DNA of 48,599 bases from a virus. A program made the position numbers and the translations under genes. Positions 1 through 48,599 of the stretch are shown piece after piece. The notes below the pieces were generated by a model. That model was not told the origin of the DNA. It searched no databases and saw only the letters and a program-made list of their open reading frames with translations. Each line of letters starts with the position of its first letter. The stretch's first letter is position 1. The stretch spans positions 1-48,599 of IMG/VR virus record IMGVR_UViG_3300042731_008609; one strand, written 5' to 3'.

Positions 1-543
1 AAGACTTTCACCTAATATGGTAGAAACTTTCCTAAAAATCTCTTCCATTCTATATATAGGATCAGATTCATCAAGCCAGAGTTCAAACTCTATCTCTGAA
101 TACTGTGGCTGACCAATAGCATTTATCCAACCTTTTTTATGCGTAGGATCACATTTCTTCACCCACCAAACTAAAGGAACACTTCCAATACCCCAACAAT
201 AAAGCACTTTGGGAGTAGGAGTAAACTGTCCAGCTTTACCAAATCCAAGATATCCAGTTGATTGATTACGCAATGTATCAAATTGTTTAAGCATAAGTAC
301 ATTACCAACAATATTGCCACGACGTATTAATGGTAATGTAAAAGAAATCTTTCTATTTCCTCCTCCTCCAGGACTTATCGGAGAATAATTTAATCCAGGG
401 ATAGGTTGTTCAGCTAGTATTATTTCTTTGGTATCTCTGATGTCCCCAGGAATTATAGGTGTAGTAATAAGTTGATAGTTAGAAATATCATATATATACC
501 AGGGAAGTTTTACAGCGTAATTAGCTTGTTGTCTTTTTGTCAT
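1..543 (-). CDS. Tail/baseplate protein, cut by the window edge
   Basis: The frame opens with ATG at 543, overlapping the tape measure stop in an ATGA junction, and stays open for 181 codons to position 1, so the C-terminus is missing. The visible part is rich in Trp, Tyr and Pro and has a central stretch reading PKVLYCWG then LVWWVKK. In other contractile phages the gene after the tape measure often encodes a CIS-tube/LysM or gp53-like baseplate adaptor, and the spacing of Trp-Gly and Gly-Gln-Pro motifs is compatible with that group. The assignment rests mainly on position. It is translationally coupled to the tape measure gene. Confidence 0.6.
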   Translation of the reverse strand, partial: MTKRQQANYAVKLPWYIYDISNYQLITTPIIPGDIRDTKEIILAEQPIPGLNYSPISPGGGGNRKISFTLPLIRRGNIVGNVLMLKQFDTLRNQSTGYLGFGKAGQFTPTPKVLYCWGIGSVPLVWWVKKCDPTHKKGWINAIGQPQYSEIEFELWLDESDPIYRMEEIFRKVSTILGESL

Positions 544-1913
544 CGACCCTGCCTCACAGCTTCATTTTGAAGTTCGTCTTTAAGTCCCCTTCCAAATTCT
601 TCACCTGCTCTATATGCGTTACCCTCAGTAACGGTTATATTATTATTTATCTCTCCAACATTAACATTATTGGTGGTAGGTTTCATAAGAGGAAGCCCTA
701 TATTCCCTCCTACCTGAACTCCACCCTTTTCACCATATGAAACACCGAAAAAGTCTTTAACATCTCCAACAGCCTTTCCGAAAAAATTTTTAACATCATT
801 AGTATGATCTATAATCCACTGTATACCTTCAACTATCTTTTCTATACTGGTAGCCGCAAGCTCTAAAGCAGAAGCTATTCCTTCGAATATAAACATTACT
901 CCTTCTCCTACTACTCCTCCTAAAAAAGAAAAAATATCTTTCCATGCTTTAAGCTGTTTAGAACCTCCGAATATAGCAGTAAAGATACGATCAAATGCAT
1001 CAACTATCCGCTGTATAGGTGTCATAATATCCTGTATCGCAGGTAAAAAACTTGCAGTAAAACTTTCAACTATTTCAGCAATAAAGTCAACAGCTTTTCC
1101 CAAAAGTTCACCAATAGAACGAAATACAGATTGTATTGAATCACCATGTTCATTTGCCTTAAAAAGTCCATCAACAAATTTTGTAATATCCCTTACTATA
1201 TTCCCCAAGGGTACTTCTATATCACCAAGGCCAGTCATGATACCTTCCAGAAGGCTTAAGGCACTAGAGAAAAGACCTTCTACTAGTACCCTTGCAAGAT
1301 CAAGCAACGGTGGTCCTACTTCTGATAAAAATCTTTTAAAAAAATCAAATATAGGTTCTATTAAAAGACCTATGAATTCAACCATAGAAGCTATTTTAAA
1401 AAGCATAATATTAATAAAATCACTTACAGTCCTTATTTGGTCACCAAATATTCCTTTAAAGATTGATCCTAAAGCGTTCATCATCTGTTTAACAGTATCT
1501 ATAAATCGATTAACAAAAAGGACTACTACTCTAAAGATATTGGCTATGGCCTGACCCCATTTTACAAACATAGCTCTATGATCTCTTACCCAATCAAGCA
1601 TTTTTTGTAAAAGAGGCATAATCTCTTTACGTAAAGGCCACAACAAATTTTTAAATATAATATCTTTAGCTATACCGAAAGCTTGTCCTATCTCCGGCAT
1701 CTCCTTTATAAGTTTCCCTACACCCTTGACGGCAAGAAACATAGTCCCTATAAATCTTACTGCTCTTACTATTCCCCTTGAAACACTTTTTGTCATTTTT
1801 TTAGTAGTATTAGCAAAACCTTTTACCATTTGGGACATCTTACCTTCTATCTGTTTTACACCATCTACAATAGGACGTGGGTTAAAAGTAAAAGCTACAT
1901 CTTCAGCCGGCAT
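540..1913 (-). CDS. Tail tape measure protein (short)
   Basis: A 457-residue protein follows tube and chaperone genes, the fixed position of a tape measure. It has a basic, Lys-rich N-terminus (about 25-50) and several long hydrophobic or amphipathic helices (about 50-65, 125-140, 165-215), with Gly-rich segments near 310-330 and 390-415. Tape measure proteins fill the tail tube, set its length and leave with the DNA. By the usual helix rise this length would give a short tail of roughly 70 nm, which is an inference. The start ATG at 1913 lies inside the last codons of the frameshifted chaperone, implying coupled translation. Confidence 0.75.
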   Translation of the reverse strand: MPAEDVAFTFNPRPIVDGVKQIEGKMSQMVKGFANTTKKMTKSVSRGIVRAVRFIGTMFLAVKGVGKLIKEMPEIGQAFGIAKDIIFKNLLWPLRKEIMPLLQKMLDWVRDHRAMFVKWGQAIANIFRVVVLFVNRFIDTVKQMMNALGSIFKGIFGDQIRTVSDFINIMLFKIASMVEFIGLLIEPIFDFFKRFLSEVGPPLLDLARVLVEGLFSSALSLLEGIMTGLGDIEVPLGNIVRDITKFVDGLFKANEHGDSIQSVFRSIGELLGKAVDFIAEIVESFTASFLPAIQDIMTPIQRIVDAFDRIFTAIFGGSKQLKAWKDIFSFLGGVVGEGVMFIFEGIASALELAATSIEKIVEGIQWIIDHTNDVKNFFGKAVGDVKDFFGVSYGEKGGVQVGGNIGLPLMKPTTNNVNVGEINNNITVTEGNAYRAGEEFGRGLKDELQNEAVRQGR

Positions 1914-2139
1914 CTTTTATTTCCTTTACTAACTTATTAACAATCTCAATAGTATGTTCATAATCATCAAACTTCATGTTATATAAAGTTTCATAATTAA
2001 AAGCCCCATAAGTAGTCATAGCAAGTCTAGCTGTCTCCTCTAAAAATACCTTTATATCAAAATCAAGATACTTTATACTAGGTATAAGCCAAAATACTGC
2101 TCTTCGATCTTGCTTTACATAGAACGAAGAGCGGATTCG
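1903..2139 (-). CDS. -1 frameshift extension of the tail assembly chaperone
   Basis: From the slippery site at 2148-2139 the -1 frame is open for 78 codons to a TGA at 1905-1903, just inside the start of the tape measure gene. It has no convincing start codon of its own at its beginning. A slip after Phe262 of the upstream protein would make a fusion of about 340 residues. This matches the gpG/gpGT arrangement of lambda and E/E+E' of P2, where a small share of ribosomes makes the extended chaperone that binds the tape measure. The extension is rich in Asp, Glu, Lys and aromatic residues. Confidence 0.75.
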   Translation of the reverse strand, partial: RIRSSFYVKQDRRAVFWLIPSIKYLDFDIKVFLEETARLAMTTYGAFNYETLYNMKFDDYEHTIEIVNKLVKEIKDAG

Positions 2140-2924
2140 AAAAAATTTGTAGTATTTACCTCAGCATTCCATAATTTTCCACACTTAATACATCTTTTTT
2201 CAATAACACTTTTCATACCATATTCTGACATAGTTTTATTAAGTTTTACAAATTCCTTCATATTCTCAAAAAGTAACATCCCAAAATTATTTTTCCATTT
2301 TGCATCTGTAGCAGAACCATTAACCATCTCAAGAGCCTCTACATAAATTCCGAATTGAGTTCTAGTCATATTGTCATGTCCATATCTAAGTTCTGCAATC
2401 ATACACTCATTTAAAGTAGGGAAATGTAAATTAAAAGAAGCTATTTCTATTATTATCTCACCTTTACTCTTTATAGTCACAGGATCATTAAGAGAAATAT
2501 AGATATCGTTCTCTTCCCCATCATAATATATAACTTCAAGGTCAGAAACAAAATCCCTTGTATCTATAACTTCATCTTCTTGTTTAATATATTCAGTTAT
2601 TGTCTGATTACCACATCTAGGACAAGTATAAACCCCTTCGAATCCATCATCAGGACTAATCTGTAAAATACATTTGAGCCCTATATACTCTGCGCTCCGG
2701 TATGGCATATGTTTACAAATAGCTTTAATTCTTGACTTTTCTACTACGTCTTCACTTCCTGAAAGCTGAACAACACAACCAGATATTAATACATGAATAG
2801 CAGAAAACCAACAGCCATTATCAGCTACCTTACGAACATCTGCCAACACTCCAGCACGTGGACTTTCGATCTCTATGTCAGTATATATCATATCACTATA
2901 GAATATTGGAATTGGTAATCTCAT
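2115..2924 (-). CDS. Tail assembly chaperone, zero-frame product
   Basis: This 269-residue protein sits between the tube and tape measure genes. It has a split zinc-ribbon pattern: Cys101 and Cys104 (CPRCG) and Cys245 and Cys248 (CIKCG). It is longer than lambda gpG or P2 gpE, so similarity is by position and frameshift context rather than size. Zinc-ribbon tail chaperones or hub-assembly proteins are known from other contractile phages. Start ATG at 2924 lies 3 nt after the tube gene. The last seven codons, after the slippery site, are replaced by a 78-residue extension when ribosomes slip. Confidence 0.65.
   Translation of the reverse strand: MRLPIPIFYSDMIYTDIEIESPRAGVLADVRKVADNGCWFSAIHVLISGCVVQLSGSEDVVEKSRIKAICKHMPYRSAEYIGLKCILQISPDDGFEGVYTCPRCGNQTITEYIKQEDEVIDTRDFVSDLEVIYYDGEENDIYISLNDPVTIKSKGEIIIEIASFNLHFPTLNECMIAELRYGHDNMTRTQFGIYVEALEMVNGSATDAKWKNNFGMLLFENMKEFVKLNKTMSEYGMKSVIEKRCIKCGKLWNAEVNTTNFFESALRSM
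2139..2148 (-). promoter_or_regulatory. Programmed -1 ribosomal frameshift site
   Basis: On the minus strand the sequence AAATTTTTTC contains two overlapping canonical slippery heptamers in the zero frame of the upstream gene: A-AAT-TTT (2148-2142) and T-TTT-TTC (2145-2139). The zero-frame stop follows eight codons later (2117-2115), and the -1 frame is open to the tape measure start. The position in the tail operon is where such sites are known. Confidence 0.75.
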
Positions 2925-2927
2925 TAT

Positions 2928-3347
2928 TTACTCCGCATCAATGGGAATAACATCCCAAGGAGATATAGTGATTTGAACCTGTGCATATGTAGGATTGCCA
3001 GCATCATAAGGAGGTTCATAATACCTTACACATTCGCAGGATGGAAGTAAGGTCCTTGCAAACTCAGTACCAGAAGCATCCGTACGGATTACTGTTACAT
3101 CATGTTCCTCATCATTAAAATACCAATCCTTCATAAATTGTAAAGTATTAGTATCCTTACTTATCTTATAAGTAATCTGTATCGCAGGTATAGTAGTAAT
3201 ACCGTTTTGGATACGTCTAATCTTTTTAAACTCTGGTACTTCCAATTGACCTTTTTCAAGAGGAATTTCAGCAAAACTAACAAGTCCAGGTATTTCCTCC
3301 CCATCAATAAGTACACGTTTCTTTTCAGCTAAATCATTCCTTTGCAC
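2928..3347 (-). CDS. Tail tube protein
   Basis: The 139-residue product follows the sheath gene by 12 nt, as tube genes do in contractile phages. It is mostly beta-strand-like, with alternating hydrophobic residues, a basic middle segment and a C-terminal half ending in a run that fits the edge strand of a tube subunit (VQITISPWDV). Tube subunits stack as hexamers inside the sheath and form the DNA channel. No transmembrane or signal segment is present. The call depends on gene order plus size and character. Confidence 0.75.
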   Translation of the reverse strand: MQRNDLAEKKRVLIDGEEIPGLVSFAEIPLEKGQLEVPEFKKIRRIQNGITTIPAIQITYKISKDTNTLQFMKDWYFNDEEHDVTVIRTDASGTEFARTLLPSCECVRYYEPPYDAGNPTYAQVQITISPWDVIPIDAE

Positions 3348-3359
3348 TTGTCTTCTCCT

Positions 3360-5183
3360 TTAAAGTAAAAGTATTCCAACACCTATCTTAATCGAACCCG
3401 CAGGAGTAGGATAAGTAAAATAAGTATCAAGATTACGTTCACCAGCATTTATTGAAGTTTGAGGATTGTTTATAATATCAGCCTTAACTTCAAAATGATT
3501 TGTCGGATTAGATTCATTTCCATCCTCGTCCTGTGTTCTACCAAAAGTTTCACCCTCTGGAACATTTCCAGTACTTCCACTTTCCCATAACCTATAAAGA
3601 AACTGTAAGATAGCCATTTTATCTTCTTTAATACGATTTATAGAGTTAGGCATATTTTCAGAATTCTGTAATGAATCTACAGCAGAAACCTTTATATAAT
3701 CCTTCATAAGTATTCCATTTGCGAACATATACGCAAGATCAGTACTTGGAGTAAAGAAATTTCTAATAATTATTCCAACACCTTCAAGCTCTTGTATTAG
3801 ATTAATACCAGTTTCAGCTATCTCAGTTCTATCATCATTATCAAGAAATTGATCTCCTACCACTCCAATAATACCATAAAGAGGTACCTGTCTTATAGCA
3901 GGTATTATATGAATACCATAAAGACCAATACTTCTTATCCAAGCTCCCATTACATGACCAATATTAGGAACATGCCTTGCAGGAGCAAGAACAGAAGTTG
4001 CAAATGGGTCTTCTACTTTAACCCAATTAGCAACAATAACACCGTCAACTTCATCTGATCTTTGAAAAGAATAACCAATAACTTTAAGTTGCGCTTTGGT
4101 CTGATCTTCAGCTATAGTATAAAGCCATTTCGGATTATCAGTCCTTCCCTTACAATACGTTTCTCCAGCCGCTTGAATGGTAGCATCAGTACTTTCCGGA
4201 TTCCCCAATATACGTACAGGAAGATTGTTAAAAAGTGCTAAAACTTTAGACCAGTGGGCAGAAGTAGTAGGAGTAGTACCCTCCGCTCCATTAGTAGGAT
4301 ATGTGACTTCAGTATCTGAAGTAAAGAGCTTGTCTCCCAAAGTAGAAGATGAAGATTCATCAGTAACTACTATCCATTTACTTTGTGCAAATACATTTGG
4401 AGCATAAAAATCACTTACCTCAGACTCCATAGTACAGATAATCTTGCCAAGTTCTACATCTACTTCTTTCTCAACACCATTTATGCTTTTCCGGTATGTC
4501 TTTAAAGTAAAACCAGGAACAGAAACTACATCATCAACATCTAAAGAAGCAGAAGCGGCAGAAAAATTACCCGACCAATAAATACGCTTCGTAGATTCAT
4601 CAATTTGAGTAATTTTGTGATATTCTGTGCCAGGAGTACCACCAGTAGCAGCAAATTTTACAATATCCCCTACCTTAATTCCTATCACTGAGTCAAGTTC
4701 AGCATAACTTTGACCAGTAGCAGCACAAGTAGCTGAAGCGGCAGTAGAGAATCTGGTAGCAAGTTCAATCTTAGTACCAGTACGGTTTCCAGATGTGCCA
4801 TATCCTACCTCTTCTTCATAACCATCGGTAACAGTTATCGAATCTTGTGCTCCGTCATCCTGTTTTGTTCTTGAAGCACTTACAGCATCTATAGCAGAAC
4901 CAGTATATCCTACATGAGCACCAACATAAAGTTTTGCATCTACTCCAACAGCATTAGCAAAAAACGCCTTTACTATATCAGAACCATAATACGTAGAAGT
5001 TATATGCTCTCCGAAAATTTCTTTAAATTCTTCTTCATTATGAACTAAAAATACTTTATCGTATTTTCTTTCAAACCTGCCCATAATACCACCTACTAAG
5101 AAATCAGAAGGTATGACAGTCTTAGTACGTTTTACCGGAAGGTTATCTCCATAAACACCTAATTTTCTCAAATTAGTAGGCAT
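3360..5183 (-). CDS. Tail sheath protein
   Basis: A 607-residue protein with the typical sheath opening (LGVYGDNLPVKR, then a segment about flying past GRFERKYD) and a C-terminal third containing GINLIQELEGVGI, a phage tail sheath signature, followed by AYMFANGI and a C-terminal arm. Residues about 120-230 form a Ser/Thr/Gly-rich insertion that probably is a surface domain. Sheath subunits polymerise around the tube and contract on infection; the gene proves myovirus morphology. It is followed by the tube gene and preceded by an 88-codon gene with 2 nt between them. Confidence 0.9.
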   Translation of the reverse strand: MPTNLRKLGVYGDNLPVKRTKTVIPSDFLVGGIMGRFERKYDKVFLVHNEEEFKEIFGEHITSTYYGSDIVKAFFANAVGVDAKLYVGAHVGYTGSAIDAVSASRTKQDDGAQDSITVTDGYEEEVGYGTSGNRTGTKIELATRFSTAASATCAATGQSYAELDSVIGIKVGDIVKFAATGGTPGTEYHKITQIDESTKRIYWSGNFSAASASLDVDDVVSVPGFTLKTYRKSINGVEKEVDVELGKIICTMESEVSDFYAPNVFAQSKWIVVTDESSSSTLGDKLFTSDTEVTYPTNGAEGTTPTTSAHWSKVLALFNNLPVRILGNPESTDATIQAAGETYCKGRTDNPKWLYTIAEDQTKAQLKVIGYSFQRSDEVDGVIVANWVKVEDPFATSVLAPARHVPNIGHVMGAWIRSIGLYGIHIIPAIRQVPLYGIIGVVGDQFLDNDDRTEIAETGINLIQELEGVGIIIRNFFTPSTDLAYMFANGILMKDYIKVSAVDSLQNSENMPNSINRIKEDKMAILQFLYRLWESGSTGNVPEGETFGRTQDEDGNESNPTNHFEVKADIINNPQTSINAGERNLDTYFTYPTPAGSIKIGVGILLL

Positions 5184-5185
5184 CT

Positions 5186-5452
5186 TTATACCCCCTTAAT
5201 CACAAGATATTTCTTGGCTTGTATAAAATCAGGATGCTCAAGCCATTCTATAGGAATTTCTTTTGTTTCCATACCTTCAAAAACAACAATATTCCTACCT
5301 ACATGTAAATCAAACTTTCTATTTTGTCTAAAAGTAACAGAAACCATCTTTTTACTAGGCTTCTGTACCTTTTCTACAACAAGCTCCCCTGAGAACTTGG
5401 AGTTAGATTCAAAGTTGCCGCTCCCGCTATCGGTAGATGTCTTCTTGCCCAT
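5186..5452 (-). CDS. Small conserved-position protein upstream of sheath
   Basis: An 88-residue product with a Ser/Gly-rich N-terminus and a basic central segment, then an acidic C-terminus. The ATG at 5452 has a good ribosome binding site (GGAAG) about 6 nt upstream. Its first 79 nt overlap the end of the preceding gene in another frame. Small proteins between the neck and sheath genes are often tail completion or terminator proteins, but no motif here settles that. Confidence 0.6.
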   Translation of the reverse strand: MGKKTSTDSGSGNFESNSKFSGELVVEKVQKPSKKMVSVTFRQNRKFDLHVGRNIVVFEGMETKEIPIEWLEHPDFIQAKKYLVIKGV

Positions 5453-6567
5453 AATTCTTCCTTTACCTCCACATTTATTGTATACTGAATCTTAGGTATG
5501 ACGTCATAAGACGAAGTAGGTTCAACTTCAATAGGTATGACATCATAATCTATATCATTCTTTCTTCCATTAATCCATAAAGTATGAGTATCTAAAAATT
5601 TCTTAATTAAACTTGACATATTCATTAATATTTCATAACTTCTAGCCTCACAATCAACAAGAATAGGATATCTTAAAACTCTTCCTTGGTCTTTGTTTCC
5701 GATAGTAAGAGTTTGGAAAGTATCTAAAAAAGTATCTAAATCAGTACCTCTATTAACAGGTTCCGGAACAAGTCCCCACACACTAAACCCAGGAAGTTGT
5801 ATCTCAATCTCTGAACTTCCTATTCCTGCCCTTGCCGGAAATATAAGATATACTGGTGCATCTGTAAAATTGTTAACAAGAAAATTTCCATCAAAAAGGT
5901 CAGTAAGACCAAAACCAGTTTCCGATCTTTCACCCAATTGATGAGTCTCAGAATTTACATCGTCATCGATAAGTATTACAGAATATCTTCCTATAAAATT
6001 TTCAAGAAGTGTAACATTAGTATCACCAGCAGAACCAGACAAAGTACCCAAAAGTATACCCTTCCCATATTCTATCTCAAACATATAATCAATGTGCTCA
6101 GAAATAGCAGTAAAGATATCTATTGGTAATTCCTGTTTTTCAAGATACATAGCACTTATAACAAGATAATCTTCATCATCATGTAAACATGTAATCTTAA
6201 TTCTATCTATTGAAGAAAGACCAGAAATATCTATAGTCTCATGAGTAAAAGTAGGAAAAGTTCTGATAAAAAATTCATTATCTGCATCAAAGGATATCTT
6301 ATAAGAACAGTCAGAACTTTTCCTATAGGAAGCTGATCTCTTTTCTCTCGACCACAAACTAAAGACTACCGTATCATAATCTCCTATTGATGCAGATACA
6401 GACTTAGTTATAGATTCGCCGTTACTACCTTCAGGAAAATGAAAAACAAGTGATTTTTCTTTAAGAGAAGCTATATACTCAGTATTTTCATTAAGCCCAT
6501 GTACAGCAACACTACCAGTACCAGACCAACCAGAAGTTGTTTCAAAAGTCTCAAGATCATATTTCAT
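5374..6567 (-). CDS. Neck/tail-region structural protein, unknown fold
   Basis: A 397-residue protein in the head-tail joining region. I chose ATG at 6567 because AGGTGAT sits correctly upstream; a GTG nine bases earlier lacks one. The start lies inside the last codons of the previous gene. The N-terminal half looks like a carbohydrate-binding or jelly-roll beta-sandwich (WSGTGSVAVHGL, then an acidic strand-rich region). The C-terminal half contains TFQTLTIGNKDQG and IPIEVEPTSSYD, reminiscent of tail completion proteins. The function is not recognised. Confidence 0.6.
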   Translation of the reverse strand: MKYDLETFETTSGWSGTGSVAVHGLNENTEYIASLKEKSLVFHFPEGSNGESITKSVSASIGDYDTVVFSLWSREKRSASYRKSSDCSYKISFDADNEFFIRTFPTFTHETIDISGLSSIDRIKITCLHDDEDYLVISAMYLEKQELPIDIFTAISEHIDYMFEIEYGKGILLGTLSGSAGDTNVTLLENFIGRYSVILIDDDVNSETHQLGERSETGFGLTDLFDGNFLVNNFTDAPVYLIFPARAGIGSSEIEIQLPGFSVWGLVPEPVNRGTDLDTFLDTFQTLTIGNKDQGRVLRYPILVDCEARSYEILMNMSSLIKKFLDTHTLWINGRKNDIDYDVIPIEVEPTSSYDVIPKIQYTINVEVKEELWARRHLPIAGAATLNLTPSSQGSLL

Positions 6568-7162
6568 AAAGATCACCTATTATACCTTGTACTTCCTTCT
6601 CACGGATTCTTTTAAAAGTAGCCTCCTTACCTTCATTTATGAAACGTGTAATAGCTCTTTTAACTTCGACCGCAGGTTTAGGCTCCATCTTCCTACGCTT
6701 ATTCATATATCTTCTATAAGCCAGAAAAAAAGCCGATCTTGGAGGTATCCTTATAACCCCATTAGGATGATTAATAGTAGCACCAAATTCATGTACATCA
6801 AAAAGGTCTTTAAGTTTAAGATCACTTGTATGATGCTTTTTAGAACTCGGTCTAACCCTATAACCATTCTTAAGCTTTACAATTTTCATCATTTCTACAT
6901 ATGATCTAGGATCGTCTATTCCAAGATCATAAAGCGGATTTTCAGGTTTTTTAGCTCCATGACTTCTTTTCCTTTTAATCGTAGATAGTTTAAGAGGCTC
7001 AAGTCTCAGATCATTTTTGATAATACCCTGCTGAAATTCTTTTATTACTCCTTGAGCATCTCTTTTAAGCGATGAATCAAGTACAGGAGGGACTAAACGA
7101 GGAAGTCTCCTTATACGTGATCTTTTAGCTTCAAATGTAATAGAATATCTTACATCAATCAT
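6557..7162 (-). CDS. Putative neck/tail-completion protein (gpG/gp10-like)
   Basis: A strongly basic 201-residue protein with the segment IRIPPRSAFFLAYRRYM near residues 133-150. A Pro-Arg-Ser/Pro-Phe motif of this kind is characteristic of phage virion morphogenesis and HK97 gp10-like neck proteins. It overlaps the upstream gene by an ATGA junction and the downstream gene by 11 nt. The order connector, neck, neck, sheath is standard in contractile phages. Specific family membership is inferred. Confidence 0.6.
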   Translation of the reverse strand: MIDVRYSITFEAKRSRIRRLPRLVPPVLDSSLKRDAQGVIKEFQQGIIKNDLRLEPLKLSTIKRKRSHGAKKPENPLYDLGIDDPRSYVEMMKIVKLKNGYRVRPSSKKHHTSDLKLKDLFDVHEFGATINHPNGVIRIPPRSAFFLAYRRYMNKRRKMEPKPAVEVKRAITRFINEGKEATFKRIREKEVQGIIGDLYEI

Positions 7163-7614
7163 TCTTTATATAACCCAAAAGTAATATATAACCATACATC
7201 ACCAAATTGTGACGCAAGCCCCTTTTCCTTTATAACATACATCTGATCTCTTACATATATAGTAGTTCTTTTTATATTAATAGTATCAAATGTATAACCA
7301 GCATTAAACCAATCTGCAGTAGCAGTATATAGAAGAAGTTCAGACTCTTCAAAAAGACCAGCCTTTTCTATCCTATATTTATTCGGATTAAAATCTATAG
7401 GATAAGCGTTAAATGCTAACGAAGTAACATCAGAAAGTTTTTTTATAGTATTATATCTATCTCGTATAACGTTATCTTCTCCACGTACTTTAACATTAAT
7501 ACTGTCCCCACGTTGATCAATAATTTCTTTAGTATCTAAAAGAGCATGAAGTTGCTCAAGATCAACTCCTTGATTACTGAGCAGTTTACTAGATAAAGTA
7601 GATAAATCAGACAT
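7159..7614 (-). CDS. Putative head-tail joining protein
   Basis: A 151-residue protein between a connector-like gene and a neck protein gene. The N-terminal 30 residues are helical and Leu-rich, followed by mixed strand segments with several Tyr and Thr. It overlaps its upstream neighbour by 8 nt and its downstream neighbour by 4 nt (ATGA). The position fits a head-closure or stopper protein, but no diagnostic motif was seen. Confidence 0.55.
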   Translation of the reverse strand: MSDLSTLSSKLLSNQGVDLEQLHALLDTKEIIDQRGDSINVKVRGEDNVIRDRYNTIKKLSDVTSLAFNAYPIDFNPNKYRIEKAGLFEESELLLYTATADWFNAGYTFDTINIKRTTIYVRDQMYVIKEKGLASQFGDVWLYITFGLYKE

Positions 7615-8533
7615 TACCCACCGTTCCTGTAAGAAATGATTTTAAAGCAGAGATTCCATCCCTAGCAAGTTCATTTCTTATATTATCCCATTTCCCACGA
7701 TTACCATGATTTCTACTAAATCCCTGTACAGAAAGATTACCTCCACCAGTTCTATTAGCAACTTGACCCAAAGCTTTTTCACATGTAAGACAAATTATTG
7801 CTTGACGTAAAAGAGAAGGTACATTTACATAACCATAAGTATAAATCACTTTTATATTCTTTGTACCACGTGCAAATAAAGGATTAATAACACCTTCCCC
7901 GAAATCACTCTTAGCAATGATTATACCTTCATCAGCTAAAACCACAACAGAATTAATACTTATTACATATTGATCATTCTGTACATTGGTATAACTGATA
8001 GACACAAGATCAACAATTGGCCTACGTGAAAGAATAATTAACTTACTACCAGTACCGGAAACATATTCCGTCTTCTGTTCTGCAGAAGCTACACCAAGAG
8101 ATTGCCCTATTTTAGACTCCATCCACGGAATTACAAAATTATCTCTCATCCTTACAAACCAATCATCAGAAAGTACAGTCTCAGAAATACCATACCCTTC
8201 AAGCATACTTCGCATTTCTATAACAGCCGGTATATTAGATTCCTCAATCTTGGGCATAACACGAAGCCAATAAATACGACCAGGAATTTTTTCATTAATA
8301 AGCTCCCATCGTATCTGCCAAAGTCCAATTGTAAGATAATCCACAGGAAATGTATAACTTAGATTACCATCAGTAGCAGGACTATCTATCGTAGGAGTAA
8401 CAGTAGATACATTATTATCAGGATCAGTAATCTCAAATTTAACATTTCCAGTTTCTCCGGAAAGGTCTCTTTCTGTAGATAAAATAAGTGAGTATTCTTG
8501 TCCTTCGTAAATCCAACCATCAGTATTAGACAT
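7607..8533 (-). CDS. Head-tail connector with N-terminal Ig-like domain
   Basis: The 308-residue protein appears to have two parts. Residues 1-95 form an Ig/BACON-like beta-sandwich (Gly/Asp/Thr-rich, ending IRWELINEKIPGRIYWLRV). Residues 100-308 resemble HK97 gp6-type adaptors: an N-terminal helix pair around WFVRMRDNF, a central strand region with RGTKNIKVIYTYGY, and the helix VPSLLRQAIICLTCEKAL. gp6-like proteins form the ring under the portal. The Ig-like addition is common on virion proteins and may decorate the neck. Confidence 0.65.
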   Translation of the reverse strand: MSNTDGWIYEGQEYSLILSTERDLSGETGNVKFEITDPDNNVSTVTPTIDSPATDGNLSYTFPVDYLTIGLWQIRWELINEKIPGRIYWLRVMPKIEESNIPAVIEMRSMLEGYGISETVLSDDWFVRMRDNFVIPWMESKIGQSLGVASAEQKTEYVSGTGSKLIILSRRPIVDLVSISYTNVQNDQYVISINSVVVLADEGIIIAKSDFGEGVINPLFARGTKNIKVIYTYGYVNVPSLLRQAIICLTCEKALGQVANRTGGGNLSVQGFSRNHGNRGKWDNIRNELARDGISALKSFLTGTVGNV

Positions 8534-8837
8534 ATCTAGTTAAATCATACTCCCCTTTAAGATGTACTATAATGAAAGCATTAACCGTATCAAGTATAGT
8601 TACTGTAAGATCAGTAACATTATTATTAACAGGTATTATTCTGTCATAATGTTCCTCATTTGCAACCGTATAACCTACAGGTACTTCACCATTTCTATCG
8701 TCTATCTGACAAATATCTCCAGCAGTAGCACCTTCCATACAAACATGAATATGGCTCACAGGCCATGTACCTTCAAGAACATCAGAAAGTATCATCTTTT
8801 TCCTATTTTTATCAAAACCAGTAGCTTCTACCGACAT
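8526..8837 (-). CDS. Small beta-rich structural-region protein
   Basis: A 103-residue product, predicted all-beta, with alternating Val/Ile and Thr in its C-terminal half (VTDLTVTILDTVNAFIIVHLK). It overlaps the following connector gene by 8 nt. The size and composition would suit a capsid decoration or stabilising protein, but nothing specific is recognisable. It directly follows the anomalous beta-helix gene and resumes the normal AT-rich base composition. Confidence 0.5.
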   Translation of the reverse strand: MSVEATGFDKNRKKMILSDVLEGTWPVSHIHVCMEGATAGDICQIDDRNGEVPVGYTVANEEHYDRIIPVNNNVTDLTVTILDTVNAFIIVHLKGEYDLTRYV

Positions 8838-10418
8838 TTATTTTCTCCTTCTTAATAGATATATTATTGGTATTAGTAAAGCAAGTCCACCGATAGAAAT
8901 AGCTCTACTTTCAATCATTTTTAAAACCATATTATAGAAAGAAAGTGATACCATAACATCAGAAGTCTCAGCTTCATCTTTCCTTCGTGCAGGACCAGGA
9001 GGACCACCACCTTCTGGTTCATCGCTCTCACGCAAAGGATGAGGATAAGTATAGGGACTGTAATATTCTTCCCATTCCACGCCAGACCACCTATACAATG
9101 TTCCTGATATTGGCGTCGTCGGGTTTGCTCCGGTATAATCTGTTAAATCAGTACATGATTGATCGGTTACCCAAAATCCACAATTAGTTAATGTGGGAGT
9201 AATTGCTATCATCTGTGCATAAGTACCACACCCTACTCCACCGCCTTTATCTGTATCCCCAGAACCATCGAATGTACCTGTATTTCGTTGTGTAAAGAAC
9301 TCTCGATTTTCCAGTAATTCTCTTGGATCATTAAGATTTACATTATCATATCGATCATACGGTGTAGTATCCTCATCCATTAACATAAATCGTTGTATAT
9401 CATTAGTTGATATATTTCGGTTATTCCACATGTATGATTGATGGACCTTCCAGCAAGTACAGGCATCCCCACAAACTTGGGGAGCGTCGGAGGTACATTG
9501 ATTAGGAGGCAAATCACCAGAAGCAGAGTCTTGGAACTCTTCCCTTACATTATGAGAATCATCATTATCCAAATTATAGAAAATACGTACCTTACCTCCA
9601 CGAATGTCCCAACCTTGATTAGCGGTAGCAGGTAGATAATTACCATATGCCTCAAGTATCTGTGATCCCTTTATATATCCGAGTTGATTACTGTGCATTT
9701 CGACATATATCTCAGCCGTTCCGGTCATCGTATTATATCTGACAACAAATCCTCCGCCGTCATTACCCGCACCACATATATCACCAACTCCAGAAAATGA
9801 AAAGGTATTATCCTCGATATACCAGCCATCACCGGAACCAATTGTCATAACATCATAGGTCCAAGCATCCAGACCGCGTCCCTGTGGATAAGAACCGTTT
9901 GAATTAATACAAGTGTTAGAATCAAATACACCATGGATATACCCTCGCACGTGTACGGCTCTATGAATATTATTGAATTTATTATCATGGATTCGGACAC
10001 GTCGGATCGGGGGAGTATACCAATTAAATATCCAAACTCCAAATTTATTTGACAATATACTACTATTCGTAAATGTTATTCCTCGAACTTCAAATGTGTT
10101 TTCATCTTCAAGGGAATCAATATTATTCCTCGCTGTCTCGTCCGGAACGAATTTAAAAAAAGCCTCTTCGCTCCCACCTGACATGCCAACTGTCAATATT
10201 GTTGAATCGATACCAGCTCCCACGATATGAATATCTTTTGTGATCTCGATGCCGCTTGTCCACGTTTCGTTACCCGAAGGAATCGCAAGAGTATCACCGT
10301 ATGTGCAAAGAGCATAAGCAGCCGCTACATCAGCTTGTGACGCGGTATCAGCAGTATGAGTTTCTGCATCAATAAAAAATGAGGATATAAAAAATAATAA
10401 GACTAATAATCTTTTCAT
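8838..10418 (-). CDS. Secreted beta-helix protein with C-terminal membrane anchor
   Basis: The 526-residue product starts with a classic signal peptide (MKRLLVLLFFISSFFIDA, residues 1-18). A right-handed beta-helix follows, with repeated ITF, NNIH and DSN turns (about 40-330), then a Cys-containing segment and a Pro/Gly linker (about 475-485). It ends in a hydrophobic helix followed by LLRRRK (about 505-526). That layout resembles bacterial surface proteins with CTERM-type anchors, not virion proteins. Base composition is visibly more GC-rich than its neighbours. It lies just behind an intrinsic terminator inside the late operon, the setting of a moron gene. It could alter the surface of infected cells; the true role is unknown. 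Confidence 0.7.
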   Translation of the reverse strand: MKRLLVLLFFISSFFIDAETHTADTASQADVAAAYALCTYGDTLAIPSGNETWTSGIEITKDIHIVGAGIDSTILTVGMSGGSEEAFFKFVPDETARNNIDSLEDENTFEVRGITFTNSSILSNKFGVWIFNWYTPPIRRVRIHDNKFNNIHRAVHVRGYIHGVFDSNTCINSNGSYPQGRGLDAWTYDVMTIGSGDGWYIEDNTFSFSGVGDICGAGNDGGGFVVRYNTMTGTAEIYVEMHSNQLGYIKGSQILEAYGNYLPATANQGWDIRGGKVRIFYNLDNDDSHNVREEFQDSASGDLPPNQCTSDAPQVCGDACTCWKVHQSYMWNNRNISTNDIQRFMLMDEDTTPYDRYDNVNLNDPRELLENREFFTQRNTGTFDGSGDTDKGGGVGCGTYAQMIAITPTLTNCGFWVTDQSCTDLTDYTGANPTTPISGTLYRWSGVEWEEYYSPYTYPHPLRESDEPEGGGPPGPARRKDEAETSDVMVSLSFYNMVLKMIESRAISIGGLALLIPIIYLLRRRK

Positions 10419-10438
10419 TTTGTGCCGTCTTGACTTAT

Positions 10439-10465
10439 TAAAAAAGGAGGAGACAAAGCTCCTCC
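10439..10465 (-). terminator. Intrinsic terminator between two beta-helix genes
   Basis: On the minus strand GGAGGAG, a 6-nt loop and CTCCTCC form a perfect 7-bp GC-rich hairpin, followed directly by a T run. It lies 4 nt after the stop of the 10470-11462 gene and about 20 nt before the ATG at 10418. It would end the capsid transcript before the secreted beta-helix gene. Confidence 0.85.
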
Positions 10466-10469
10466 ATCT

Positions 10470-11462
10470 TTAAGCCAAACTACCATCATGTACTGTTTTA
10501 GAATCAGCCCCTTGAAGTACTCCATTAAGAAATACATGATTAAACATTGCCCCTGAACCTGCATGCTCAATACCAGTAGCAGAAGCCGCCATTTGAATAA
10601 AATTGTCCATTACCGGAACAACACCAGTATTATCAATATCAATACCTTTTGCCGTAGCTCCAGCCCCTACCAGTTCAATAAAATTTTTATGAATCCTTGT
10701 ATTATAGGAAACAAGAGTAGCTCCATCTACCCAAATTCCCTTTGCTCCAGTAATATCAGAATGAATCTGACAATTTTCTATTCCACCATGAATAAAATAG
10801 TGGTCTGCTCCTCCCTGAACTCCAATACCGATATTACACCCATGAATCATAAGATCCTTTATCCAAGAACCCTTCATAGAGTCAGCAAGTACCCCATAAG
10901 TAGCATTTACACCATCACCTTCTATCACTATGTTATTAAGTAAATGATTGTCACCATTTGCAACATAAACAGCAGGGAAAGCACCGTCACAATACACATG
11001 AACATTATGAATTGAATTTCCAGAACCTTGAAACCCTATCACACAAGTATCAGCAACCGCACCATCATAATTAATCGATACCCCATAATCTTTACCAGGA
11101 ACCGCAAATCCCAGGCCAAAGATATGAATATTATAACCAGCATAAAGAAGCTGTTCATTATAATGTCCGGGTCTAACAAAGATATACGAAATATGTTCCT
11201 TTCCATAGTCTATATTACTAGTCCCAGGAACATATCTTGCAGCATTTATCGCTTCCTTAATAGTAGCAAAAGCTTTACCAGGAGTAAGACCATCGTTGTT
11301 ATCACTACCATTTACAGAATCGACAAAATATGATACATTAGGCCAAATAGAAGGACTAACCATTAACGCTTCATCAAGCCTACTTCCAAGTTTAGAAAGC
11401 TGTGCAACCGGACTACTATTATTTAAATGACTTATTAATTCATCAGTTAGAACATTCCCCAT
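10470..11462 (-). CDS. Pectate-lyase-like beta-helix structural protein
   Basis: A 330-residue protein. After a short helical N-terminus (1-40) comes SVNGSDNNDGLTPGKAFATI, the start of DUF1565/pectate-lyase-like right-handed beta-helices, then regular helix rungs with Asn and His at turns to the C-terminus. There is no signal peptide. The gene directly follows the capsid block and precedes an intrinsic terminator, so the protein is probably a head-associated fibre or decoration, or a glycan-binding or depolymerising structure. No catalytic residues could be assigned. Confidence 0.65.
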   Translation of the reverse strand: MGNVLTDELISHLNNSSPVAQLSKLGSRLDEALMVSPSIWPNVSYFVDSVNGSDNNDGLTPGKAFATIKEAINAARYVPGTSNIDYGKEHISYIFVRPGHYNEQLLYAGYNIHIFGLGFAVPGKDYGVSINYDGAVADTCVIGFQGSGNSIHNVHVYCDGAFPAVYVANGDNHLLNNIVIEGDGVNATYGVLADSMKGSWIKDLMIHGCNIGIGVQGGADHYFIHGGIENCQIHSDITGAKGIWVDGATLVSYNTRIHKNFIELVGAGATAKGIDIDNTGVVPVMDNFIQMAASATGIEHAGSGAMFNHVFLNGVLQGADSKTVHDGSLA

Positions 11463-11464
11463 GA

Positions 11465-11971
11465 TTAGTCCTCCTTAACTTCCTTCTTACCTACTTCCAC
11501 AAAACCCGCTTTCCTCAAAGCATCTATAACTTCTTTTTCAGAAGTTATAACAGTTCCAGAATCGCTTAAGGTAAACTGTTTTTCCTTATCTGCTATTATC
11601 AAAGAAAAATTACCTTGTACAGGTTCATTTACAGCATTATCAGGATGTGCAAACTCTACTTCATAAATCTTCTTTTCCTTCTTCACAGGTTTACTATCAA
11701 TAATTGATACATCTTTACAACCAATCTCTTTAAGCATTTTGTAGTAATTAACAAGTTCATTTTTGCTCAAGTTAGAAGGAATGATTACAACCCGATCCTG
11801 TAACTTAATCGTTACTTCCCTTTTCTTATAATAAAAAGCCGCATTAACTTTCCCCATCTTAACCCAAGACAAAGTAAATTTAGGCTTACCCTTTTTGATA
11901 GGAGCAGGAGAAGACTTCTTCTCCCCCTGCTCTTTTACTACTTTTTTCTGCTTCTGAGTTTTGACTGCCAT
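11465..11971 (-). CDS. Lys-rich protein after the capsid gene
   Basis: A 168-residue product with a Lys/Gln/Pro-rich unstructured N-terminus (1-35), a beta-rich middle with two similar blocks (about 35-70 and 90-125), and a C-terminal helix (EVIDALRKAGFVEV, about 147-160). Its ATG overlaps the stop of the capsid gene by one base. Small genes in this place often encode head completion or decoration proteins. The function is not recognised. Confidence 0.5.
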   Translation of the reverse strand: MAVKTQKQKKVVKEQGEKKSSPAPIKKGKPKFTLSWVKMGKVNAAFYYKKREVTIKLQDRVVIIPSNLSKNELVNYYKMLKEIGCKDVSIIDSKPVKKEKKIYEVEFAHPDNAVNEPVQGNFSLIIADKEKQFTLSDSGTVITSEKEVIDALRKAGFVEVGKKEVKED

Positions 11972-13353
11972 TATGCTACCCTCAAACCTCTATGAATCAT
12001 AGAAGTCGCTTCATACGAAGGACAGAGTGCGCCATATGTCTTTATCATAAATGGCAAAAAATCATCCGTAATAGCTAAAGGAGTAACAGTCACAAGACCA
12101 TTAAATCTTGATCCACCAGAATTAGTATACGGATATTTTCCCAAACCCTGATACTCATCAAGGTCCCACATAAAAACTATTTCAGGAGCAATCCCACCAG
12201 TGGCCACTAAAGGAACATCCTCCTGTAAAGCCGTAGGAACTGTCGTAGTATCAGCCGCAGGATCAGCAGTAAATGTATGAGTAGTAACTGTACCATTTAT
12301 TGTACCATTCGAATCATAAGTAAACGCCGATATTATATCAACCAAGTAAAGTACACCAGTAGCAGTACCAGCATAAATCTTATAATATAGGGCACCAGTA
12401 ACAGCAGTCCAACTAAGTTCAATCTCGTCTACATTAGACGTAGGTCCTTCACTTACCTCAGCCGAAGCAAGACTTTCACCGTTGTAATCTACATAAGAGA
12501 CTCTGAAATAATAAGTATCATCAGTAATTGCACTACCACTTCCGGAAGAAGAAGCCGTTACAGTACCCATAGTTGCTTTCGGTCGACAAGCAGAAGAGAC
12601 TATAATAGGTATATCCCTATATGCATTAAGTCTCCAACCACCATTTACATCAACCTGTGTTAGGCCATTACCAGTAAGACCCTGATTCAAACGTACATTC
12701 GTTAAAAGAGCACTTATCTTACTAAGCATTCTAGCTGACATAACAAACGCCTTGTTATGATTAACACCTTGTCTTTCAAGATTCTCATCAATCATATCAT
12801 CAAGAAACGATAGACTTGTAGGAACAGCACCACCGACAGCTTCATTTACTCTATTAGTCTGAATAAGAAAATCAAGACCATCATGAGTATAAGAATCAGC
12901 CGCTTTATTTCCATAAAGTATATAAGTCGCAAGATCAAAAGTATGTGCTAACAAATGAGATTCCATCTCAGCCGCCGCCGCATCTATATAATTCTGACTA
13001 GTATCCTGTAAGAAATTAGTAACAGAACCCTTACGCCTTATAATTTTAAGCTGTACACTGTCCCTTGCATAAGTAGCATTCCGTGTGGGAGTAGTAGCAC
13101 CTTCCCCCATCGCTCCGCCTGCCGCAGGGAGAGAAGTAAGTCTATTAAATTCATGAAATTTCTGAGGATCATACTTTGAAACTATCATGGCAAGTTCAGG
13201 ACTTAATCTCACAACAGTATTGGTAATCACATCTTCAAGATATTCTGGAATAAGAGCCTCACCAACATTTGTCGAAGAATCAAGAGCTTTCCTTATAATA
13301 CTTTTATTCTCCCGAGCATAGCGGTTAAATTGTTTAACTATATTATTATTCAT
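11971..13353 (-). CDS. Major capsid protein, HK97 fold with inserted Ig/FN3 domain
   Basis: The 460-residue protein is in the right place, after protease and scaffold-like genes. It has the HK97-type order: N-arm (1-70), a long spine-helix region around NYIDAAAAEMESHLLAHTF (about 121-140), and a P-domain with RMLSKISALLTNV (about 209-222). Residues about 268-372 break the fold with a Ser/Thr-rich strand pattern containing YYFRVSYVDYNGES and YYKIYAGT, a fibronectin-III/Ig-like insertion likely exposed on the capsid surface. The C-terminus returns to capsid-like sequence. AAGGAG lies upstream of the ATG at 13353. Confidence 0.85.
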   Translation of the reverse strand: MNNNIVKQFNRYARENKSIIRKALDSSTNVGEALIPEYLEDVITNTVVRLSPELAMIVSKYDPQKFHEFNRLTSLPAAGGAMGEGATTPTRNATYARDSVQLKIIRRKGSVTNFLQDTSQNYIDAAAAEMESHLLAHTFDLATYILYGNKAADSYTHDGLDFLIQTNRVNEAVGGAVPTSLSFLDDMIDENLERQGVNHNKAFVMSARMLSKISALLTNVRLNQGLTGNGLTQVDVNGGWRLNAYRDIPIIVSSACRPKATMGTVTASSSGSGSAITDDTYYFRVSYVDYNGESLASAEVSEGPTSNVDEIELSWTAVTGALYYKIYAGTATGVLYLVDIISAFTYDSNGTINGTVTTHTFTADPAADTTTVPTALQEDVPLVATGGIAPEIVFMWDLDEYQGLGKYPYTNSGGSRFNGLVTVTPLAITDDFLPFMIKTYGALCPSYEATSMIHRGLRVA

Positions 13354-13364
13354 TCGCTATCTCC

Positions 13365-13997
13365 TTATTCTTTAAGTAAAGCCGTCAGAATATTTCTATC
13401 TGCTAAAGATTTTCTAACATCTGACAAACTTCTTGATTTTGAAACATTTCTTTCATCCTGATCAGTCAATCCAAGAAGTTCTTTCAGAACTCTTGCCGTA
13501 TCTGTAGACTGTACAGGTTTATCTTTAGATTTCGGAGGAGTAATAGATTTTTCTATCTGCTCCGAAATTCCTAGACCAGTAAAAAGATTCCCAAAAGCTT
13601 GATCATGTTCGTCAAGTCTTTTACAGACCTTCTGTAAAACCATAGTAACCCCATTCAAAGCTTGAGTAAGATTGATATCAGAACTTTGAGATTTTTTAAG
13701 TTTCCGATCCATATGCCGTATAAGAGTTTTTACAGCAGTAATATTTTCCTTGGTAGTATCGGGCAAGTCTTCATCCTTTCTCTTATCAGCATCATCAGAA
13801 GCAGTTGCACCTTCAGAAGATTTCATAGTAATTTCCTCTTCTTTGTCCTCAGGGATTACAACATCATCTGCTTCCATAACTTCTTCCCCACCATCCATCT
13901 GTTCAAGCTCAGTCACCATACTCTTAATATTAGCCAGAAGTGTTTTCTCTTCAGGATTCAAAGCTTTAGTAACATCATTCTTTTTCTTAGTTTTCAT
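13365..13997 (-). CDS. Putative scaffold protein
   Basis: A 210-residue highly charged, Glu/Asp/Lys-rich protein with predicted coiled coil (about 85-130) and no hydrophobic core segment. It lies between the prohead protease and the major capsid protein, the usual position of an independent scaffold. The middle (about 45-80) is very acidic, the C-terminus basic. Scaffolds guide procapsid assembly and are cut by the protease. The call is from position and composition. Confidence 0.65.
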   Translation of the reverse strand: MKTKKKNDVTKALNPEEKTLLANIKSMVTELEQMDGGEEVMEADDVVIPEDKEEEITMKSSEGATASDDADKRKDEDLPDTTKENITAVKTLIRHMDRKLKKSQSSDINLTQALNGVTMVLQKVCKRLDEHDQAFGNLFTGLGISEQIEKSITPPKSKDKPVQSTDTARVLKELLGLTDQDERNVSKSRSLSDVRKSLADRNILTALLKE

Positions 13998-14913
13998 TTA
14001 TTTCTCCTCTAATCGCAACAATAGCATTAAGATTTTTACGAATATTCAATAAAAGTTCTCGCTTCCTTGACATCGTAACTTCTTCAAGTTGTTCACAATC
14101 AAATGCATCCTCCGATTGGAGGATCAATTCCATCATCAAAGCTTTGAACTCGTCAAAAGCTATACCAAGTAATTCTTCTTTATTAACTACTTGAGATACC
14201 ATAATATCATTAATTTGATCTTGAAAAATATCTTCTATCTGATATTTTCTTCTGAAATAGGTGTCCTTAATCTCATCAGAAACTAATTTATCACGTAATT
14301 TACTTCTGATAGAATTTTGAAAATTTTCTATTTGCCATGGTGCATTAACTCCTAAAGCCTTATAGACTGCATGAGCTATAGAATCTTTATAAGCTGGTCT
14401 CGGGACCACAACAACACCGTCTAAAGATACATTATCAAGTACCCTTTGTCCGGTAGTATTCATATTGACAATCCCACCATCAGGGACATAACCCTCTATA
14501 CTAAAACCTTTAACACGTGGTCTCGTATAAGGAGGAAGACCATTTACCTGTTTCCAAAGTTTCTGTGCACTTTGGACAGAAGCTGTATCTATCCCATCAG
14601 ATTCATCATATAACATACAAGAAATATGCCAATCACCTTCAGGCAAAATTTCTGCACTTTTAAGTATTCCTATATCTTCAGTAGCTTTAAATCCGTGAAG
14701 ATCAGGATAAAGAAGAATATCTCCTGTATTAGCTTGATCCATAAATGACTTTATACATCTTTCAGTCATCCTTTCACCATGCTCATCTTTTTTTATTCCA
14801 GATGCAATACCTTCTAAATAACAACGTCTTATATTTCCTTCAGTTTTTTCCACCACATGCAAGTGATCTTCTATCTTGTATGGATGAAAATGAAAGGCTA
14901 TACGATTTTCCAT
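13987..14913 (-). CDS. Prohead protease (HK97 U35-like)
   Basis: A 308-residue protein with the herpes/HK97-type protease pattern: CYLEGIASG (31-39), the catalytic His in DLHGF (His73), the catalytic Ser in KGFSIEGY (Ser138), and SLDGVVVVPRPAY (163-175). The C-terminal 120 residues are helical and charged, a possible scaffold-like tail as in other protease-scaffold proteins. It matures the procapsid. A perfect sigma70 promoter lies just upstream, so this gene starts a late transcript. GAGG sits 4 nt before the ATG. Confidence 0.85.
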   Translation of the reverse strand: MENRIAFHFHPYKIEDHLHVVEKTEGNIRRCYLEGIASGIKKDEHGERMTERCIKSFMDQANTGDILLYPDLHGFKATEDIGILKSAEILPEGDWHISCMLYDESDGIDTASVQSAQKLWKQVNGLPPYTRPRVKGFSIEGYVPDGGIVNMNTTGQRVLDNVSLDGVVVVPRPAYKDSIAHAVYKALGVNAPWQIENFQNSIRSKLRDKLVSDEIKDTYFRRKYQIEDIFQDQINDIMVSQVVNKEELLGIAFDEFKALMMELILQSEDAFDCEQLEEVTMSRKRELLLNIRKNLNAIVAIRGEINEN

Positions 14914-14922
14914 GTTACCTCA

Positions 14923-14951
14923 ATTATACCATAAGATAAAATATTTGTCAA
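14923..14951 (-). promoter_or_regulatory. Perfect sigma70 promoter before the head-protease block
   Basis: On the minus strand TTGACA (14951-14946) and TATAAT (14928-14923) are separated by exactly 17 nt, matching the full sigma70 consensus. The -10 box ends only 9 nt before the ATG at 14913. A transcript starting at the usual distance would be nearly leaderless and would cut into the GAGG ribosome site. It probably drives protease, scaffold, capsid and the following genes. Confidence 0.85.
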
Positions 14952-14967
14952 GTTTTATCAACACGAC

Positions 14968-15735
14968 TCATAACCTATTTATATAAATTTGATAATCACA
15001 ATTACAACTTATTACTTCTTTAACTGGAGCCTCCGGATCATGAGGATATCTTAAGACAACTCCATTAGAAAGAATAAACGACTCATTAAATGATACACTT
15101 CGCTTATTCATGGCCATATGATGTTCTCTTGGCTTTTTAGATAAAGATTTATTATGTATCCATTCCTTTCTAACCTGAAAACCAGGATTGTTATCCATAA
15201 AAGTACTCATATATCTAAACTTCATCTCATTTACAGCCGATCTAAATTCAGTAACAGCTATACTATGAACATTACTTGGTACTCCGTACTTTGAATCCTT
15301 CCTAGTGTAATTTTCAAAGACTCCAATTATATCATTTTCAAATTCACTTATTAATTTAGGATTAATAGTACCAGCTTTTTTGCCCCTTCTTCTTACAAAT
15401 GTAGTTTCTCCAGTCTTAGGAGTAAATTGATTAAGAGATTTTCTAAGTTTAGAAGAAATTCTATTCCTAAGTTCATCTGTCATTAAAGTTCCTCTTTCAA
15501 CAGCTTTCTTCACATTAAGCCCTCTAGGAACCTTCAAATCTTTAGGAATAATCATCTTCTTTTCCTTAGTAGCTATACGCTTAGCCGCTTTAGATAAATC
15601 CTCTTCAGAAATCTTAGAGACTTTATTTTGTATCGCAGTACTGTTATCAAGTATAATTCTCTGTACAAGCTTTTTATATTCACCAGAAGTATAATTATAC
15701 TTTTTTCTTAATCTATTTAGTTCTATTCTTCCCAT
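14968..15735 (-). CDS. MuF-like minor head protein
   Basis: A 255-residue basic protein whose C-terminal third carries the Mu F / SPP1 gp7 signature: TEFRSAVNEMKFRYM (162-176), Trp192, KKPREHHMAMN (200-210) with the conserved Arg and His, and the terminal Cys pair Cys244 and Cys246 (ISCNCDY). These minor head proteins sit near the portal and are ejected or aid DNA delivery. The N-terminal half is Lys/Arg-rich and probably binds DNA. The gene overlaps a 45-codon membrane protein gene at its start. Confidence 0.8.
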   Translation of the reverse strand: MGRIELNRLRKKYNYTSGEYKKLVQRIILDNSTAIQNKVSKISEEDLSKAAKRIATKEKKMIIPKDLKVPRGLNVKKAVERGTLMTDELRNRISSKLRKSLNQFTPKTGETTFVRRRGKKAGTINPKLISEFENDIIGVFENYTRKDSKYGVPSNVHSIAVTEFRSAVNEMKFRYMSTFMDNNPGFQVRKEWIHNKSLSKKPREHHMAMNKRSVSFNESFILSNGVVLRYPHDPEAPVKEVISCNCDYQIYINRL

Positions 15736-15850
15736 CTTTTAATAACGCTATTCTTTTTTGTAACTTAGGAATACAAGTTATTATCTTGATAAATCCTAAA
15801 CCAATAATACCCCACGTAATAAACGGAAGTATGCAAAGACTAACAAACAT
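15713..15850 (-). CDS. 45-residue single-span membrane protein
   Basis: The ATG at 15850 overlaps the previous stop (ATGA), with AAGGTGG about 7 nt upstream, so translation is well supported despite the size. The product has one hydrophobic segment (about 3-27, VSLCILPFITWGIIGLGFI) followed by a basic tail (KLQKRIALLKDGKNRTK). It could be a small holin-like or membrane-associated protein. The end overlaps the MuF-like gene by 23 nt. Confidence 0.6.
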   Translation of the reverse strand: MFVSLCILPFITWGIIGLGFIKIITCIPKLQKRIALLKDGKNRTK

Positions 15851-16101
15851 CACTTTACCACCTTGTTTACTAACATATTAGCAGAACTTACAAAACCATC
15901 TACCTTTATTTCTACTTCTTCACGAATAATCTCATTCACCCTTACTTTAAGCAAAGGATCAATCCTCCAATTTGGTACACGCTCATCAAGAAGTTTATAT
16001 ACATAAATTTTAGTCTGCTTCAAAAGCTCTTCTTTACGAAGCTTTCTTGCATTTATAATAGGCCGATGAGTCTTTTTATACTTTTTCTTATGTTTGACCA
16101 T
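15850..16101 (-). CDS. Small basic protein
   Basis: An 83-residue Lys/Arg-rich product, with a cluster HKKKYKKTHRP at 4-14, a helical middle and a C-terminus with Val and Lys. It overlaps the upstream 61-codon gene by 49 nt and the next one by an ATGA junction. It probably binds nucleic acid or acts as a minor head component. The function is unknown. Confidence 0.5.
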   Translation of the reverse strand: MVKHKKKYKKTHRPIINARKLRKEELLKQTKIYVYKLLDERVPNWRIDPLLKVRVNEIIREEVEIKVDGFVSSANMLVNKVVK

Positions 16102-16238
16102 AAACCTGCCCTATACATAGAAAAACAAGCCGCAACACACTTATCATTTTCCCAATCAGGATGACTTTTTGACATTTCTGACGTACACCTTGATATAAAA
16201 TCATCTTTATTCTCTCCATCTTTTGGCTTCATCGGCAT
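16053..16238 (-). CDS. Short Cys-containing portal-region protein
   Basis: A 61-residue product with KDDFISRCTSEMSKSHP (11-27) and KCVAACFSMYR (33-43). Short sequences with DFISRC followed by a second Cys block are familiar near portal genes of many phages, as separate small proteins or at the ends of larger ones, but have no assigned role. AGGAT precedes the ATG. The gene overlaps both neighbours. Confidence 0.55.
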   Translation of the reverse strand: MPMKPKDGENKDDFISRCTSEMSKSHPDWENDKCVAACFSMYRAGLWSNIRKSIKRLIGLL

Positions 16239-16443
16239 CTGTTATATCCTCCCTACCGAATAAATCATCAATCTTATTTATAGCTTCTTCCGGAGTATAC
16301 CCGGCTCGTTGTGCATCACCAATATATTCTATAATATCTTGCATAAGTTGTCTAAACATAGCCGTTAAATCCAAAGATAAAGGAGCTATAGATTTTCTCA
16401 CCTGTTCTTGAGTAAAACGTTTATTTACTATGATCTTTTCCAT
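16207..16443 (-). CDS. Small helical protein of the head operon
   Basis: A 78-residue, mostly helical product with an N-terminal KRFTQEQVRKSI and acidic C-terminus (DITDADEAKRWRE). It begins 3 nt after the end of the acidic 350-residue gene and overlaps the next gene by 32 nt. No family is recognised; the position suggests a minor head protein or assembly factor. Confidence 0.5.
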   Translation of the reverse strand: MEKIIVNKRFTQEQVRKSIAPLSLDLTAMFRQLMQDIIEYIGDAQRAGYTPEEAINKIDDLFGREDITDADEAKRWRE

Positions 16444-16446
16444 CGA

Positions 16447-17499
16447 TTACCACCATCCATCGTCATCATCTTGCCTTCCTTCTCCCGACTCATCTTTTAA
16501 ATCTTCTGTTAATTGTTTAATATCCTCTCTTAATTCTTCATCAGTAGCATTTTTAGCATCTTCAATAGCTTGTTGATATTCATGACCTTCAAGACCTAAT
16601 TCATCAAATAGATCATCAATTTGAGCCAGTAACTGTACTCTTTCTTCAGATACCTCTCCTTCTGATTCATCTTCAGGTTGTTTAAAACCCTTAGTATGTT
16701 GAATACGTCCCATAATGGCATTCACAAGTTCTTCATGATTCATATTATTAAGCGAATCAAATTCACTCGAATCAAGATCAGGTACTAACTTCTGATATTC
16801 TTGTCTCAATTCCTCATCTGTAAATTGTGTGTCGTAACTATCACGTAAAATATCCATAGCATCTGATGTCTCCTCTTCCTTAGGTACTTCCCAAGTTATA
16901 GAATCATGAGACTCAACAATAGCATCATCAGAAAGAGAATCTACGTACATCTTAGCCAAATCAGAAGAATCAAAATTCGATTCAAGATCAGTCATCATGT
17001 CTTCCTTATTATCATAACCTTGAGAAGATATGTCTTCATCTGACATCTGATTTACTATAAGTTCAGATAAAGTACCTGCATTCCCACCTGCCCATCTTCC
17101 AGCAAGATCATCACGCATAGAATCTATATCAGTTGGTTCCTCTTCTCCCTCATCCTGTGTAGTATCCTCAAAATCCTCTCCTGCCTGACTGGAAGGTTCG
17201 GTAATCCTCACCCAGGACCCATCCTCCTGCTTCTCGTAGGTACCATCTTTCCTACGTCTTCTTGTACCCGGAGCATAAGCCTTTTCCACTCCTGCCAGAA
17301 GGTCAACCGTCTTGAAAAGTAATTCTTTAAAAGACCACTTTTCTTTTATAGCCTTTTTAATAAGATCATCTACATCTTCTTCAAAATAATCAATAAAATC
17401 TATATTATGTACCTTTTCCATACAGTCCCCCTTAAGCCTACCAGTAGGACCCTTACCTTCAGGTCCAGTTCTGTCTTGAATACCTCGTACTTTACCCAT
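16447..17499 (-). CDS. Acidic post-portal protein with DUF5320-like N-terminus
   Basis: A 350-residue very acidic protein. Residues about 9-26 read DRTGPEGKGPTGRLKGDC, resembling the Gly-Pro-rich opening of DUF5320 proteins. AAGGAG lies upstream of the ATG at 17499, so this N-terminus is translated. Residues 73-100 (YAPGTRRRRKDGTYEKQ and DGSWVRI) resemble a motif found in several phage head proteins. The remainder contains repeated acidic helices with Gln/Asp/Glu, ending DDDDGWW. It may be a portal-associated scaffold or a regulator; the function is unknown. Confidence 0.55.
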   Translation of the reverse strand: MGKVRGIQDRTGPEGKGPTGRLKGDCMEKVHNIDFIDYFEEDVDDLIKKAIKEKWSFKELLFKTVDLLAGVEKAYAPGTRRRRKDGTYEKQEDGSWVRITEPSSQAGEDFEDTTQDEGEEEPTDIDSMRDDLAGRWAGGNAGTLSELIVNQMSDEDISSQGYDNKEDMMTDLESNFDSSDLAKMYVDSLSDDAIVESHDSITWEVPKEEETSDAMDILRDSYDTQFTDEELRQEYQKLVPDLDSSEFDSLNNMNHEELVNAIMGRIQHTKGFKQPEDESEGEVSEERVQLLAQIDDLFDELGLEGHEYQQAIEDAKNATDEELREDIKQLTEDLKDESGEGRQDDDDGWW

Positions 17500-17500
17500 T

Positions 17501-19030
17501 TCATTCTCCTTGTTGCAATATATTCATTGGATTCATAGAATCACCCATTTGTCCACCACCTTTTGGCTTATCATACTCCTCCCCTTCAAATGGCTCTTTA
17601 CCTAAATCTTCTGTTCGTATTTCATTAACCGGAAATACACCACTCTGCATTTTTTCTTTGACAAGCCTAATCTGTTCAAATTCATTAGTACCTCCTGAAA
17701 ATTCAAGTTTGTATCCAGTTCCATATCTAAATGGAAGGATATCCTTATCAAAAAATCTCTGTAAAAGTAAAATAACCGGATAAATACCACGCTGTTTATC
17801 AAGTCTCTCCTGTGTTTCTGATGTAGCCCTACCTGAAGTATCATCACTTCCAGTTAAATTCATCTCAACATTAGATGCATTATAAACAAGCCCAACCTCT
17901 TCACGTATCTGTTTCTGTCTCTCCATCTGATATTGAAAAAGATTTTCACGTGAAAGATCAACTGAAATAGGAGTACCAACACCAGAAAGTGTACGTATAG
18001 CTTCTTTCCTTGATTCATTAATGATAGTCTCAATTCTACCCTGTTCATCTTTATTTATCGGTAGATTAACTTCTTCATCAAAACTACCAAAAGGAGCATT
18101 ATCACCAAATACTATAAGTTTTTCCGGAGGACGTGTCCCATCTGCCTGCTCCGCAGACCTTTTATCAAACAAAAGACTTTCAGCAATCTTATTTACAAGA
18201 GCCTCCAAGGGAATAAGTCCATGACTCCTAGCCGATGTAGGTACATATTTTGAATAACTTATCTCATCCTGAAAATAAATCTTAGCTTCTTCTACATCTA
18301 TAAGCTGAAGATAAGCATTTATTCCACCTACATATCTATTCCGCATAGGAAACACCGTTCCACCAGGAAGAAGGTAAAAATTTTCAAGAAGTTTGTTATC
18401 ATTAACCTCTTTATACACTCCCATTCCACCATGTATCATAAGATCAGCCACAGACATTTTTAAAAAATCTCCAATATCTGTACCAAGTCCTGGTTCAGCC
18501 AACCAATCTTCTATTTCTGAAGCTTTATCCTCATTCTTAGCATTTATACGACGTTTCCATCTAAGAAGTGCAGTATTAAAATTACTAAGATCATCAAGTA
18601 CTTCATCAAGATATCCTTTTACAAAATTTAACATCTTACGTACTATTAAAGCCGCACCAATATTTCCATCTTCAATAAGCGGTGCATATTCTGAATAAAT
18701 AGCTTTAGCATCCTTTAAACTATCGGCTATTCTATCTTCATCCTTAGAATTAGGTATAATGTGCCATTCAAGACCCGATATCCTCTGCATACGTGAAGTT
18801 ACTATCCCAAACACAGCACTACAAAATCTAAATATATCAAGCCTTTCATCTATCTTAAGTCCGAACAACGGATATTCATAAGTAGCATTTATCATATTAC
18901 CACTTTTATCACGTCCACTTACAGCCTGTAAAGATGTCGCACTATAAACATTTAAACCCCTTTTCCTTGCCTCCTTAGGGTTCTTATGCATAAAATCAAT
19001 TATTTGTTCTGCAGTAAAAGCAAGCGGCAT
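17501..19030 (-). CDS. Portal protein
   Basis: A 509-residue protein with portal-type organisation: an N-terminal wing domain with RMQRISGLEWHI (about 80-91), a Leu/Ile-rich clip and stem (GLIPLEALVNKIAESLLFDKR, about 269-289, in two parts here), and a C-terminal helix-rich crown with SGRATSETQERLD (about 403-415). It forms the dodecameric DNA channel at the packaging vertex. The gene order M23 peptidase, portal, head genes and a separate MuF-like gene is consistent. Gln-rich C-terminal tail. Confidence 0.85.
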   Translation of the reverse strand: MPLAFTAEQIIDFMHKNPKEARKRGLNVYSATSLQAVSGRDKSGNMINATYEYPLFGLKIDERLDIFRFCSAVFGIVTSRMQRISGLEWHIIPNSKDEDRIADSLKDAKAIYSEYAPLIEDGNIGAALIVRKMLNFVKGYLDEVLDDLSNFNTALLRWKRRINAKNEDKASEIEDWLAEPGLGTDIGDFLKMSVADLMIHGGMGVYKEVNDNKLLENFYLLPGGTVFPMRNRYVGGINAYLQLIDVEEAKIYFQDEISYSKYVPTSARSHGLIPLEALVNKIAESLLFDKRSAEQADGTRPPEKLIVFGDNAPFGSFDEEVNLPINKDEQGRIETIINESRKEAIRTLSGVGTPISVDLSRENLFQYQMERQKQIREEVGLVYNASNVEMNLTGSDDTSGRATSETQERLDKQRGIYPVILLLQRFFDKDILPFRYGTGYKLEFSGGTNEFEQIRLVKEKMQSGVFPVNEIRTEDLGKEPFEGEEYDKPKGGGQMGDSMNPMNILQQGE

Positions 19031-19040
19031 TTATTTCCTC

Positions 19041-19784
19041 CTACATACCAAATAAGGTATGACTATTGTAAAGCGTTGTAATCCTTCCTTTACTTCTCAT
19101 CTGTAATTTATACCTATTTAAAAAAGTAATATTCTTAGATATCATAAGATTACTAAAATCATCTTTTATATTCTTTATCGTCCAACCCTGTTGAACATCA
19201 ATCATAGGACAACTATAATAAAGATTAATAATCTGTTCATCAGTAATATAAACATCAGCATCGACATATTTAAGTCTTAAAAACTGATCAAGTATATCAC
19301 AACTTTCAAGCCACTGTCCCCCTATACCCCAAGACTCAATCTCTGTATGAGAATGATCACCAGTAGACATACCATATGAACCAATTGGTCCTACGTATTC
19401 TCCCGACTTTATAGAATAGCCAGAAGTAAGCTTATCTAAAATCTCTATCTTGTCAGGATACATATGTGAAACCTTAATCCTAAATCCTGCCCTATGATAA
19501 AAATAAACATCAGTTCCATAAATCCTACCCTGCCAATCCTTAAATCCAGAAGTATAAGCATCAATAGGGCAAAATATCGGATTTAGATGACCATCAGAGT
19601 GTATACTACTTCTACCTCTATCTACCCCTCTATGAATACCAGGATAACCCCAAACCATTTCACCACGAATAATCTTATATCTTTCAGTAAGTCCAAAATC
19701 ACAAGTAAAAATAGCTCCAGGTCTAAATTTAATATTCTCTGCTTCAAGTCCACCTATTTCTTTTAAAAAATCTTCAATTGTCAT
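19041..19784 (-). CDS. M23-family peptidoglycan endopeptidase
   Basis: A 247-residue protein with the LytM/M23 zinc ligands: His51 and Asp55 in HRGVDRG, and His144/His146 in GDHSHTEIE, plus His107 in KVSHMYPD in the place of the catalytic His. Residues 150-247 form an added C-terminal domain without known motif. No signal peptide is seen, so export would need a holin or delivery in the virion. AGGAG lies upstream of the ATG at 19784. The neighbouring small membrane protein gene makes a lysis role plausible. Confidence 0.8.
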   Translation of the reverse strand: MTIEDFLKEIGGLEAENIKFRPGAIFTCDFGLTERYKIIRGEMVWGYPGIHRGVDRGRSSIHSDGHLNPIFCPIDAYTSGFKDWQGRIYGTDVYFYHRAGFRIKVSHMYPDKIEILDKLTSGYSIKSGEYVGPIGSYGMSTGDHSHTEIESWGIGGQWLESCDILDQFLRLKYVDADVYITDEQIINLYYSCPMIDVQQGWTIKNIKDDFSNLMISKNITFLNRYKLQMRSKGRITTLYNSHTLFGM

Positions 19785-19840
19785 TTTGATTATCTCCTAC
19801 TATAAAATTACTAATATAATCAGTCATACAATATGAATAC

Positions 19841-19990
19841 TTATTTATCATCAACTTTTTCTGCATCTGAATATCCTTCCTCTATGACAGGTAATCCAAC
19901 CTTATAAAGAATCCTAAAAAACCAAGTCAAAAACAAAACTCCTCCAGAAATTATCGCCACAGCACATGAGCAAATGATAATGTCAGTCAT
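19841..19990 (-). CDS. 49-residue membrane protein, holin-like
   Basis: The ATG at 19990 overlaps the previous stop (ATGA), with AGAGGA upstream. One hydrophobic segment covers about residues 4-29 (IIICSCAVAIISGGVLFLTW), followed by a short acidic tail. It directly precedes the M23 endopeptidase gene by about 56 nt. A single-span short holin or pinholin-type role is possible from context only. Confidence 0.6.
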   Translation of the reverse strand: MTDIIICSCAVAIISGGVLFLTWFFRILYKVGLPVIEEGYSDAEKVDDK

Positions 19991-20322
19991 ATGTGATAAT
20001 CCTCTGGTAGATTGATGGGAGCATGTTTGTTGGTTGTTGTTTTATGATAATATGATAAGTAATTTATTGGAGCATGGTTTGTCATCCCCTCTTCATCTAA
20101 AGTCCACATGGTTTCTGAGATATACCAATCTTTATCTGCTTCGTGCCAAACAACAACCACGGGTCGTTCATGATAAATTACTAACCACGGAATCAACCTG
20201 TTATCATGATTTTGTGGCGGCGGGCCGGATTGCAACGGACCAGCGGCGGGTTTAACTAATCTATTTTTATCTTGATGAGTGTTTTTACAAAGTTCTCGGA
20301 ATTCTTCTAATGACATTTCCAT
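19987..20322 (-). CDS. Hypothetical protein, accessory island
   Basis: A 111-residue product with a Pro/Gly/Gln-rich segment (AAGPLQSGPPPQNHDN, about 26-41), then a beta-strand region containing IPWLVIYHERPVVVVWHEADKDW (in two parts, about 44-66). AGGAGG is placed 6 nt before the ATG at 20322. Base composition is more GC-rich than the late genes. No family recognised. Confidence 0.5.
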   Translation of the reverse strand: MEMSLEEFRELCKNTHQDKNRLVKPAAGPLQSGPPPQNHDNRLIPWLVIYHERPVVVVWHEADKDWYISETMWTLDEEGMTNHAPINYLSYYHKTTTNKHAPINLPEDYHI

Positions 20323-20550
20323 CTATTCCTCCTTGCCTGAAGATAGGATATTATCTCTTATCCGTCCGAAGCTTAACAAATGTCCTACGTAAGGCTTCAC
20401 CGCTTCCATGCATGCTTCCCGCTGCTCTTGGCGAATGGCCTCGTCGTCTTGGGCGATAGTATCAGACAGATCGTCAATAGCATCCCCAAAATATCCATGC
20501 TCCATTATGATTTCAAAATAATCTTTTGCACGTTCTCTAGCCGTTTTCAT
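20323..20550 (-). CDS. Hypothetical acidic helical protein
   Basis: A 75-residue, mainly helical product (MKTARERAKDYFEIIMEHG, then DDEAIRQEQREACMEAVKPY). Phage proteins of this type often occur beside tRNA or accessory clusters with no known role. It overlaps the upstream gene by 4 nt and abuts the next. Clearly higher GC than the genome average, like its neighbours from about 20.0 to 21.5 kb. Confidence 0.5.
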   Translation of the reverse strand: MKTARERAKDYFEIIMEHGYFGDAIDDLSDTIAQDDEAIRQEQREACMEAVKPYVGHLLSFGRIRDNILSSGKEE

Positions 20551-20870
20551 CCTGTCCTCTCCTTGAATGTTTCCTTTATATAGCCATCTGTAAACTCATA
20601 AATCTTACGGGCGGCTACTTTACGTTGGGAGTAAGGCGAAATACACCATATGTCATAAAGATTTTTCCCATGGGAACTACAAATCCCTAACTCTTTTCCT
20701 AATGGACACTCAAGACAACCAAAATACTCACAAAATGCACATGCATAGACTAAACCAGCAACTTCATCATATCTCGGCCATTCCTGTTTATCGTCTGCGC
20801 CTATCTCAGCAAGCCATTTCCATAAGTCTCTGGTAGCCTCGAAATGTTTTCTGTTACGTCTTTTTTTCAT
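20547..20870 (-). CDS. Cys-rich hypothetical protein
   Basis: A 107-residue product with a Cys cluster CAFCEYFGCLECPLGKELGI (44-63) that probably binds zinc or an iron-sulfur cluster, and a basic N-terminus (MKKRRNRKH). AGGAAG precedes the ATG. The gene is the first one after the structured GC-rich noncoding segment and so may be read from a transcript starting there. Function unknown. Confidence 0.5.
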   Translation of the reverse strand: MKKRRNRKHFEATRDLWKWLAEIGADDKQEWPRYDEVAGLVYACAFCEYFGCLECPLGKELGICSSHGKNLYDIWCISPYSQRKVAARKIYEFTDGYIKETFKERTG

Positions 20871-21244
20871 CCTGTCTTCCTCTCAATAATGCAGGTCCGC
20901 GCCGGCAACCGGGTTACAGGACCGGTACTCTCCCATGTACTACTCACCACGTAGTGAATCACCAGTGCTTCCCTGCTAACTGCTTGGCCGGATTCCGCAC
21001 CCAGCTCCCATCTGCACTACCCATTCAAGCAGTCCGGCGGCCTCTCGGACGCCTTTGGGAGTGGTTGGATTTGAACCAACGATCCCCGTTTCTCTGTCGT
21101 GCTTAAGGACATATGACCGACAAGTCTGCCAACAAGCCATTAACAAACTCCGTTCATGGGGCTGACATACTCTTGCATGTCAGGGTGTACCAGACCCTCC
21201 ACACTCCCATGGTGCCGGTTTCTCTCCTACCGGCAAAGTCATTG
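20871..21244 (-). other. GC-rich structured noncoding segment
   Basis: No credible gene lies in these 374 bases, which are clearly more GC-rich than the AT-rich genome. The minus strand has several strong potential helices: ACTGCTTG pairing with CAAGCAGT (8 bp), GTCCG with CGGAC, TGTCG with CGACA, plus a T-arm-like hairpin near 21064-21080. In an AT-rich phage such composition usually marks structured RNA or imported DNA. Whether it is one RNA or several cannot be settled by eye. Confidence 0.55.
21056..21208 (-). ncRNA. tRNA-like element of unusual length
   Basis: A canonical T-arm (GTTGG-TTCAAAT-CCAAC, 21080-21064) is followed by CACTCCC and A, and an exact 7-bp partner GGGAGTG lies at 21208-21202. 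A D-arm-like hairpin (AGGG, TCTGGTACA loop, CCCT) follows the 5' side, then a GACAT/ATGTC hairpin with an 8-nt loop lacking U33. The total of 153 nt is far too long for a normal tRNA. It may be a degenerate or intron-containing tRNA, or a tRNA mimic. Confidence 0.35.
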
Positions 21245-21445
21245 CTACTCATCGCGATTAAATCCGTATTCTGGACTTTCGCCCTGTTCGTGCAGTTCGT
21301 GATCTCGACCTGTTGCCCAAGGAAGCTTTCCTGTGAGATATGCTATCGCTTGTGTGACAGCATCGGCATGCCCATATAACCGGGCCGTGAATGTTTGTTC
21401 CTCAAGAGGAAAACTTCCCATCATCTGTATTTTTATCATTCCCAT
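21245..21445 (-). CDS. Small conserved-type phage protein
   Basis: A 66-residue product; AGGAGG is ideally placed 6 nt before the ATG at 21445. The sequence has a beta opening (MIKIQMMGSFPLEEQTFTA), a helix (HADAVTQAIAYLTGKL) and a His/Gly-rich end (RDHELHEQGESPEYGF). I have an impression of similar small proteins in other phages, but no function is known. GC-rich relative to the genome, at the edge of the noncoding segment. Confidence 0.6.
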   Translation of the reverse strand: MGMIKIQMMGSFPLEEQTFTARLYGHADAVTQAIAYLTGKLPWATGRDHELHEQGESPEYGFNRDE

Positions 21446-21495
21446 TTGTTGCCTCCTATACCCCCGGCTCCCATGACAGGAGGCGGGAGTCCGCT

Positions 21496-21678
21496 TTAAT
21501 CATCCTCTCCCTCCTTGATTAGCTTATCGCATTTCAGAATTATCATGTGGGCGTAATTGACGATATCAGTGGCATGTTTGCGGATTGAAACATAGCAGTG
21601 TTCTTTATTTGATTTTTCGAGCGTTGCTATGCTCAAATTAGTTGATATACTGTTTCTATTCTCTGTTATACCTCTCAC
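21496..21678 (-). CDS. Small hypothetical protein (GTG start)
   Basis: A 60-codon frame starting with GTG and without a clear ribosome site. The product is polar with several Asn, Ser and His and a helical end (HMIILKCDKLIKEGEDD). The lack of start signals makes it uncertain; a later start is possible. It lies between two better supported genes in the accessory stretch. Confidence 0.35.
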   Translation of the reverse strand: MRGITENRNSISTNLSIATLEKSNKEHCYVSIRKHATDIVNYAHMIILKCDKLIKEGEDD

Positions 21679-21700
21679 TGCATCGGTAAAAATCTAATTT

Positions 21701-22168
21701 TCACCTCACACCTCCATACTCTTTAATTTCTCTTCTAGTAGAGAACTCCAATCTTACCCCTATTTCATCATACCATCCTTCCCAATTTAAAAGAGGTTTA
21801 TATGCAAACATATAACACATCTGAGGATGATAACAATGATGCTCCCAGAATACAGTAAGAAAATCAAATTGAAACCCTGCCCCAAACCTATAATAAATAG
21901 CATCAGGACTAAAAGAAATACCCTCCTCCGTTTTATGTACCATCACCCTTAATCCACCTTCTACATAAACGAAATCAAAAAACATAAGGTTTAGATCAAA
22001 ATCAGTATAAAAGGTATTGGCACCATCAATCCTATTTACATTCATCGGATAATAGATACTTTTATCTTCCATGTAAATAATGTACTCCCTGTCATACATA
22101 AGAAGTTCACCAGTAGGAACCCAGCCGAGTTCAAATGCGAATGTAATAATAAGCCAATCTAAAATCAT
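21701..22168 (-). CDS. Beta-rich protein, possibly membrane barrel-like
   Basis: A 155-residue product with a hydrophobic N-terminus (MILDWLIITFAFELGW) and alternating aromatic/hydrophobic strands (FDLNLMFFDFVYVEGGLRV, YYRFGAGFQFDFLTVFW). The pattern is like that of a small outer-membrane beta-barrel or a surface-exclusion protein, but there is no clear cleavage site and the His-Cys-Tyr-His segment near 110 is unusual. AGGAG precedes the ATG. This is a resemblance only. Confidence 0.5.
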   Translation of the reverse strand: MILDWLIITFAFELGWVPTGELLMYDREYIIYMEDKSIYYPMNVNRIDGANTFYTDFDLNLMFFDFVYVEGGLRVMVHKTEEGISFSPDAIYYRFGAGFQFDFLTVFWEHHCYHPQMCYMFAYKPLLNWEGWYDEIGVRLEFSTRREIKEYGGVR

Positions 22169-22178
22169 CTTTCATCTC

Positions 22179-22337
22179 CTAATTGAATAATATACTTGTA
22201 AAGCTTGTCCATCCAAATTTGCATCTAATTACTACAGGTCTGTATTTAAGATAGAATATATACCTCCTTATGAAAAAATTAATAGCTAACATCTGTCTAT
22301 CATTAGCACCACGACATAAAATTAACATTTCACTCAT
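22179..22337 (-). CDS. 52-residue basic protein
   Basis: The ATG at 22337 overlaps the stop of the upstream gene (ATGA), supporting translation by coupling. The product contains CRGANDRQM near the start, then a strongly basic and aromatic middle (FFIRRYIFYLKYRPVVIRCK). It stops 11 nt before the next ATG. No family is recognised. Confidence 0.5.
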   Translation of the reverse strand: MSEMLILCRGANDRQMLAINFFIRRYIFYLKYRPVVIRCKFGWTSFTSILFN

Positions 22338-22669
22338 TTCTTATCCTTTTCGATAAGTAACGATATAAGTTCCTCCGTAGTTAATGTATATCGATTACCA
22401 ACTCCAACATAATAATCACAATCATCATTAAATTCCATATTCCTATTAGCTCTATGATTAGAAAAACGTATCTTATACATCAAATTATCTTTATGAACAA
22501 AAACATACTTCGAAACTGTAGTTTTAGCTCGATATAATCTAACATTCCAACCACGATCAATCATAGTCTTACAAAATATTATCCATTTAGGAATTGGGAA
22601 ACCTCTTGCAGGATATGATTTTTCGATCATATTAAGATATCTTAAACTAACTTTTCTTGCACTATTCAT
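22334..22669 (-). CDS. Hypothetical protein downstream of terminase
   Basis: A 111-residue basic product with KSYPARGFPIPKWIIFCKT (about 17-35) and an acidic NMEFNDDCDYYVGVG segment (about 77-91). It overlaps the terminase gene by 4 nt (ATGA) and the next small gene likewise, so it belongs to the packaging transcript. The function is unknown. Confidence 0.5.
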   Translation of the reverse strand: MNSARKVSLRYLNMIEKSYPARGFPIPKWIIFCKTMIDRGWNVRLYRAKTTVSKYVFVHKDNLMYKIRFSNHRANRNMEFNDDCDYYVGVGNRYTLTTEELISLLIEKDKK

Positions 22670-24222
22670 CTTCTACTCGCCATAACAAATAATTTCCTAG
22701 CTAATTTAGCGTAATTTTCAGCATGAAAATAATGATCAGGCTTGCTACCCATCCATACATATTCATAACTACCATCAGGACGAACCTTAGATATTCTAGT
22801 CAATGCCTGCATATGATTTAAATACTCCTGATTATGCATAACTGAAGACGGAAGTACAAGAGTCTTGAGCATCAAAGACTCTTTAACTCCATCCAAACTT
22901 TTAGTACGGTTAACAGTGAGTATCTTACCTCTCACATCATAAACATCTTTCTTAACCGAACCATAAAAACATCTCCACATTCCACGAAGAGTACAAATTT
23001 TTGACGCCAATCTCTCCTCAGGTTGAGCATCAACAATACCAACTCTTACATGATATTTATAATAAAGCTCTCGTATATCAGAATAAGTCTTTACCTTACC
23101 TATATAAACCGCTCTAGCTATATTCTCAGTAATTTCATTAATCCTGACATGAAGGAAGTTACCAACATCAATACCCATCACACAAACTTTAGGAGTAAGA
23201 CTCTCCATACGATAATCTTGAGTAGCATCAAGTATCATAAGCCGATCAACTCTAGCTCCAGAAGCTGTAAAAGCAAGTCCTAAATCACCATTCCAAAATC
23301 TCTGAAGTTGAGTATCATCTACAAGCCCAGCCTCAAATCTACCTAACAAATTAACGATAGTTACATTAGTAGAAAACATCTTTGATATATGATAACCAGA
23401 CCTTTTATGTTTCTGCTCCGGAATCCATTCACCATCTACAAACCTATCAAAAGGACGCCCACACAAATTACATATAGGCTTTATATCCTGTTCACTATCC
23501 CTATCCCAATCAGGATCAATAATTATATAATCTTCTCCTTCCTTTTTAAGAACATGCTTGAAAAAATCAGGATGAATATACTTACCACACGAAGAACATT
23601 TAATATGCCATTCTTTTTTATCAGTATCATTATATTCTTCATCAATTCCGAATTCTTCGATAGTAGGATTAGCTACTTTGATCTTATGCTGATATTCAGA
23701 ATTACTTATCCTTTCAGGAGCCATAGAAATATTAGTCTTATCACATTCATCAAGTTCATCAATTGTAAAATCATCTGCCGCATAAGAAGTAAAAGAAGCC
23801 TTACTATTAGAACCTACAAACGCAACACCACCACGAGAAATATGCTTAAGACTCATAGATTCAGAACTCTTTTCGCCCATTTTAATCATTTGCTTGTAAG
23901 CAGGAGTAAAAGAAATCGACGTATCGACTCTATCACGTACAAATTGATTCTTAAGAATAATGGTAGGAAGTACATAAAAAACACTCCTTCCCTCCATAGC
24001 CTTACCTACTGTATCAAGCCATAACCATTCAGATACTCCACATTGAGTTGATTTTTTTACAGTTATATCATCAGAGGTATCAAGATATAAAGCCTTAAGA
24101 TAATGTCTGCGATTAAAGGTAATAGGACGATTCTTATGCGTCCTGTGTACATTAATCGCCAGCCATAAAGCTGGAAATTTAATCTTGAGATATAAGTTTC
24201 TTTTTCTTTCTGTCTTGGTCAT
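22666..24222 (-). CDS. Terminase large subunit, GpA-like
   Basis: I chose the ATG at 24222 (518 residues) because GGTAGGA lies just upstream; the frame is open 20 codons further. The ATPase has a deviant Walker A, KKSTQCGVSE (56-65), and Walker B IDELDE (154-159). An inserted zinc ribbon has Cys209, Cys212, Cys251 and Cys254, typical of lambda GpA-type terminases. The nuclease domain starts at VMGIDVG (Asp352) with a second acid in IVDAQPEE (Asp398). It cuts and pumps DNA into the prohead with the small subunit encoded upstream. Confidence 0.88.
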   Translation of the reverse strand: MTKTERKRNLYLKIKFPALWLAINVHRTHKNRPITFNRRHYLKALYLDTSDDITVKKSTQCGVSEWLWLDTVGKAMEGRSVFYVLPTIILKNQFVRDRVDTSISFTPAYKQMIKMGEKSSESMSLKHISRGGVAFVGSNSKASFTSYAADDFTIDELDECDKTNISMAPERISNSEYQHKIKVANPTIEEFGIDEEYNDTDKKEWHIKCSSCGKYIHPDFFKHVLKKEGEDYIIIDPDWDRDSEQDIKPICNLCGRPFDRFVDGEWIPEQKHKRSGYHISKMFSTNVTIVNLLGRFEAGLVDDTQLQRFWNGDLGLAFTASGARVDRLMILDATQDYRMESLTPKVCVMGIDVGNFLHVRINEITENIARAVYIGKVKTYSDIRELYYKYHVRVGIVDAQPEERLASKICTLRGMWRCFYGSVKKDVYDVRGKILTVNRTKSLDGVKESLMLKTLVLPSSVMHNQEYLNHMQALTRISKVRPDGSYEYVWMGSKPDHYFHAENYAKLARKLFVMASRR

Positions 24223-24724
24223 TAAAAATCCTACCAAGTTCACGAGATATGCGCTCATCATCCTCCGGAGACAAAGCACCAATAGAAACTCCCATCGATC
24301 CTACTAAACTAACCTCACTTTTATGAATACCAGTTCCCTTTACAATATCAGTAGCTACCTGGCGTACATCAGAACTTAAATCAGGAATAGAAAATTCACC
24401 AGTCTCAGGATCATAACCCATATATCTAGCCAATACTTCAACAGCACGACTTGAAAGACCTTGATACATACTAAGCGCATGTTGATAAAGATCATCTTTA
24501 ATCTTAGCCATAAGTTCTTTAACTTCTGATTGATTTCTCCAATAGGAACATGTATTTATACTTTTCTTATACTTCTCAGACAAAATTGCATTAGTAGCAC
24601 CATTCGCCACTAAATCAAAAGCCATATTTTCTACCCACTTTGGTATTCTCTTACGCTTACCATTCACAGGCTCAATATGCCCCCTCTTATCTTTCTTTAC
24701 ATCATCAAAATCTATACCACTCAT
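24179..24724 (-). CDS. Terminase small subunit
   Basis: A 181-residue protein just upstream of, and overlapping, the large subunit gene. The N-terminal part contains a helix-turn-helix-like segment (AFDLVANGATNAILSEKYKK, about 35-54), followed by a helical oligomerisation region (DDLYQHALSMYQGLSSRAVEV) and a basic end (DQDRKKKKLISQD). It would recognise the packaging site. The start ATG lies 7 nt after the RuvC-like gene. Confidence 0.75.
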   Translation of the reverse strand: MSGIDFDDVKKDKRGHIEPVNGKRKRIPKWVENMAFDLVANGATNAILSEKYKKSINTCSYWRNQSEVKELMAKIKDDLYQHALSMYQGLSSRAVEVLARYMGYDPETGEFSIPDLSSDVRQVATDIVKGTGIHKSEVSLVGSMGVSIGALSPEDDERISRELGRIFNDQDRKKKKLISQD

Positions 24725-24730
24725 TATACT

Positions 24731-25180
24731 CTATTTTACCATATCTTTTATATACATGTCAAGGTTGAATCCAAAATACACACCTATGAGTACAGCAACA
24801 GCATGATCAGCATTATCTACCTTACAATACTTATTAGCATTTCTTATATACATTTTATCCTTTTCTGCTTTAGATAACTTAGTACCAGGAAAATTTATCA
24901 TCTTCTGCCAACTAGCAGGATTAATTAAATAGAACCCCACATCACACATCTTGGCTATACCTTTTATCTCCCCCACAGCAAGTACAAGAGTCTTCAACGT
25001 ACGTACATTCTTATACATATATTGATCTTCAACAGCTATTGCAGAAACAAGACCAGAATTATATACATAATCATATAGATCATCAAAATCAAAATCCTGT
25101 ATATCCTCACATCTACCATTTACAAAGAAAGCAACTGCATGCAATTTATCACTATGTGGGTCAATAGCCAAATAATTCAT
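24731..25180 (-). CDS. RuvC-like Holliday junction resolvase
   Basis: A 149-residue protein with an RNase H fold active-site pattern: Asp7 in LAIDPHSDK, Glu51 in AVEDQYMY, and Asp122/Asp125-His126 in VDNADHAVAV near the C-terminus. This matches RuvC and poxvirus/phage resolvases that cut branched DNA before packaging. The position directly upstream of the terminase genes is consistent with that job. The length is close to bacterial RuvC. Confidence 0.8.
   Translation of the reverse strand: MNYLAIDPHSDKLHAVAFFVNGRCEDIQDFDFDDLYDYVYNSGLVSAIAVEDQYMYKNVRTLKTLVLAVGEIKGIAKMCDVGFYLINPASWQKMINFPGTKLSKAEKDKMYIRNANKYCKVDNADHAVAVLIGVYFGFNLDMYIKDMVK
24733..24762 (-). promoter_or_regulatory. Possible sigma70 promoter before terminase
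   Basis: TTGACA (24762-24757) and TAAAAT (24738-24733) are separated by 18 nt on the minus strand, ending 8 nt before the ATG at 24724. Both boxes lie inside the end of the RuvC-like coding sequence, so the match could be accidental. Confidence 0.4.
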
Positions 25181-25228
25181 TTTTCTATCTTCCTAAAGCT
25201 TTTATAGATAGCACCTATTAATAATATC

Positions 25229-25678
25229 TTAATCTTTTTGTTCAATTTCTAAAATCTCCCCATATTTCTTATAATTACCTTTAAACTCATTCATAAAAAC
25301 ACGATCCATAAACCACTGTTTAGACCGTCGCTTCTGTCGTATCTCTCCAGTATTAGGGAAAATAATATTAAAACAAATATCATCATCCAGAACAGAGACT
25401 TCTAAAAGAACTTTTTGTATTTTCTTTTCTAAAACTGCCTTAGCATATTTTATAATCTTACATATACTTCTATTAGAAATATAGACTGGACTTCCCTTAT
25501 GATTAAATCCGCCCATATCTATACAAAAATTTCTCTTTTCCTTCTTCCAATCATCAAATCTTTCAATCAAACCTTTAGCATTATATGTAGCCCATCCACC
25601 AAAATCAATAAGACCATCATGAAAAATTACATTCTTAACAAAAGTGTTACCTACTTTATCAAATGCTTTTATCTTCAT
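25229..25678 (-). CDS. Hypothetical protein
   Basis: A 149-residue product. I chose ATG at 25678, not the GTG 12 bases upstream, because GGAGG sits just before it and it overlaps the previous stop (ATGA). The N-terminus (MKIKAFDKVGNTFVKNVIFHDG) looks like the strand pattern of YopX-type phage proteins, but the rest (FCIDMGGFNHKGSP, then KRRSKQWFMDRVF) does not clearly support that. Function unknown. Confidence 0.5.
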   Translation of the reverse strand: MKIKAFDKVGNTFVKNVIFHDGLIDFGGWATYNAKGLIERFDDWKKEKRNFCIDMGGFNHKGSPVYISNRSICKIIKYAKAVLEKKIQKVLLEVSVLDDDICFNIIFPNTGEIRQKRRSKQWFMDRVFMNEFKGNYKKYGEILEIEQKD

Positions 25679-25818
25679 TTTCTCCTCCACCTAGGCTTAC
25701 CAAAAGCACCTTTATGACGACCATATTTAAAAGAACCATGCTTTCTATTAAATCTATTGATGCTTTTCTTTATATCAATTCTTGGAACCGGTATCTTTAT
25801 TTTATAACCTTTCATCAT
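25675..25818 (-). CDS. 47-residue highly basic protein
   Basis: ATG at 25818 overlaps the preceding stop and its own TGA overlaps the next ATG, so this gene is translationally locked into the operon. The product is very rich in Lys, Arg and Gly (NRFNRKHGSFKYGRHKG, ending PRWRRK), suggesting nucleic-acid binding. No family is known. Confidence 0.55.
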   Translation of the reverse strand: MMKGYKIKIPVPRIDIKKSINRFNRKHGSFKYGRHKGAFGKPRWRRK

Positions 25819-26051
25819 GCTTCCTGAGTAAACCCAAAATAATCACCACCAGAATCATACTTATGAATCTGAGGCATCCTATCAAATTCTATATCTTCAA
25901 TAGAGACCCATCCAATTTCTCTACCTTTTGCTACAAGAACTATATTCTCTTTAACATCAATTTCAAGTACAAATACTTCACAACCCTCATTATTTATAGT
26001 AAATTCATTGCCTAACTTTACGCGACTCTTTATCCGTCCAACAAATAACAT
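25815..26051 (-). CDS. Small beta-barrel-like hypothetical protein
   Basis: A 78-residue strand-rich product (VGRIKSRVKLGNEFTI, VFVLEIDVKENIVLVAKG) with an acidic C-terminus. The pattern is compatible with a small SH3- or OB-like fold, which is only a suggestion. It shares one base with the upstream gene and an ATGA with the next gene. Confidence 0.5.
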   Translation of the reverse strand: MLFVGRIKSRVKLGNEFTINNEGCEVFVLEIDVKENIVLVAKGREIGWVSIEDIEFDRMPQIHKYDSGGDYFGFTQEA

Positions 26052-26275
26052 TACTTACCTCCCAAATCTTCGGCAAAATAAGACTGCCATATCTCTTTAC
26101 ATTCATCTCTTAAACATCTTCCACGTTCGAAACCCATCCGATAAGCCTCTTTAAGCTGTTCTCTACAATCGGATACAGCATCCAGAATCTCAAATTTATC
26201 ATTCAAATTAAGAGGTTCTTGATTTTGTTTCTTTACCCTCAATCTCTTTCCCAATCTCTGTATGTCCAAAGACAT
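26051..26275 (-). CDS. Small helical hypothetical protein
   Basis: A 74-residue charged, helical product (LGKRLRVKKQNQEPLNL then REQLKEAYRMGFERGRC) with three Cys. It overlaps the membrane/coiled-coil gene by 68 nt in a different frame and ends with one base shared with the next ATG. No function recognised. Confidence 0.45.
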   Translation of the reverse strand: MSLDIQRLGKRLRVKKQNQEPLNLNDKFEILDAVSDCREQLKEAYRMGFERGRCLRDECKEIWQSYFAEDLGGK

Positions 26276-26588
26276 GCTTCTTAACTCCCATTAAAATTTC
26301 AATAGACTTATTTTGCATAAGCATGGCACCCTTTACCATAGCCACAAGTTCATCAATAACTTTTTCAAGCTCTTTAATACGACTTCTTTGTCTACTAATA
26401 AGAAAATCTCTCTGGTCTATTTCTTTTTTAATAGTCACATCCATATGATCATAAATCTTTCCACGCCATTTTATATCGTTCATAAGCTTAACCAAAAAAG
26501 CAATCAGAACAATCATAAAAATAAAAATAATGACTAAAAAGGTGATAGGTGCCATGTCAGATAATCTATAACCTATTTCTCTTAACAT
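26208..26588 (-). CDS. Membrane-anchored coiled-coil protein
   Basis: A 126-residue protein with one transmembrane segment (about 14-35, ITFLVIIFIFMIVLIAFLV) followed by a long charged coiled coil (about 40-85). GGAGAAGG precedes the first ATG. The layout is like i-spanins (Rz) or phage membrane anchors, but it lies in the replication/packaging block away from lysis genes, so that role is unproven. Confidence 0.55.
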   Translation of the reverse strand: MLREIGYRLSDMAPITFLVIIFIFMIVLIAFLVKLMNDIKWRGKIYDHMDVTIKKEIDQRDFLISRQRSRIKELEKVIDELVAMVKGAMLMQNKSIEILMGVKKHVFGHTEIGKEIEGKETKSRTS

Positions 26589-26847
26589 TTTCCTTCTCCA
26601 TCATTTTATTATATCTACTGATAGGGATAATCTCCCACCAGTTTTCCTTATTTCTAATCCTACGTTCTATTTCAGCATGGCAAGAACCACAGGCCCCCAT
26701 ACCATTATCAGGATCAAACTTATACTCTGGATAAGACGATTTTTTTAAAAAATGATGTACTGTGGTAGCATCCGCATCACAGAAAGGATTTTCACAGATA
26801 CCATCACAGCTTTCTAAAACTTGCTTTTTAAACTTATCTTTACTCAT
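26566..26847 (-). CDS. HNH-type zinc protein
   Basis: A 93-residue protein from ATG 26847, chosen because GGGAAG precedes it and it overlaps the end of the nuclease gene. Cys14, Cys18, Cys23, His31-His32, Asn48 and CGSCH (53-57) reproduce the order of Cys-type HNH domains (CENPFC, then TVHHF, then DNGMGACGSCH). It may be a nuclease used in packaging or a homing-type enzyme. The catalytic His would be His31 or His32. Confidence 0.65.
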   Translation of the reverse strand: MSKDKFKKQVLESCDGICENPFCDADATTVHHFLKKSSYPEYKFDPDNGMGACGSCHAEIERRIRNKENWWEIIPISRYNKMMEKENVKRNRL

Positions 26848-27601
26848 CTTCCCAACATAAATCCATATAAGAACAATATCGACATCTCCAACCAGATGTC
26901 TTAGAATAATCACGCTTAGGAGGATAATCATAAGCTAAAGCCTCTTCAACCGTCTTAAGACCAGCCACAATATGAGACCATTTTATTTCAACTTTACTTT
27001 TCGCACCACTATTAAGCCATGTAACTTCTATCTCCCGGCCTACCTTCTCAAATAAATAAGAAAAAATATAACCAGAATCTCTTGCAAGATAAGAGAGAAG
27101 ATAATACTTAAGCTTAAGTGGACTACGAAGATAAGAAAGTACTTGAAGAACAGCATCTTCCTTCGGGCCATTATTTTTGATATCAGTAACTCCTCTTCCA
27201 TAGGTAGACTTCCATTCTCCACCTATATCAATATCCATATGGAAAAGAGCATCCACCTTTCCGGAAAACGGCATTGTAAGTCCCTTTTCCTTCCATTTGA
27301 CCACCTTTTCACGTTCAAAGATCAGTTCCTTTCCTAGAATCGATCCAATAGCCGTACAAAGCTTATCATTAAGACGATCATGAATCATATTACCCATATC
27401 CATCTTAAACAAAGCAACACCTTCTATCGGATTTGATACTTCAAATCCCTTCATACTATAAAAAGTTGACCTTCTACATTTACCGATAAACTGTTTTCCC
27501 TTTATAGCACACAAACCAGATGGATAATGAGATTCAGAATGCTCCCTTGGCTCATTTTCCATTTCATAAATTTTGTAAACAAGTTCTGCAGGATTTATCA
27601 T
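26840..27601 (-). CDS. Cas4/RecB-like PD-(D/E)XK exonuclease with Fe-S cluster
   Basis: The 253-residue protein has the RecB-family nuclease core: His74 in GNMIHDRL, Asp117 in FSGKVDALF, and Glu129-x-Lys131 in GGEWKSTYG. The C-terminal Cys240, Cys243 and Cys249 (CRYCSYMDLC) with an N-terminal Cys (31 or 42) give the Cas4/AddB-type 4Fe-4S cluster. Such enzymes resect DNA ends for recombination. RecA, SSB and a resolvase are encoded nearby; no Cas1/Cas2 or CRISPR is present, so a recombination role is favoured. Confidence 0.75.
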   Translation of the reverse strand: MINPAELVYKIYEMENEPREHSESHYPSGLCAIKGKQFIGKCRRSTFYSMKGFEVSNPIEGVALFKMDMGNMIHDRLNDKLCTAIGSILGKELIFEREKVVKWKEKGLTMPFSGKVDALFHMDIDIGGEWKSTYGRGVTDIKNNGPKEDAVLQVLSYLRSPLKLKYYLLSYLARDSGYIFSYLFEKVGREIEVTWLNSGAKSKVEIKWSHIVAGLKTVEEALAYDYPPKRDYSKTSGWRCRYCSYMDLCWEDE

Positions 27602-27798
27602 CCTATCCTCCCTTCTATAAATTTATATAACTTCACTAAAACAAAAGACTGTCTTAATGTTATATCACCACCAGATTGTCTTAATTTGTGAATAGAGTCA
27701 ATAAAATCCTTTTCCCAATCATTCATATATTTTTGTCCATAACCTCTTAAGAACTCTATTTTGTGATCCCAATCCTTTCTAATCTTCTCAGTAATCAT
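27598..27798 (-). CDS. Small hypothetical protein
   Basis: A 66-residue, helical and basic product (KIRKDWDHKIEFLRGYGQKY, in parts, then RQSFVLVKLYKFIEGRI). It overlaps the Cas4-like gene by 4 nt (ATGA), so it is probably co-expressed with it. It resembles small phage proteins with a single helical hairpin and no known role. Confidence 0.5.
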   Translation of the reverse strand: MITEKIRKDWDHKIEFLRGYGQKYMNDWEKDFIDSIHKLRQSGGDITLRQSFVLVKLYKFIEGRIG

Positions 27799-27904
27799 CT
27801 ATCTACTCATTATATCCTGCATTAAGAATGCCTCAGACCCGTAAGATCCCCTAATCACAACTTCATCATCTCTATTGGTCTTAATTAAACTTTTTACCTT
27901 TCAT
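27799..27904 (-). pseudogene. Possible frameshifted mini-gene after a phage promoter
   Basis: An ATG at 27904 with an ideal GGAGG (spacing 5) opens only seven codons before TAA. One frame over, reading stays open from there to a TAG directly before the next ATG (27798). Removing one A from the run of five would give a 34-residue product. Either a real frameshift, a sequencing indel or a short leader peptide would explain this. Confidence 0.35.
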
Positions 27905-27920
27905 TTGATCCTCCAACCTT

Positions 27921-27950
27921 TTTATATACCAAAAAGACCCATGGATTAAA
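27921..27950 (-). promoter_or_regulatory. Phage-type bipartite promoter (copy 1)
   Basis: Minus-strand TTTAAT, 14 nt, GGTATATAAA, located at the end of the polymerase gene and 17-20 nt before the ATG at 27904. It shares the exact spacing and core with four other intergenic sites. Confidence 0.75.
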
Positions 27951-30903
27951 TATATATAGATTTTATTCCAAACTCTACATCAATAAATTCAATATAATCT
28001 TCATCTATATCAGCTTTAGCAAGTCCAAATGAATCTGAAAAAATATTAGGCTCCCCCTTAAAAGAAGGAGCAAATGAAAGATAACCTTCACTATCTATAA
28101 TATCAATCTTCATAGACAAAAAAGCATCAGGAGAACAAATATTGGTTAATACTCCACGCTTATCTATCTTAAAAAATGCAACTGTGCCATTTTTGATAAT
28201 GTCTTTTATCTTAGCCCACATATCAGGGAAAACAGTAATACTACCAGTATCATTAAAATATTCAACAGACAAAAAAGCCATAGGATTACCATGTTTAGTT
28301 AATATCTTATGAATATCTATAACTTCACCCATTTGATTAGTATACTTTGACCACCACCATTTTTCAAGTTGACGACATTTTAAATTATATCCTAAAGCCT
28401 CACGCTCCTTATCTAAAGGAACGTCATTTTGAAAAATCCCAGCATAACCTAAATATTCTATTATACGTTTTGAAACTTTTGTTCTTTCTTTAAAATCTTT
28501 AGGACCTCTAAAAAGACCTTCTTCTCTTACCCTAAGAATTTTATTTACTGTCTTTTCACCTACATATTTTATACCATTAAGTCCCATATAAATGGCTTTA
28601 CCATCTTCAAGAACCTTAAAATCTTTACCACTATAATTAATATCAGGATACTCAAGTCGAATTCCTCTTCTCCTACAATCACTTAAAAGTACTCTGCGCC
28701 TATCACCGCTATCAGCCTGATTAAGTATTTCACACATGAAATATTCAGGATAATGAGCCGATAAATAAGCAGTCCACCAAGAAATTAAAGTATAAGCCAC
28801 ACTATGAGCTTTATTCCATGTATAACGTGCAAATTTTTCTAATTTATCCCAAAAACTATAAGCTTCCACTTCGTTCATTTTAGAGTGAACCATACAACCT
28901 TCTATAAATCCTTGCTTGATCTCATCAAAAGTTTCCTTCTCCTTCTTACCTATAGCCTTCCTTAATAAATCAGCCTCAGAAAGACTATATCCAGCAAGTT
29001 GCACAGCCATTTCAAGAATATCTTCTTGATACAAAGGAAGACCATATCTTTTCATATTAAGTTTGGGATGAAGTTGTTCTATAGGTTTACGACCAAACTT
29101 ACGTTCTATATATAACTCAGTAATACCAGACTCAAGACATCCAGGTCTATATAAAGTATTCAAATCCAAAAGCTCATCAAAATTATCTGGATGAAGCTTC
29201 TTTATGATATTCCTATAACCGTCAGATTCCCACTGAAAAATACCAGTAGTTTCACAACTTTGAATAAGCTTAAAAGTCTCATCATCATCAAGAGGAATAT
29301 CATCCACCTTGATATTAACTTGTTTACATATCTTATCGATAACCTCAAGATTTTTGAGACCAAGAATATCAAATTTAATATATTTTAGTTTCTCAAGAGA
29401 GTACATGTCCCATTCAGTAGACCAGATACCTTTATTTACTCCACTTCTAGCAATACGCATCGGAATATTATCATCAGTAAGTACAACACCAGCAGCATGT
29501 ATAGAACATGATCTTTTTGTACCTTCAAGTCTCATACATACATTTATCATTTTTTGATTTTTCTCCTTCTCCACCTGATTACTAAAAGCCTGTGTAGCCA
29601 TAAGTTCTTTAATAGTAGGGACAGGTGCCTCATTCGGAACATAACCACCAAGACCAGTCATAATACCCATAGCTCTTGATACAGAATTAATAACTTCTTT
29701 GGTACTAAGCGTACCATATGATCCTATTTGTGTAACTTTGCCAAAATCTCCTAATTTATTAATAGCCAAATGCCTATCTGTAGGTTGAAAATCCATATCT
29801 ATATCAGGCATAGTAATTCTACCAGGATTTAAAAAACGTTCAAAATAGAGGTTCCACTTTATCGGATCAATCTTTGTAATACCATATAAATAAGCAACAA
29901 GCGATCCTCCAGTAGAACCCCTTCCCCACCCCACGAATTTATCTTGTTCATTAAAATATTTATATAATTCAGCTATGATTTTAAAATACGGTAAAAAACC
30001 ATTATCTTTTAGAATCTTCCACTCCATATCAAACCTTTGTTGATATTCCTTACTTCTTAAATCTAAAGTAAAAAGACGATCAGAAAGACTTAAATACTCC
30101 AAAGATTCATTAATCTCTATATTAGGCAACTTCCAATCATCATATCCAATACTAAATTCTTCTACGAGATTAGCTACTTCATCAGTCCTATCTATAACCT
30201 CTTTGGGAAGATTAAATTTGTCCCTTACAAAATAACCACTTCCAGAAAATTTCATAGCTTTATCGACAGTTTTCCGAGTCTGTATTGCCAAAAGTACTTC
30301 ATGTGCAAATTTATCGTCTTTATCTAAATAATGTATATCATTAGTAGCGATACAAACCTTAGGATCAATTTTTAAAAATACTTCATTTACTTGATATTGT
30401 TCTTTAATCTTGTTATCCTGAAGTTCCAAATAGAAAGCATCAAAACATTCTCGAACAAAGGTATACCACTTAAAATCAAAGCCATTACCTGCCAAAATCT
30501 CTGTAGCCAAATGACCACTTATGCACGCACTGAGACCAATCAAACCTTTCCCATAAGCTCTAAGATCATCATCCAAGATACGTGGTTTCTTATAAAAATT
30601 ATCATGTGCTATATTATTTAAATGTACAAGATTATCAAAACCCTCTCGATTTCTAGCTAAAAGTATTATATGATGATTTACCTTATCAGTCTTTTTATGG
30701 GCATGATAAAATTCACATCCCAGAATAGGCTTTATATCATTCTTTTTACATTCCATATAAAAATCAACTATTCCACCTAAAGTTCCGTGATCAGTAATAG
30801 CTACAGCCTTATGTCCTTGAGATTTAACCTTTTCAATAAGTTCCGGAATCTTGACTATAGCATCAAGAATGGAATAATCAGTATGTAAATGAAGATGAGT
30901 CAT
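27946..30903 (-). CDS. dnaE: DNA polymerase III alpha-type (C family) polymerase
   Basis: A 985-residue replicative polymerase. The PHP domain is at the N-terminus with HLHLH (His3, 5, 7), TDHG (37-40) and NDIHY (188-192). The palm has GRGSTGGSLVAY (327-338) and the catalytic PDIDMDF (366-372, Asp367 and Asp369), with the third acid in KFDILGLKNL. The finger region contains NKAHSVAYTLISWWTAYL (in two parts), typical of DnaE. It is shorter than bacterial DnaE (about 1160) and lacks a clear C-terminal clamp-binding tail. It would replicate the phage genome with the primase-helicase encoded upstream. Confidence 0.92.
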   Translation of the reverse strand: MTHLHLHTDYSILDAIVKIPELIEKVKSQGHKAVAITDHGTLGGIVDFYMECKKNDIKPILGCEFYHAHKKTDKVNHHIILLARNREGFDNLVHLNNIAHDNFYKKPRILDDDLRAYGKGLIGLSACISGHLATEILAGNGFDFKWYTFVRECFDAFYLELQDNKIKEQYQVNEVFLKIDPKVCIATNDIHYLDKDDKFAHEVLLAIQTRKTVDKAMKFSGSGYFVRDKFNLPKEVIDRTDEVANLVEEFSIGYDDWKLPNIEINESLEYLSLSDRLFTLDLRSKEYQQRFDMEWKILKDNGFLPYFKIIAELYKYFNEQDKFVGWGRGSTGGSLVAYLYGITKIDPIKWNLYFERFLNPGRITMPDIDMDFQPTDRHLAINKLGDFGKVTQIGSYGTLSTKEVINSVSRAMGIMTGLGGYVPNEAPVPTIKELMATQAFSNQVEKEKNQKMINVCMRLEGTKRSCSIHAAGVVLTDDNIPMRIARSGVNKGIWSTEWDMYSLEKLKYIKFDILGLKNLEVIDKICKQVNIKVDDIPLDDDETFKLIQSCETTGIFQWESDGYRNIIKKLHPDNFDELLDLNTLYRPGCLESGITELYIERKFGRKPIEQLHPKLNMKRYGLPLYQEDILEMAVQLAGYSLSEADLLRKAIGKKEKETFDEIKQGFIEGCMVHSKMNEVEAYSFWDKLEKFARYTWNKAHSVAYTLISWWTAYLSAHYPEYFMCEILNQADSGDRRRVLLSDCRRRGIRLEYPDINYSGKDFKVLEDGKAIYMGLNGIKYVGEKTVNKILRVREEGLFRGPKDFKERTKVSKRIIEYLGYAGIFQNDVPLDKEREALGYNLKCRQLEKWWWSKYTNQMGEVIDIHKILTKHGNPMAFLSVEYFNDTGSITVFPDMWAKIKDIIKNGTVAFFKIDKRGVLTNICSPDAFLSMKIDIIDSEGYLSFAPSFKGEPNIFSDSFGLAKADIDEDYIEFIDVEFGIKSIYI

Positions 30904-30974
30904 CCTATCTCCACCTTCTCAAATTCCGACTATCTATATTGACCACAACCAGGACATTTCCAATAATAATATAT

Positions 30975-31460
30975 TTATTTTCCTGTACTCCCAAAACCCT
31001 TATCTCCTCTCTCAGACTTAGAAAGTTTTCCCAAAATAAATTTACATGGGAGTAATAAATGAGGTACTATTTGACAGATCCGAGAACCAAAACTTATTAC
31101 AACATCAAAATCATTAGAATTATGGACTATTGCGAAAAGTTCTCCACGATAACCCTTATCTATAACAGCATCCTGTACCTCTAAACCTAAGTTCTTGAAT
31201 GTAGAACTTCTCGCCTTTATTTCAAACCAAATACTTGCTTTAGGATCAATATAAATACCAGTAGAAACATCCTTTACACTTCTACTAGGTATAACAGTCT
31301 GCTCATTAACATATAAATCATAACCAGCATCTCCTTTATACGAAATCTTTTTATTAAAAAGAGTAACAGGAGTAAATACTATACCAGTATAGTCATAATA
31401 TACTATTCTATTATAGCCTAATGCCCATTCACAAACTTTGCCCAATAATCTTCTAAACAT
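30975..31460 (-). CDS. dut: dUTPase
   Basis: All five trimeric dUTPase motifs are visible in 161 residues: DAGYDLYV (44-51), ARSSTF (83-88), DAVIDKGYRGEL (97-108), GSRICQIV (125-132) and RGDKGFGSTG (151-160). The enzyme hydrolyses dUTP to dUMP, keeping uracil out of DNA and supplying dUMP. The first about 14 codons overlap the kinase gene. A short frame just after the stop contains a zinc-knuckle-like CPGCG, noted separately. Confidence 0.92.
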   Translation of the reverse strand: MFRRLLGKVCEWALGYNRIVYYDYTGIVFTPVTLFNKKISYKGDAGYDLYVNEQTVIPSRSVKDVSTGIYIDPKASIWFEIKARSSTFKNLGLEVQDAVIDKGYRGELFAIVHNSNDFDVVISFGSRICQIVPHLLLPCKFILGKLSKSERGDKGFGSTGK

Positions 31461-31975
31461 TTAAGTACCTCTTGTTTATTATCATATATGGGATTACTAC
31501 CACAAATATCATAAATATTATCTAACATATAATTTATATCAATACGTAATCGTATACTACTATATTTTCTAGCGATTATAATCTCCCGCTCATCTCCTGT
31601 ACGCCTACGAGATTTCATCCTCTCTTCCATCATCCAAGGATTAATAGTTATATAAAAAATATGTATAACTTCTGCAGGAACGAGATTTTTCAAAAGAGAA
31701 AGTTGTAAAGTACTACGTGGAAAACCATCTAATATTACATGACTAAAACCCAAAGAAGAATCTTTAACTAAAGAAGAAACTTTCTCATTTATAGCATCAT
31801 TTAAAGATAAGGATAAATCATAAGTCTTTATACTATCTTCGTTTTTATCCATACCAAGACTTCTAGCATATTCTCCGCTAGAAAAATATTTACTATCCCT
31901 AAAATGTTTGACTATTTCTTTAGCTAAAGTAGTCTTCCCACTCAAAGGATCACCAACAAAACAGATTATTATCAT
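31418..31975 (-). CDS. Adenylate kinase-like nucleoside monophosphate kinase
   Basis: The 185-residue protein has an NMP-kinase P-loop GDPLSGKTT (8-16), the NMP-binding signature LDGFPRS (82-88) and a short lid RRRTGDERE (about 123-131) followed by KYSSIRLRID. The small lid is like UMP/CMP and archaeal adenylate kinases. In this genome it could phosphorylate dNMPs, including the dZMP expected from the PurZ pathway, but specificity cannot be read from the sequence. Confidence 0.82.
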   Translation of the reverse strand: MIIICFVGDPLSGKTTLAKEIVKHFRDSKYFSSGEYARSLGMDKNEDSIKTYDLSLSLNDAINEKVSSLVKDSSLGFSHVILDGFPRSTLQLSLLKNLVPAEVIHIFYITINPWMMEERMKSRRRTGDEREIIIARKYSSIRLRIDINYMLDNIYDICGSNPIYDNKQEVLKCLEDYWAKFVNGH

Positions 31976-32241
31976 GTCTTAATCATCCAAGTATAACCTT
32001 TTCTCTTAAGGAAATCCACAGCACCCCAAGAACCATTCCCCAAGCCATATTTAGGGATAAATAATGACTTAACAGCTTTACCAGCATAGAATGTCAAAAA
32101 CTTTACTCCGGCATCTGCCAATCTCTTTAAAGCCGTAAGTTCTGTCCACTTTCCCCCACATTTTTGTATAGATACCCTTTTAGTCTGCTTTAATACTTGA
32201 CCGCCTGCAGGATGAGGATATTTTATCTTTTCAACATTCAT
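31972..32241 (-). CDS. Hypothetical basic protein
   Basis: An 89-residue basic product with GGKWTELTALKRLADAGVKF (about 29-48) and a C-terminal WGAVDFLKRKGYTWMIKT. It is the first gene after a phage-type promoter, with GGAGG before its ATG, and overlaps the kinase gene by 4 nt. Function unknown. Confidence 0.55.
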   Translation of the reverse strand: MNVEKIKYPHPAGGQVLKQTKRVSIQKCGGKWTELTALKRLADAGVKFLTFYAGKAVKSLFIPKYGLGNGSWGAVDFLKRKGYTWMIKT

Positions 32242-32258
32242 CTCGCACCTCCAACCCT

Positions 32259-32288
32259 TTTATATACCGATAAATCCTAAACATTAAG
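32259..32288 (-). promoter_or_regulatory. Phage-type bipartite promoter (copy 2)
   Basis: Minus-strand CTTAAT, 14 nt, GGTATATAAA. The upstream box lies in the final codons of the primase-helicase gene, and the core is about 17 nt before the ATG at 32241. It would start a unit of kinase, dUTPase and polymerase genes. Confidence 0.8.
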
Positions 32289-34574
32289 TTCTCTTATTTT
32301 AAGAACAGCCTTATCAAAAACAGCATCAATCAATATACAATCATGCCCATATCGATGTTTATCTATGTAAAAAAGGAAATTAGAACCTTCTGAAATCTCA
32401 CGTCCAATCTTTTTCTTTACTGTAATAGCAACATCGGCATCAGCTAACATACCATAACTACCAGCTTGATCACTAGCCAAAGGAATATCAGACTTTAAAG
32501 CCGCTTTGCTAAGTTGTGAAAGAGCAATCACCGTAACACCCATAGAACATACTCTTTTCTTTAAAACATTACTTATCTCCATAAGTTGTTCCCATCTTTC
32601 TCGTTTATTATTTACAGATATAAGCTGAACATAATCAATAAAAATTACTCTAATATTATATTTCATAATTTGAGAACGTATAATAGAAACAAGCTTATAC
32701 AAATCATATACACGATGTACTATCCTTAAATTATTTTTTAAAAAATCATGGGCTATCTTAGAAATTTCATTATATTCAGACTGTTCAAGAGAACCAACCA
32801 TCAATTTAGTACCAGCTATACCACTTCTAATTACAAGCTGTTTTTCTATTATCTCCTCCGGAGTCATTTCTAAAGTACACCAAAGTACTTTTTGATTTTT
32901 ATCAAATATCAAATCATCTGTTAAATTACAAGCTACAGTAGTCTTACCATGACCAGTACAGCCAGAAAGCAATATAAATTTATCAGGTATATAACCAAGT
33001 AAAACCCTATTTAAGACTGGAAATCTATTACTAAGAGATATACCAATCACTTTAGGATCATTAACTTTCTGGTTTAAATCCATTATTACCCTTTTAGCAA
33101 TAGAAGCAGAATCAAATACATTTACATTATTCTCACTGATCTTGTATAATTTTTCAACTAAATTACCTACTATTTCAGCAGGATCATCATATTCCTCATT
33201 CTTAACTTTATCTAAAAGATCATATAACTTTTCTCTACTTCTTATATCCTTAACCTTATTTATATAATACTTATAATTTATCAAATCTACATCAAAATCA
33301 CGTTTAAATACATCCTTAACTAAAGTATATGTAACATTCTCCTGATCACGTATAAAAATAAAAAGATTCTTATATACATTAATATGAAAACAATCTTCAG
33401 ATAAAACTTTGTAAGTCTCTGATCTTATAGAATCTGAATGTAAACAATTTCCAAGTACTATTTCTTCAGCATGAAAATCAGGTTGTATATCAATATATAA
33501 ATATGATAAAGCCTCATCTCCATACTTTTCACGAAACCACGGTATCATAACTTCTTTTTCATAACGTGGCATACGTACAAAAAAAGTAGATATGTCTTTA
33601 TACATATTTATCTTTTCAGATAAAGAATAAACACCATTCCATTTCCAGTTAACATACCACTCTAAAGGAACTTGTTCCGGAGGAAGCTTTTTATCAGATA
33701 AAAAACACTCATCAGGATCACCAAACTTAAGATGTATATAAGAAACATAAAAATCACGTGGGAAACCACTTTTAAGTAAACGATTTAAAAAATCATAACC
33801 TGCATTATCACCATCAGGCATAAAAATTACTTTCTTTATATTACGTTCTCTAAGTTCCTGCCAAAACTCAGAGTGCATAGTAGTACCAGACATAGCCACA
33901 CAAGAATAACCTTTCTCATAACCTACAAGTACATCATGATAACCTTCTACTACATAGACTATATCCTCTTTAAGAAAAGAAAGCCCCCATAGAGAATTTC
34001 TCCAAGTCTTACCTGTTTGAGTCATATAATCTTTAGAATCTATCTTCCGACCATGAAATTTAAAAACACCATCTATATCTTCAAAAGGGAAGATGACACT
34101 ATTTGACATATCCCAAAGTCCAAGCTCTTTTAAATCAGAACCTCCGATCCCAAACATAGTACATAAATCCTGAAAGTCATTGCAGTATCCTAACCTAAAA
34201 ACTTCTGCAGTCTCTTTTGAAACATGTCTATCATTAAGATAATCTTTAAATTTATCCGATTTTTTAGCTTCCTCCTGCAGATAAAGCAATATGTCATCAA
34301 GTACATTAGGAGATTTATCAACCACCTTCCCATTTAATTTATCCCATTTTCTCCTTGCCTCTTTAGTAGAAATATGATCATGAAATGCAATAAACTTGAT
34401 AGCCCCACCGCCACGTTTACAACCAAAACAATACCATACATATCCTTTTTCAGTAGGGCTTATAGAAAAAGAAGGATCAGTATCTCCTTCATGAAAAGGA
34501 CATTTCATCCAATACTCTATTCCTCTTTTTTCAAGAGAATATCCATAATCTTCAATCAGGGAAAGTAAAGTCAC
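32277..34574 (-). CDS. Fused DNA primase-helicase
   Basis: A 765-residue T7 gp4-type fusion. The N-terminus has a CHC2/CHCC zinc finger (Cys25, His28, Cys49, Cys52). A Toprim primase follows with VVEGYHDVL (about 211-219) and MPDGDNAG (about 251-258). The C-terminal RecA-like DnaB helicase has Walker A SGCTGHGKTT (about 537-546), a B motif VIFIDYVQLI and the downstream ALSQLSK. It would unwind DNA and prime lagging strands for the DnaE-like polymerase. The linker of about 200 residues is longer than in T7. Confidence 0.9.
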   Translation of the reverse strand: MTLLSLIEDYGYSLEKRGIEYWMKCPFHEGDTDPSFSISPTEKGYVWYCFGCKRGGGAIKFIAFHDHISTKEARRKWDKLNGKVVDKSPNVLDDILLYLQEEAKKSDKFKDYLNDRHVSKETAEVFRLGYCNDFQDLCTMFGIGGSDLKELGLWDMSNSVIFPFEDIDGVFKFHGRKIDSKDYMTQTGKTWRNSLWGLSFLKEDIVYVVEGYHDVLVGYEKGYSCVAMSGTTMHSEFWQELRERNIKKVIFMPDGDNAGYDFLNRLLKSGFPRDFYVSYIHLKFGDPDECFLSDKKLPPEQVPLEWYVNWKWNGVYSLSEKINMYKDISTFFVRMPRYEKEVMIPWFREKYGDEALSYLYIDIQPDFHAEEIVLGNCLHSDSIRSETYKVLSEDCFHINVYKNLFIFIRDQENVTYTLVKDVFKRDFDVDLINYKYYINKVKDIRSREKLYDLLDKVKNEEYDDPAEIVGNLVEKLYKISENNVNVFDSASIAKRVIMDLNQKVNDPKVIGISLSNRFPVLNRVLLGYIPDKFILLSGCTGHGKTTVACNLTDDLIFDKNQKVLWCTLEMTPEEIIEKQLVIRSGIAGTKLMVGSLEQSEYNEISKIAHDFLKNNLRIVHRVYDLYKLVSIIRSQIMKYNIRVIFIDYVQLISVNNKRERWEQLMEISNVLKKRVCSMGVTVIALSQLSKAALKSDIPLASDQAGSYGMLADADVAITVKKKIGREISEGSNFLFYIDKHRYGHDCILIDAVFDKAVLKIRELNV

Positions 34575-35034
34575 TAGTCCTTACCTCATGCCGCTTAATA
34601 GGTTCAAAATGAATCTTAGAAATATCTATATGAGAGATTATATTCTTCCATACCTTATAAACATATCTTATATTAGGTTTTGACTTGCTAATAGCCTGCT
34701 TTAAACGATCCATACTCTCTGACATCTCAGAAATTAATCTTAAATCAGTAATATGAAAATCATCTTCAACAAATTGTGCAAGATAATCATAAGCCTCCCA
34801 AAACCAATCATCTAAAACAATATTAATAGATTCACCTATAGCAGGGATATAATGATCAAAAAGCGGCATAAACCATTCAAAATCATCATGCTCACCATCC
34901 TTGTCCTTAGCCCATACTACTTGAGTAATCTGTTTAGGACTATGTTTAAGTAGAAGTTTCTCTATTAACCTATACTGATTTTCCGGAAAATCACAAACTT
35001 GTAGTACTTCTCTACACCCTTTTGTGTGATACAT
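34552..35034 (-). CDS. Hypothetical acidic protein
   Basis: A 160-residue product rich in Asp, Glu and aromatic residues (KDKDGEHDDFEWFMPLFDHY, about 44-63; DDWFWEAYDYLAQFVEDDF, about 75-93). Overlaps the primase-helicase gene by 23 nt. The composition could suit a DNA-mimic or replication partner, but nothing specific is recognised. Confidence 0.5.
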   Translation of the reverse strand: MYHTKGCREVLQVCDFPENQYRLIEKLLLKHSPKQITQVVWAKDKDGEHDDFEWFMPLFDHYIPAIGESINIVLDDWFWEAYDYLAQFVEDDFHITDLRLISEMSESMDRLKQAISKSKPNIRYVYKVWKNIISHIDISKIHFEPIKRHEVRTSDFTFPD

Positions 35035-35254
35035 TTTTCCTCTCTTTCATAAGTTGATCGATATAAACATTAATCTCTTCCAAACAACTTTTAGAAAAGA
35101 TAGTATTACCTTCAGGGAAAAAACAATATTGCCTCCAATAATTATACCATTTAATAACTCCCAAAAGACCACCAGTATCCTTTTTATATACTCCTATAGT
35201 ATAAGTCTTCTTACTATCATAAGGCCAAATATCAAATCTAAGCCATTTACTCAT
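35012..35254 (-). CDS. Small conserved phage protein (GVIKWY/YCFFP type)
   Basis: An 80-residue product with GVIKWYNYWRQYCFFPEGNT (32-51) and SCLEEINVYIDQLM. Short proteins with this Lys-Trp-Tyr...Phe-Phe-Pro pattern occur in many phages beside replication genes and have no assigned function. It overlaps both neighbours. Confidence 0.6.
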   Translation of the reverse strand: MSKWLRFDIWPYDSKKTYTIGVYKKDTGGLLGVIKWYNYWRQYCFFPEGNTIFSKSCLEEINVYIDQLMKERKNVSHKRV

Positions 35255-35433
35255 TTTCTAAGCTCTTCCCTAACAATAGACCCCAAAACACGCCAACAAA
35301 CATCAAAACTAGAATCTAGTATAGTCTCTTTAGGTACCTGTTTTGTAATTCTTCTAATAGCACCATTAATTGGACAAACTGTTACAACGACTTCATTACT
35401 ATCATCAGGAGAATAATCAAATTCAATATGCAT
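35251..35433 (-). CDS. Small hypothetical protein
   Basis: A 60-residue strand-helix product (EVVVTVCPINGAIRRITKQV, then VCWRVLGSIVREELRK). It overlaps the next gene by 4 nt and shares one base with the upstream one. No family recognised. Confidence 0.5.
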   Translation of the reverse strand: MHIEFDYSPDDSNEVVVTVCPINGAIRRITKQVPKETILDSSFDVCWRVLGSIVREELRK

Positions 35434-35672
35434 TATTCCTCACCTCTAATGGTTATATATCTGATAGTAGGATTAAGATCAACTACTTTAATTGATATAC
35501 CAAATAAAGAATTAATAGTTATCTCTATATCATTATCATAATCTATATCATCAGACAAAATCTCTTGATATAAATCTTGATAAGTCCTAGAATCCATTTC
35601 TATAGCTTCAATCTCATTACAATTACAGTAACCCTCAAGTTCATTTATCCATTTACGAATAAGTTTTATCAT
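35433..35672 (-). CDS. Small acidic hypothetical protein
   Basis: A 79-residue product with a Cys pair CNCNE (16-20), an acidic DDIDYDNDIE segment and a strand-rich end. It is linked to both neighbours by overlapping start and stop codons. No function recognised. Confidence 0.5.
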   Translation of the reverse strand: MIKLIRKWINELEGYCNCNEIEAIEMDSRTYQDLYQEILSDDIDYDNDIEITINSLFGISIKVVDLNPTIRYITIRGEE

Positions 35673-36013
35673 ATGTCCCCCCTTGCCAAATTTGGCGCAA
35701 GTAAAGTTATTTTACGTGATAAAGATTCATATTGTAGCTTAATTGATTTTAAAGCCTGTTCCAAAATATCTCTTTTATCACGACTATTCGCAGTTCTAAA
35801 CTGATCTTTAACCTCTACAAAAGCCCGAACCTGTCCAATCATAAATGTATAAAGCTCACTTACATAATTATACATAGCAGGATAATAACCCAAAAGATAA
35901 GTAAACTTCTCCTGATCCAAAGAAATATAATCAACATGTACTTCTATAAGTTTAAATACCTCTGATCTAAGTAAATCAGTCTCAATATCTATAATATTCT
36001 CAATCGTTATCAT
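35669..36013 (-). CDS. Helical hypothetical protein next to the HD gene
   Basis: A 114-residue, mostly helical protein. I chose the ATG at 36013, which overlaps the HD protein stop (ATGA), over one 15 bases earlier. Its place beside the DatZ-like gene raised the question of a MazZ-type pyrophosphohydrolase, but the Glu-rich metal motif of MazG proteins is not visible. The end (RDILEQALKSIKLQYESLSR) looks like a coiled coil. Confidence 0.5.
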   Translation of the reverse strand: MITIENIIDIETDLLRSEVFKLIEVHVDYISLDQEKFTYLLGYYPAMYNYVSELYTFMIGQVRAFVEVKDQFRTANSRDKRDILEQALKSIKLQYESLSRKITLLAPNLARGDI

Positions 36014-36555
36014 ACCCCAAACTTCCATGTATGTATAAGATCATCGGTTATTGGCTTCTGAGGAATCGATTGAACTAATTCATAAGCCGCATCAATACAA
36101 ACTTTAGGTGCACTACTATGAACCAATAGATAAAAAGCTTCCTGTTCTATCTCATAAAGACTCATATTACCAGTCCTTCTTTCTTCTTCTAAAAATAATT
36201 TCATTTCAACAATATCCGCTAAGCGTACTATAGATAAAATACTATCATCAAAATTATCTTTATGTATATCTTTAATATTAATCATTTTTCTAGCGGTACG
36301 CTCTATAAACTGAGTATCAAGATAACGCTTAACCAAAAACGGAATATCGCTAGTGACAGATTCTTCAAGATCATGATACAAAGCAGTTTTCATGCATCTA
36401 AAAGCATACATTTCACCATTAAAAACTAAACCTAAATCATAAGCAAGAAGACCCACAAAAAAAGAATGTTCAGCCACATTCTGTTCATGATTTATAGAAT
36501 GAAAATTAAATCTTCTTACCCATCTTAAATTCCTTATCAATCTATGATTTATCAT
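36010..36555 (-). CDS. HD-domain phosphohydrolase, DatZ/YfbR-like
   Basis: A 181-residue HD protein with metal ligands at His30 (NVAEHS), His61-Asp62 (ALYHDLEE) and Asp114 (RLADIVE), and a TSDIP segment (68-72) as in YfbR 5'-nucleotidases. In phages with 2-aminoadenine DNA the homologous DatZ removes the phosphates of dATP so that adenine is excluded. The company of a PurZ-like enzyme makes this role likely here. Substrate preference cannot be read from the sequence alone. It overlaps recA by 14 nt. Confidence 0.8.
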   Translation of the reverse strand: MINHRLIRNLRWVRRFNFHSINHEQNVAEHSFFVGLLAYDLGLVFNGEMYAFRCMKTALYHDLEESVTSDIPFLVKRYLDTQFIERTARKMINIKDIHKDNFDDSILSIVRLADIVEMKLFLEEERRTGNMSLYEIEQEAFYLLVHSSAPKVCIDAAYELVQSIPQKPITDDLIHTWKFGV

Positions 36556-37477
36556 TTAAAATATCCCTCCATCGATCCAAATCTTCATTTATAATCATAG
36601 TAGCCTTAGCACTACCATTACCCAACTTCTCTTCTCCATAATAATAATAACTAGATTTTTTAGTTATCTTACCATGTAAAACAAGCTCATCAAATATCTC
36701 TCTACCTAAATCAATTCCCCTACCAAAGACAAAAGGTATTTGACATATTCTTAAAGGAGGACCTACTTTATTTTTTACTACTTTTATTTTAACAAACTTA
36801 CCATAAACATTATTGCCAATCTTTAAAGCCTCTCCATTACGAACTTCAATACGTTGCGAAGCATAAAATTTTAAAGCTCTTCCTCCTGTAGTAGTCTCAG
36901 GAGAACCAAAAAATACACCTATCTTTGAACGTATCTGATTCATAAAGATCACTACAGCATTGGAATCATGAACAAGTTTAGTTAATTTACGCATACCTTG
37001 GCTCATCATTCTTGCTTGAAGCCCCATGTGTGCCTCTCCCATTTCTCCTTCAATCTCCGCCTTGGGAGTAAGAGCCGCCACAGAATCAATAACTATCAAA
37101 GAAACACCAGAAACAAGTAAATCAAACATTATTTCAAAAGCTTGTTCACCATAATCAGGAGTACCATAAAAAAAATCCACATTCTTCTTACCTTTAAGAC
37201 CAACAGCTTTAGCATACTCTTCATCCAAAGCACACTCAGCATCAATTAAAGCAACTTTAAGTCCCATGCTTTGAGCACTAGCCAAAGCATGGATTCCTAA
37301 AGTAGTCTTACCAGCACCTTCCGGACCGAATATCTCTATAATACGACCAGAAGGATAACCACCTGCTATTAAAGCCCGATTCAAAAGATAAGAACCTGTG
37401 CCTACTACAAAAGAGATTTCTTTTTGTTCAGTACCATATTTATTAAGATAGTTTTCATATATCTCAGTAATTTTCAT
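36542..37477 (-). CDS. recA: RecA-type recombinase
   Basis: A 311-residue recombinase with Walker A GPEGAGKTT (51-59), Walker B SLIVIDSVAALTP (about 130-142), loop L1 around EMGEAHMGLQARMMSQ and NQIRSKIGVFFGSPETTTGG (L2 region). It is shorter than bacterial RecA (about 350) at the C-terminus. It drives strand exchange and recombination-dependent replication together with the ssDNA-binding protein encoded upstream. It clearly belongs to the bacterial RecA rather than T4 UvsX subgroup. Confidence 0.92.
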   Translation of the reverse strand: MKITEIYENYLNKYGTEQKEISFVVGTGSYLLNRALIAGGYPSGRIIEIFGPEGAGKTTLGIHALASAQSMGLKVALIDAECALDEEYAKAVGLKGKKNVDFFYGTPDYGEQAFEIMFDLLVSGVSLIVIDSVAALTPKAEIEGEMGEAHMGLQARMMSQGMRKLTKLVHDSNAVVIFMNQIRSKIGVFFGSPETTTGGRALKFYASQRIEVRNGEALKIGNNVYGKFVKIKVVKNKVGPPLRICQIPFVFGRGIDLGREIFDELVLHGKITKKSSYYYYGEEKLGNGSAKATMIINEDLDRWRDILNDKS

Positions 37478-37486
37478 ATTACCTCT

Positions 37487-37573
37487 TTAAAAAACCTGAC
37501 CACAGGGACAGCTTATTCCATCAAGACAAAGATCAGCTAAACCTTGAAACACAATCCGAACGCTTTCACCCAA
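37487..37573 (-). CDS. Tiny Cys-containing frame between ssb and recA
   Basis: A 28-codon frame from TTG at 37573 encodes a peptide ending LCLDGISCPCGQVF, reminiscent of a minimal zinc knuckle. There is no clear ribosome site. It fills the 100-nt gap between the ssDNA-binding protein and recA genes. It may be chance. Confidence 0.25.
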   Translation of the reverse strand: MGESVRIVFQGLADLCLDGISCPCGQVF

Positions 37574-37578
37574 ACAGC

Positions 37579-38490
37579 CTATTCAGCTTGACTCACCAAA
37601 AAAGCTTCAACTTTATCCCTTACCACACCAGAAGCCTTTTCAGTTAAAAACTCCAGATATTTAATTTCTCCCATATCAAAAAGTTCCTGTATAGACTTTC
37701 CTTTATGAGAACCAAAAGGAATAATAAAATCCCCATCCTCATCTAATGATTCATCCGACGATTCTTTAATATCATCAGCAATAAAATCATCTTTTTTGAT
37801 ATCCTCAGGAACAAAATCCGGAATACCCCCCAATCTTTTTGTTAATTCTTCCTGGCTTATAGTAAAATCAAGGTCCTTAGGAAGGATAACCTTTAGTTTT
37901 ATCTCAGACATTTTCTTTTCAGATTCACCAAGATATATTGATTTATATCGAGTATTAAGACCTTTTCCAGACTTCGAAAAATCAAAGTCAATATCAAGCC
38001 CATGTTTTTCAACATACGCCGCTATATCCTCATAAAAATCTTGGTGCTGTCTTACAAAAAGAATTTTTTTGAATCTATACGAATAAACAGGAGCTACATA
38101 ACGTTTTCGTATAGGATAAGGAAGAAGTTTATTCTCAGTAACACCATTATCTTTAGCCTCATTATTCTCCGCACACAATGGGCATGTTTGCATACCACGA
38201 CAAACCATGGTAGAATAAAACCTTTTACCAGTAATACTCGGTATCGAATGCTCCCAAAATCCAACCGGCATAATCCAAGATTCCCATAAAAGTTCTGTGT
38301 TAATAAAATTCTGTGCCTCTTCCTTAGATAACTTCTTAGACTTCATAATAGACTGTATACTAACATCTTTCATAAGAAATCTTACACGTTCCGGATCAGA
38401 CTTAAAAAGAAAAGTAGGTACTTTCCCTTCCATAATCCAATCTTTTTGAATTCCTGTTTTACTACTCTGTCCATCAAAATTCCATGCCAT
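37579..38490 (-). CDS. ssDNA-binding protein (gp32-like) with ExoX-like C-terminal domain
   Basis: The 303-residue protein has the gp32-type opening (VRFLMKDVS, 37-45) and a zinc site with Cys97, Cys103 and Cys106 (CRGMQTCPLC) probably with His81. An acidic linker (about 230-254) precedes PFGSHKGKSIQELFDMGEIK (258-277), matching the small ExoX-type C-terminal domain. Classic gp32 ends in the acidic tail, so the added domain is unusual. AGGAGG precedes the ATG. It works with RecA and the replisome. Confidence 0.75.
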   Translation of the reverse strand: MAWNFDGQSSKTGIQKDWIMEGKVPTFLFKSDPERVRFLMKDVSIQSIMKSKKLSKEEAQNFINTELLWESWIMPVGFWEHSIPSITGKRFYSTMVCRGMQTCPLCAENNEAKDNGVTENKLLPYPIRKRYVAPVYSYRFKKILFVRQHQDFYEDIAAYVEKHGLDIDFDFSKSGKGLNTRYKSIYLGESEKKMSEIKLKVILPKDLDFTISQEELTKRLGGIPDFVPEDIKKDDFIADDIKESSDESLDEDGDFIIPFGSHKGKSIQELFDMGEIKYLEFLTEKASGVVRDKVEAFLVSQAE

Positions 38491-38500
38491 ATTATTCCTC

Positions 38501-39547
38501 CTATATAGCTTTGCCTGCTGTAATCCATGCTTGTGAGTTCTGACCAGTACTTATAAGGTCTATCCTCCTGTTTATCTGACATTCAAGCATATTAACCCAT
38601 TTCTTTGATTTATCTGAAAGTTTATCCCATATAGTATTATCTCTATCTTTAAAATTAATATAATCTAAAAAAGTACATACTAAATATGAAGGATTATTAA
38701 TTCTTAAAGAACAAAGTAAATCTTCTATACTAAGACAAAATATACGTCTTTCCCTATTAGTAACAGTAGTAACCTCAGGCTTTATAAAAGGATTACCTGA
38801 ATAATCAGAAACTTCCTTCCAAGTAAGTTGTCTCCCTCCAGTAGGACCAGAATTTCCCCCTACTCGTATAGGCATAGTTCTAAAAACACCAAAAATATCT
38901 CTGACATCACGTGGACTTATACCGGCTTCGCCTAAAATCGCACTAGCAGAACATTCCCTACTTGTACAAAAAGGATAATATGGTGTAGTATGAACACCTA
39001 ACAAAGTACCCTGACATCCTTCAAGAAGGACAGTAGAATCCTCCATAAGTTCTAAAGTATCACATACATTCAACTTATGGTCTAAAGCCCAACTATCATT
39101 TTTAACCTGTGTCGGCCTACCTCTACGCCAAAGTTTCCTTATTAAGCTTGAACCTGCTCCCTCTGAAGTAGAACCCATCTTTTGAGTAAGTTTATAATCC
39201 ATCTCTCGACGTTTATCATCAGATATTACATAAGTAGCCCGATAATCTATAAACAAACGATCTTTAATAGAAATACCAAATTTTTCTAACATATCTATCT
39301 CTTCAAGTAGAAGCGGCTTCTCTATAAAACAACCAGCACCTAGTACCAATTTAACATCTGGATTGACCCACGCACAAGGAATTGTGCGCATTTTAAAAGA
39401 CTTACCACGATAAATAACAGTATGTCCAGCTTGAATTGATTGAACACGTACCGAAAAGTCATACTTTCTTTTAATTGCTAAATGTTGACAAAGCTTACCC
39501 TTAGCAGTACTACCAAATTGTAAATCAACAACAACATCTACTTCCAA
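38501..39547 (-). CDS. purZ: PurZ-like 2-aminoadenylosuccinate synthetase
   Basis: A 348-residue member of the adenylosuccinate synthetase superfamily, much shorter than PurA (about 430). The P-loop reads LQFGSTAKGK with Ser13 where PurA has the catalytic Asp of GDEGKGK; that replacement is a hallmark of PurZ. AGHT (40-43), LLEGCQGTLLGVHTTPYYPF and EVTTVTNRERRI complete the family pattern. PurZ joins dGMP and aspartate on the way to 2-amino-dAMP. Start TTG at 39547 is supported by GGAGG 6 nt upstream; no ATG is available nearby. It lies behind a structured leader and terminator. Confidence 0.87.
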   Translation of the reverse strand: MEVDVVVDLQFGSTAKGKLCQHLAIKRKYDFSVRVQSIQAGHTVIYRGKSFKMRTIPCAWVNPDVKLVLGAGCFIEKPLLLEEIDMLEKFGISIKDRLFIDYRATYVISDDKRREMDYKLTQKMGSTSEGAGSSLIRKLWRRGRPTQVKNDSWALDHKLNVCDTLELMEDSTVLLEGCQGTLLGVHTTPYYPFCTSRECSASAILGEAGISPRDVRDIFGVFRTMPIRVGGNSGPTGGRQLTWKEVSDYSGNPFIKPEVTTVTNRERRIFCLSIEDLLCSLRINNPSYLVCTFLDYINFKDRDNTIWDKLSDKSKKWVNMLECQINRRIDLISTGQNSQAWITAGKAI

Positions 39548-39560
39548 TTTAATCCTCCCA

Positions 39561-39603
39561 ATAAAAAGGGAAGAGATCCGACGACCAAATCAAATCTCTT
39601 CCC
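39561..39603 (-). terminator. Intrinsic terminator/attenuator before purZ
   Basis: GGGAAGAGAT, a 16-nt loop and ATCTCTTCCC form a perfect 10-bp hairpin followed by TTTTTATT. It lies about 14 nt before the purZ start region and would stop transcripts coming from upstream unless bypassed. Confidence 0.85.
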
Positions 39604-39888
39604 TAAGTTGCTGTTTAGATTGGATGGTGTTTATCCAATCAAGGCCAGGCGCCAATTTTGCGCAACCCTCCCGGTTACTGTTTGAGAAGTAGAAAACCCA
39701 CACTTCCCCCAAAGACACGTAACTTTCCTTTTATCCTTAACTTCCTCTTGACAGAAATTAAGGAAAAGTCTGACCAAAGTTCATCTAAACCAGACCCATA
39801 AATAGTTGGACAATCCTATTTGGTCTTAGATTATCCCCAAGACTGGCGGCAAGTTTCAACCTTACAATCTCCCAAACCAATCGCTATA
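39561..39888 (-). ncRNA. Structured leader or noncoding RNA upstream of purZ
   Basis: No gene lies in these about 330 bases. On the minus strand I can draw five hairpins in order. 39831-39783 pairs ATCTAA/TTAGAT, GACC/GGTC and AAATAG/CTATTT. 39781-39721 pairs AACTTT/AAAGTT and CTTTTCCTTAA with a bulged partner. A smaller GAAGT/ACTTC hairpin follows, then GATTGGAT/ATCCAATC (39640-39618), then the terminator. GTCTT (39843-39839) can instead pair with AAGAC inside the first hairpin, giving two exclusive folds. This fits a cis-acting switch or a stand-alone RNA. Known purine riboswitch elements were not found. Confidence 0.65.
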
Positions 39889-39893
39889 CCTTT

Positions 39894-39923
39894 TTTATAT
39901 ACCCTTAAAACCTTTCGATTAAG
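39894..39923 (-). promoter_or_regulatory. Phage-type bipartite promoter (copy 3), leads the purZ leader
   Basis: Minus-strand CTTAAT, 14 nt, GGTATATAAA, with the upstream box in the final codons of the 39905-40312 gene. Transcription would enter the structured leader and then purZ. Confidence 0.8.
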
Positions 39924-40312
39924 TTACAAAATTTAGAAACTAAGAAAGAATCCGGCCAGTTAATATAATTGTATAAATCTTTCACTTCAATACCAGTAAT
40001 ATTTTCTTTAATCTTTCTATATATCCAATTATATTTAATAGGTAAATCTGTTCGCTTCTCTATCTCCAACAAGAAGACTACACAGATAAGAGCCAATTTA
40101 TCAGGATCATGAATCGCCATATCTATATAATCTGAATACTTATTATTGAACCAAAAAACAGGTTTATTAAACCTATCTGCAAGATGATTATAACACATCT
40201 TAAGACTGTTAAAGACATGTTTTGTATCCATCTCATCTAAAGTAAGTACTTCTCCCTGCATAGTTTTCCATCTAAAAGACTTCTTGATTTTGTTTAATTT
40301 CTTTATAGTCAT
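39905..40312 (-). CDS. Hypothetical protein beside the sigma-like gene
   Basis: A 135-residue product. I chose the ATG at 40312 because it overlaps the preceding stop (ATGA). The sequence is helical with a basic N-terminus (MTIKKLNKIKKSFRWKTM) and several Trp and Tyr. Its co-translation with the sigma-like gene suggests a partner or anti-sigma role, which is speculation from position only. Confidence 0.5.
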   Translation of the reverse strand: MTIKKLNKIKKSFRWKTMQGEVLTLDEMDTKHVFNSLKMCYNHLADRFNKPVFWFNNKYSDYIDMAIHDPDKLALICVVFLLEIEKRTDLPIKYNWIYRKIKENITGIEVKDLYNYINWPDSFLVSKFCNLIERF

Positions 40313-40878
40313 TTGTACCACTCCTTAAATTTTTTTCTAATCTTATTTTTAATTTGTGCCACACGTGGCGCAGAAATATTAAGTTCTATAGCTATAGTTT
40401 TTAGATGATTCTGTTCATAAAGATCAGCACGCTCCAAGAGCCATCTTTTTGCTACATAAAATTCAGTATTCTCTAAAATACCTACAAATTGTTCTATCAT
40501 AACCTTATCTATTATAGCATCATCCTCGTGAACAGAATCTACAAATTCTACAAACCTATTAATAATAATAAGCTCAGTATTACATCTAGGACAAAAAAAC
40601 TTCCTAAAACTAACATATCTACCGCACGAATTACAATACTTAACAAGACTCTTACGATAATTAACTAAAATATAATTCTTTATTTCTTGATTTCCACCAT
40701 TCGTAAGATATTTAATTGGGTCTTTCTCCCAATCAACAGTTTTTATCGATTTATAAACCCCCAACCAGAAAACTTGCGTTAATTCCTCATCCTTCCAAAA
40801 TCTTCTATTAGGTATTCTATCATGTATACTCTGCATAAATGCTTTAGGATTATTTCTGCATAGATTTTTGATGCTCAT
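40309..40878 (-). CDS. Sigma-factor-like protein with inserted zinc ribbon
   Basis: The 189-residue protein has a sigma region 2-like N-terminal part (EELTQVFWLGVYKSIKTVDW, about 31-50, then NQEIKNYILVNYRKS) and a C-terminal region 4-like helix-turn-helix (HLKTIAIELNISAPRVAQIK, 158-177). Between them is a zinc ribbon (Cys82, Cys85, Cys96, Cys99). This is the size of an ECF-type or phage late sigma factor. It may read the five bipartite promoters found in the window. Other phage HTH regulators cannot be excluded. Confidence 0.7.
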   Translation of the reverse strand: MSIKNLCRNNPKAFMQSIHDRIPNRRFWKDEELTQVFWLGVYKSIKTVDWEKDPIKYLTNGGNQEIKNYILVNYRKSLVKYCNSCGRYVSFRKFFCPRCNTELIIINRFVEFVDSVHEDDAIIDKVMIEQFVGILENTEFYVAKRWLLERADLYEQNHLKTIAIELNISAPRVAQIKNKIRKKFKEWYK

Positions 40879-41218
40879 TTCTTAATCTCCTTATATCACC
40901 ATGTTCATTAATAGGTCCTAATGCTTCACCACGATAATATAATACTATATCACCATGACAATTTCTATAATAACCGTCCCCATGAAGCCACCAGTGTCTT
41001 TCACACCGGCAGATAAAAATACCCTGTTTATGCTTGCCATTTTTCAAAAAATCATCACAAAAACGACAAACAGATTTAGATATCTTTTTTTTACCTCTAC
41101 ATTCAGGACACACCGTGATATAAGGATGATAAACACATCTTGAAAATACCTTTTTACATTTTTCACAAACAAAATCCTCTCTCGGTGCCTTCTGACCTTT
41201 TTGGACATTCTTAGTCAT
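40850..41218 (-). CDS. Double zinc-ribbon protein
   Basis: A 122-residue protein from ATG 41218, which has AAGGGG upstream; an upstream GTG is unlikely. The first ribbon has Cys18, Cys21, Cys37 and Cys40 (FVCEKCKKVF, HPYITVCPEC), matching the ribbons in the 41298-41858 gene. The second has Cys51, Cys54, Cys70 and Cys72 followed by His/Trp-rich sequence. It probably binds nucleic acid or protein. The start overlaps the leader side of the GC-rich 80-nt gap; the end overlaps the sigma-like gene. Confidence 0.6.
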   Translation of the reverse strand: MTKNVQKGQKAPREDFVCEKCKKVFSRCVYHPYITVCPECRGKKKISKSVCRFCDDFLKNGKHKQGIFICRCERHWWLHGDGYYRNCHGDIVLYYRGEALGPINEHGDIRRLRNEHQKSMQK

Positions 41219-41297
41219 ATGGTCCCCTTGCACTATAAGTTGAGCGGAGCGGGAGATTTCCCTCCCGGTCCCGGCTTTCACGGGACTGTCCCTTGCC

Positions 41298-41858
41298 TTA
41301 TTTCTTTATCATTCCTCTTTTAGAGGATGAAACCTTCTTCTTAGCCGAAACGTTCTTTGAAGCCTTTTTAGCCGGAGTCTTCTTGAGCTTTGCGAGATTC
41401 TCCAACCGATGTGTCTTGCTACATTCCTGACAATATTTCTGGTATGGGGTGAATTTTGAAGTAGTGAAAATCTTGTTGCACTTCTCACACTTCTTTTCAA
41501 TACCAACACCAGATGATTTCCCTCTTCGACATTCCGGACATTTATCGAAATACGGATTAAATTTCGATACCGTAAAATCCTTCCCACACTCGGAACACTT
41601 CTTGTCCAAATTAACTGGCTCTTTCTTCTTTGGCTTAGCCTTCTTCTGTACCTGCTTTTTCTTTGTAACAGCCTTTTTAGGCTTAGCCTGTAAACGTTTC
41701 GTACCAATCACTTCGAAATCCTCACCGTCCAAAGTAACAGTAGTTTTATCGTCAGCGAATTTTGCTTCGTATGAAGTACCTTCATAGGCCCCACGAATGG
41801 GAATTTCTTCATTCGTAATTGCTTTGACGATCTCTTTAGCAAGTTCAACCTTTTCCAT
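41298..41858 (-). CDS. Tandem zinc-ribbon, Lys-rich protein
   Basis: The 186-residue protein has a small beta N-terminal domain (1-55), a Lys/Pro/Ala-rich histone-H1-like linker (58-82) and two near-repeated ribbons: Cys88/91/107/110 and Cys124/127/143/146, both of the form CxxCxKxFTxSKFxPYxxxCxxC. A second Lys/Ala/Ser-rich tail (154-186) follows. It is probably a DNA- or RNA-binding protein. The same ribbon type returns once in the next gene, indicating internal duplication. Confidence 0.65.
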   Translation of the reverse strand: MEKVELAKEIVKAITNEEIPIRGAYEGTSYEAKFADDKTTVTLDGEDFEVIGTKRLQAKPKKAVTKKKQVQKKAKPKKKEPVNLDKKCSECGKDFTVSKFNPYFDKCPECRRGKSSGVGIEKKCEKCNKIFTTSKFTPYQKYCQECSKTHRLENLAKLKKTPAKKASKNVSAKKKVSSSKRGMIKK

Positions 41859-41891
41859 AGTCTACTCCTTAAAATTTATTGGGACAAGCCC

Positions 41892-41940
41892 TAAAACCTA
41901 CTCCGGAATCGAACCGGAGCTTCCGCCTTAACGAATAGGC
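41892..41940 (-). tRNA. tRNA 3' half or tRNA-like fragment
   Basis: A perfect T-arm, CTCCGG-TTCGATT-CCGGAG, is followed by TAGGTT, and an anticodon-arm-like GCCT/AGGC hairpin precedes it. The D-arm and 5' acceptor strand are missing, because the upstream gene ends inside this region. It could be a remnant, a recombination target matching a host tRNA 3' end, or a tRNA mimic. No integrase gene was seen in the window. Confidence 0.35.
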
Positions 41941-42227
41941 TAAACATGATCTATCATCTCCTTAGATGCTATACAACATTCACAATTAGGATTCTCATTC
42001 TTTGAAAGACAAACTTTACATGTCTCCCAGTCATTATTTGGTCCATACTTCTTCTCAAGTTCCCACCACCGTTCCGTCATTCCTGCGAATTGATCAGCGA
42101 TTTCGTCGTTACCCTGTTCCCGCCAATATTTTTCAGCCTTATCAAACGTTCGGCCAGTTTCACCGTTTTCGAGTTTCCGTGCATAAACGATTAATTCGTC
42201 CTGGTTCATTTCATTGATAGTTTTCAT
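41940..42227 (-). CDS. Hypothetical protein with Cys-rich C-terminus
   Basis: A 95-residue product from ATG 42227, chosen because GGAGG precedes it; the frame also has an ATG 12 bases upstream. A helical N-terminal part (ELIVYARKLENGETGRTF, EKYWREQGNDEIADQFAG) is followed by Cys-x-x-Cys and CECC groups (CKVCLSKNENPNCECC). It belongs to a set of small Cys-rich proteins in this stretch. Confidence 0.5.
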   Translation of the reverse strand: MKTINEMNQDELIVYARKLENGETGRTFDKAEKYWREQGNDEIADQFAGMTERWWELEKKYGPNNDWETCKVCLSKNENPNCECCIASKEMIDHV

Positions 42228-42402
42228 CTGTTCCTCCATAATTTGGGTCTGATCTTTCAGCTAAACACGCTTTGCATTCATCAGATAATAAATCATACTC
42301 ACATTCTGGACAATAATCCGAAGGTTGATCACCAGCCATGATTATCTCCTTGTAACCGCATCTCTCACATTCGTAAACCGAAGCCAATTCACAAAATTTC
42401 AT
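42211..42402 (-). CDS. Zinc-ribbon small protein
   Basis: A 63-residue product with CERCGYKE (12-19) and YCPECEYD (30-37), a rubredoxin-like zinc ribbon, and a further CKAC (48-51). GGAGG lies before the ATG. Small zinc-ribbon proteins of this size in phages are often of unknown function or involved in transcription control. It overlaps the next gene by 17 nt. Confidence 0.55.
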   Translation of the reverse strand: MKFCELASVYECERCGYKEIIMAGDQPSDYCPECEYDLLSDECKACLAERSDPNYGGTDENYQ

Positions 42403-42403
42403 C

Positions 42404-42619
42404 CTACACCTCCGCTATCTGAGCGATTTCTATCAAAGATTGTTGCATACCAGGAACTAAAGTCTTGGCAAGTTCACGATCAGGACCTTCACTCCTGACA
42501 TGATTAATCATATTCACTATCACAGATGCACAGGACGCCACCTGTCCATTCGTGACATGACCCCATGTGTACTGTTCCGGATTCACTACCGAAAATGTCT
42601 TGTCTTCTATTACCTTCAT
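42404..42619 (-). CDS. Small hypothetical protein, first of the early block
   Basis: A 71-residue product with a Ser/Cys/Ala-rich helix (GQVASCASVIVNMINHVRSE) and a C-terminal helix (MQQSLIEIAQIAEV). AGGAGG precedes the ATG. It is the first gene after the regulatory gap with a perfect sigma70 promoter and a phage-type promoter, so it is probably expressed early. Confidence 0.5.
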   Translation of the reverse strand: MKVIEDKTFSVVNPEQYTWGHVTNGQVASCASVIVNMINHVRSEGPDRELAKTLVPGMQQSLIEIAQIAEV

Positions 42620-42686
42620 TTTCTACCTCCTATAAATAAATAAGCAAGAATCGTGCCAAATTTACCCTTCTCTAATATCCTAAAAC

Positions 42687-42715
42687 ATTATAACACATCC
42701 TTCAAATCCTGTCAA
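42687..42715 (-). promoter_or_regulatory. Perfect sigma70 promoter in the regulatory gap
   Basis: Minus-strand TTGACA (42715-42710) and TATAAT (42692-42687) with a 17-nt spacer, about 68 nt before the ATG at 42619. It would be recognised by the host enzyme at once, starting the block that includes the sigma-like gene. Confidence 0.88.
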
Positions 42716-42756
42716 TAATCAACACTTGTTAAGTAATCTGTACCTTCTCATACTTT

Positions 42757-42786
42757 TTTATATACCAGAAAATACCCAGAAATAAG
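42757..42786 (-). promoter_or_regulatory. Phage-type bipartite promoter (copy 4)
   Basis: Minus-strand CTTATT, 14 nt, GGTATATAAA. It lies upstream of the sigma70 promoter and downstream of three palindromic sites, so the same block can be read by both systems. Confidence 0.75.
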
Positions 42787-42824
42787 CAACAACAACCACC
42801 TAACAGCCCTAGACTTTATTTATA

Positions 42825-42927
42825 TGTATCATTCTGACCCACCTAAAATACCTCTAAAAGGCCAAATTGTATCATCTTGACCCACATGGAAACATTTCCA
42901 TAAACAATATTGGGTCATTCTGATACA
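42825..42927. repeat. Three operator-like 17-bp dyads at 43-bp spacing
   Basis: Three copies of TGTATCA-N3-TGACCCA occur at 42825-42841, 42868-42884 and, in inverted orientation, 42911-42927. Start-to-start spacing is exactly 43 and 43 bp, about four helical turns. Each is an imperfect palindrome (TGNNTCA-N3-TGANNCA). There is no gene here. The array looks like binding sites for a regulator or an initiator protein. Confidence 0.8.
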
Positions 42928-42948
42928 TATATAATAATCGCATAACGT

Positions 42949-43275
42949 TCAGAAAAAGTTTCCAAATACTTCTGTCCAGAAAAAGCCCATCAAGAAAGCC
43001 GATCTTAAAATACGACCTACATTTTTCATCTTACCATCCAAAGTACCTTTTTTCTCAAATACCGAAAAAAGAGGAATGGCCACAATAGCACCTAAAACAA
43101 GTTGAGTAAAGTTAATCTCTTCAAAAGTAGTATCCAAAACACCCTCTTTAATATCAGGGAAACACTGAGTAACTATAATTCCAAGAAATAGCATAAACCA
43201 TACCCCAAACTTCACTCCTATTTCTCTATATCTTTTATGCCTAAGTTCAAGTAACTGTTTAGGTGTTTTCTTCAT
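42949..43275 (-). CDS. Holin-like membrane protein
   Basis: A 108-residue product from ATG 43275, which overlaps the HNH stop (ATGA). After a basic N-terminus there are two or three hydrophobic segments (WFMLFLGIIVTQCF, FTQLVLGAIVAIPLFSVF, SAFLMGFFWTEVF). The charged N-terminus and several spans suit a class I/II holin or an accessory membrane protein. It precedes the regulatory gap. Confidence 0.55.
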   Translation of the reverse strand: MKKTPKQLLELRHKRYREIGVKFGVWFMLFLGIIVTQCFPDIKEGVLDTTFEEINFTQLVLGAIVAIPLFSVFEKKGTLDGKMKNVGRILRSAFLMGFFWTEVFGNFF

Positions 43276-43718
43276 GCAATATGCTTCCATCTTTTACCTT
43301 TTTTTATATTCCTGATCGTAGACCAGGATACCCCATAAACTTCCGCCAGATACTTGTATCCACGTGAGGACCTTTTAATATTCCTTGCTTCATCTTCTGT
43401 TAATTTTGCGTTAAATTTCTCTTCACCACGAAGACAAGTCTTTTGCGTAAGTTCCTGAAGAGTAATAAGTTCGTAATGATCAAGATTTATACACCGTTTA
43501 TCACCACATAAATTATGTAAAAGAAGACCATCAGGGATAGGGCCCTTTTCTTCTTCCCATAAAAAATGTACTACTGAAGAAGTTTTACCATTAATTCTTA
43601 TTTCAGGATAACCAGTACCAGATTTGCTTCGTCTATGTGAAGTACAGAGTACACAAGCCCCAGAAGGCTTAGTTTTAACCAGTAAAGATACACGAGATTT
43701 CTCCCTGTTACCTGTCAT
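43272..43718 (-). CDS. HNH homing endonuclease-like protein
   Basis: A 148-residue protein with Cys22 and Cys25, His51 (VVHFLW), His68 (GLLLHNLC), Cys71, Cys76, and Asn78 to His81 (CINLDHYEL), the HNH_3 arrangement, then a C-terminal helix-turn-helix segment (YLAEVYGVSWSTIRNIKKG). Free-standing HNH genes of this type spread in phages by homing. It lies just behind a phage-type promoter within a lysis-like cluster. Confidence 0.75.
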   Translation of the reverse strand: MTGNREKSRVSLLVKTKPSGACVLCTSHRRSKSGTGYPEIRINGKTSSVVHFLWEEEKGPIPDGLLLHNLCGDKRCINLDHYELITLQELTQKTCLRGEEKFNAKLTEDEARNIKRSSRGYKYLAEVYGVSWSTIRNIKKGKRWKHIA

Positions 43719-43732
43719 AAAATTTCATCTCC

Positions 43733-43762
43733 TTTATATACCAAAAGTCCTTTTCCATTAAG
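43733..43762 (-). promoter_or_regulatory. Phage-type bipartite promoter (copy 5)
   Basis: Minus-strand CTTAAT, 14 nt, GGTATATAAA, at the 3' end of the 43758-44162 gene and about 15 nt before the HNH gene ATG at 43718. Confidence 0.8.
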
Positions 43763-44162
43763 GAAGAGACCTTCCTAAGACAATACCGCCTAACAATCCT
43801 ATTGCGGATCCTATGAGTCCAGATATTATGATTATTCCAACCTCATCATCCGGAGGAATGAAATCCTTGATCTCCTCATCCTCAAGATATATCCTATAAT
43901 GAAGAAATTCGTCTATTTTAACATCTATATATCTCTCATTAGGATAAAAAATATGAAGATTCCTTCCTTCTAATATAACTATCCTAGTAGGGAAAATAAC
44001 ATCGGGTTCTGAATGTTCTATTATATCAAGCTTTCTAATTTCATCTATACGCTGTTCCAAAGTAAGTGTAGACCACCAGGATTTTATCTCTTCATCAGTA
44101 AGTGACTCATAACCCCATATCGGAGTCTGAACCATAAGAAACACGACGATCAATAATTTCAT
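43758..44162 (-). CDS. Exported protein with C-terminal membrane span (spanin candidate)
   Basis: A 134-residue product with a signal peptide (MKLLIVVFLMVQTPIWG, 1-17), an acidic/aromatic middle and a C-terminal transmembrane segment (IIIISGLIGSAIGLLGGIVLG). The arrangement suggests a unimolecular spanin that would bridge the two membranes of a Gram-negative host, but there is no lipobox Cys. Its place among holin-like genes supports a lysis or envelope role. Confidence 0.55.
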   Translation of the reverse strand: MKLLIVVFLMVQTPIWGYESLTDEEIKSWWSTLTLEQRIDEIRKLDIIEHSEPDVIFPTRIVILEGRNLHIFYPNERYIDVKIDEFLHYRIYLEDEEIKDFIPPDDEVGIIIISGLIGSAIGLLGGIVLGRSLP

Positions 44163-44445
44163 GTAATACCTCCACTATTACTTTTTTGTTTTCCGTATAC
44201 TCCACAGCAGAAACATTTTTTGCCTTTACGCCACTTGGCAATCTTGTCTCAATCCATCCATCTGTTGATTTAACCATAATCCTATCATCAGTCCCAGGTA
44301 ATATAGTAAACTTGTCTGATCTATTAACTTTACCTAAAACAGCATCAATGATACCTTTAGCCTTTAAAACAAGTACTACAATACCTATAATACCACACAT
44401 CATACCAACAAGGATATGCCATTTCTTTTTAATCCATTTTATCAT
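44107..44445 (-). CDS. Membrane-anchored small protein
   Basis: A 112-residue product with a basic start (MIKWIKKKW) and one strong transmembrane helix (HILVGMMCGIIGIVVLVLKA), then a beta-rich soluble part (DKFTILPGTDDRIMVKSTDG) and a polar end. It overlaps the next gene by 56 nt and is ATGA-coupled to the upstream one. Possible lysis accessory or i-spanin-like protein. Confidence 0.5.
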   Translation of the reverse strand: MIKWIKKKWHILVGMMCGIIGIVVLVLKAKGIIDAVLGKVNRSDKFTILPGTDDRIMVKSTDGWIETRLPSGVKAKNVSAVEYTENKKVIVEVLHEIIDRRVSYGSDSDMGL

Positions 44446-44675
44446 TTGTTAACTCTCAAATTCTCAAGAAATTTCATAGCTCCTTTCTCAGCTATTACTA
44501 TGGCTATTATTACAACAAAAGCCCAACTATCAAGCTTTCCTTTATAAATAAGCCATATAGATATACCTAAAACTACCCCTTTAATTCCTAAAATCTTTAT
44601 GCAAAGCTCAAGTATTCTTTTAGGTATCGATTTAAAAAGTTCTGTAAACTTCCTTTGTTCTGTTACAAAATTCAT
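44442..44675 (-). CDS. Putative holin
   Basis: A 77-residue product with two hydrophobic segments (IKILGIKGVVLGISIWLIY, about 26-44; WAFVVIIAIVIAEKG, about 51-65), a basic N-terminus and a charged C-terminus. It is coupled to its neighbours by ATGA overlaps on both sides. The size and topology match class II holins. Confidence 0.6.
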   Translation of the reverse strand: MNFVTEQRKFTELFKSIPKRILELCIKILGIKGVVLGISIWLIYKGKLDSWAFVVIIAIVIAEKGAMKFLENLRVNK

Positions 44676-44899
44676 TTAGTCCCTCCTATAAATACTAAAA
44701 ATTGTACTAATATACCAATCACTCCTAAACCGCCTACTACAATAAGCCAAACTACAAGACCCCTGAGATATTTAACAGTATCATTAAGATCATCTATTGA
44801 CTTACTAAAACCATTAAATACTTTCCTAGATATAGCAGAAACTGTATCCTCAAGCTTACTAAATCTTTCTTTACAAACATCTTCCCACATATTTTTCAT
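44672..44899 (-). CDS. XhlA-like hemolysin/holin accessory protein
   Basis: A 75-residue product with an N-terminal coiled coil (about 10-40) and one C-terminal transmembrane helix (LVVWLIVVGGLGVIGILVQF, 48-67). This is the XhlA arrangement, which acts with a holin and endolysin in several phages. It lies directly upstream of the putative holin gene. Confidence 0.65.
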   Translation of the reverse strand: MKNMWEDVCKERFSKLEDTVSAISRKVFNGFSKSIDDLNDTVKYLRGLVVWLIVVGGLGVIGILVQFLVFIGGTK

Positions 44900-44909
44900 C
44901 CATCTTTCC

Positions 44910-46811
44910 TTAAATAAATCTATACTCTAATTCACTTTGATGTCCAGATACTTGGCCTTTCATAGTCTCTATCTGTAGTACCCATTCTTTTGACGCCGAT
45001 ACCCTACAATCATAAATATGTACATATGGACTTGTAGAAGCAAATGATACGGCTAAATATCTACCATCAGGAGAAAAAGACGCATGGGCACCACTACCAG
45101 TAGGTAAAGTAGCAGGATCACTTATCTTTAATATACTCCTACCATTTAATTCATAAATATTTACATAAGGACTAGCACTATGACTAATAGCCATAAAACG
45201 ATTTCCAGGAGAAAAACCACACCCACTACCATTACCAGTAGGCAAAGTAGCAGGATTTGAAGTCTTTACAGGACTACCAGTAGACCAATCATAGATAGTC
45301 ATATAAGGACTCGCACTATGTCCAATTACTAAATACCGACCATCTGAAGACCAACAACAACCATTACAAGCATTAGCAGGCAACGTTCCAGGATCAGAAA
45401 TTTTGATCGGCACTCCAGTAAACCAATCATAAATAGTAATATAATTAGGTACTCCCATCCCTACAGCTAGATATCTACCATCAGGAGACCAACAACAATC
45501 ACTACCAGTACCAGCAGGCAACGTTCCAGGATTTGCTATTTTAACAGGACTACCAGTAGACCAATCATAGATAGTAACATAAGGACTAGTAACATGAGCA
45601 ACTGCCATATAACGTCCATCCAATGACCATTCTACCCCCCTTCCAAGTCCTGTCGGAGTAGTAGCAGGGTCACTTATCTTAACTGGACTACCAGTAGACC
45701 AATCATAAATAGTAACATAAGGACTAGTACTATGACTAACAGCTAGATATCTACCATCAGGAGACCAAGCACACCCACTACCATCACCAGTAGGTAAAGT
45801 AGCAGGATTTGCTATTTTAACAGGAGAGCCAGTAGACCAATCATAAATAGTTACATAAGGACTAGTGCTATGACTGACGGCTAAATATCTACCATCAGGA
45901 GACCACGCAACTTCTGTTCCATTACCAGTAGGCGGAGTAGCAGGATCACTTATCTTAGTTGGGTCCTGTGGTCCCAAACCAGAACCTTGATAAATTAGTT
46001 TTGCATGATCCCCAGGCATAAGACGAAGATAACCCGCTGTACCTTTCGTAGTAAAAAGAGACCTCCTCCAAGAAATAATTTCGTTAGCATTAGATTGTAT
46101 AATCTTTACTTTACCATCTAAAACATCTATCTCAACAAAATCTCCTTCCTGCGCATCTGTTGGAAGTGTAAGATCATGTGAACCATTAACAAGTACCTTA
46201 TGATTCCTACTTAAAGCAACATCATTATTTATCTGAGAAAATGGCGCAAATTTATCTGGAAGATATTGTACTATAGTAAACGTTCCTCCAGGAGAACCAA
46301 CAATAGTACCAAGCACTATGTCATAATCTGTAGGAGAGACAGAACTTACAACAAATGAAAAGCTAGGTACTCTTTCATAAGCATAACTACCTGAAGTTTT
46401 AGCACGATTACGACTGTTTCCGTCAGTTTCTGTATAAGAAAGCTTAATATAGTTCACAGTAGAACCGTTTAAAGTAGCTGAAGATATAGTCATATTTGTT
46501 TGTTGCGTAGAAGCAACACGTACTTTTATAGTCTCCGTTTTCTTTGTAGGAGGAAGAGAGGCAAAAGAATCTGGAACTTCCACATCAAAGTCACAGTAAC
46601 CAACACAAGGAGTTATATCTAAAGTATCCCCTACTCCCTGAGTAACAAGTCCACCAGATACCAAAATAGAAGCTTTTTCAGCGATATCATAAAGAAGTCT
46701 ACCCACAAGGTCTCTCTTGAAATGAAAATCTCTTATAAGGTCTTGCGAATAATATCTATCACCTAGAGCCTCAGGTAAAGTTGTATCATAATCAACATTA
46801 TGATGATTCAT
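44910..46811 (-). CDS. Tail fibre with seven-bladed beta-propeller
   Basis: A 633-residue protein. Residues 1-285 look like a phage fibre/collar module (YDTTLPEALGDRYYSQDLIR, ending LRLMPGDHAKLIYQG). Residues 286-608 are seven repeats of exactly 46 residues, each of the form WSPDGRYLAV..SPYVTIYDW, typical of WD40/TolB-like propeller blades. The C-terminal 25 residues are distinct. It probably binds a host receptor. The gene follows the gpI-like baseplate gene, the usual place for fibres. Confidence 0.8.
   Translation of the reverse strand: MNHHNVDYDTTLPEALGDRYYSQDLIRDFHFKRDLVGRLLYDIAEKASILVSGGLVTQGVGDTLDITPCVGYCDFDVEVPDSFASLPPTKKTETIKVRVASTQQTNMTISSATLNGSTVNYIKLSYTETDGNSRNRAKTSGSYAYERVPSFSFVVSSVSPTDYDIVLGTIVGSPGGTFTIVQYLPDKFAPFSQINNDVALSRNHKVLVNGSHDLTLPTDAQEGDFVEIDVLDGKVKIIQSNANEIISWRRSLFTTKGTAGYLRLMPGDHAKLIYQGSGLGPQDPTKISDPATPPTGNGTEVAWSPDGRYLAVSHSTSPYVTIYDWSTGSPVKIANPATLPTGDGSGCAWSPDGRYLAVSHSTSPYVTIYDWSTGSPVKISDPATTPTGLGRGVEWSLDGRYMAVAHVTSPYVTIYDWSTGSPVKIANPGTLPAGTGSDCCWSPDGRYLAVGMGVPNYITIYDWFTGVPIKISDPGTLPANACNGCCWSSDGRYLVIGHSASPYMTIYDWSTGSPVKTSNPATLPTGNGSGCGFSPGNRFMAISHSASPYVNIYELNGRSILKISDPATLPTGSGAHASFSPDGRYLAVSFASTSPYVHIYDCRVSASKEWVLQIETMKGQVSGHQSELEYRFI
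44991..45956 (-). repeat. Seven tandem 138-bp coding repeats
   Basis: The propeller blades repeat without length change at residues 286, 332, 378, 424, 470, 516 and 562. Neighbouring blades 1-3 are most alike and differ mainly at the tips. High DNA similarity would permit blade exchange by recombination. Confidence 0.85.
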
Positions 46812-46820
46812 GTCTTCCTC

Positions 46821-47453
46821 CTATATTGTACTATATTCAACAAACGCTCCACCACTCATATAACCTAAATGTACTATATAATAAGCTGGTACTATATCAG
46901 ATAAAACAAGTTCAATTTGAGTTAATTCATCAGCAGAAAGAGAATTGTTGTCTACATCTATATAAACATTACCAGCTACTCCGATCTCAGTACTTTCACC
47001 TATGAGATCAAGTCCAAGATCATCATCTACTCCATCAACTCCCATAGAAGCCCAATAAAAATCTGTAGGAGTAGTACCATCTCCAACAAGTATCCAATCA
47101 CTTGTACCAATAATATCTATTATCTGAGCATCTCCACCAGCTATTGAATCTATTTTATCTTTTGCGTCATTTTCCCAACTTCCCCTGTTCTTATGGGATT
47201 CTATAGCAGTATATATCTTAACTCTTTTCTGATGTTCGGTATCAGTATTAGAAAGTCCAGCATTTAAAAAATATCCAAGTTCTTCTAAAAAAGCTGAAGA
47301 ACAAGCAGCAGGATCATACATTCTCCATAAATTAATATGATCTTGTTTCCATTCCTCAAGATGTTCATCAATTTTATCTGCAAGAATATCACAGATCGGG
47401 TCCTGCCAAAAAATACGCGGTATAAACTCTTTAAACGATATAGGTAAACTCAT
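46821..47453 (-). CDS. Baseplate protein, P2 gpI-like
   Basis: A 210-residue protein with FLEELGYFLNAGLSNTD (about 55-71) and KIYTAIESHKNRGSWEND (about 79-96), the pattern of P2 gpI-type tail proteins that join baseplate wedge and fibre. The C-terminal part is acidic and strand-rich. It overlaps the J-like gene by 4 nt and lies upstream of the fibre gene, the standard J-I-H order. Confidence 0.75.
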   Translation of the reverse strand: MSLPISFKEFIPRIFWQDPICDILADKIDEHLEEWKQDHINLWRMYDPAACSSAFLEELGYFLNAGLSNTDTEHQKRVKIYTAIESHKNRGSWENDAKDKIDSIAGGDAQIIDIIGTSDWILVGDGTTPTDFYWASMGVDGVDDDLGLDLIGESTEIGVAGNVYIDVDNNSLSADELTQIELVLSDIVPAYYIVHLGYMSGGAFVEYSTI

Positions 47454-48599
47454 GTTATCTCCGTTAAAGTAAATGACCCAGGAGTAGTAATCTCATCATC
47501 TGAAAGAGATATTGGAAATGACGGTAAAGTAATAGTTAAATAATCTAGTCCTATTACAAAAGTATCTATAAAACCGAATGCATCAGCTTCCTGAATAGTA
47601 TCTCCGAATGAACGTGGAGTAAAATTATCTAAAAATCTAATAATCTGTCCATAATCTGTAGAATCAAAAGATTCTGAAAAAACAGTATTTATTAAAGTAG
47701 TAACAGATTCAACACCATTATCATCATAATTATCAAGTATCTCCTGACCAGCTTCAGATAAAAATAACTTCCAAGCAAGTCTAAAATATGGAAGTACATT
47801 TGTCCAGTTATACCCAGAAGTAACCTTACCGGCACTTGTTACAGCAGTAGAAGTAATAGTTGCATCTTCAACTCTGATATCTATTGATTCTAAAATAGTT
47901 CTATTTATAAGGTAAGTTTGCAAAGCTGTTTTGACTGCACCTGAAGGATTACCTCCACCATTAGCTATACATACTACTTGAGCACTGAGAAGACCATAAA
48001 CATTTTTATTAACTTTAGCTAAAGCTATACCGCTATAATTTTGTGACAAAGCTTCTCCATCTTCTGTAGTAACAAACCTTTCACGTGTTTTGAGTAAAAG
48101 AGGAGCTAAAACCTTAGCACTAGCCAAACTTTCAATATCTGCACCCCCTGTCATAGCAGACAAGTTTGAAACACCTTCTACATTAGTATTAGAACCTGCA
48201 TAAACTATTATAGTATTAGCTGAAACATTTGAATCAGAACCACCGCCCACCGCATAAGTAGCATAAATATCATAACTTCCAGGTATTTCACCATATGTCC
48301 CATTTCCAAAACGTATCTTCGCCGATTCATCAGTATTGTTTATAAGTTTTATATGTTTATCTGTAGAACCTGAAAAAACAAAGCTCTCTGAAAGTGAACC
48401 TGTCCCAAGAATAGACCATGATACACTATTTATTGTAATCGCCAAAGTATCTTTAAGTATGTATTTATCAGCAAGATCAATCTCCTGCCATTCCTGTGTA
48501 TTATCAGCTTGACCAGCTATATATTCATCTATAGTTCTTTGCTGATACATAGTAACTTGTACAGAATATAAATTTAAAGTATGCGTTCCGGAACCATTA
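47450..48599 (-). CDS. Baseplate J-like protein, 5' end cut
   Basis: The frame is still open at position 48599; the ATG at 48550 is internal, since 16 in-frame codons before it read on to the window edge. The 366 residues after it show the baseplate J pattern: TIDEYIAGQADNTQEWQEI, IRFGNGTYGEIPG and a helical region with GGADIESLASAK. J-like proteins form the baseplate wedge. It is the first gene of the visible baseplate-fibre block. Confidence 0.85.
   Translation of the reverse strand, partial: NGSGTHTLNLYSVQVTMYQQRTIDEYIAGQADNTQEWQEIDLADKYILKDTLAITINSVSWSILGTGSLSESFVFSGSTDKHIKLINNTDESAKIRFGNGTYGEIPGSYDIYATYAVGGGSDSNVSANTIIVYAGSNTNVEGVSNLSAMTGGADIESLASAKVLAPLLLKTRERFVTTEDGEALSQNYSGIALAKVNKNVYGLLSAQVVCIANGGGNPSGAVKTALQTYLINRTILESIDIRVEDATITSTAVTSAGKVTSGYNWTNVLPYFRLAWKLFLSEAGQEILDNYDDNGVESVTTLINTVFSESFDSTDYGQIIRFLDNFTPRSFGDTIQEADAFGFIDTFVIGLDYLTITLPSFPISLSDDEITTPGSFTLTEIT

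Follow-up and report, generated by a model that had tools for sequence, protein, structure and literature searches.

Directly upstream of purZ, the window (the whole stretch of DNA analysed here, 48599 bases long and taken from IMG/VR as a virus record) holds an untranslated stretch that ends in an intrinsic terminator, which raises the question of whether this stretch is a leader that controls purZ, an RNA gene in its own right or a spacer. The initial annotation proposed an attenuator, a riboswitch or an independent RNA, and found a purine-sensing role attractive. The sequence anatomy of the element is firm: a promoter-like motif, an untranslated RNA and a terminator before purZ are all supported, so that the 'attenuator or independent RNA' part of this proposal stands, and the element is probably a small non-coding RNA that also acts as a brake on purZ.

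Genomic context of purZ

The minus strand holds most genes of the window, and a tail sheath and a baseplate wedge among the structural genes identify the virus as a contractile-tailed phage. The genes and sites on which the analysis is centred are as follows.

38501 to 39547, minus strand: purZ, TTG start, adenylosuccinate synthetase homologue (Pfam PF00709)
39554 to 39559, minus strand: purZ ribosome-binding site, GGGAGG
36010 to 36555: DatZ-like gene (phrog_7076)
40309 to 40878, minus strand: sigma-factor-like gene with a zinc ribbon (TIGR02937, E 2.9e-6, below the curated cut-off)

The purZ product contains the sequence LQFGSTAKG with the PurZ serine that replaces the catalytic aspartate, and a serine occupies this catalytic position in all phage PurZ sequences examined in a published survey (PMC12884076). 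The score of the product against the NCBIfam PurZ model, 207.8 bits, is below the curated cut-off of 300, and the name purZ is thus good, not certain. Within 27946-39547, the gene set of PurZ and DatZ-like proteins adjoins a PolIII-alpha-type polymerase in this contractile-tailed phage.

The terminator and the untranslated RNA

The element itself comprises the following features.

39561 to 39604, minus strand: intrinsic terminator, stem 39604-39567 followed by the U-tract, AGGGAAGAGAT...ATCTCTTCCCT-TTTTATT
39561 to 39888, minus strand: untranslated RNA, ~325 nt, no convincing ORF, GC 0.41, z of the whole element -2.8
39618 to 39640, minus strand: 8-bp hairpin GAUUGGAU/AUCCAAUC, pair probabilities 0.85-0.92
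39680 to 39877, minus strand: predicted 5' domain, several hairpins enclosed by the closing helix GUUUGGGAG/CUUCUCAAAC, z -1.42

The intrinsic terminator that had been claimed to lie right before the purZ ribosome site was confirmed, its stem comprising 16 pairs when G-U pairs are counted, of which the outer 11 are perfect. It represents the strongest hairpin found within 70 nt upstream of a gene start among the 67 gene starts compared, and 7 nt separate the end of the stem from the ribosome site. The U-tract is short, which counts against attenuation. A second clear intrinsic terminator, GGAGGAG...CTCCTCC-TTTTTT (10465-10446, minus strand), is located between codirectional genes, before the gene starting at 10418.

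No convincing gene was found between 39548 and 39904, where the frames are full of stops, in agreement with the gene-free stretch described initially. The possibility of a decayed gene was also rejected, as stops occur in all frames of the element. The GC content of the element is 0.41, compared to 0.35 for the genome.

The folding signal is confined to one end of the RNA. The 3' 120 nt (39561-39680) fold at -45.2 kcal/mol, compared to -28.6 +/- 3.5 kcal/mol for shuffled sequences (z -4.74), with none of 200 shuffles being as good, and the 120-nt segment at 39521 on the minus strand exhibits the lowest composition-corrected folding energy of the genome, as determined by a genome-wide regression of energy on composition. 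For the 5' 198 nt the advantage over shuffles is slight, 21 of 200 being as good, while the RNA minus its terminator yields a z of -1.63, and the statistical case for structure therefore rests on the 3' end. When the complementary strand of the entire element was folded, a similar z (-2.78) was obtained, as would be expected if the signal comes from the near-symmetric terminator stem. Of the 'at least five good hairpins' that had been reported, the CCUUAAUUUC hairpin, the 8-bp GAUUGGAU hairpin and the terminator are solid; the body of the RNA contains hairpins with pair probabilities of 0.85-1.0, and the closing helix of the 5' domain has a pair probability of about 0.7, but as a set these hairpins do not exceed what is expected by chance.

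A recurrent promoter-like motif

The RNA is preceded by a motif that recurs elsewhere in the window.

39888 to 39923, minus strand: promoter-like motif, 36 bp, CTTAATCGAAAGGTTTTAAGGGTATATAAAAAAGGT, with recurrent copies at gene junctions

The sequence GGTATATAAAAA occurs exactly three times in the window, in each case on the minus strand (27919, 39892 and 42755) and in similar surroundings, and a 36-bp matrix built from these three sites was used to scan the window. Besides the copy before the RNA, the motif is present as two strong copies (27950-27915 and 42786-42751), and the matrix yields two weaker ones (32288-32253 and 43762-43727), all on the minus strand at gene junctions, with no other sequence scoring near the weaker pair. 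A single IUPAC pattern recovered no copies or only part of them, the spacing being variable, and it is thus the matrix that identifies the weaker copies. The copy that leads into the RNA shares bases with the 3' end of ORF 39905-40321, for which reason 17 of its bases are non-coding, as against 24-36 at the other four sites.

At three of the five sites an SD sequence and a start codon follow within ~20 nt, making it likely that the motif is a promoter from which a very short leader is transcribed; it might instead be a translational or RNA-processing signal. The phage-type promoter that was said to lead into the element is supported as a promoter-like motif that recurs on the minus strand at gene junctions, from which transcription would be predicted to start near 39885-39889. 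Possibly, the sigma-like protein encoded by 40309-40878 uses the copies of this motif, and the analysis names a candidate phage promoter motif that can be tested.

Consensus sigma-70 promoters were found at 42715-42687, upstream of purZ, and at 14951-14923, and similar promoters are located ~1-1.5 kb upstream of purZ in two related viruses, G002 and G004. A possible further promoter, TTGAAA-18-GATAAT (39859-39830), lies within the RNA and still before the terminator, while the interval from the terminator to the purZ ribosome site, which offers hardly any room for a promoter, yielded none. Three operator-like repeats, TGTATCATTCTGACCC and variants in both orientations, are present at 42825-42927, upstream of the sigma-70 promoter at 42715-42687, and in G002 the related sequence GAATGACCCAA is located within the spacer of a sigma-70 promoter.

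The purZ junction in related viruses

Single-sequence scans of the viral collection, with PurZ or RecA as the query, returned nothing; alignments of PurZ, PolIII alpha and the capsid protein recover the relatives of this virus. PurZ identity amounts to 57% for G001, 52% for G002, 50% for L196, 48% for G003 and G004, and 40% for G009, and no PurZ match was obtained for G024 and G025, which were found by capsid protein and may be fragments. Gene order around purZ is conserved in the relatives, including the sigma-like homologue that precedes purZ.

The interval between these two genes is not conserved. In G002, G004 and L196, purZ directly follows the sigma-like gene with a gap of about 50-110 nt, which leaves no room for such a leader, and the hairpins before purZ are weak and at chance level, which argues against attenuation. 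G001, the closest relative, has two ORFs and a 65-nt gap at this position, and a strong 12-pair hairpin with a U-rich tail immediately precedes its purZ ribosome site (p 0.0025 compared to random positions). In the present virus, the junction is made up of one ORF and the RNA, the latter having a promoter-like motif and a terminator of its own. Judged by these gene arrangements, the junction of the sigma-like gene with purZ is variable.

No homologue of the RNA was detected by blastn, nhmmer, two single-sequence covariance models or a gapped DNA pattern, and two matches to the latter (L277 and L278) were rejected as GC-rich chance matches. The RNA was likewise not seen in the relatives by DNA comparison or, at the tested loci, by covariance model, although a negative result carries little weight at such divergence.

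A probable terminated RNA that may attenuate purZ

A discrete terminated RNA at this locus, whether it acts by attenuation or as an independent small RNA, is considered likely. The best single explanation, which is held with evenly balanced confidence, is that a lineage-specific, terminated non-coding transcript occupies the variable junction and that its terminator attenuates purZ in cis. The phage-type promoter-like motif at 39.9 kb would drive transcription of the lineage-specific unit between the sigma-like gene and purZ, and polymerases that start at 42.7 kb, at the consensus sigma-70 promoter, would probably read into it as well. Transcription would mostly stop at the terminator (39567), releasing a discrete RNA of about 325 nt. 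Since no promoter was detected downstream of the terminator, from whose stem 7 nt remain to the ribosome site, purZ and the gene behind it would be reached solely by read-through polymerases, and this dependence would make the terminator, by its position, a point of cis attenuation that lowers the expression of purZ and of what follows. Such attenuation would most simply consist of fixed partial termination and not of a ligand switch. It is from the sequence that we infer the transcription start, termination efficiency, read-through and the effect on purZ.

The evidence counted for attenuation includes the terminator, the recurrent motif, the non-coding RNA of raised GC content, the 7-nt gap and the upstream sigma-70 promoters, together with the unrivalled 5' arm of the terminator, the G001 hairpin and the second terminator at 10465-10446. 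At the sequence level, an intrinsic terminator lies between the promoter-like motif and purZ, and no promoter was found after it. As for an independent non-coding RNA, the terminator and the absence of an ORF are clear, and the promoter is putative, represented by a recurrent motif. The observations on which these readings draw are thus sequence anatomy, motif recurrence, predicted terminator strength and the absence of the leader in relatives, and the terminated RNA before purZ remains a candidate. If the transcript is real, it would place a 2-aminoadenine-pathway gene behind a termination point in a contractile-tailed phage lineage.

Alternative explanations

The foremost alternative, regarded as possible if rather unlikely, is an independent small RNA that acts in trans on RNAs or proteins of the host or the phage, its position before purZ being incidental. 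Such an RNA would represent 'moron'-like non-coding cargo inserted with its own promoter and terminator at a variable site, an equally tentative proposition. It would account for the promoter-like motif and terminator of the element, for the lack of any coupling between a sensor and the terminator, and for the variability of the junction, with no insert in G002, G004 and L196, two other ORFs in G001, and an ORF plus the RNA here; moreover, small RNA genes at moron sites are known in phages (PMC4104026). However, since no homologue was found there is no sign of selection on the RNA, and the fold of its 5' part is within chance.

A ligand-sensing riboswitch that switches the terminator, possibly in response to dGTP, dZTP or another purine, is improbable, even though the layout of leader, terminator and purZ and the activity of the purZ product on purine nucleotides would both suit it. 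The pairing alternative that had been noted concerns one hairpin.

39662 to 39678, minus strand: hairpin GUAACC/GGUUGC, of which GUUGC alternatively pairs with GCAAC at 39611-39607

These mutually exclusive pairings do exist, but the first form dominates in the full RNA (pair probability ~0.78 versus ~0.02), and the terminator is touched by neither. When transcripts cut off inside the terminator were folded with an energy model without pseudoknots, no antiterminator was found: the 5' arm of the terminator pairs upstream with a probability of at most about 0.26 per base, and the terminator forms with a probability near 1 in the energy model once its 3' arm is complete. As this arm lacks a strong upstream partner, no classical antiterminator is visible. 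Rfam returned no match in the element at the gathering score, purine classes included, and up to an E-value of 10 only three sub-threshold, unrelated matches, which bears out the initial statement that known purine riboswitch cores are not matched. Together with the absence of a leader from purZ of the nearest relatives, these results speak against the purine-sensing role. Among the papers retrieved on 2-aminoadenine, PurZ and phages, titles and abstracts deal with enzymes, polymerases and genomes, the word 'riboswitch' is absent from PMC12884076, and, among the matches listed for PurZ-prefixed words combined with riboswitch, the titles concern riboswitches or RNA generally.

It is quite improbable that the element is a spacer or a decayed remnant ending in an ordinary terminator, with a leader that has no function. 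Near-chance folding of the 5' part and the absence of the RNA from every relative found would be explained, but the raised GC content, the recurrent promoter-like motif and the several hairpins of high pair probability would not.

The stem-loops of put RNA bind RNA polymerase, and the element could by analogy be a cis antitermination RNA like that of HK022, the modified polymerase reading through this and later terminators, which is deemed very improbable. Consistent with such a role, the put RNAs of HK022 follow early promoters and act by suppressing terminators (PMC9378689), and the RNA described here lies directly behind a promoter-like motif and ahead of a terminator that precedes replication genes; put is, however, ~70 nt long with two stem-loops, and the present element is longer. 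Also very improbable is a new class of phage RNA that would sense the pool of purine or 2-aminopurine nucleotides and gate purZ and replication genes by conditional termination.

Other RNA-like elements and repeats

Two further RNA-like elements are located within about 2.5 kb upstream of the RNA, and the transcript, if real, would add a non-coding RNA to a locus already rich in RNA elements.

41231 to 41303, minus strand: twister-sister ribozyme, 48.6 bits (gathering score 34)
41895 to 41949, minus strand: tRNA-like element with acceptor stem, D-loop and T-arm, almost without anticodon arm

The ribozyme immediately precedes the likely start of the gene ending at 40850, and none was found above the cut-off in 16 related virus records. 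The tRNA-like element scores 19.7 bits against the Rfam tRNA model, below the cut-off of 29, and ARAGORN at standard settings reports no tRNA in the window. Elsewhere, a GC-rich (0.55) stretch of this AT-rich genome (21055-21212, minus strand, within 20871-21244) carries a 7-bp acceptor-like stem, GGGAGTG/CACTCCC, separated by about 150 nt from a T-arm, GTTGGTTCAAATCCAAC, and is recognised by neither ARAGORN nor Rfam. Units of 138 bp form a tandem array at 45007-45956, inside the gene 44910-46811.

Comparison with known systems

The element resembles transcription attenuators in having an untranslated leader and an intrinsic terminator directly before the ribosome site, with no promoter found between the two, and differs from them in that no leader peptide, aptamer or antiterminator was recognised. 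It shares with the purine-class riboswitches of Rfam a downstream gene that acts on purine nucleotides, but it lacks a match at permissive E-values and a helix that competes with the terminator. Like HK022 put, it represents a phage RNA between a promoter, here putative, and a terminator, although put, compared by size and position only, is ~70 nt long with two stem-loops (PMC9378689), as against ~325 nt here. Finally, the prophage small RNAs AgvB and AsxR at moron sites (PMC4104026) are similarly non-coding RNA genes at a variable phage insertion site, while those anti-sRNAs measure 51-60 nt and belong to E. coli lambdoid prophages, the likeness being one of arrangement, with no homology claimed.
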